From the IMG/VR virus record IMGVR_UViG_3300010153_003917, positions 1-27,529 of that record: a DNA stretch of 27,529 nt; one strand, written 5' to 3'. Of this stretch, positions 1-27,529 are shown in pieces (position 1 is the stretch's first letter; the number at the start of each line of letters is the position of its first letter). The position numbers and the translations under genes were made by a program. This DNA comes from a virus. Under the pieces are notes generated by a model, which made no database searches, was not told where the DNA came from, and worked only from the letters and a program-made list of their open reading frames with translations.

Positions 1-788
1 ATTGCATGATCGATAGCAACAACGAAACATTAATTTCTACTACAGACGTTCGGATCGAGTGTCTCTATGATGGACAACCATTGAACTTCAAGCAGAAGGA
101 AAAGACACCACCTTCACAATCCCTGACTCCAGTCAAGGCATACGCTTGTGGTATGATGGCATGGGAAACACGCAGATATAAAACGAACATGGAGAGATAC
201 AACTCTGGATATCATGGTGGGGACGGAAAGACTGGATTCTTCCCAGTGTCTGGGTTTGCATCAGTTGATATTGATACAGTTGATGACTTTCTTTTGGCGG
301 AGAGAATCGTAGAATCTATGGATAACGATCAAAAGATGGAAGTTCAATACTACGATCCAGAATTACACTCGGGCGTTCGTTCCGAAGTTCATGTTCCTAG
401 TATTCTAAAGACTGATGGTGTTGAAGACGCGAACTACGATCAAGAGAACCAGACTATTACGAACATCGATGACCTTTTAAAAAAAAATATGAATGATTCG
501 TGGATGCATCGTCTGGTAAATTCCGAAAGTAATAGTTGTTGTATAATCCACCAAAGGCCTGGAGAAGGAAATCGCCGTCACTATCATCCATCATGGAATG
601 AGTGGTGGTATATACTAAAGGGTGAATGGGACTTCGAGATCGAAGGAACGGTTCATAGAGTTAAGAAGGGTGATTTGGTTTTCATTCCAAAGAACCAATG
701 GCATTGTATCAAATGTGTTGGTGATCAACCCGCAGCAAGACTAGCAGTGAGCAGAGCAGACGTAGCACATGTCTATAAAAACGACTAA
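1..788 (+). CDS. CMP-sugar cytidylyltransferase-like C-terminal part fused to cupin domain (5' truncated)
   Basis: The reading frame is open to the left edge, and the first in-frame ATG (position 6) starts inside what looks like a domain, so the true start probably lies upstream. Residues about 40-105 from that ATG resemble the tail of acylneuraminate (CMP-sugar) cytidylyltransferases, including the segment SGFASVDIDTVDDFLLAE, where the family has an IDT-x-x-DF signature. Residues about 170-255 form a cupin: motif 1 is HYHPSWNEWWYILKG and motif 2 is GDLVFIPKNQWH, giving likely metal-binding His and Glu residues. The inferred role is activation of a sugar with CTP, with the cupin acting as a sugar isomerase/epimerase or sensor. 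It opens the glycan gene run and overlaps the next gene by about 20 bases if that gene starts at 769. A run of nine A residues lies between the two domains. The cupin call is firm; the cytidylyltransferase call is moderate because its catalytic N-terminal half is not visible. Confidence 0.7.
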   Translation, partial: CMIDSNNETLISTTDVRIECLYDGQPLNFKQKEKTPPSQSLTPVKAYACGMMAWETRRYKTNMERYNSGYHGGDGKTGFFPVSGFASVDIDTVDDFLLAERIVESMDNDQKMEVQYYDPELHSGVRSEVHVPSILKTDGVEDANYDQENQTITNIDDLLKKNMNDSWMHRLVNSESNSCCIIHQRPGEGNRRHYHPSWNEWWYILKGEWDFEIEGTVHRVKKGDLVFIPKNQWHCIKCVGDQPAARLAVSRADVAHVYKND

Positions 789-1911
789 TATGAGTTTCTG
801 GGATATGCGGATTGACTTTGATAAGAGTCATGGAAGTTATCTCTTCGATAAGAATACTAACAGAGAGTACCTAGACTTCTTTGGTATGTACTCGTCTCTA
901 CCTCTCGGATACAATCACAAAGTATTTGATGAGGAGTTCCATCGTGAAATGAGAAGTATCTCTACCACCAAGGTCGCCAACTGTGAATTCCATACGGACG
1001 TATATGATAGGTTCTGTGATAAGTTGAATCAGTTTGCTGGTCTTGGTAAGTACGAAAACTATCACTTCACTTGCACCGGATCATTGGCGGTCGAATGTGC
1101 CTGCAAACTTGCAATGGATTACAGTGGCAAAGATACTATAGTTTCCCTTGCGAATAGTTTTCACGGTATTCATTCTTATGGTAATTTCGCCACTAGCAAA
1201 TTCCATCCAGTGAAGGATCGTCTTCATGGATTCCCCAATCTTGACTGGCCGAAAGTTCATAATGTATCTGAATTAGACTTTCAAATAAACAAAGGTAATA
1301 TTGCCGGTATTTTGGTTGAACCAATTCAAGCGACATTTGGAGACAATCACTTTAGCATGGGATATCTAAAGTCTATCTCTAAGATGGCAAAGGACAATGA
1401 CATTCCGTTGATCTTCGATGAGATTCAAACAGGGTTTGGTACAACAGGCAAACCTTGGTACTTTGAGCATCTTGATATCGAACCGGACATTGTTGTGTTT
1501 GGCAAAAAAAGTCAGGTGTCTGGTATCATGAGTACCCCAAAGATCCCGTTCACAAACGGCAGTCGTTTGTGTGTTACCTTTGATGGTGATATAGTAGACA
1601 TGTTGAGATCAACTTATATCATGAAGGCATACGAAGAGTATGACTTGTTAAATAATGCTATACAACAGGGAAAAAAATTAATCAACGATCTTTCCTCTGT
1701 GGATGGTTTGCTAAATGTTAGAGGCATCGGATTGATGATTGCCTTTGACATGGAAAGTAAAACTATCCGTGATGATTTTGTTGACAAACTTAAGAATAAT
1801 GGTATGATATGTAATCCTACCGGAGAAAAGTCGGTTAGACTGCGACCAAACCTAGCAGTAACTGATGATGACATAGAACAATGTATTCACATAATAAGGA
1901 GAAGTACATGA
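769..1911 (+). CDS. Class III PLP aminotransferase, L-lysine 6-aminotransferase-like
   Basis: A 380-residue fold type I, class III aminotransferase. The start region has the DFDKSHGSYLFDKN pattern typical of lysine epsilon-aminotransferases. Other landmarks are LVEPIQATFGDNHF, the PLP-binding Asp in IFDEIQTGFG, and the presumed Schiff-base lysine in VVFGKKSQVSGIMS, which closely matches the FGKKTQVCGIM signature of lysine 6-aminotransferase. The C-terminal phosphate/substrate region ends in KSVRLRPNLAVTDDDI. It probably transfers an amino group from an amino acid to an aldehyde or keto sugar. Among sugar-modifying genes a sugar or linker substrate is as plausible as lysine. The start is uncertain: ATG 769 overlaps the previous gene, while ATG 790 lies one base after its stop; neither has a clear ribosome binding site. 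Confidence 0.82.
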   Translation: MSIKTTNMSFWDMRIDFDKSHGSYLFDKNTNREYLDFFGMYSSLPLGYNHKVFDEEFHREMRSISTTKVANCEFHTDVYDRFCDKLNQFAGLGKYENYHFTCTGSLAVECACKLAMDYSGKDTIVSLANSFHGIHSYGNFATSKFHPVKDRLHGFPNLDWPKVHNVSELDFQINKGNIAGILVEPIQATFGDNHFSMGYLKSISKMAKDNDIPLIFDEIQTGFGTTGKPWYFEHLDIEPDIVVFGKKSQVSGIMSTPKIPFTNGSRLCVTFDGDIVDMLRSTYIMKAYEEYDLLNNAIQQGKKLINDLSSVDGLLNVRGIGLMIAFDMESKTIRDDFVDKLKNNGMICNPTGEKSVRLRPNLAVTDDDIEQCIHIIRRST

Positions 1912-2474
1912 ATAGTGCGCCGTTTGGAAATCTAGAAGAACAGTTGAGAGCAAAGACCGAAACTCCCGAGTGGGAGAGAATGATTGAGGGTGTCAACAAT
2001 GCTGATACCATTTACGTTATCGGCAACGGTGGAAACATGGCGGTTGCTAGTCATGCAGCAGCAGACATCACTCGACTTACTAACAAGAGAGTCTGGAGTC
2101 TAGACAGTCAATCTCTTCTGACCTCCATCGCCAACGATTTCGGTTATGAAAATATCTTCAAGAATTGGTTAGAGCATTACGCAAATCCAGAAGAAAGAAA
2201 CATGGTGATTGGATTCTCGGGATCTGGTAATTCAAAGAACGTGGTTTCTGCATTAAACTGGGCAAGTGAAACACACAACTGGGGATGTACTTTGATCTCC
2301 GGATCTGGTTCTAACTGTCTGGATTCTAATATCCCAGAGATCAATTTTGATAATGACTATTTCCACCAGCATGAGATTCTTTCTGTCATGTGTTTCTACG
2401 AGATTGTATACAACCTCGGACACAAGTGTCCCACGATCAAGGCAGAACTTGTGAGGAAGTATGGAACGGTATGA
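1908..2474 (+). CDS. SIS-domain phosphosugar isomerase, GmhA-like
   Basis: A 188-residue SIS-domain protein resembling sedoheptulose-7-phosphate isomerase. The phosphosugar-binding segment VIGNGGNMAVASHAAADITR matches the GNGGSA...H..A pattern of GmhA, and the second loop GFSGSGNSKNVVSALNWA matches its S-GNS-x-N motif. ATG 1908 is chosen because AAGGAG ends at 1901, six bases upstream; a longer in-frame start at 1881 would sit inside the preceding gene. It overlaps the 3' end of the aminotransferase gene by 4 bases, and the following HAD gene starts in its stop codon region (ATGA). With the HAD phosphatase and the nucleotidyltransferase downstream it resembles a heptose activation route, but the exact sugar is not determined by sequence. 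Confidence 0.85.
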   Translation: MNSAPFGNLEEQLRAKTETPEWERMIEGVNNADTIYVIGNGGNMAVASHAAADITRLTNKRVWSLDSQSLLTSIANDFGYENIFKNWLEHYANPEERNMVIGFSGSGNSKNVVSALNWASETHNWGCTLISGSGSNCLDSNIPEINFDNDYFHQHEILSVMCFYEIVYNLGHKCPTIKAELVRKYGTV

Positions 2475-2803
2475 GATACTGTTTTGATTTAGACGGAACC
2501 CTTTGTTCACAGAGAGTAAAGGACTACCAGAATGCTGAACCGTTCATGGATCGTGTTCACGCAGTCAATCGTCTATATGATGCGGGACACTATATAATTA
2601 TTGATACTGCACGGGGAAGTGGTGCTACCAAAGGAAAAGATTGGCACGACATAACGGATAGTCAATTGAAGTCTTGGGGACTTAAGTATCATGAGTTGAG
2701 AACTGCTGTCAAATTTTCTGCCGACATTTACGTCGATGACAAAGGACAGCATTGTGATGATTTTTTTGAGGATGATGATGCTAAGACAACTACTAGTTTC
2801 TAA
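2471..2803 (+). CDS. HAD-superfamily phosphatase
   Basis: A short, 110-residue HAD-like hydrolase. Motif I is CFDLDGTLC with the nucleophile and acid Asp residues, motif II is the Thr in IIIDTARGS, and the distal acidic motif is ADIYVDDKG. It lacks a cap domain of normal size, consistent with small sugar- or capsule-type phosphatases. It starts at an ATGA overlap with the SIS isomerase gene and its last 26 bases overlap the sulfotransferase start, so the three genes are probably translationally coupled. Its inferred role is dephosphorylation of a sugar bisphosphate, as GmhB does between GmhA and nucleotidyl transfer in heptose synthesis. The substrate is unproven. Confidence 0.78.
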   Translation: MRYCFDLDGTLCSQRVKDYQNAEPFMDRVHAVNRLYDAGHYIIIDTARGSGATKGKDWHDITDSQLKSWGLKYHELRTAVKFSADIYVDDKGQHCDDFFEDDDAKTTTSF

Positions 2804-3413
2804 CGAAAAAAATTTCGTATACCATTTCATACCAAGAGCAGGAGCAAGTTCTCTAAAGTATCACCTTCAGAAGTATCTAGAGGGTGTTGTTCCTGTTCAT
2901 AAAGATGATGTAGAGGTTCATGATTCTCCGTTGCATAAGGAGATCCGCAAGGTTGCAAGATCAGTTGCTGATCTGCCAAATTACCCAAACCATTTTAAGT
3001 TTGTGGTAGTTCGTAACCCATACGATAGAATAATTTCTTATTACTACGAGTATATTGCAGAGGACTTTGATAAATTCCTAGAGTATATCGATGTTCTTCG
3101 TCATGACTGGCAACCGAGCAAGCACGATCATATTATTCCTATCCGGTACATGATGAACAAAACATCATACTATGATCGAATCTATAGACTAGAAGACAAT
3201 GCATTTGAAATGATTCAGACCGAATTAAATCTTGATCCCTTTGAGGATGTCCGATTCAGTGTGTCTTCTAGACTGGGTGAGCAACACCCTCTAACAGAAA
3301 CACAGATGAAAAATCTTTGTGATCTAGTAGAAGAAGTTTATGATATTGATTTACAAACCTTCAATTACGCAAGGGAAGATTCTAATTATTTGAGGAGAAT
3401 GCATTATGTTTGA
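2778..3413 (+). CDS. Sulfotransferase-family protein
   Basis: A protein of about 211 residues resembling the sulfotransferase 2 family. The N-terminal segment VYHFIPRAGASSLKYHL corresponds to the 5'-phosphosulfate-binding loop (family pattern IPKTAGTS), and FKFVVVRNPYDRIISYYY corresponds to the 3'-phosphate-binding loop with its Arg-Asn-Pro signature. These enzymes move sulfate from PAPS to a carbohydrate or protein hydroxyl. Three successive ATGs (2772, 2775, 2778) lie after GAGGA at 2768-2772; 2778 gives the best spacing. The start overlaps the HAD gene and the end overlaps the next gene by 8 bases. The usual Lys of the first loop is replaced by Arg. The glycan setting favours a sugar substrate. 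Confidence 0.72.
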   Translation: MLRQLLVSNEKNFVYHFIPRAGASSLKYHLQKYLEGVVPVHKDDVEVHDSPLHKEIRKVARSVADLPNYPNHFKFVVVRNPYDRIISYYYEYIAEDFDKFLEYIDVLRHDWQPSKHDHIIPIRYMMNKTSYYDRIYRLEDNAFEMIQTELNLDPFEDVRFSVSSRLGEQHPLTETQMKNLCDLVEEVYDIDLQTFNYAREDSNYLRRMHYV

Positions 3414-3798
3414 TTGGACAAAACCAACAGTTCAGATGCTCGGAAGATGGCAACCATGGCACGATGGACACAGCGCCTTGTTTGAGAGAGCAATGGAAAA
3501 AACTGGACAGGTATGTATTATGTGCCGAGAAGTCGGTGGAGTTGATGCTGGTGTAGAAGGACAGGCAGACAATCCATTTGAGTTCAATGATGTTGTTTCG
3601 AGAATACGAGAAGCGTTGGGCGAAAGAGGTTATGACTATGGAGTTGAATATGTGATTCTCAGAATCCCCAATGTGATTGACATCTCATATGGCAGAACTG
3701 TCGGTTACACCTTTACTGAACATGATCTCGGCGAGGAAGTTCATGGTATTTCCGCGACTAAGGTTAGAGCAGAAATGCGATCACGCGGAGAACTTTGA
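3406..3798 (+). CDS. HxGH nucleotidyltransferase (cytidylyl/adenylyltransferase-like)
   Basis: A 130-residue nucleotidyltransferase-superfamily protein. The nucleotide-binding motif appears as MLGRWQPWHDGHSALF, an HxGH element, and the C-terminal motif is GISATKVRAEMR, matching the ISxTxxR signature. Such enzymes transfer AMP or CMP from ATP or CTP to a phosphorylated substrate. From memory, similar short proteins in marine myoviruses are labelled cytidylyltransferase and may neighbour adenylylsulfate kinase genes; this could not be checked. Here it follows a sulfotransferase and lies near SIS and HAD genes, so either a sulfate-activation role or a heptose-type sugar activation role fits. GAGGAG lies 8 bases upstream of ATG 3406. 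Confidence 0.75.
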   Translation: MFDWTKPTVQMLGRWQPWHDGHSALFERAMEKTGQVCIMCREVGGVDAGVEGQADNPFEFNDVVSRIREALGERGYDYGVEYVILRIPNVIDISYGRTVGYTFTEHDLGEEVHGISATKVRAEMRSRGEL

Positions 3799-4701
3799 AT
3801 GCCCATTGCTCATTGCACCGGACCATGGTCAGGTTTGTATTTAGATCTACCTTTCAAGTGTCATGTAGACACTAGACTAGTATCTAATTTCACCAGAGAA
3901 TCAGACACAAAGTATGTTTACATTGACAGTGAACCGCCGTGGTCATGTTCATCGATCGATGAGATTAAATCTGCTGCGGAGCGATATGATTTAATTATGA
4001 CAACATATAACGAAGACATCATCGAACAGATTCCCGGTTCAATCATGTATCATGTTCACCATGATCCTTACATGGACCCTGCATACAAACCAGAGTTTGA
4101 TGAGAAAAAGTTTTATGTCAGTTACCTTGTTTCTAATTGGAAAGAAACAAAGCACGGTTTCTGGATTCGTAAACCAGCAGCAGAAATTCTGTCTAGTCAC
4201 AGTGTTCCGCACAAGGTCTGGTCTGGTCGTCGAACTCCACATCCCGATGCAGAACTGCTACCACAAACGTATCCGTCCACAGTGCTTGATGATTACAACA
4301 AGACTATTATGTTCGATTCTATGTTTTCAATTGCAGTAGAAAACCATATCCAAAGAAATCACTGGCAAGAAAAAATTCTTGGATGCTTTTGGACACGAAC
4401 CGTTCCTATTTACTTTGGTGCGCCAAACTTGTCCGAGTTTGGTTTCCGACAAGATGGGATACTACAGTTCAATACAATCGAGGAACTATCTGACATACTA
4501 GACAGTCTTAGTCCAGAATTGTATGAAGACATGAAAGAGGCGGTAGAACATAATTTCCAACTCACCATGAGTGACTACAATATTTCACAGCACGTTGATA
4601 TTGCAAACGGAATCACCAAACATTTTCTTGGTGACGTACCAGAAGCAAATAGATTCGTCAGTGTAGAAGAATTTAACAAGGGGTGGCCATGGAAGAGGTG
4701 A
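3799..4701 (+). CDS. Glycosyltransferase family 10 (fucosyltransferase-like)
   Basis: A 300-residue protein whose C-terminal half matches alpha-1,3-fucosyltransferases of family GT10. The key element is the segment at about residues 177-215, containing SIAVENH, then EKILGCFWTRTVPIYFGAPN; the family pattern is F-x-ENS...EKI-x-x-AF-x-x-G-x-VPIY-x-G. It would transfer a GDP-linked deoxyhexose to an acceptor glycan. The gene begins directly after the stop of the previous gene with CGGAGA upstream. The gmd gene in the same cluster would make GDP-4-keto-6-deoxymannose, a precursor of GDP-fucose-type donors, which supports the call. The N-terminal half is divergent and the acceptor is unknown. Confidence 0.85.
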   Translation: MPIAHCTGPWSGLYLDLPFKCHVDTRLVSNFTRESDTKYVYIDSEPPWSCSSIDEIKSAAERYDLIMTTYNEDIIEQIPGSIMYHVHHDPYMDPAYKPEFDEKKFYVSYLVSNWKETKHGFWIRKPAAEILSSHSVPHKVWSGRRTPHPDAELLPQTYPSTVLDDYNKTIMFDSMFSIAVENHIQRNHWQEKILGCFWTRTVPIYFGAPNLSEFGFRQDGILQFNTIEELSDILDSLSPELYEDMKEAVEHNFQLTMSDYNISQHVDIANGITKHFLGDVPEANRFVSVEEFNKGWPWKR

Positions 4702-5405
4702 TAAACAATCCTATTCTTATCGACAAAGACTTTGACTACACTGGTTCGGGGAAGTTGCTTCGTGCTAAGAATCCAAACGAACCAATCTTCAGTGTCGTGG
4801 GACATTCCCTGAAAGTTTCTATAACTGCGGTGATTGTTGACAACGATCAAACACTAGTAGAGTACAGTGATATTGGTTCTGGTGTATTGTGGATTTTGGG
4901 ATGCCAAGCAAAAAAATTAGTTACTGGTTTTGCTCCTGAGTCTAGTATTGTTGTGGTTGGATCTCAAGTTTCGTGTGATTTTCTTGACGATGTAACGGCA
5001 CTTAACAAACTAACAAGGGCAAATTTAGGCAACACCCGCGAGTACAATGATGCCGTCGTCAATCCTATCCTGCATAACGAACCAACACCCGGAGAAGTTT
5101 TGACATTTCAACTAAAAAAGAATTTGACAAACGGTATTGGATGTGTTATAGTTAAGAATGAAAACATAACATATGTTGGAGGATTTGCTGGTGATCCAAT
5201 CACGTTAGATTTAAACAACAATCCCACTGTATGGGAATGTTGCTCCCTAAATAATAGTAACAATTTACCCAGTAAATCAATTTTTATTAATTCATATCTT
5301 TCATCGTATTATGATGAAGATAACTTTGTTCATATTAATCCCCGTTCAACATTTGACTTGAAAGAACCTATCAAGTTCGCTGATAGGAAGAAAGGATCAG
5401 AATGA
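4689..5405 (+). CDS. Hypothetical protein in glycan cluster
   Basis: A 238-residue protein not recognised from any family. It is rich in beta-branched residues and Asn, with no transmembrane segment, signal peptide or obvious catalytic motif. Alternating hydrophobic stretches such as VVGHSLKVSITAVIV and GIGCVIVKNENITYVGG suggest a mainly beta fold. ATG 4689 is preferred over GTG 4683. The start overlaps the end of the fucosyltransferase-like gene and the next gene begins at its stop codon (ATGA), so it is cotranslated with the sugar genes and may act with the glycosyltransferase. No function is proposed. Confidence 0.8.
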   Translation: MEEVINNPILIDKDFDYTGSGKLLRAKNPNEPIFSVVGHSLKVSITAVIVDNDQTLVEYSDIGSGVLWILGCQAKKLVTGFAPESSIVVVGSQVSCDFLDDVTALNKLTRANLGNTREYNDAVVNPILHNEPTPGEVLTFQLKKNLTNGIGCVIVKNENITYVGGFAGDPITLDLNNNPTVWECCSLNNSNNLPSKSIFINSYLSSYYDEDNFVHINPRSTFDLKEPIKFADRKKGSE

Positions 5406-5926
5406 TTTTACTATCGAACCACCTACTTACTCTACCCGAATTCCAAAACGTGAAGAATGTTGTTGTAAGAATCAACATGGCACATGTGAAGGACAAGACT
5501 GAATTGGACAAGTTTGTCAACGTCGGTAAGGATATTTTTCTAGATTACCCAAAGGGCAGAAGTAAACCACCACGACCAACCCTACATGTCCCAGATGCAC
5601 TAGAGATGATGGCAAAGTATCCGAACATCAAATACTTTGCAGTGTCAAACATCGAGACTCCATCTGAAGTGAACATGATCGCAAGTGTCCTCCCAGAACA
5701 CGTTAATTTCTGTCCCAAGATTGAAACTGTCAAGGGTGTGGTTGGACTGGAAAAGATTTTCCAGACTGGACATGTTAAGCACATCATGCTTGACGCAGAA
5801 GATCTTTACACAGACACACAGAACGATGTCGAACTGTTCCTACAGTTGAAGGAACGAGTACGAGAAACGTGTAAGCAGTATGATGTGGAATGTCTAGAAC
5901 TTTACGGAGTGGTGTTTAAAGGATGA
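5402..5926 (+). CDS. PEP/pyruvate-binding TIM-barrel protein (aldolase/CitE or pyruvate kinase-like)
   Basis: A 174-residue protein resembling the phosphoenolpyruvate/pyruvate superfamily. Features are the strand VVVRINMAHV, a segment IFLDYPKGRSKPPRPT like the pyruvate kinase/HpcH barrel, the metal-binding Glu in FCPKIETVKGVVGLEKIF and the acidic element HIMLDAEDLYTD, comparable with the KIE and ED/GDL metal-binding elements of CitE/HpcH and pyruvate kinase barrels. At 174 residues it is much shorter than a full pyruvate kinase or HpcH enzyme (250 or more), so the barrel is minimal or partial. In this cluster it might add or remove a three-carbon keto-acid unit from a sugar. That role is inference. 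It is joined to both neighbours by ATGA overlaps. Confidence 0.6.
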   Translation: MILLSNHLLTLPEFQNVKNVVVRINMAHVKDKTELDKFVNVGKDIFLDYPKGRSKPPRPTLHVPDALEMMAKYPNIKYFAVSNIETPSEVNMIASVLPEHVNFCPKIETVKGVVGLEKIFQTGHVKHIMLDAEDLYTDTQNDVELFLQLKERVRETCKQYDVECLELYGVVFKG

Positions 5927-6330
5927 AAGAATACAAGAACAGCAAAGGAGAAGTTCTCCACTGCATCTATCGTCTAGATGATTGCCAAGAAGATCGATGT
6001 GACTTCACATCTGAAGATAAGTATTTGCAGGGTGCTGTTATGAGAATGAACGATGGCAAGTCATTCAAAAACCACAAGCATATCAAGTGCGAAAGACACA
6101 TCGACATCACCCAAGAAACATGGGTGGTCTTTCGTGGTAAAGTTCAAGTTGATTACTATGATGAGGATGCAAACTTCATGGGAACAGAAGTAATCAACGC
6201 AGGAGACTGCACCATTACCTTCGCAGGAGGACATAAGTTCTCTTGCTTGGCAGACGACACTCTGGTGTATGAATTTAAGAACGGACCATACTTTGGTCGT
6301 GATGCAGATAAGGTTCTTATCAGTGAATGA
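5923..6330 (+). CDS. Cupin-fold protein of surface-glycan clusters
   Basis: A 135-residue single-domain cupin. The first motif region contains NHKHIKCERHIDITQETWV and the second contains GDCTITFAGGHKFSCL, ending with VYEFKNGPYFG. Proteins of this type often lie in O-antigen and capsule gene clusters and are presumed to bind a metal or a nucleotide-sugar; some cupins are sugar keto-isomerases. It is a separate cupin from the one at the left end of the window. It starts at an ATGA overlap with the TIM-barrel gene. The following gene overlaps its last 8 bases. Confidence 0.72.
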   Translation: MKEYKNSKGEVLHCIYRLDDCQEDRCDFTSEDKYLQGAVMRMNDGKSFKNHKHIKCERHIDITQETWVVFRGKVQVDYYDEDANFMGTEVINAGDCTITFAGGHKFSCLADDTLVYEFKNGPYFGRDADKVLISE

Positions 6331-6925
6331 AATCGTTGCAGATTTTGAAAATAAAATAGCAGAGTTTTACGGTGCGCCTTATGGTGTCGCCGTTGACTGT
6401 TGTACGCACGGGATGGAACTGTGTCTTCGTCGAGCAAGACTCGCAGGTATTCAACACATTGAAATTCCATGTAGAACTTATTTGTCGGTCCCCATGATGA
6501 CAGAAAAGGTTGGTGTGAGTTTTGATTGGATCGAAGACGAATGGAAAAACTATTACTACTTGGGTAACACAAACATAATAGATGCCGCCGTTTTTTGGGA
6601 ACGTGATGGTTATATTCCCGACACGTTCATGTGTCTTAGTTTTCAGTTCCAGAAGCACTTGAGTTTAGGTAGAGGCGGCATGATCTTGACTGATAATAAA
6701 GATGCTGCTTTAACCTTGAAAAAGATGTCATATGATGGTAGAATACCAAGTGTCCCGTGGAGGGAACAGAATGTCGATACGATGGGATATCATTATTACA
6801 TGACACCTGAAACTGCACAACTTGGCCTAAATAAATTAGGTGAAGCGATAAATACAAAACCTCGTGAATGGACAGTGACTGACTGGCCGGACTTAAGAAA
6901 GATGGAGATTTTTAATAATGAGTAA
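6323..6925 (+). CDS. Short DegT/DnrJ/EryC1-type sugar aminotransferase
   Basis: A 200-residue homologue of the N-terminal, PLP-binding part of DegT/DnrJ/EryC1/StrS aminotransferases. The start region AEFYGAPYGVAVDCCTHGMELCL matches the family cofactor loop region, and FMCLSFQFQKHLSLGRGG carries the presumed PLP lysine in the SF-x-x-x-K-x4-G-x-GG pattern; MGYHYYMTPETAQLGL matches the GYN-RM-x-x-x-QA-x-LGL element. The usual family length is about 370 residues, so the C-terminal domain is missing. The gene is intact and coupled to gmd, so it may be a natural short form rather than decay. GTG 6323 is chosen because it overlaps the prior stop and follows AAGG; ATG 6302 is an alternative. Confidence 0.75.
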   Translation: MNEIVADFENKIAEFYGAPYGVAVDCCTHGMELCLRRARLAGIQHIEIPCRTYLSVPMMTEKVGVSFDWIEDEWKNYYYLGNTNIIDAAVFWERDGYIPDTFMCLSFQFQKHLSLGRGGMILTDNKDAALTLKKMSYDGRIPSVPWREQNVDTMGYHYYMTPETAQLGLNKLGEAINTKPREWTVTDWPDLRKMEIFNNE

Positions 6926-7898
6926 AGTTGCATTGATTACTGGTATTGCAGGGCAAGATGGTAGTTACCTTAGTGAGCATTTGGTTGAACAGGGTTATGA
7001 AGTTCACGGAATGATCAGAAGGCAGTCTACTGCGGAAAATCAAGAGAACCGATTGGATCACCTGATCAGAGAAGATAAGATCAACACTCACTATGGTGAC
7101 TTGCTCGATGTGAGTTCTCTTACCAGAATCATTTTGGAAACTAAACCGACACACATTTTCAACCTCGGTGCCATGAGTCATGTCCGAGTTAGTTTTGATG
7201 TGCCACAATTTACGATTGAAACAAATGGTATTGGTGTGCTTAGTATGCTGGAACTCTATCGACAACATTGTCCAGAGGCAAAGTTCTATCAAGCATCTTC
7301 TTCTGAAATGTTTGGTAACTCAGTGGATGATGATGGTTTTCAACGAGAGACAACTCCACTCACTCCAGTCAGTCCATACGGTTGCTCGAAGGTTCTAGGT
7401 TACAACCTAGTCCGTCATTATCGTAACGCATACAATCTTCATGCGTGTAATGGTATTCTGTTCAATCACGAATCGCCACGCCGTGGTTCCAACTTTGTCA
7501 CGAACAAGGTTGTCAAGACTGCCGTACAAATCAAACTCGGACTTGTGGATAAACTCGAACTGGGTAACATGGATTCGTACAGAGACTGGGGACACTCCAA
7601 AGACTACACCCGTGGTATGATTGACATTATCAATCACGACGTAGCAGACGATTTTGTTCTTTCGACTGGTGAGACTCACTCAGTTCGTGATCTTGTTAAC
7701 GTGGTGTTCAGTCATCTTGACATGCACTGGCAAGACTATGTTGTGCAGAATCCAAAGTACATGCGACCAGAAGAACTCAAGTACCTCAAGGGAGATTCCA
7801 CCAAGGCACTCGCTGCTTTCGGGTGGGAACCAGAGTACACATTTGAATCGATGATGCACGAAATGGTGGATCATTGGATGGAAGTATTTAAACGATGA
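6918..7898 (+). CDS. gmd: GDP-mannose 4,6-dehydratase
   Basis: A 326-residue extended short-chain dehydrogenase that converts GDP-mannose to GDP-4-keto-6-deoxymannose. The NADP-binding loop is TGIAGQDGSYLSE (residues 8-20), followed by the family segment HGMIRRQST. SSSEMFGNS lies at residues 127-135, the catalytic YxxxK is Tyr154/Lys158 in SPYGCSKVLG, and FNHESPRRGSNFVTNK is the typical Gmd substrate loop. The length is somewhat below the usual 350-370. The start overlaps the aminotransferase gene by 8 bases and the end overlaps the epimerase gene by ATGA. Its product could feed the DegT-type enzyme (a 4-amino sugar such as perosamine) or the GT10 enzyme through a fucose-type donor. Confidence 0.95.
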   Translation: MSKVALITGIAGQDGSYLSEHLVEQGYEVHGMIRRQSTAENQENRLDHLIREDKINTHYGDLLDVSSLTRIILETKPTHIFNLGAMSHVRVSFDVPQFTIETNGIGVLSMLELYRQHCPEAKFYQASSSEMFGNSVDDDGFQRETTPLTPVSPYGCSKVLGYNLVRHYRNAYNLHACNGILFNHESPRRGSNFVTNKVVKTAVQIKLGLVDKLELGNMDSYRDWGHSKDYTRGMIDIINHDVADDFVLSTGETHSVRDLVNVVFSHLDMHWQDYVVQNPKYMRPEELKYLKGDSTKALAAFGWEPEYTFESMMHEMVDHWMEVFKR

Positions 7899-8776
7899 GT
7901 TATTTGGTTACAGGTGGTGCAGGATTTATCGGTAGCAATTTAGTTCAGACACTTCTAGATGAGGGAAGGGAAGTTGTTTGTTTAGACAAGAACCCACACG
8001 GAACTTTACATCAAGGTTCTATAAATTATATTGGTTCTGTCAATAACGTCGAACTACTAAGGGATCTTGTCGAGAGGTATGATGTCAAAACTATTTTCCA
8101 TATGGCGGCAGAAGCAAGTATTCAAGTTTCGTTGAAGGATCCTATACACACTACACGGCAGAATGTTTTAGGAACGAATAGAGTTCTTCAGACTGCAAGA
8201 GAATGTGGAGTGGATCGCGTTGTGTTTTCCTCTACCTCTGCTGTGTATGAGTGTGATCACCTGATTCAATGTGAGTCCTCTCATCTGAAACCAACACTGA
8301 ATCCCTATGCAATGTCGAAATATTGTGCCGAGCAATTGTGTGAGTTCTATAGCAACTATCTCAATGTAAACACCTTTCGTTACTTCAACGTGTATGGAAA
8401 CGGACATAGAGTTGATGGTGCATATCCTCCCGTGGTAGCAATTTTTATGGAGAGACAGAAGCAAGGTCTTCCACTAGAGATTGTTGGAACGGGAAACCAG
8501 AAACGAGATTTTGTTAATGTGTCTGATGTCGTGCGTGCGAATATAATGATGGCAGATTCTGATATCAAAGGCGGAATCTACAATGTTGGTTCTGGTGAAA
8601 ATCATTCAGTGAAAGAAATTGCTGATATGATTTCAGAAAATCAAATACATATAGAGCAGAGAAAAGGTGAAGTCACTTCCACTCTTGCGAACATTCATAA
8701 AATTAAAACTGAATTGAACTGGTCCCCTAAAACTTCTCTTGGGGATTGGATAAAAAATGAACTGGAGATGAATTGA
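7895..8776 (+). CDS. NAD-dependent nucleotide-sugar epimerase/dehydratase
   Basis: A 293-residue extended SDR protein resembling UDP-glucose/UDP-GlcNAc 4-epimerases. It starts with the Rossmann motif VTGGAGFIGSNLV, has FHMAAEASIQVS, the catalytic SSTSAVY and Tyr138/Lys142 in PYAMSK, and the substrate segment TFRYFNVYG. The C-terminal part has GTGNQKRDFVNVSDVV and GIYNVGSGE, standard for this group. It is closer to GalE/WbpP-type enzymes than to GDP-fucose synthase, so whether it works on the gmd product is not clear. It overlaps gmd by ATGA and the next gene by a single base (TGATG). Confidence 0.88.
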   Translation: MSYLVTGGAGFIGSNLVQTLLDEGREVVCLDKNPHGTLHQGSINYIGSVNNVELLRDLVERYDVKTIFHMAAEASIQVSLKDPIHTTRQNVLGTNRVLQTARECGVDRVVFSSTSAVYECDHLIQCESSHLKPTLNPYAMSKYCAEQLCEFYSNYLNVNTFRYFNVYGNGHRVDGAYPPVVAIFMERQKQGLPLEIVGTGNQKRDFVNVSDVVRANIMMADSDIKGGIYNVGSGENHSVKEIADMISENQIHIEQRKGEVTSTLANIHKIKTELNWSPKTSLGDWIKNELEMN

Positions 8777-10029
8777 TGGATAACTCACGCCCAAAAATTA
8801 CCCTTTGTATGATTGTAAAGGACGAACACCACTGTATCGAGAGGTGTTTGGAGTCTTGTTATCCTCACATCGACAGGTATGATATCACTGACACCGGATC
8901 GACTGATGGCACACAGGACATCATCAAGAAGTTCTTTGATGAAAAGGGAATCCCCGGTGAAGTTCATCAGTCTGACTGGAAAGGATTCGGTGATCACGCT
9001 GGTAAGATGGGATCACGCACCGAGTCACTCCACAATGCAGAAAAGAGCGATGCTGAGTATGCATGGGTTATTGATGCAGACGACTCGATCGCCGGTGACT
9101 TCCGTTGGCCTGAGGAAATGGATAAACATTCATACTCACTGAAAATTCATCGCGGTGATTTTACATGGTGGAGAAACCAAGTCTTCAAACTCGGTATGGG
9201 TTGGAAGTATTCGGGTATCCTACATGAATATGCCCATTGTGATAATGGTGCAGAACCAATAACTTCAGTTCGTATCGACGGTAACTATTATGTCGAAGCA
9301 AGAACCGAGGGAAATCGAAACGTCGATATCGATCCAGTCGAAAAGTATAGCAGAGATGCTGTGGTTCTCGAAGAGGCCCTGAAGGATGAACCAGAGAATC
9401 ATCGTTACTGGTTCTACCTTGGTCAAAGTTACTTTGATTCACAGCAATGGGTCAAAGCATCTGAAGCATATGCAAAACGTGCTACTCTCGGTGGTTGGGA
9501 AGAGGAGGCATTCTATGCATTGTTTCGTGTAGCAATTTGTTCTTCCTTGCTAGAGGAACCAATTGACGTTCAAGCACACAAGTATATGCAGGCATATGAC
9601 TACAGACCGATTCGTGCAGAACCTTTGCATCAGATTTCTCGAATGTATCGCATGAACAACATGCCACGGGCAGCATATCTTTATGCAAAACAAGCAGCAT
9701 CTTTACCTTATCCACATGGTGATATTTTATTCCTCGCAGATGAAGTATACAAGTGGCAGGCACTTGATGAACTGGGTGCGACTGCGTTCTATTGTCACGA
9801 CTACGAAGTTGGATTCCATGTGATGGAGAAACTCGTCAGTGAAAGGCACTATCCCGACTCGGAACACACCCGTATGCTTGAGAACCACCGTCAGTATTCA
9901 CTGAAGGTTCAGGAACTACACAAGCAGAGAGAAGAACAGCGACAAGCAGAAGTAGAGGCACAGAAGCAAAAGAAGGACAAAGAAGTCCGAAAGAAGAATT
10001 CCTACAAGAAGCGAAAGGGTAAGAAGTGA
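8776..10029 (+). CDS. Family 2 glycosyltransferase with TPR-like helical region and basic tail
   Basis: A 417-residue protein. Residues 6-120 are a GT-A family 2 domain, with the start KITLCMIVKDEHHCIERCL, the nucleotide-binding DTGSTDGTQD, the segment SDWKGFGDHAGKMGSRTESL and an acidic metal-binding AWVIDADDS with Asp100-x-Asp102. Residues about 190-340 are helical with TPR-like repeats (HRYWFYLGQSYFDSQQWVKA). The last about 45 residues are Gln/Glu/Lys-rich and strongly basic at the end, likely a coiled coil with a nucleic-acid- or membrane-contacting tail. ATG 8776 shares its first base with the upstream stop; GGAG lies 8 bases before it. It likely transfers a sugar made by the upstream genes; the acceptor is unknown. 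Confidence 0.87.
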   Translation: MDNSRPKITLCMIVKDEHHCIERCLESCYPHIDRYDITDTGSTDGTQDIIKKFFDEKGIPGEVHQSDWKGFGDHAGKMGSRTESLHNAEKSDAEYAWVIDADDSIAGDFRWPEEMDKHSYSLKIHRGDFTWWRNQVFKLGMGWKYSGILHEYAHCDNGAEPITSVRIDGNYYVEARTEGNRNVDIDPVEKYSRDAVVLEEALKDEPENHRYWFYLGQSYFDSQQWVKASEAYAKRATLGGWEEEAFYALFRVAICSSLLEEPIDVQAHKYMQAYDYRPIRAEPLHQISRMYRMNNMPRAAYLYAKQAASLPYPHGDILFLADEVYKWQALDELGATAFYCHDYEVGFHVMEKLVSERHYPDSEHTRMLENHRQYSLKVQELHKQREEQRQAEVEAQKQKKDKEVRKKNSYKKRKGKK

Positions 10030-10544
10030 ACGCGACAATTGTGAAAATCGAAAAACTACATGATGATGTTATTATGCCTAGTCACGCCACCTCCGGATCG
10101 GCATGTTTTGACATCCATGCCTATGTTCCAGACAAACAGATGGTGACTATTTACGATAGGTTTAATTCTGCCTTTGATGTCCCGTGTTCGGATGACGGCA
10201 CTAGGTTAGAAGCAGGAGAGAGAATGCTGGTGCCTACTGGATTCGCCCTTTCAATGCCTTATAATTATTCTGTTCGTCTTCATGCACGTTCTGGAATTTC
10301 TTTGAAGAATGGGGTTGCATTAGCAAATTCACAGGGTATAATAGATGCAGACTATCGAGAGGAAGTTTTCGTATTGCTTCATAATACAACACAACAACCT
10401 TTCATTATTAATCATGGAGACAGAATCTGTCAAGGCGAGGTCTTTGAACGTGTGAACTTTTCCTTCGAGGAAGTGGAGACCGTTAAGGACGAAGATCTCG
10501 AACGTGTTGGTGGATTCGGCAGCACTGGAGTGAAGAATGACTAG
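10026..10544 (+). CDS. dut: dUTP diphosphatase (dUTPase)
   Basis: A 172-residue trimeric-type dUTPase that hydrolyses dUTP to dUMP and pyrophosphate, keeping uracil out of DNA and giving dUMP for the ThyX enzyme encoded downstream. All five motifs are visible: GSACFDIHA (I), ARSGISLKNG (II), GIIDADYREEV (III), HGDRICQGEVFE (IV) and the C-terminal P-loop-like RVGGFGSTG (V). An insert of about 25 residues between motifs I and II is longer than in bacterial enzymes. The start is GTG 10026, overlapping the upstream stop (GTGA). It begins the nucleotide metabolism and replication block. Confidence 0.95.
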   Translation: MNATIVKIEKLHDDVIMPSHATSGSACFDIHAYVPDKQMVTIYDRFNSAFDVPCSDDGTRLEAGERMLVPTGFALSMPYNYSVRLHARSGISLKNGVALANSQGIIDADYREEVFVLLHNTTQQPFIINHGDRICQGEVFERVNFSFEEVETVKDEDLERVGGFGSTGVKND

Positions 10545-10857
10545 AGATGAATTACTGAAACATCACGCCGAACTGTCTACACAGGCAAGAGAACTGATGA
10601 ACCTCAAGAATCGTGACTATGCCGGTAGCGGTGGTGAAGAACCATTTGCAAACTTCACTCGTTGTGAGGCGATGGGCATCTGCAATACTGAACAGGGATT
10701 TATGGTTCGACTAACAGACAAGATGAGTCGCTTGAGTTCCTTCGTACAATCTGGTAAGATGCATGTTGAGGACGAGTCTTTTCAAGATACCTGCCTCGAT
10801 GTGATTAACTATATGGTTCTACTTTCTGCGTATATCAAGGACAAAGATGCCGAGTGA
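10537..10857 (+). CDS. MazG-like / nucleotide-modification-associated (DUF1599-like) protein
   Basis: A 106-residue all-helical protein. It contains ELMNLKNRDYAGSGGEEPFANF, then VRLTDKMSRLSSFV and an acidic helix VEDESFQDTCLDVINYMVLL, a pattern shared by DUF1599 (nucleotide modification associated domain 1) and other MazG-like NTP pyrophosphatases, where conserved Glu/Asp residues bind metal. A role in trimming or sensing nucleotides fits its place between dUTPase and DNA polymerase. It overlaps both neighbours (8 and 11 bases). The family assignment is from memory of the motif pattern, so the enzymatic activity is unproven. Confidence 0.7.
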   Translation: MTRDELLKHHAELSTQARELMNLKNRDYAGSGGEEPFANFTRCEAMGICNTEQGFMVRLTDKMSRLSSFVQSGKMHVEDESFQDTCLDVINYMVLLSAYIKDKDAE

Positions 10858-13357
10858 TTTCTTCTACACTAATGTGTCAATGATTGGCGACTACATCCTC
10901 TACCGAGGAATCAAAGACGGACAACCCACCCAGATTCGAGAAAAATACAACCCGACACTCTTCCTTCCATCAAACGAGAAAACTAAGTATCGCACGTTGG
11001 ACGGCAAGTTTGTCGAACCGATCAAACCCGGACAAGTTTCAGACTGTCGGGAGTTTGTTCGTAAGTATGATGGAGTCCAAGGGTTCCAAGTCTACGGCAA
11101 CACTGACTATGTGTATCAGTTCATCGGTGACATCTTTCCCAAAGAAGTCGATTATGACATCGACAAGATCAAGATTGCCACCATCGACATCGAGACGACA
11201 TGCGAAGGTGGATTCCCGCAGATATCAGATCCCAACGAAGAAGTGATCACGATCACATACTGCCTTGATGGTAAGTATTTCGTTTTCGGTCTTGGTGAGT
11301 TCGATCTACCGGAAGAGTACGAGCAATACTCCTTCGACAACGAAGAGGATCTACTCCGCACATTCTTGGAATTGTGGAACGAGGATCATCCAGACATCGT
11401 GACCGGATGGAACATCAAGTTCTTTGATATCCCATACCTTGTCAACCGAATGGTTCGAGTGTTGGGTGAACGGGAAGTTAACCTTCTTTCCCCGTGGAAG
11501 AAGATCAGATCGAAGACGATCCAACGAATGAATCGAGAGCATGAGACTTTCCAGATCATGGGTGTTTCTGTTCTCGACTATCTCGACCTGTACCGAACAT
11601 TCACTTATGTGAACCAAGAATCATATCGACTCGATCACATTGCCAATGTGGAACTCGGTGATGCGAAACTATCTTACGACGAGTTCGACAGTATGGCAGA
11701 GTTCTACAAGAAAGACTTCCAGAAGTTTGTCGAGTACAATGTCAAAGATGTGGAACTGATCGTTCGGTTGGAAGAGAAACTCAAACTCATCGAACTGTCA
11801 TTGGCACTTGCGTACTCTGCCAAGGTAAACTTCGAGGATGTGTTCTCCCAAGTTCGAACGTGGGATCAGATCATCTATCATTATCTGTCGGAACAGAACA
11901 TTGTGATTCCGATGAAGTCGGGTTCCAAGAAGGATGAACAATTCGCTGGTGCGTATGTTAAGGATCCAATCGTGGGACAACACGACTGGGTTGTGTCTTT
12001 CGACCTGAACAGTCTGTATCCCCACTTGATCATGCAATACAACATCAGTCCTGAGACGAAGATCGAACAGGACAAAGATTACATGATTACGCCTAATGGT
12101 ATCCTTGAGGGAAGTGATCGTCCGAAGAAGGCCTTACTCAACCACAAGAGCAAGGACTACTCGATCGCTGCCAACGGAACGTGCTACCGTCGAGACGTTC
12201 AGGGGTTCCTCCCTGCGTTGATGGAGAAGATGTACGAAGAACGTAGCATGTACAAGAAGAAGATGATTGAATGTCAGAAGCAGAAGGAGAAAGATCCCGA
12301 CAATCGGGAACTAGACTACCAGATTGCAAAGTTCAACAACTTCCAGTTGGTTCGTAAGATTCAATTGAACTCTGCTTATGGTGCGATTGGTAATCAATAC
12401 TTCCGCTACTTCGATGTCGATATGGCAGAAGCAATCACCTTGTCCGGGCAGTTGAGTATTCGCTGGATTCAGGATTCACTAAACAAGTTCCTGAACAATG
12501 CTCTCGACTCCGATGACAAAGACTACATCATCGCAAGTGACACAGACAGTGTGTACATTCGTCTTGGTGATCTGGTGGACAAGGTTTGCAAGAAGAAGGA
12601 CGATACATCCATCGTAGATTTCCTTGATGATTCGTGCGAGAAGATCATCGAACCATTCATCGAGAAGGAGTACAATCGACTCTCTCGCCTGATGAATGCA
12701 TACACCAACAAGATGGTGATGGGTAGAGAAGTCATTGCGAACAAGGGTATCTGGACTGCCAAGAAACGGTACATGCTCAATGTGTTCGACTCCGAAGGTG
12801 TTCGGTACGCCGAACCGAAACTCAAGATCATGGGTATCGAAACGAGTCGGAGTTCAACTCCTGCCATCGTTCGCAAGAAACTCAAGGAGGTGATCGGGTT
12901 GATCATGTCTACGGATGAGGATACCATCATCAAGTTCATCGAGGAGTTCCGGGATGAATTCAATCAACTCGATCCCGAGGAGATCTCGTTCCCGCGTTCC
13001 GTGTCCGGCATGGAGAAGTATCAAGACAGCAACACTGTCTACGCGAAGGGCACACCAATCGCAGTCAAGGGATCTCTGATATATAATAGGATGATCAAGA
13101 ACAGCGGGTTGTCTAGAAAATACAGATCAATCGTCGAGGGAGATAAGATCAAGTTCACTTACCTCAAGGTTCCAAACCCAACGAACGATCAGGTTATCGC
13201 CTTCCCGAACAGTCTACCAAAAGAACTTGACATACACAGGTTTGTAGACTATGATCTACAGTTTGATAAAAGTTTCCTCGATCCACTGAAAAACATTCTC
13301 AATGTGGTTGGATGGAACACAGAAAAAGTTAACACACTAGAATCCTTTTTTGCATAG
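10847..13357 (+). CDS. 43: Family B DNA polymerase, T4 gp43-like
   Basis: An 836-residue replicative DNA polymerase with 3'-5' exonuclease. Exo I is TIDIETT (Asp114, Glu116), Exo II is GWNIKFFDIPY (Asp194), Exo III is YNVKDVE (Tyr297, Asp301). Polymerase motif A is FDLNSLYPHL (386-392), motif B is KIQLNSAYG (504-512), motif C is SDTDSVY (565-568), and KKRY lies at 639-642. All catalytic residues look intact and the gene is uninterrupted by introns or inteins, unlike some T4-like polymerases. It is slightly shorter than T4 gp43 (898). The extreme C-terminus, TLESFFA, resembles a sliding-clamp-binding peptide. ATG 10847 overlaps the upstream gene. Confidence 0.97.
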   Translation: MPSDFFYTNVSMIGDYILYRGIKDGQPTQIREKYNPTLFLPSNEKTKYRTLDGKFVEPIKPGQVSDCREFVRKYDGVQGFQVYGNTDYVYQFIGDIFPKEVDYDIDKIKIATIDIETTCEGGFPQISDPNEEVITITYCLDGKYFVFGLGEFDLPEEYEQYSFDNEEDLLRTFLELWNEDHPDIVTGWNIKFFDIPYLVNRMVRVLGEREVNLLSPWKKIRSKTIQRMNREHETFQIMGVSVLDYLDLYRTFTYVNQESYRLDHIANVELGDAKLSYDEFDSMAEFYKKDFQKFVEYNVKDVELIVRLEEKLKLIELSLALAYSAKVNFEDVFSQVRTWDQIIYHYLSEQNIVIPMKSGSKKDEQFAGAYVKDPIVGQHDWVVSFDLNSLYPHLIMQYNISPETKIEQDKDYMITPNGILEGSDRPKKALLNHKSKDYSIAANGTCYRRDVQGFLPALMEKMYEERSMYKKKMIECQKQKEKDPDNRELDYQIAKFNNFQLVRKIQLNSAYGAIGNQYFRYFDVDMAEAITLSGQLSIRWIQDSLNKFLNNALDSDDKDYIIASDTDSVYIRLGDLVDKVCKKKDDTSIVDFLDDSCEKIIEPFIEKEYNRLSRLMNAYTNKMVMGREVIANKGIWTAKKRYMLNVFDSEGVRYAEPKLKIMGIETSRSSTPAIVRKKLKEVIGLIMSTDEDTIIKFIEEFRDEFNQLDPEEISFPRSVSGMEKYQDSNTVYAKGTPIAVKGSLIYNRMIKNSGLSRKYRSIVEGDKIKFTYLKVPNPTNDQVIAFPNSLPKELDIHRFVDYDLQFDKSFLDPLKNILNVVGWNTEKVNTLESFFA

Positions 13358-13367
13358 GAGATACAGA

Positions 13368-14456
13368 ATGAAATGGATTGAAGTAAATTATGTGTGGTTG
13401 GATGGAAACACCACACCACAACTTCGTAGTAAGACTAAGTTGATTGAAGTAGAAGATGAACAGGAGAGTATGAATCTCCAGATGATTCCAGAGTGGTCCT
13501 ACGATGGATCTAGTTGCAACCAAGCAGATCCACACAAGAGTGATCTTATTCTTCGACCATACAGTCTGTCGAAGACACCGTGGGAAACCTTCGTTGTGTT
13601 CTGTGAGGTATTCAACTCAGACGGCGAGACACCACACGAAACAAACTATCGTGCGCCTCTTCGTATGACTCTCAAAGATAATCCAGAAACCAGAGATTAC
13701 TGGTTCGGAGTCGAACAGGAGTATGTCATCTACAACACCGAAAGTGGCACGGTTCTTGGGTGGGAACAGGGTACACCCGGACCACAAGGTCCGTACTACT
13801 GTGGTGTCGGTGGAATGCGGACTGTCGGACGAAACTTTGTCAATGAACACTATGCAGTCTGTAAGACAATGGGAGTTCCGATCGAAGGTGCAAACGCCGA
13901 AGTGATGCTCGGACAATGGGAGTATCAGGTTGGATATATGGACGCACTAACTGTTGCTGATCAACTTTGGATGGCAAGGTACATGGCAGAAATTATCAGT
14001 GAGCGATATAAGTATTCCATTAGTCTCCATCCCAAACCAAAGAGCGGTGACTGGAACGGTTCGGGCGCACACATCAACTTCTCGACTCCATCCATGCGTA
14101 TGGCAAAGTCATCCAGTATGGAATACCTAGAAAGTGTTTGTGATGAGTTCGGTAATCATCCTGACCTGATTCGTGTGTATGGTGAAGACAATAATCTTCG
14201 ACTGACAGGAAAGCATGAGACTGCACATATCGAGGACTTCTCGTATGGTGTTTCGGATAGAACCAAGTCTATTCGAATTCCTGTGGATACTGCAAACGAA
14301 GAACGAGGACATCTCGAAGATCGAAGGCCTGCGGCGAACATGGATCCATATCAGGCGTTTACATCTATTATTGGTGTATTGCAACAAGTACCAGTGGCCG
14401 AGATCCGCGGCGGCGAAAAGACAGAGGTCGAGCATGAAGTTAAAAGTGGAACTTGA
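13368..14456 (+). CDS. Type II glutamine synthetase (eukaryote-like GSII)
   Basis: A 362-residue enzyme making glutamine from glutamate, ammonia and ATP. The family is GSII (eukaryotic/rhizobial GlnII type), not the longer bacterial GSI. Signatures in order: PEWSYDGSSCNQA (42-54), GVEQEYV (114-120), EGANAEVMLGQWEYQVG (173-189), PKSGDWNGSGAHINFST (224-240, ammonium/glutamate site with His235), NLRLTGKHETAHIEDFS and SIRIP...LEDRRPAANMDPY near the C-terminus. The metal-binding glutamates and ATP-binding arginines of the family are present, so the enzyme looks active. ATG 13368 follows AGGAG (13356-13360) at 7 bases. It lies between DNA polymerase and a uvsX-linked gene with no foreign flanking element. 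Glutamine nitrogen could serve nucleotide and aminosugar synthesis in the infected cell. Confidence 0.95.
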   Translation: MKWIEVNYVWLDGNTTPQLRSKTKLIEVEDEQESMNLQMIPEWSYDGSSCNQADPHKSDLILRPYSLSKTPWETFVVFCEVFNSDGETPHETNYRAPLRMTLKDNPETRDYWFGVEQEYVIYNTESGTVLGWEQGTPGPQGPYYCGVGGMRTVGRNFVNEHYAVCKTMGVPIEGANAEVMLGQWEYQVGYMDALTVADQLWMARYMAEIISERYKYSISLHPKPKSGDWNGSGAHINFSTPSMRMAKSSSMEYLESVCDEFGNHPDLIRVYGEDNNLRLTGKHETAHIEDFSYGVSDRTKSIRIPVDTANEERGHLEDRRPAANMDPYQAFTSIIGVLQQVPVAEIRGGEKTEVEHEVKSGT

Positions 14457-14643
14457 ACATGCAACATTAAAGGTTGCACATAATTTAATTTCTGATAGAA
14501 TAGATGATCTTGGTAGGAGTATAAAATTCCTCATGAAAGACAAGAGTTGTCCAAAGGACGTATTAGAAGATAAAATGGAACGGCGTGAAAAATTGCGTGA
14601 AGCACAAGAAGATATTGGGAGATTACACAATGAGTTTTCTTAA
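14434..14643 (+). CDS. Small coiled-coil hypothetical protein
   Basis: A 69-residue, highly charged helical protein. Its heptad-like pattern ([14 protein letters not shown], then [20 protein letters not shown]) suggests a coiled coil. It begins at ATG 14434 inside the end of the glutamine synthetase gene and overlaps uvsX by 14 bases, so it is coupled to both. AGAGG lies 8 bases before the ATG. No family is recognised. The position beside uvsX allows a recombination-accessory role, but nothing in the sequence shows it. Confidence 0.65.
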
Positions 14644-15694
14644 TGAAATGATTAGCAAGACAGGCAACAAGTATGCAAGTGTTGTTGCAGATGGTCTTGA
14701 TGGGAGTGATGTAGATGGGTTCGTTGATACTGGGTCTTATGCTTTTAATGCTCTGCTTTCTGGCAGTTTGTACGGGGGTATACCTGATAATAAAATTCTT
14801 GCGATCGCTGGCGAAAGTGCAACTGGTAAGACGTACTTTACGATTGGCATTGTACATAAATTTCTCCGTGATAACCCTGATGGTGTTGTTCTGTATTTTG
14901 ATAGCGAGCAGGCAGTAACTTCTGACATGTTCAGAGATCGTGGATGTGATCCGGATAGAGTCGCAGTTTTTCCTGTTGCTACGGTAGAAGACTTCCGACA
15001 TCAAGCAATCACGGTTGTGGACAACTACCTTGAACTTGCAAAGAAGGATCAGAAACCAATGCTGATCTGTCTTGATTCTCTTGGTATGCTTTCGACTGCC
15101 AAGGAGATGGAAGATACCGCAGAAGGTAAGGGTACGAGAGACATGACTCGGGCCCAAGTGATCAAGGCAACTTTCCGTGTACTGACTCTCAAGTTGGGTA
15201 AGGCAGGTATTCCCCTGATCATGACTAACCATACTTACGATGTGGTTGGTTCTATGTTCCCACAAAAGACTATGGGTGGTGGTTCTGGACTGAAGTATGC
15301 TGCTTCGACCATCGTATATCTTTCGAAGAAGAAGGTGAAGGAAGGAACCGATGTCATCGGAAATATCATTCACTGTAAACTCTTCAAGGGAAGAATGACA
15401 AAGGAGAACTCGATGATTGATGTCATGCTCAATTATGACGAGGGACTCAATCCATACTATGGACTTGTCGAGATTGCCCTTAAGTACGAGATCTTCAAGA
15501 AGGTTTCTACTCGTTTGGAAATGCCAGACGGAAGTAAGGTTTTCGAGAAGGTTCTATATAAAACTCCAGAGAAGTATTTCACTCCAGAGGTAATGAAGCA
15601 AATGGAAGTTGCCGTTGCTAAGGAATTCAAATACGGCATTGAAGAAGAAATCGAACAAAAGGAAGAAGAAAATGTCGAAGACAGCATTCAGTAA
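14630..15694 (+). CDS. uvsX: UvsX RecA-like recombinase
   Basis: A 354-residue RecA/Rad51-family strand-exchange protein of the T4 UvsX type, used in recombination-dependent replication and repair. Walker A is [11 protein letters not shown] (Gly61 to Thr68); [12 protein letters not shown] is the RecA-like second acidic element; Walker B is [12 protein letters not shown] (145-150). The region [10 protein letters not shown] carries the RecA-type post-Walker B motif and [11 protein letters not shown] the DNA-binding loop 2 area. The C-terminal tail is very acidic, as in RecA and UvsX. ATG 14630 is chosen because the longer in-frame extension reads into the upstream gene and the family starts near MSFLNEM. 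It lies in the T4-type order polymerase, uvsX, helicase, primase. Confidence 0.93.
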
Positions 15695-16112
15695 TACATA
15701 CGAATTTATCGAGTACAAGTCAGAAGACGAACTACTCGAAGGCGCCCTCAAGGTAACTGATGGTGACTACAAGGACCTCGTATATCGATATGGACTGGTA
15801 CAGTTCAAAGAGAACGAGGGACAGATGATCATGAATTTCCAGTTTGAGATTCTTGAGAATCCACATGAAGTAAAGACCGAGGACAACGGCGACCTCATCG
15901 ATTATATGGGAGATGTTTTATGCGAAATCATGGAAGAAGAGTTGCAAAATCCCAAAGATGTGGTAGAATATGAGGAAGAACAGTTCGACGAGAAAATGCA
16001 GTCAACTGTTGAAAAGATGAAATCTGACATCGAGGAAATGAGGTCTTCTTCTAGTGAATCCCGAGAACAATACCGTCGAGAAACTGATACTCCAGAATCT
16101 GATTCTGAATGA
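15672..16112 (+). CDS. Acidic hypothetical protein between uvsX and helicase
   Basis: A 146-residue, strongly acidic soluble protein with no recognised domain. The N-terminal half looks folded ([19 protein letters not shown], then [20 protein letters not shown]); the C-terminal third is a Glu/Asp- and Ser-rich helix or disordered tail ending in [13 protein letters not shown] 15672 overlaps uvsX by 23 bases, with GAAGAA upstream. Its last 59 bases also encode the N-terminus of the helicase if the helicase begins at GTG 16054. Small acidic proteins at this place are usual in T4-like marine phages, but no function is known to me. Confidence 0.75.
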
Positions 16113-17460
16113 AGAGTATTCTCGCAAAACCGTACCATTTTTACATGCAGACTATTTTCACGACATCGTAGAAAAGACTCTGTTCAAGTCCGTCCAAGAT
16201 TTTATCCTAGAGTATGGCAATCGTCCCACGAAAGAGGCGATTGTTATCTCTTTGGATGGAAAAAAGAATCTGACTCAAGATCAGTTCAACGATTGCGTTG
16301 ATATTCTCAATGATCTATGTGACTCATTTACCGAACAGGATGATGAGTGGTTGTATGAGAAGAGTGAAAAGTTTTGTAAGGACAAAGCAGTATATAATGC
16401 CATCATGGACTCTATCCAGATCATTGATGGTAAGAATGAAACACGAACAGAAAACGCCATACCTGAAATTCTATCAGAGGCCCTGTCCGTTTCGTTTGAT
16501 ACTCACATCGGACATGATTACATCGAAGATGCCGACGAACGCTATGAATTCTACCACAAGACGGAATCTAAAATCCCATTTGATCTTGAGATGTTCAACA
16601 CTATCACACAAGGCGGAACACCGAAGAAAACACTCAACATGATTCTTGCCGGTACTGGTGTGGGTAAGTCTTTGTTTATGTGTCATCATGCAGCAGCGTG
16701 TCTTTCACAAAACAACAACGTGTTGTACATCACCTGTGAGATGGCAGAGGAACGTATTGCAGAACGTATTGATGCAAACCTCATGGACATTACTATGGAT
16801 GACATGAAGGCACTACCAAAGCAGATCTACGACAAGAAGTTAGAAACTGCAACTCAAGGTTGTACAGGTAAATTGATTGTCAAGGAATATCCTACTGCCA
16901 CGGCACATGTCAATCACTTCAGGGCATTGCTCGATGAATTAAAACTAAAAAAGAAGTTTATTCCTGATATTATTTTTATTGATTACCTAAATATCTGTGC
17001 TTCGTCACGAATGAAGCAAAATGCAAACGTAAACTCCTACACATATATCAAGGCCATCGCGGAAGAACTTCGCGGTCTTGCAGTTGAAAGGAATGTTCCA
17101 GTCTTCTCAGCAACACAAACAAACCGATCTGGATTCAACAACAGTGATGTTGGACTTGAAGATACGTCCGAGTCATTCGGGTTGCCAGCAACGGCAGATT
17201 TGATGTTTGCTTTGATTTCTACCGAAGAACTAGAAGAGCAGAATCAGATTATGGTCAAGCAGTTGAAGAACAGATATAATGACGTTGTTACGAACAAGAA
17301 ATTTGTTCTTGGCATCACCCGTGCAAAGATGAAATTGTTTGATGTGGATCCGAATGAGCAAACTGGATTGGTAGATACTAATCTAACAGAAGATACAGAG
17401 TATGGTAATGGATTTGGTGAGGACTCGTTCAAGCAGAAATTTGCTGGATGGAATGTTTGA
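16054..17460 (+). CDS. 41: Replicative DNA helicase, T4 gp41/DnaB-like
   Basis: A 468-residue hexameric 5'-3' helicase, close in length to T4 gp41 (475). The N-terminal domain (1-160) contains EYSRKTVPFLHADYFHD, typical of gp41 and DnaB N-terminal helices. The RecA-like domain has Walker A ILAGTGVGKSLF (199-206), the segment VLYITCEMAEERIAERI, and Walker B IIFIDYLNICASS (306-318), followed by the DnaB-like AIAEELRGLAVERNVPVFSATQTNR. GTG 16054 is preferred because the N-terminal residues up to the first internal Met look family-like; TGAGG lies 10 bases before it. This makes an unusual 59-base overlap with the preceding gene. The primase starts in its stop codon. Confidence 0.94.
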   Translation: MNPENNTVEKLILQNLILNEEYSRKTVPFLHADYFHDIVEKTLFKSVQDFILEYGNRPTKEAIVISLDGKKNLTQDQFNDCVDILNDLCDSFTEQDDEWLYEKSEKFCKDKAVYNAIMDSIQIIDGKNETRTENAIPEILSEALSVSFDTHIGHDYIEDADERYEFYHKTESKIPFDLEMFNTITQGGTPKKTLNMILAGTGVGKSLFMCHHAAACLSQNNNVLYITCEMAEERIAERIDANLMDITMDDMKALPKQIYDKKLETATQGCTGKLIVKEYPTATAHVNHFRALLDELKLKKKFIPDIIFIDYLNICASSRMKQNANVNSYTYIKAIAEELRGLAVERNVPVFSATQTNRSGFNNSDVGLEDTSESFGLPATADLMFALISTEELEEQNQIMVKQLKNRYNDVVTNKKFVLGITRAKMKLFDVDPNEQTGLVDTNLTEDTEYGNGFGEDSFKQKFAGWNV

Positions 17461-18512
17461 TGTCAACGTATATTGATAAGAAGTTTATTAATTTTCTTTC
17501 GCCTCAACTAGAAAAGTTCGCTTGGAAGCGAGACAATCTGGCAAATTGCAGATGTCCTATCTGTGGTGATTCAAAGAAAAACAAGAACAAGGCCCGTGGG
17601 TTCTTCTTCCAGAAGGGAACCGACTTCTTCTACAAGTGTCACAATTGTGATGCCAGTTTTTCTTTGTATCGATTACTTGAACAGATTGCCCCAAACTTAA
17701 TGAAAGAGTATTCCCTAGAGCGGTGGAAGAATGGAGAGACAAATAAATCGAACTACGTAAAACCGAGGGAAAAAGAGATGTTCAAGTTTTCGAAACCAAA
17801 CCCAAAACCCAGACCAGAAATTCTAAAGGGTGTGCCTTGTATCAAGGAATTACCCAAAGATCATCAGTGTATTGAGTTTGTCAACATGCGAGGTATTCCA
17901 AAGGAACACTGGGACAAGTTATACTACACAGATAACTTCGGATCGTTCATGAAAAGAATTGATCCAGATCGTTATGATGTAGTAGGAGCAGAACCCAGAC
18001 TTGTCATACCGTTCTTCAATAAGGATGGGGAAGTTGTAGCAGCACAAGGACGTTCCATCAATTTCAAAGACGATGCCAATCGAAGACGAACTGTCAAGTA
18101 TCTCACAGTAAAGAGCGACAAGTCTTCTGATCGACTGTGGTATGGACAATGGAGAGTCAATCCAAAGAAAACAATTTACATCGTAGAGGGCCCTCTCGAT
18201 AGTCTATTCTTGCGTAACTCAATTGCAATGGTTGGTGCCGGCGCACTTGATCAAATCCCAGCACATCTCAAGCACAGTGATGGTGTCTATGTATTGGACA
18301 ATGAACCAAGGAACATTCAGATAGTTCGATATAACGAAAGACTGATTGAACTCGGCAAGAAAATTTGCATTTGGCCTTCTGCTGTCAAGGAGAAGGATAT
18401 CAATGATATGGCATACAACAAATCGACTCGAACGATCGAGAAGGTTATCAACGACAACACATTTAGTGGGATGAAAGCAACCCTCAAACTAAATCAATGG
18501 AGAAGAGTATAA
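17460..18512 (+). CDS. 61: DNA primase, T4 gp61-like
   Basis: A 350-residue phage primase that makes RNA primers with the gp41 helicase. The zinc-binding domain is at the N-terminus: CPICGDS (Cys32, Cys35), KARGFFF, then CHNC (Cys60, Cys63). The Toprim-like catalytic part has LVIPFFNKDG, IVEGPLDSLF (242-250) with the conserved Glu, and VYVLDNEPRN (277-286). The C-terminal FSGMKATLKLNQWRRV parallels the T4 gp61 ending. ATG 17460 overlaps the helicase stop by one base (TGATG); a 4-residue upstream extension from 17448 is less likely. Helicase and primase adjacency matches their joint action in the primosome. Confidence 0.94.
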   Translation: MSTYIDKKFINFLSPQLEKFAWKRDNLANCRCPICGDSKKNKNKARGFFFQKGTDFFYKCHNCDASFSLYRLLEQIAPNLMKEYSLERWKNGETNKSNYVKPREKEMFKFSKPNPKPRPEILKGVPCIKELPKDHQCIEFVNMRGIPKEHWDKLYYTDNFGSFMKRIDPDRYDVVGAEPRLVIPFFNKDGEVVAAQGRSINFKDDANRRRTVKYLTVKSDKSSDRLWYGQWRVNPKKTIYIVEGPLDSLFLRNSIAMVGAGALDQIPAHLKHSDGVYVLDNEPRNIQIVRYNERLIELGKKICIWPSAVKEKDINDMAYNKSTRTIEKVINDNTFSGMKATLKLNQWRRV

Positions 18513-18513
18513 T

Positions 18514-19230
18514 ATGAGAGTTTTGGATAGAGGACATGTTCAACTCGTCGATCACATGGGAAGTGATTTGACCGTTTGTAATGCAGCAAGAGTTTCATTC
18601 AATAAAGAAAGTGATTGGTGTACAGACGAAGCAGCAGTCACCCGACTTGCCGAAAGTGGTTCCCAATACCACCCAGAGGACGTAAGGGATTTGTGTGATG
18701 GTGATAAGAAGTTGATCCGTTACCTTGCGACTCATGGACATTGGACGCCCTTTGCACATCCGCAGATCACGTTGAGAATCAAGGCACCCGTGTCGATTCG
18801 CACTCAGTTCTTCAAGCACAAGCAAGGATTCGTTGAAAACGAGATCTCTCGTCGTTATGTTTCATTCGAACCAGAGTTTTACTACCCATCCTGGCGAGGG
18901 AAACCAACGGATGGTGCAAAGCAAGGCAGTGATGACTTCATTTCGGTTCATCCTGAGGCAGAGAAGAACTTTGATAATGTGATGCGTCTTGCAATGTATA
19001 CATACAATGAACTACTTCGTAATGGAGTCGCTCCAGAGCAAGCACGATTCGCTCTCCCGCAGGGAATGTACACGGAATGGTTCTGGACGGGTTCTCTTGC
19101 TGCGTATGCAAGATTCTATAAGCAACGCATCGATGAACACGCACAATGGGAGATTCGAGAATACGCGGCGACGATTGGTAGGGTAATTCAACCCCTTTTC
19201 CGTGAATCGTGGAAGTATCTCACGGCATAA
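18514..19230 (+). CDS. thyX: FAD-dependent thymidylate synthase ThyX
   Basis: A 238-residue flavin-dependent thymidylate synthase that methylates dUMP to dTMP using methylenetetrahydrofolate and NAD(P)H. It contains HWTPFAHPQITLRIKAPVSI and the signature region RTQFFKHKQGFVENEISRRY. The canonical ThyX motif is RHRxxSxNExSxRY; here RHR is replaced by KHK and a GFV segment replaces the middle, while the NE-x-S-x-RY part is kept. The later parts ARFALPQGMYTEWFWTGSL and YARFYKQRIDEHAQWEIREYA match the FAD/dUMP-binding C-terminal half. It lies one base after the primase stop and pairs functionally with dUTPase and RNR. Its stop codon overlaps a late-promoter-like box. Confidence 0.93.
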   Translation: MRVLDRGHVQLVDHMGSDLTVCNAARVSFNKESDWCTDEAAVTRLAESGSQYHPEDVRDLCDGDKKLIRYLATHGHWTPFAHPQITLRIKAPVSIRTQFFKHKQGFVENEISRRYVSFEPEFYYPSWRGKPTDGAKQGSDDFISVHPEAEKNFDNVMRLAMYTYNELLRNGVAPEQARFALPQGMYTEWFWTGSLAAYARFYKQRIDEHAQWEIREYAATIGRVIQPLFRESWKYLTA

Positions 19231-19233
19231 ATA
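19226..19233 (+). promoter_or_regulatory. Candidate T4-type late promoter
   Basis: The octamer CATAAATA differs from the T4 late promoter consensus TATAAATA only at its first base, which varies in marine T4-like phages. It overlaps the thyX stop and lies 20 bases before the first virion-type gene, exactly where replication genes give way to structural genes. Transcription starting 5-8 bases downstream would give a short leader holding the AGGAG site at 19241-19245. Phage late sigma and co-activator genes are not in the window. Confidence 0.5.
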
Positions 19234-19253
19234 ATAAAAAAGGAGTCTATTTT

Positions 19254-19718
19254 ATGCCCTCAGCATATCACGAAATAATAATCGAACAGGGTGAAACCCT
19301 ATCATTATACTTGACATTCAAGGACGCAACTGGTGCAGTTAAAGATCTTTCTGGTCACACCGCCGATATGATGTGTCGTCGATCTGCTCTTGCAGACGCT
19401 ATTTTGTTTCATGCTCAGGGTTCTATAAATGCAGACGACAGTGTATCCTTTTCTGGATTAACTGGTGGTGGTTTGACTGGTGAATATACTCCGGGAAATA
19501 CATTTGCAGGGACTGCTGGTTCGGGTGGAATAACTCTGAACTCAAGCAGTGCAGGTGCAACTGGCACAACTGGAGGAATTCTCATTAATATGGATGCTGC
19601 TACCACTAAGAATCTACCACGCGGAAGATTCTTTTATGATCTAGAAATTAATCAACAAGGAACTGTGACTAAAGTTATTAGTGGTAGATTTGAAGTTCTT
19701 GGGGAGATCTCTAGATGA
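19254..19718 (+). CDS. Small virion structural / fibre-associated protein
   Basis: A 154-residue protein. The N-terminal part, HEIIIEQGETLSLYLTFKDATG, followed by KDLSGHTADMMCRRS, matches the common phage structural pattern I-x-QG-x-x-x-x-x-x-x-x-x-D...DL-G-x-x-A, found in small virion proteins beside tail-fibre genes. The middle is Gly/Ser/Thr-rich (residues about 70-110) and the end returns to a beta-rich segment. ATG 19254 follows AGGAG at 8 bases; a longer GTG start at 19209 would run through thyX. The stop overlaps the collagen-like fibre gene (ATGA), so the two may be assembled together in the tail or neck. The exact virion location is not shown. Confidence 0.72.
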   Translation: MPSAYHEIIIEQGETLSLYLTFKDATGAVKDLSGHTADMMCRRSALADAILFHAQGSINADDSVSFSGLTGGGLTGEYTPGNTFAGTAGSGGITLNSSSAGATGTTGGILINMDAATTKNLPRGRFFYDLEINQQGTVTKVISGRFEVLGEISR

Positions 19719-22700
19719 GTCAGAACCGAGTAGAAATTCAACAATCAAATCCAAGCATAACCATTGCATCTAACGCTGGTTTACCGGGTCCAGTGGGTCC
19801 ACAGGGTGATGATGGAACTGTTGCACAGGCAGGCGCTCCGGGAAACACAGGTAATACAGGAAACACAGGTAATACAGGAAACACCGGACCCCAAGGAACA
19901 ACTGGTAACACAGGAAACACCGGACCCCAAGGAACAACGGGAAACACTGGTAACACCGGACCCCAAGGAACTGCTGGATCTGATTCTACTGTTGCTGGTC
20001 CTCAAGGAAATACTGGTAACACTGGTAACACCGGACCCCAAGGAACTGCTGGATCTGATTCTACTGTTCCTGGTCCTCAAGGAACTGCTGGTAACATCGG
20101 ACCCCAAGGAACAACTGGTAACACTGGTAACACCGGACCCCAAGGAACTGCTGGTAACACCGGACCCCAAGGAACAACTGGTAACACTGGTAATACGGGC
20201 CCTCAAGGAACTGCTGGATCTGATTCTACTGTTGCTGGCCCTCAAGGAAACACAGGTAATACAGGAAACACCGGACCTCAAGGAACTGCTGGTAACACCG
20301 GACCCCAAGGAACAACTGGTAACACAGGAAACACCGGACCCCAAGGAACTGCTGGTAACACAGGACCCAGAGGTGCAGGAGGAACCCTTGCATTCCTTTA
20401 TGTGAACGGACCCGTTGGTGCTTCTGGTGCTTCTCTCGAAGGATTGAGTCTTGGAGTGTCTGGTGCTGGTATCACATTGATTTTCAATGGTGGTGAGACA
20501 AATGCTCAGGTAACATTCGAAGTGTCAGCAACAGGTAATAGTGATGGTTCGGGTGATCCGGTTAATACTAGTACCGTGCGGGCCGCCGGCGCATTGATGG
20601 ACGATGAACTTGCCACTGCAAGTCCTACATTCGCTGGTGTTTCTGCTGCTGGTATTAGTGCTGATATCGTTAACATTGGAAATGTGATTAAATTCACCAG
20701 TGGTATGACTGCTGCATCTATTGTTACTACAGTGAACGGTGTTTCTGGTGATGTTACGATTTCTGGGAGTAGCGAAGAAGACTTTACTACAGCACTGAAG
20801 AACAAACTCGACGCTATTGAAGCAAGTGCTGATGTAACCGATGCTACCAATGTAACATCAGCAGGTGCCTTGATGGATTCTGAACTTACATCTATAGCAG
20901 ACGTTAAGGCACTGAACCAATCAGTCGTAACATCCGCACACCCCACATTTGCTGGTGTTTCTGCTGCTGGTGTCAGTGCAAACTTTGTAGATATTGGTGA
21001 TCAGATCAAGTTCACCAGTGGTATGACTGCTGCATCCATTGTAACTACAGTCAATGGTGTGTCTGGTGATGTCACACTTGTTGTCACCGATCAAAACTTT
21101 ACCGATGATGATCATACTAAACTTAATGGTATTGAAGCAAGTGCCGATGTGACTGATGCTACAAACGTGGCAGCAGCAGGTGCATTAATGGATTCAGAAC
21201 TTTCATCTATCGCAGATGTCAAGGCATTAGATCAATCAGTAGTATCCGGTGCAAGTCCTACATTCGGCACGGCCAACTTCACTGACGCTTCCAATAAGCG
21301 TCTGATGACGGATGCACAGGAATCGAAGTTGGACGGAATTGAAGCAAGTGCTGATGTAACCGATGCTACCAATGTGGCAGCAGCAGGTGCATTAATGGAT
21401 TCTGAACTTGCGTCTATAGCAGATGTCAAGGCACTAGATCAGTCAGTCGTATCAGGTGCAAGTCCAACATTTGCCGCAACCAACTTTACTGGAATCACAC
21501 ACACTGACGAGAATTTTACTGCTGCCGATCACACTAAACTTAATGGAATCGAAGCAAGTGCTGATGTGACTGATGCCACTAATGTAGCATCTGCGGGTGC
21601 ATTAATGGATTCCGAACTTGCGTCTATTGCAGATGTTAAAGCATTAGATCAATCAGTAGTATCCGGTGCAAGTCCTACATTTGCGGCAACCAACTTTACT
21701 GGAATCACACACACCGACGAAAACTTTACTGCTGCCGATCACACTAAACTCAATGGAATTGAAGCAAGTGCTGATGTGACCGACGCTACCAATGTGGCAG
21801 CAGCAGGTGCATTAATGGATTCCGAACTTTCGTCCATTGCAGATGTCAAGGCACTAGATCAGTCAGTCGTGTCTGGTGCAAGTCCAACATTCGGAACAGC
21901 CAACTTCACTGATGCATCAAACAAGCGGTTAATGACAGATGCACAAGAATCAAAGTTGGATGGTGTGGAAGCAAGTGCTGATGTAACTGATGCTACCAAC
22001 GTGGCGGCAGCAGGCGCACTAATGGATTCAGAACTTACATCCATCGCAGATGTTAAGGCACTAAACCAATCAGTCGTAACAACTGCACATCCAACATTCG
22101 CTGGTGTTTCTGCTGCTGGTGTTTCTGCCAACTTTGTAGATGTCGGCGATCAAATTAAGTTTACCAGTGGTATGACTGCTGCATCTATTGTTACCACCGT
22201 AAATGGTGTTTCTGGTGATGTTACGATTTCTGGGATTAGCGACGAAAACTTTACTACAGCACTGAAGAACAAACTAGATGGTATTGAAGCAAGTGCTGAT
22301 GTAACTGATGCTACCAATGTAACATCTGCCGGTGCCTTGATGGATTCAGAACTTTCATCTATAGCAGATGTTAAAGCATTGGATCAATCGGTAATATCAG
22401 GTGCAAGTCCAACATTCGGAACGGCCAACTTTACCGATGCGTCTAACAAGAGGTTGATGACGGATGCACAGGAATCGAAGTTGGACGGAATCGAAGCAAG
22501 TGCTGATGTAACCGATGCTACCAATGTAACATCTGCCGGTGCCTTGATGGATTCTGAACTTACATCTATAGCAGATGTTAAGGCACTGAACCAATCAGTC
22601 GTAACATCCGCAAATCCAACATTCGCTGGTGTTTCTGCTGCTGGTGTCAGTGCTGACATAGTTGATGTTGGAAATATGATTAAGTTTACCAGTGGTATGA

Positions 22701-23062
22701 CTGCCGCATCTATTGTGACTACAGTGAACGGTGCATCCGGTGATGTTACGATTTCTGGTGGTACAGTCACCTCCTCTTATTCGGGACACCTTGAATCTGC
22801 AATCGTGAAAACATACTACCTCGATCCCAGAGTTCCTGTAGGAAGAACCGTGACTGAGTTCTACGCAATCTGTGGAACTGGTGGATGTTCCGCTGTTATT
22901 GCTGGACAAAACGGAACAATCTCTACGATCAGTGTTTCTCCTACTGGTGCGACTGGATCTCTTGCGAATACCACACTTCCAGTGGGGGGTACTCTTGACA
23001 TGACTCTTAGTAGTGTAGTTGGATGTTTCGATCTCCGATTTGCAGTGAGGTACACGCAATGA
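19715..23062 (+). CDS. Collagen-like repeat tail fibre protein
   Basis: A 1115-residue fibre. Residues 1-21 are a short head; about 22-225 are collagen-like Gly-X-Y triplets dominated by GNT, GPQ and GTA/GTT, with three interruptions containing GSDSTV; about 226-285 are a Gly-rich linking domain; about 287-1015 are tandem repeats based on KLDGIEASADVTDATNV and ALMDSELTSIADVKAL; the last about 80 residues, with GHLESAIVKTYYLDPRVPVG and a Gly/Thr-rich beta region, are probably the distal receptor-binding or trimerisation tip. The repeat type is well known in fibres of T4-like marine phages. It would form a long trimeric rod for host attachment. No autocleavage motif was recognised. It is coupled by ATGA on both sides. 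Confidence 0.9.
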   Translation: MSQNRVEIQQSNPSITIASNAGLPGPVGPQGDDGTVAQAGAPGNTGNTGNTGNTGNTGPQGTTGNTGNTGPQGTTGNTGNTGPQGTAGSDSTVAGPQGNTGNTGNTGPQGTAGSDSTVPGPQGTAGNIGPQGTTGNTGNTGPQGTAGNTGPQGTTGNTGNTGPQGTAGSDSTVAGPQGNTGNTGNTGPQGTAGNTGPQGTTGNTGNTGPQGTAGNTGPRGAGGTLAFLYVNGPVGASGASLEGLSLGVSGAGITLIFNGGETNAQVTFEVSATGNSDGSGDPVNTSTVRAAGALMDDELATASPTFAGVSAAGISADIVNIGNVIKFTSGMTAASIVTTVNGVSGDVTISGSSEEDFTTALKNKLDAIEASADVTDATNVTSAGALMDSELTSIADVKALNQSVVTSAHPTFAGVSAAGVSANFVDIGDQIKFTSGMTAASIVTTVNGVSGDVTLVVTDQNFTDDDHTKLNGIEASADVTDATNVAAAGALMDSELSSIADVKALDQSVVSGASPTFGTANFTDASNKRLMTDAQESKLDGIEASADVTDATNVAAAGALMDSELASIADVKALDQSVVSGASPTFAATNFTGITHTDENFTAADHTKLNGIEASADVTDATNVASAGALMDSELASIADVKALDQSVVSGASPTFAATNFTGITHTDENFTAADHTKLNGIEASADVTDATNVAAAGALMDSELSSIADVKALDQSVVSGASPTFGTANFTDASNKRLMTDAQESKLDGVEASADVTDATNVAAAGALMDSELTSIADVKALNQSVVTTAHPTFAGVSAAGVSANFVDVGDQIKFTSGMTAASIVTTVNGVSGDVTISGISDENFTTALKNKLDGIEASADVTDATNVTSAGALMDSELSSIADVKALDQSVISGASPTFGTANFTDASNKRLMTDAQESKLDGIEASADVTDATNVTSAGALMDSELTSIADVKALNQSVVTSANPTFAGVSAAGVSADIVDVGNMIKFTSGMTAASIVTTVNGASGDVTISGGTVTSSYSGHLESAIVKTYYLDPRVPVGRTVTEFYAICGTGGCSAVIAGQNGTISTISVSPTGATGSLANTTLPVGGTLDMTLSSVVGCFDLRFAVRYTQ
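19778..20385 (+). repeat. Collagen-like Gly-X-Y repeat DNA
   Basis: About 200 codons of Gly-X-Y triplets with strong DNA-level repetition, built from the blocks ggaaacaccggaccccaagg and related variants. The encoded units are mainly GNTGNTGPQGTT and GPQGTA. Three copies of a GSDSTV(A/P)GPQG insert break the triplet register. The region is prone to copy-number change by slippage or recombination. Confidence 0.9.
20573..22756 (+). repeat. Mosaic tandem repeats of the tail fibre shaft
   Basis: Eight copies of the EASADVTDATNV unit, each followed by a GALMDSEL...ADVKAL block, are joined by three kinds of interchangeable cassettes: four copies ending in IKFTSGMTAASIVTTVNG, three with FTDASNKRLMTDAQESKLDG, and two with FTGITHTDENFTAADHTKLNG. 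Protein copies are nearly identical, while DNA copies differ by scattered synonymous changes. Confidence 0.9.
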
Positions 23063-24243
23063 ATTGGTTCGGCGGAGTAATGAACGGAAATAATACTGCA
23101 ATGGAATTTCAGATAGAATTTTCCAGTGCCTTCGGTACAGTTCAACAATTAACAAAAGGTAGTGGTAGTGGTGCAACTGGGGATCATATTTATATTGATT
23201 GGGGTGATGGTAGTGCAATTCAAAGATTCAGTGATATAGCAAGCGGCGCAGGGCATACATATGGCGGTACTGGACCATATAGAATTAGGTCTTGGCAACA
23301 AGACTTTGATATAAATAATCCAGACAATGATTGGGCCTTTGACAATTTCTATAAGTATAGTAACACCGACGAAACCCTATGGAGGGGAATTGCCACCACC
23401 CTCTCGGCCGCATCCCAAATAATTAGTTTTGGTTTGATTATGTACAATGCCAAAGGCGATGGGAATGGATTACAATTCGGAGAAAGAAGATTCGTCCCCG
23501 GGTGGGATATGGCTCACGTTCAGAATTACCCAATCATTTCCTCTACATCTGAGAAAAATCTGCAACGCTTCTTTCAATCTTCTAAGGGTTATACAGCGAT
23601 ATGGAAAGATCCATACGGAAATAACAAAAAACTGTATTGGTTCGACCATCCAGATTACTCCCCGGGTGTTTTCTCACTAAGTTTTTTCGGTCAAACTGAC
23701 TTTAACTGTTATGTTGGTGGGTGGAATATGAGCAATACCACTAACCTTGCAAGTATATTTCGCTCCACTGCTTTTAATAATGACGGTGTAGATGATCTCA
23801 ATAATTGGGATACATCGAATGTTGGATCCTTTTCTCAAACTTTTAGATCTTGCACTACATTCAATCTTGACCTTTCTAGTTGGTCCTTTGCGAGTGCAAT
23901 TTCACTACAGAGAATGTTTCAGAGTGCTAGTTCCTTTAACCAAGATATTAGTGCGTGGGGAACGAATGACGGTGGTATGTCCACTGGTGCCGGTCCTTTT
24001 TCTAATATGTTAGACGGCACTGCTATGTCTGTTGAAAACTATAGTAAGTGGTTAATCTGCCTCGCAAACTGGGCATTTGATAATAATCTCACTGGTTCCG
24101 AACTTCTCGGTGCGAATGGGTGCGAATACGACAACACAACCTACAACGGCATCGGGTCGGGTGAATACACGGATGCTGTAAGTGCGAGAAATTATCTAGA
24201 TGCCACGTTGAATTGGACGATAAGCGGAGACAGTCAAGTATAA
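23059..24243 (+). CDS. DUF285/BspA-like repeat surface protein, putative adhesin
   Basis: A 394-residue protein. An early segment, IYIDWGDGSAIQRFSD, resembles a PKD-type beta domain. Residues about 200-310 carry repeats of the DUF285 (bacterial surface protein, BspA-like leucine-rich) type, such as NNWDTSNVGSFSQTF, then LDLSSWSFASAISLQRMFQSASSFNQDISAWG. Such repeats form elongated binding solenoids on bacterial and viral surfaces. ATG 23059 overlaps the fibre stop (ATGA), so it is probably part of the same adhesion apparatus, possibly the receptor-binding tip protein. No signal peptide is seen, consistent with a virion protein rather than a secreted bacterial adhesin. Confidence 0.78.
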   Translation: MNWFGGVMNGNNTAMEFQIEFSSAFGTVQQLTKGSGSGATGDHIYIDWGDGSAIQRFSDIASGAGHTYGGTGPYRIRSWQQDFDINNPDNDWAFDNFYKYSNTDETLWRGIATTLSAASQIISFGLIMYNAKGDGNGLQFGERRFVPGWDMAHVQNYPIISSTSEKNLQRFFQSSKGYTAIWKDPYGNNKKLYWFDHPDYSPGVFSLSFFGQTDFNCYVGGWNMSNTTNLASIFRSTAFNNDGVDDLNNWDTSNVGSFSQTFRSCTTFNLDLSSWSFASAISLQRMFQSASSFNQDISAWGTNDGGMSTGAGPFSNMLDGTAMSVENYSKWLICLANWAFDNNLTGSELLGANGCEYDNTTYNGIGSGEYTDAVSARNYLDATLNWTISGDSQV

Positions 24244-24563
24244 TGCCACAATTTATAGCAACTCAAACTACATGGTGGATCGCACATAACGATGATGATG
24301 TCGTGCATAGTGGCACTATAACTGAGGGTCTTAGAGTTACAACTGGTCAACCAAATCTAGAAACCTTCGACAATCGAAGAGACTGGGAAGACCGACTGTT
24401 GATCCTAAATAACAATGTCGATCTATATGAAGACGAGGAAGAAGAGTTGATTGATCCAAATGAACTCGATGAGATTCTTTACATGGATCAGGTGGATCAT
24501 TTGTTATACGGTGACAAACAATTCAGACATGTTGCGAATCCATATCGCAGAGAAGATACATAG
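24243..24563 (+). CDS. Hypothetical protein of the fibre region
   Basis: A 106-residue protein. The N-terminal segment TTWWIAHNDDDVVHSGTITEG, followed by VTTGQPNLETFDN, resembles short proteins encoded beside tail fibres in T4-like marine phages; from memory these are uncharacterised. The C-terminal half is acidic and helical (LYEDEEEELIDPNELDEIL). It begins on the last base of the DUF285 gene stop codon. A role as fibre-assembly helper or small virion protein fits the position but has no direct support. Confidence 0.72.
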   Translation: MPQFIATQTTWWIAHNDDDVVHSGTITEGLRVTTGQPNLETFDNRRDWEDRLLILNNNVDLYEDEEEELIDPNELDEILYMDQVDHLLYGDKQFRHVANPYRREDT

Positions 24564-24580
24564 TAAAAAGGAGAATTACA

Positions 24581-24784
24581 ATGAAATCATTATATCCAAT
24601 GGCAGACATCATGACCCTCATGACTAAGATCGAGGGTAACATCACCAAACTCGGTGTGATTTACACCTCAGTAGAAGAACGAAACGCAATCGACGAAGGT
24701 CTGATTGACCAGTTTGTTGTGACAGCAGGACAGTTAACCACTGCTGCCAATGCACTCAAGGGCATCACTTTCGACGGTGGATAA
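24581..24784 (+). CDS. Small hypothetical protein
   Basis: A 67-residue, mainly helical protein with the segments DIMTLMTKIEGNITKLGVI and LIDQFVVTAGQLTTAANALKG; no transmembrane segment or known domain is seen. It has its own strong ribosome binding site (AAAGGAG, about 8 bases before ATG 24581). It is the last gene before the only sizeable non-coding gap and the new promoter, so it closes the presumed late adhesion operon. No function is assigned. Confidence 0.7.
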   Translation: MKSLYPMADIMTLMTKIEGNITKLGVIYTSVEERNAIDEGLIDQFVVTAGQLTTAANALKGITFDGG

Positions 24785-24800
24785 ACTTTACGGTTATTGC

Positions 24801-24828
24801 TTGACGCTCGTATTTGTTCTGCTATAAT
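24801..24828 (+). promoter_or_regulatory. Sigma70-type promoter with extended -10
   Basis: TTGACG (24801-24806) and a perfect TATAAT (24823-24828) are separated by 16 bases, and a TGC precedes the -10 box, giving the extended TGnTATAAT form. It lies in the longest non-coding stretch of the window (24785-24872). Transcription from about 24835 would give a leader of roughly 38 bases before the RNR start. A host-type promoter implies early expression of RNR and the downstream porin gene. No terminator hairpin was found upstream of it. Confidence 0.8.
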
Positions 24829-24856
24829 ACATAACTTATTGATATACAAAATTCAG

Positions 24857-24861
24857 AGGAG
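24857..24861 (+). promoter_or_regulatory. Ribosome binding site of the RNR gene
   Basis: AGGAG lies 11 bases before ATG 24873. An in-frame GTG at 24861 overlaps this site itself and has no other purine-rich site close by, so ATG 24873 is the better start although the spacing is a little long. Confidence 0.65.
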
Positions 24862-24872
24862 TGACACTTATT

Positions 24873-26807
24873 ATGTGTGATGAATTACCTACGCTATACC
24901 AGTCTTTTATTCACCTATCACGGTATTCCCGTTGGTTGGAAGAAGAAGGACGCAGAGAGACCTGGCCCGAAACGGTTGCCAGATATTTTGATTTCTTTGA
25001 GACCCATCTCAAGGAAGAATGTAATTTTAAGGTAACGAAAGATCAGAGGAACGAACTTGAAAAAGCAGTTCGTGAACTCAAGATCATGCCTTCCATGAGA
25101 GCGTTGATGACTGCTGGTGAGGCACTGAGACGCGACAATATTGCAGGATACAACTGTGCATACTGCGAAGCGAGTCGTCCTCGTTCCTTCGATGAGATCC
25201 TCTACGTTCTCATGTGCGGGACAGGAATGGGTTTTAGCGTAGAACGTGATGTCGTAGATAGACTTCCAACGATTGCAGAGGAATTTGATGCGAGTGATAC
25301 AGTCATTGTCGTCGGTGATTCGAAGATGGGTTGGGCGAAGGCCTACAAAGAACTCACCTCGCTACTCATTGGTGGTCAGATACCACAATGGGACTTATCA
25401 AAAGTTCGTCCTGCGGGAGCAAGACTTAAGACCTTCGGCGGTAGAGCATCTGGCCCGCAACCCCTTGAGGACTTATTCCGATTCACGGTGGAGACTTACC
25501 GTAAGGCCGCAGGTAGAAAACTCACTACCGTCGAGTGCCACGATATCATCTGTAAGATTGCTGAAATTGTTGTAGTCGGTGGTGTCCGTCGCTCTGCTCT
25601 TATCTCATTGTCATCTCTTACTGATGAACGAATGAGAGATGCAAAGACTGGACAGTGGTGGGAACATAACGCACAACGGGCCCTTGCAAACAACTCCGTT
25701 GCATATAAGAGTACACCCGAAATTGGTACGTTCATGGAAGAGTGGTTGTCTCTCTATAAGTCAAAGAGTGGCGAGCGAGGTATGTTTAGTCGTGCTGCAT
25801 GTCAGGATCAGGTAAAGAAGATCGTTGACGAACGCCGAGATCCAAACTACAACTTCGGAACCAACCCATGCAGCGAAATCATCTTGCGTGATCGTGAGTT
25901 CTGTAATCTAACAGAAGTTGTCGTTCGTGCTGATGACACAATAAAGACTCTCAAGGAAAAGGTTCGTCTTGCAACGATCCTCGGAACATGGCAGTCTACC
26001 CTTCTGAACTTCAAGTACCTGTCTAGTGAGTGGACGAAGAACTGTGAAGAAGAAAGACTTCTTGGTGTTTCTCTCACGGGTATCATGGACAACGAACTGC
26101 TTAATGGTTCTACCAACGGTAAACTTGCAGGAACCCTCGAAGATCTCAAGGCACATTCTGTTGATATCAACAAGACATGGGCAAAGAAACTACACATCAA
26201 CCAATCTGCTGCTATCACTTGCGTGAAACCAAGTGGAACAGTTTCGCAGTTGGTCGATGCTGCATCTGGTATTCATGCTCGACACAATCCTTATTACATT
26301 CGTACCGTCCGTGCGGATATCAAGGATCCTCTGTGTGTGTTCATGAAGGAAAAGGGTTTCCCATGTGAACCAGATGTAATGAAACCAGAACACACGATGG
26401 TTTTCTCGTTCCCACAGAAGTCACCTGATAAGGCGATTTGTAGAACGGATCTGACTGCCATCGAACAACTTGAACTTTGGTTGACATACCAGAGACATTG
26501 GTGTGAACACAAACCTTCTATCACGGTTTCCGTTAAGGAAGACGAATGGATGGAAGTTGGTGCATGGGTATACGATCACTTCAACGAGATGTCAGGAGTT
26601 TCATTCCTTCCATTCTCAGATCACACATACAGACAAGCACCATATCAGGATTGTACCAAGGAAGAGTACAATGAACTATTGAAGACGCTTCCAGAAAACA
26701 TCGATTGGTCTGGCCTCGGAGAGTACGAGAAGGAAGATCAGACCGCTGGAACACAAACATTTGCATGTACAGGCAACTCTTGTGAAATCGTAGATTTAAC
26801 AAACTGA
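24873..26807 (+). CDS. Class II (B12-dependent) ribonucleotide reductase, monomeric RTPR type
   Basis: A 644-residue adenosylcobalamin-dependent reductase making deoxyribonucleotides. The start FIHLSRYSRWLEEEGRRETW is characteristic of this group. Key residues fit the Lactobacillus leichmannii enzyme: Cys95 in NCAYC (first redox Cys), Asn331-Pro-Cys333-Ser-Glu335 (radical Cys and proton-relay Glu), Cys344 in REFCNLTEV (second redox Cys, 11 residues after Cys333 as in the model), and a C-terminal pair Cys632/Cys637 in ACTGNSCEIVDL with the model's 5-residue spacing. It is shorter than the 739-residue model. It works without an R2 subunit or oxygen but needs cobalamin from host or environment. 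It has its own promoter and feeds dUTPase, ThyX and polymerase. Gene symbol nrdJ is sometimes used for such enzymes. Confidence 0.94.
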   Translation: MCDELPTLYQSFIHLSRYSRWLEEEGRRETWPETVARYFDFFETHLKEECNFKVTKDQRNELEKAVRELKIMPSMRALMTAGEALRRDNIAGYNCAYCEASRPRSFDEILYVLMCGTGMGFSVERDVVDRLPTIAEEFDASDTVIVVGDSKMGWAKAYKELTSLLIGGQIPQWDLSKVRPAGARLKTFGGRASGPQPLEDLFRFTVETYRKAAGRKLTTVECHDIICKIAEIVVVGGVRRSALISLSSLTDERMRDAKTGQWWEHNAQRALANNSVAYKSTPEIGTFMEEWLSLYKSKSGERGMFSRAACQDQVKKIVDERRDPNYNFGTNPCSEIILRDREFCNLTEVVVRADDTIKTLKEKVRLATILGTWQSTLLNFKYLSSEWTKNCEEERLLGVSLTGIMDNELLNGSTNGKLAGTLEDLKAHSVDINKTWAKKLHINQSAAITCVKPSGTVSQLVDAASGIHARHNPYYIRTVRADIKDPLCVFMKEKGFPCEPDVMKPEHTMVFSFPQKSPDKAICRTDLTAIEQLELWLTYQRHWCEHKPSITVSVKEDEWMEVGAWVYDHFNEMSGVSFLPFSDHTYRQAPYQDCTKEEYNELLKTLPENIDWSGLGEYEKEDQTAGTQTFACTGNSCEIVDLTN

Positions 26808-26831
26808 TCTAAAACATAAAGGAGAAAAATT

Positions 26832-27529
26832 ATGAAAATGATCAATGCTATTATTACATCATGTCTTTTCAGCGGAGTTGCTGTAGGACAGGATATGGAC
26901 AACGACGCATTCAGTCTTGTCCTCGCTGATGCCTCAACAAGAGCATCACTCAATGACAATCATCTCGGCATCAACGTCGGTGGTTTCATTCAAACTGGTT
27001 GGGAGTATTCCAACGGTGGTGGACTTCCCGCCCAAAATGGGTTTTCGGTTGACCGCGCCCGTCTTACCTTCTCAGGAGATACGGGTAACGAGAGTTTCTC
27101 TTACCTCGTCAGTGGTGAATGGTCGGACGCCACCAACAGTTTCGATCTACTCGATGCTGTCGTCACTCTTCGTATGTTCGAAGAAGCAAACATTCGAGTC
27201 GGACAGTTCGTTCCCCAGTTCTATGCTGGATACGTCACTGATCCAACTCAACTCACAACCCTGAACTATAGTGTCACGGCACTTACCTTCGGACAGGGAC
27301 GCGGTGCAGGTGTTGAGGCCTTCCGATCATTCGGAGACTTCGAAGTCAGTGCCTTCTACAACAATGGTTTCGATACTGCTGGTGTAGGAGTTGGTGACAA
27401 CAAGTATGCTATCGGTGTCGCAGCGAATTATCATGTGAATGATTCGGTATCACTCAACGGTGGTTGGGCATATGATTCTGTCACGGAAGGTGTAAACAGT
27501 TTCACCTTTGGTGGTACACTCACCGAGGG
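26832..27529 (+). CDS. Outer-membrane porin-like beta-barrel protein (3' truncated)
   Basis: An open frame of 232 codons runs off the right edge with no stop. It starts with a signal peptide (MKMINAIITSCLFSGVAVGQ) and a likely cleavage near VAVGQ-D. It continues with DAFSLVLADASTRASL, then GINVGGFIQTGWEYSNGG, GFSVDRARLTFSGD, ANIRVGQFVPQFYAGY and repeated amphipathic beta strands such as FEVSAFYNNGF, a pattern of phosphate-selective (OprO/OprP)-like and general Gram-negative porins. The leading ADASTRASL element recalls porins of Planctomycetota, a weak host hint. AAAGGAG lies about 7 bases before the ATG. It is 24 bases after RNR with no terminator between, so it probably shares the promoter at 24801. 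A phage-encoded porin would be exported into the host outer membrane. Confidence 0.8.
   Translation, partial: MKMINAIITSCLFSGVAVGQDMDNDAFSLVLADASTRASLNDNHLGINVGGFIQTGWEYSNGGGLPAQNGFSVDRARLTFSGDTGNESFSYLVSGEWSDATNSFDLLDAVVTLRMFEEANIRVGQFVPQFYAGYVTDPTQLTTLNYSVTALTFGQGRGAGVEAFRSFGDFEVSAFYNNGFDTAGVGVGDNKYAIGVAANYHVNDSVSLNGGWAYDSVTEGVNSFTFGGTLTE

Follow-up and report, generated by a model that had tools for sequence, protein, structure and literature searches.

The window, by which we mean the whole 27,529-nucleotide stretch of viral DNA analyzed here (IMG/VR record IMGVR_UViG_3300010153_003917), carries on its plus strand an open reading frame without internal stop (13368–14456, 362 aa by translation), whose ATG is closely preceded by an AGGAG-type ribosome site and whose product is assigned by profiles, PDB relatives, a fold model and residue conservation to the type II glutamine synthetases (GSII). 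The gene is tightly packed among T4-like replication genes of the same strand. Upstream, the T4-type DNA polymerase gene (gp43; 10847–13357, 1095.7 bits with PHROGs) ends 10 nt before the GSII start, preceded in turn by an ORF with a DUF1599/nucleotide modification associated domain under the Pfam cut-off (10537–10857) and by a dUTPase gene (10026–10544). Downstream, the end of GSII overlaps by 23 nt a 69-aa ORF (14434–14643) with no Pfam or PHROG match, which itself overlaps by 14 nt the gene of a UvsX-like recombinase (14630–15694). These are followed by a 146-aa ORF of PHROG 3998, function unknown (15672–16112), a DnaB-like replicative helicase (gp41; 16054–17460), a DNA primase (gp61; 17460–18512) and a thymidylate synthase that we read as being of the ThyX type (18514–19230); the dUTPase and the genes from uvsX onwards were assigned with PHROGs. 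A ribonucleotide reductase gene with weak B12-type domains lies further downstream (24861–26807). The coordinates of the GSII frame and its T4-like order with coupled neighbours, both proposed in a first-pass annotation made from the letters alone, are borne out by this arrangement.

Among the best 25 isolate matches listed for the window polymerase, the closest are cyanophages (52.7–55.0% identity), and the terminase of the GSII-carrying 128-kb phage contig G001 matches cyanophages at about 61%, indicating that the phage is T4-like and far from every isolate in that collection. The window originates from a marine T4-like virus of bacteria. An auxiliary metabolic gene is expected to be an enzyme gene within an assured phage genome, and this is what we find, as T4-like replication genes surround GSII in the window, and terminase and GSII reside together on G001.

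Two further regions of the window deserve mention. Beside the replication genes, positions 1–10029 are taken up by genes for nucleotide sugars and glycosyl transfer (cupin, aminotransferase, SIS, GDP-mannose dehydratase, epimerase and glycosyltransferases), a block whose content is not the same in G001. At 19715–23062, a long protein was seen by eye to have collagen-like Gly-x-y repeats and, after them, many longer repeats resembling one another; its content differs among relatives (70% match in L002), and it is possibly a tail fibre.

With NCBIfam models, the window protein scored 331.8 bits against GlnII versus 68.6 bits against type III and 63.6 bits against type I, and 27 bits against gamma-glutamylputrescine synthetase. 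The GlnII score lies under the equivalog cut-off of that profile (500 bits), as do those of four further phage GSII (351.9–444.6 bits), and we therefore name the protein a divergent GSII-type enzyme rather than filing it as a GlnII equivalog. The catalytic Pfam domain Gln-synt_C was detected at 70 bits (cut-off 24), and the N-terminal Gln-synt_N at 26.6 bits, under its gathering score of 33.4. In the PDB, yeast glutamine synthetase (3fky) was the top match (E 1.4e-85), and the best 16 distinct sequences, which we take to be type II glutamine synthetases, all reached E ≤ 1.2e-77 before a jump to 4e-11. An AlphaFold model built from 9 rows (pLDDT 71.8, pTM 0.78) fell under a pLDDT of 50 at residues 136–150, 174–182, 225–231, 277–283 and in the tail, several active-site loops included; when this model was submitted to Foldseek, all 50 matches listed were glutamine synthetases (335–373 residues, ∼40% identity), the best being 4bax (E 1.1e-32).

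To these data we added a residue analysis based on an alignment of 162 representatives (37 T4-like, 7 from the group E described below, 39 other phage, 77 bacterial and 2 eukaryotic). Fourteen positions, presumably forming the metal, ATP/nucleotide, glutamate and ammonium sites of glutamine synthetases, were invariant in 162/162 rows, namely D46, S49, E116, E118, Y144, E178, E185, H235, R278, E284, R298, R303, E317 and R319 (window numbering), of which we take D46, S49, Y144, E178 and E284 for the ammonium site. Near the active site, W112 and H283 vary among the 37 T4-like rows (W in 20, H in 32), position 315 is H in 17, the window included, and Y in 20, and N176 and Y143 vary slightly (each kept in 36). 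The first-pass claims of a type II enzyme and of intact metal- and ATP-site residues agree with these profile scores and invariant positions, on which we also reject the other glutamine synthetase types (GSI, GSIII) and a gamma-glutamylpolyamine ligase. The predicted identity of the enzyme as a GSII is well supported.

Apart from its atypical family, nothing at the locus favours an assembly chimera or host contamination, the former having been flagged in the first-pass annotation as one of the conditions that would overturn its reading. GSII was found on six other IMG/VR contigs (L002–L007), all six with the GSII-uvsX junction and five with the pol-GSII junction, L007 starting within GSII. Over the shared part of pol-uvsX, nucleotide identity to the window was 99.98% for L002, 100% for L004 (partial), 95.5% for L006, 93.0% for L005, 92.9% for L003 and 93.6% for L007 (partial); L002 and L004, being nearly identical to the window, are weaker independent evidence than L003, L005, L006 and L007. 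Matching neighbours on six further contigs at 92.9–100% identity rule out an assembly chimera, and together with G001, which carries T4-like structural-size genes, the terminase and one GSII, and with a GC content of 0.43–0.47 over the GSII region, they leave a chimeric or contaminant origin a negligible probability.

The gene is clearly under purifying selection, which the first-pass annotation had named, for a viral clade, as support for its claim, with dN/dS values of 0.090 against L003 and 0.094 against L006 (0.06–0.09 within the lineage). This is slightly looser than for the core replication genes, for which the corresponding L003/L006 values are 0.049/0.026 (polymerase), 0.063/0.068 (uvsX), 0.055/0.060 (helicase), 0.067/0.054 (primase) and 0.016/0.035 (ThyX); dUTPase gave 0.230 (L006 only).

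Among named phage records, GSII matches are rare (5/50,697) and comprise four huge phages at 44–46% identity, two of these matches being of equal length and place, and one record at 24.8%. Two profile scans of IMG/VR yielded 504 pattern matches with 469 relatives (best 80 of 469 kept) and 302 matches with 245 relatives (best 80 of 245 kept), where the counts refer to stretches rather than distinct viruses and some contigs may be non-viral; phage replication genes are present on the T4-like contigs with GSII. Bacterial and archaeal genomes gave at least 595 pattern matches and at least 588 relatives, the best 80 mostly from Bacteroidota, Verrucomicrobiota and Planctomycetota. The first-pass description of GSII as mainly eukaryotic is outdated in view of these at least 588 prokaryotic relatives and the 469 found in IMG/VR. 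In 26 contigs searched whole, each of the 21 GSII contigs holds one GSII copy.

We then surveyed the position of the gene by searching the core genes of the window phage across 155 loci in which GSII is near-complete, a number that includes several contigs twice. Ten loci fell at pol|uvsX, 18 at gp61|thyX, gp61|nrd or gp61|end, 25 at gp46|gp45 or one side of it, 2 after regA and 9 at nrd|pol or nrd|end; the remaining 91 loci, mostly from other phage groups, showed no such replication neighbours. Repeated contigs were collapsed by hand, by name, giving 7 contigs for joint A (pol|uvsX; the window and the partial L007 included), 12 for joint B (gp61|thyX), 25 for joint C (gp46|gp45), one for joint D (after regA) and 8 for joint E (helicase-nrd|GSII|pol; L161, L303, L305, L315, L328, L332, L333 and L334). 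To joint C we add L320, whose GSII lies between a methylase-like gene and an RNase H gene; an RNase H homologue (PF09293) is the next core gene rightward in 17/25 joint C loci. Joint E belongs to a more distant phage group, the L161 polymerase matching that of the window at 38%; in five of its contigs pol is also visible beyond GSII, L305 and L332 show only nrd|GSII, and the group apparently acquired GSII in its replication block independently. Over joints A–E, the neighbours of GSII include ThyX, ribonucleotide reductase, RNase H and the sliding clamp. The pol-GSII-uvsX arrangement pointed out in the first-pass annotation was encountered in a single lineage (7 contigs among the loci examined), and the wider pattern is one of several replication-block joints.

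Of the 105 ORFs of at least 80 aa on the 128-kb contig, about 22 lie in replication stretches, so that random placement would reach such a stretch about once in five times. Four replication-block places in one clade would by chance be of the order of 0.002, which is rough arithmetic and not a test, the loci having been sorted partly by context. The recurrence of GSII at the joints of one gene block suggests a link between the supply of nitrogen and the replication of viral DNA.

How the gene is distributed among phages was addressed in several trees. A quick GSII tree (136 rows) requires 3 changes for either label, virus or bacterium, compared to about 44 in shuffles. In a 104-row tree, joints A, B and E each correspond to a single starred group, and a starred group of 38 unites the rows of A, B, C and D with L318 and L320; 36 of its rows, and L320 too, lie at replication-block joints; the 8.9-kb contig of L318 shows no core gene. 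A careful tree of 63 rows again has A, B and E starred and places L318 outside, weakly, the A–D group receiving moderate support (91/96 without and 70/70 with L320); the branch leading to the window lineage is long (0.8). A single origin of the T4-like GSII is favoured by these trees, and virus-only groups, a viral clade having been named as supportive in the first-pass annotation, are present. Overall, its interpretation is partly borne out: it stands as regards enzyme type, residues, gene order, virus groups and selection, and needs correction as to the breadth of the arrangement and the notion of a mainly eukaryotic family.

Within the clade, GSII is an accessory gene. None of the 80 matches listed for loci collected through the clamp loader gene gp44 carried it, many of these loci showing only some joints, which indicates that GSII is dispensable and rules it out as a core gene of the clade; an earlier gp44 tree had made it look core because carriers had been found through GSII. 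In the gp44 tree of 79 rows, which drew on these 80 loci with those under 62.5% identity and near-copies left out, the 24 rows with GSII all belong to a single starred group (58 rows), and its sister group (21 rows), which includes cyanophages, has none; joint C was scored as in view and empty in 27/79 rows under a loose rule (one gene of each side found), the others not showing this joint. GSII and gp44 distances correlate (Spearman 0.48 among 20 C rows, 0.29 over all 25 rows, with 0/2000 permutations as high in either case), as partly vertical descent accompanied by losses would predict. The GSII of L284 falls among those of other B phages (starred), a grouping not shared by its polymerase or gp44 (unstarred), and this discord hints at transfer. 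One gene at four joints, with many sister phages without GSII in view, amounts to a natural experiment, and the entry and movement of accessory genes in the T4 replication block become open to study through these joints.

The pol-uvsX joint itself takes mixed cargo, GSII being one of several. The two genes lie ≤60 nt apart or overlap in 47 of the 98 locus rows holding both (some contigs twice), and in several GSII-less relatives the joint contains small ORFs of about 60–70 aa, to be compared with the 69-aa ORF of the window. In L207, with no GSII in view, the joint holds a Mom base-modification gene (3195–3821; PF25680, 76.8 bits), and in L197 an HNH-like gene (22.3 bits, under the cut-off of 24.8); still other ORFs fill it elsewhere. 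Homing endonucleases may possibly play a part. As such cargo is unrelated to GSII, position alone is no proof of a replication role. In L284, an ORF very similar to the L207 Mom gene occupies the pol-uvsX joint (5356–5985), the GSII of this contig being at gp61|thyX.

Genes of possible nutrient uptake were observed at other joints. A protein of 314 aa, absent from the window and weakly matching phosphate transporters (PHO4; 18.4 and 22.5 bits, under the cut-off of 33.7), is encoded at gp61|thyX in L013 (961–1905, minus strand) and L003 (7774–8715), and the GSII contig L321 contains a gene 61% similar to it (26 bits). Directly after the ribonucleotide reductase gene, a porin gene is found in the window (26832–27527, running off the end; Porin_O_P, 29.6 bits) and in G001 (12313–13338), with Porin_4-type relatives at the corresponding place in L116 and L144 and porin matches after nrd also in L117, L274 and L288. 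The porin had no match in 50,697 phage records; weak porin matches occurred in 13/199 genomes from the phylum of L058, 2/200 from that of L072 and 0/4 single genomes, and are too weak for naming a host. As a tentative view, to which we give clearly less than even weight, the T4-like clade would keep nutrient supply within its replisome regulon, with GSII, the PHO4-like gene of the window relatives and the post-RNR porin as interchangeable cargo at fixed joints, and with GSII relocated among at least four joints with its function kept.

The family of the enzyme, its intact active-site residues, the packing of its gene, the purifying selection and the repeated placement at replication-block joints lead us to propose that the locus probably encodes a functional GSII, co-expressed with the replisome, that feeds glutamine into nucleotide synthesis and escapes some host controls. 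In this model, GSII would be translated together with polymerase and uvsX from one early transcript, and the active enzyme would convert glutamate, ammonium and ATP to glutamine. Host GSI may be subject to adenylylation and other type-specific controls, and a GSII devoid of host-type GSI regulation would allow the phage to keep producing glutamine after host takeover, a stage at which nitrogen may limit the synthesis of purines and CTP, and hence of dNTPs, for a genome of at least 128 kb. GSII would then be an accessory cargo kept by some T4-like phages at the joints of the replication block.

Glutamine consumers of the host include purine, CTP and other amidotransferases. Searches for phage-encoded partners, positive in 13 or 14 of 14 control genomes, detected a class I glutamine amidotransferase in 0/26 contigs (21 with GSII), a GATase_6-type protein in 0/19 (14 with GSII), and an ammonium transporter (Amt) and PII each in 0/19, absences that are weak given that many of these contigs are fragments. 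The two amidotransferase results argue against a dedicated phage-encoded glutamine consumer; as no glutamine-using phage enzyme was found, the consumer would be that of the host. Likewise, an Rfam scan that took in 6/9 candidate stretches (the window, L012–L015 and L020, with L016–L018 left out) returned no match, arguing against riboswitch control of GSII in these six.

Several alternative roles need to be weighed against this proposal. GSII might be general nitrogen-assimilation cargo, providing glutamine for virion protein and other synthesis, with its place reflecting early expression and a convenient insertion joint. The varied inserts at the pol-uvsX joint of GSII-less relatives (Mom in L207, HNH-like in L197, small ORFs) are in line with such a role, as are the 91/155 loci without replication neighbours and the other phage groups carrying GSII away from replication genes, e.g. 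beside portal matches (L119, L134). However, 36 of the 38 rows of the T4-like GSII group, plus L320, are located at replication-block joints, leaving only L318 without a core gene, and a distant phage group too has GSII beside nrd and pol, albeit in a set assembled partly through context. We thus regard general nitrogen cargo as a serious yet rather unlikely explanation.

A signalling or control function, in which the enzyme shifts the glutamine/2-oxoglutarate ratio or binds host nitrogen regulators and thereby resets nitrogen transcription, could draw on the glnA (glutamine) riboswitch annotated in the replication region of S-CREM1, as some T4-like phages may sense glutamine; the conserved active-site residues, the lack of Rfam matches in the window and five other stretches, and PII at 0/19 make it improbable. 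Even more improbable appears a gamma-glutamyl ligase of glutamine synthetase fold that would use another amine substrate for sugar decoration or DNA base modification. The window is indeed rich in nucleotide-sugar genes, and the Mom gene occupies the same pol-uvsX joint in L207 and, by ORF similarity, in L284, but the residues taken for the ammonium site are unchanged, the gamma-glutamylputrescine synthetase profile reaches just 27 bits, and the trees put the window protein among ordinary GSII. Overall, we retain the proposal of a GSII supplying glutamine to nucleotide synthesis. The placement of the gene beside polymerase, clamp, RNase H, primase, ThyX and ribonucleotide reductase in several lineages leads to an idea open to testing, namely that the nucleotide supply during phage DNA replication is limited by glutamine, and to a further one, that these phages bring an enzyme type possibly beyond the reach of host controls.

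That phages can encode a glutamine synthetase has been published before. It was reported in 9 of 25 moraphages and read as an auxiliary metabolic gene (PMC12619734), glnA is listed for jumbo phages (PMC13037316), a glutamine synthetase gene is described in SAR86-linked viruses of the Ross Ice Shelf (PMC10721903), and the enzyme is mentioned for viromes of the Eastern tropical South Pacific (PMC9083009). In their accessible parts, these sources count it among nitrogen-cycling genes and do not connect it with any one step of infection. The Global Ocean Sampling study of 2007 counted 1,021 type II glutamine synthetases, more than 90% of which were assigned to bacteria, and described a large viral ("GOS-viral") type II group near mimivirus (PMC1821046). 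On the regulatory side, the OM43 phage Melnitz is reported to have a glutamine riboswitch and to lack glnA (PMC9004378), and in SAR11, infection by two pelagiphages is accompanied by a rise of host-encoded glnA (PMC12753301). Within the open-licence literature, most subscription papers and preprints lying outside this scope, the accessible texts gave no GSII in a T4-like replication block.

Like the window phage, moraphages are large aquatic phages encoding a glutamine synthetase; they belong to another lineage, and in the accessible description, on which this comparison is based, neither the synthetase type nor a link to replication genes is given (PMC12619734). The GOS viral group differs from the window GSII in being placed with mimivirus and eukaryotic enzymes, its phage context not being described in the accessible text (PMC1821046). 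Unannotated GSII of four huge phages (LR756501, LR756503, LR756502 and LR745206) share 44–46% identity with that of the window, but these genomes span 634–735 kb, have another gene context in the flanks compared and occupy separate branches of the GSII trees. The solved GlnII structures (yeast 3fky, Streptomyces 4bax and maize 2d3a) resemble the window enzyme in fold, length, catalytic residues and profile, from which it departs by its ∼40% identity, its score under the NCBIfam equivalog cut-off and its being encoded in a phage operon, as well as by H at position 315 (Y in both eukaryotic rows).

A parallel in genome organization is provided by T4-like cyanophages. In S-CREM1, the depositor-annotated glnA riboswitch (L026, 3877–3975) lies between regA and pol, the same genome part that holds GSII in the T4-like L140. 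The two cyanophage regions compared differ from the window in that pol and uvsX are adjacent or nearly so, without GSII. Similar to the window phage, T4-like cyanophages carry metabolic genes within the same syntenic replication block, as exemplified by the 2OG-Fe(II) oxygenase gene located between recombinase and helicase in S-CREM1.
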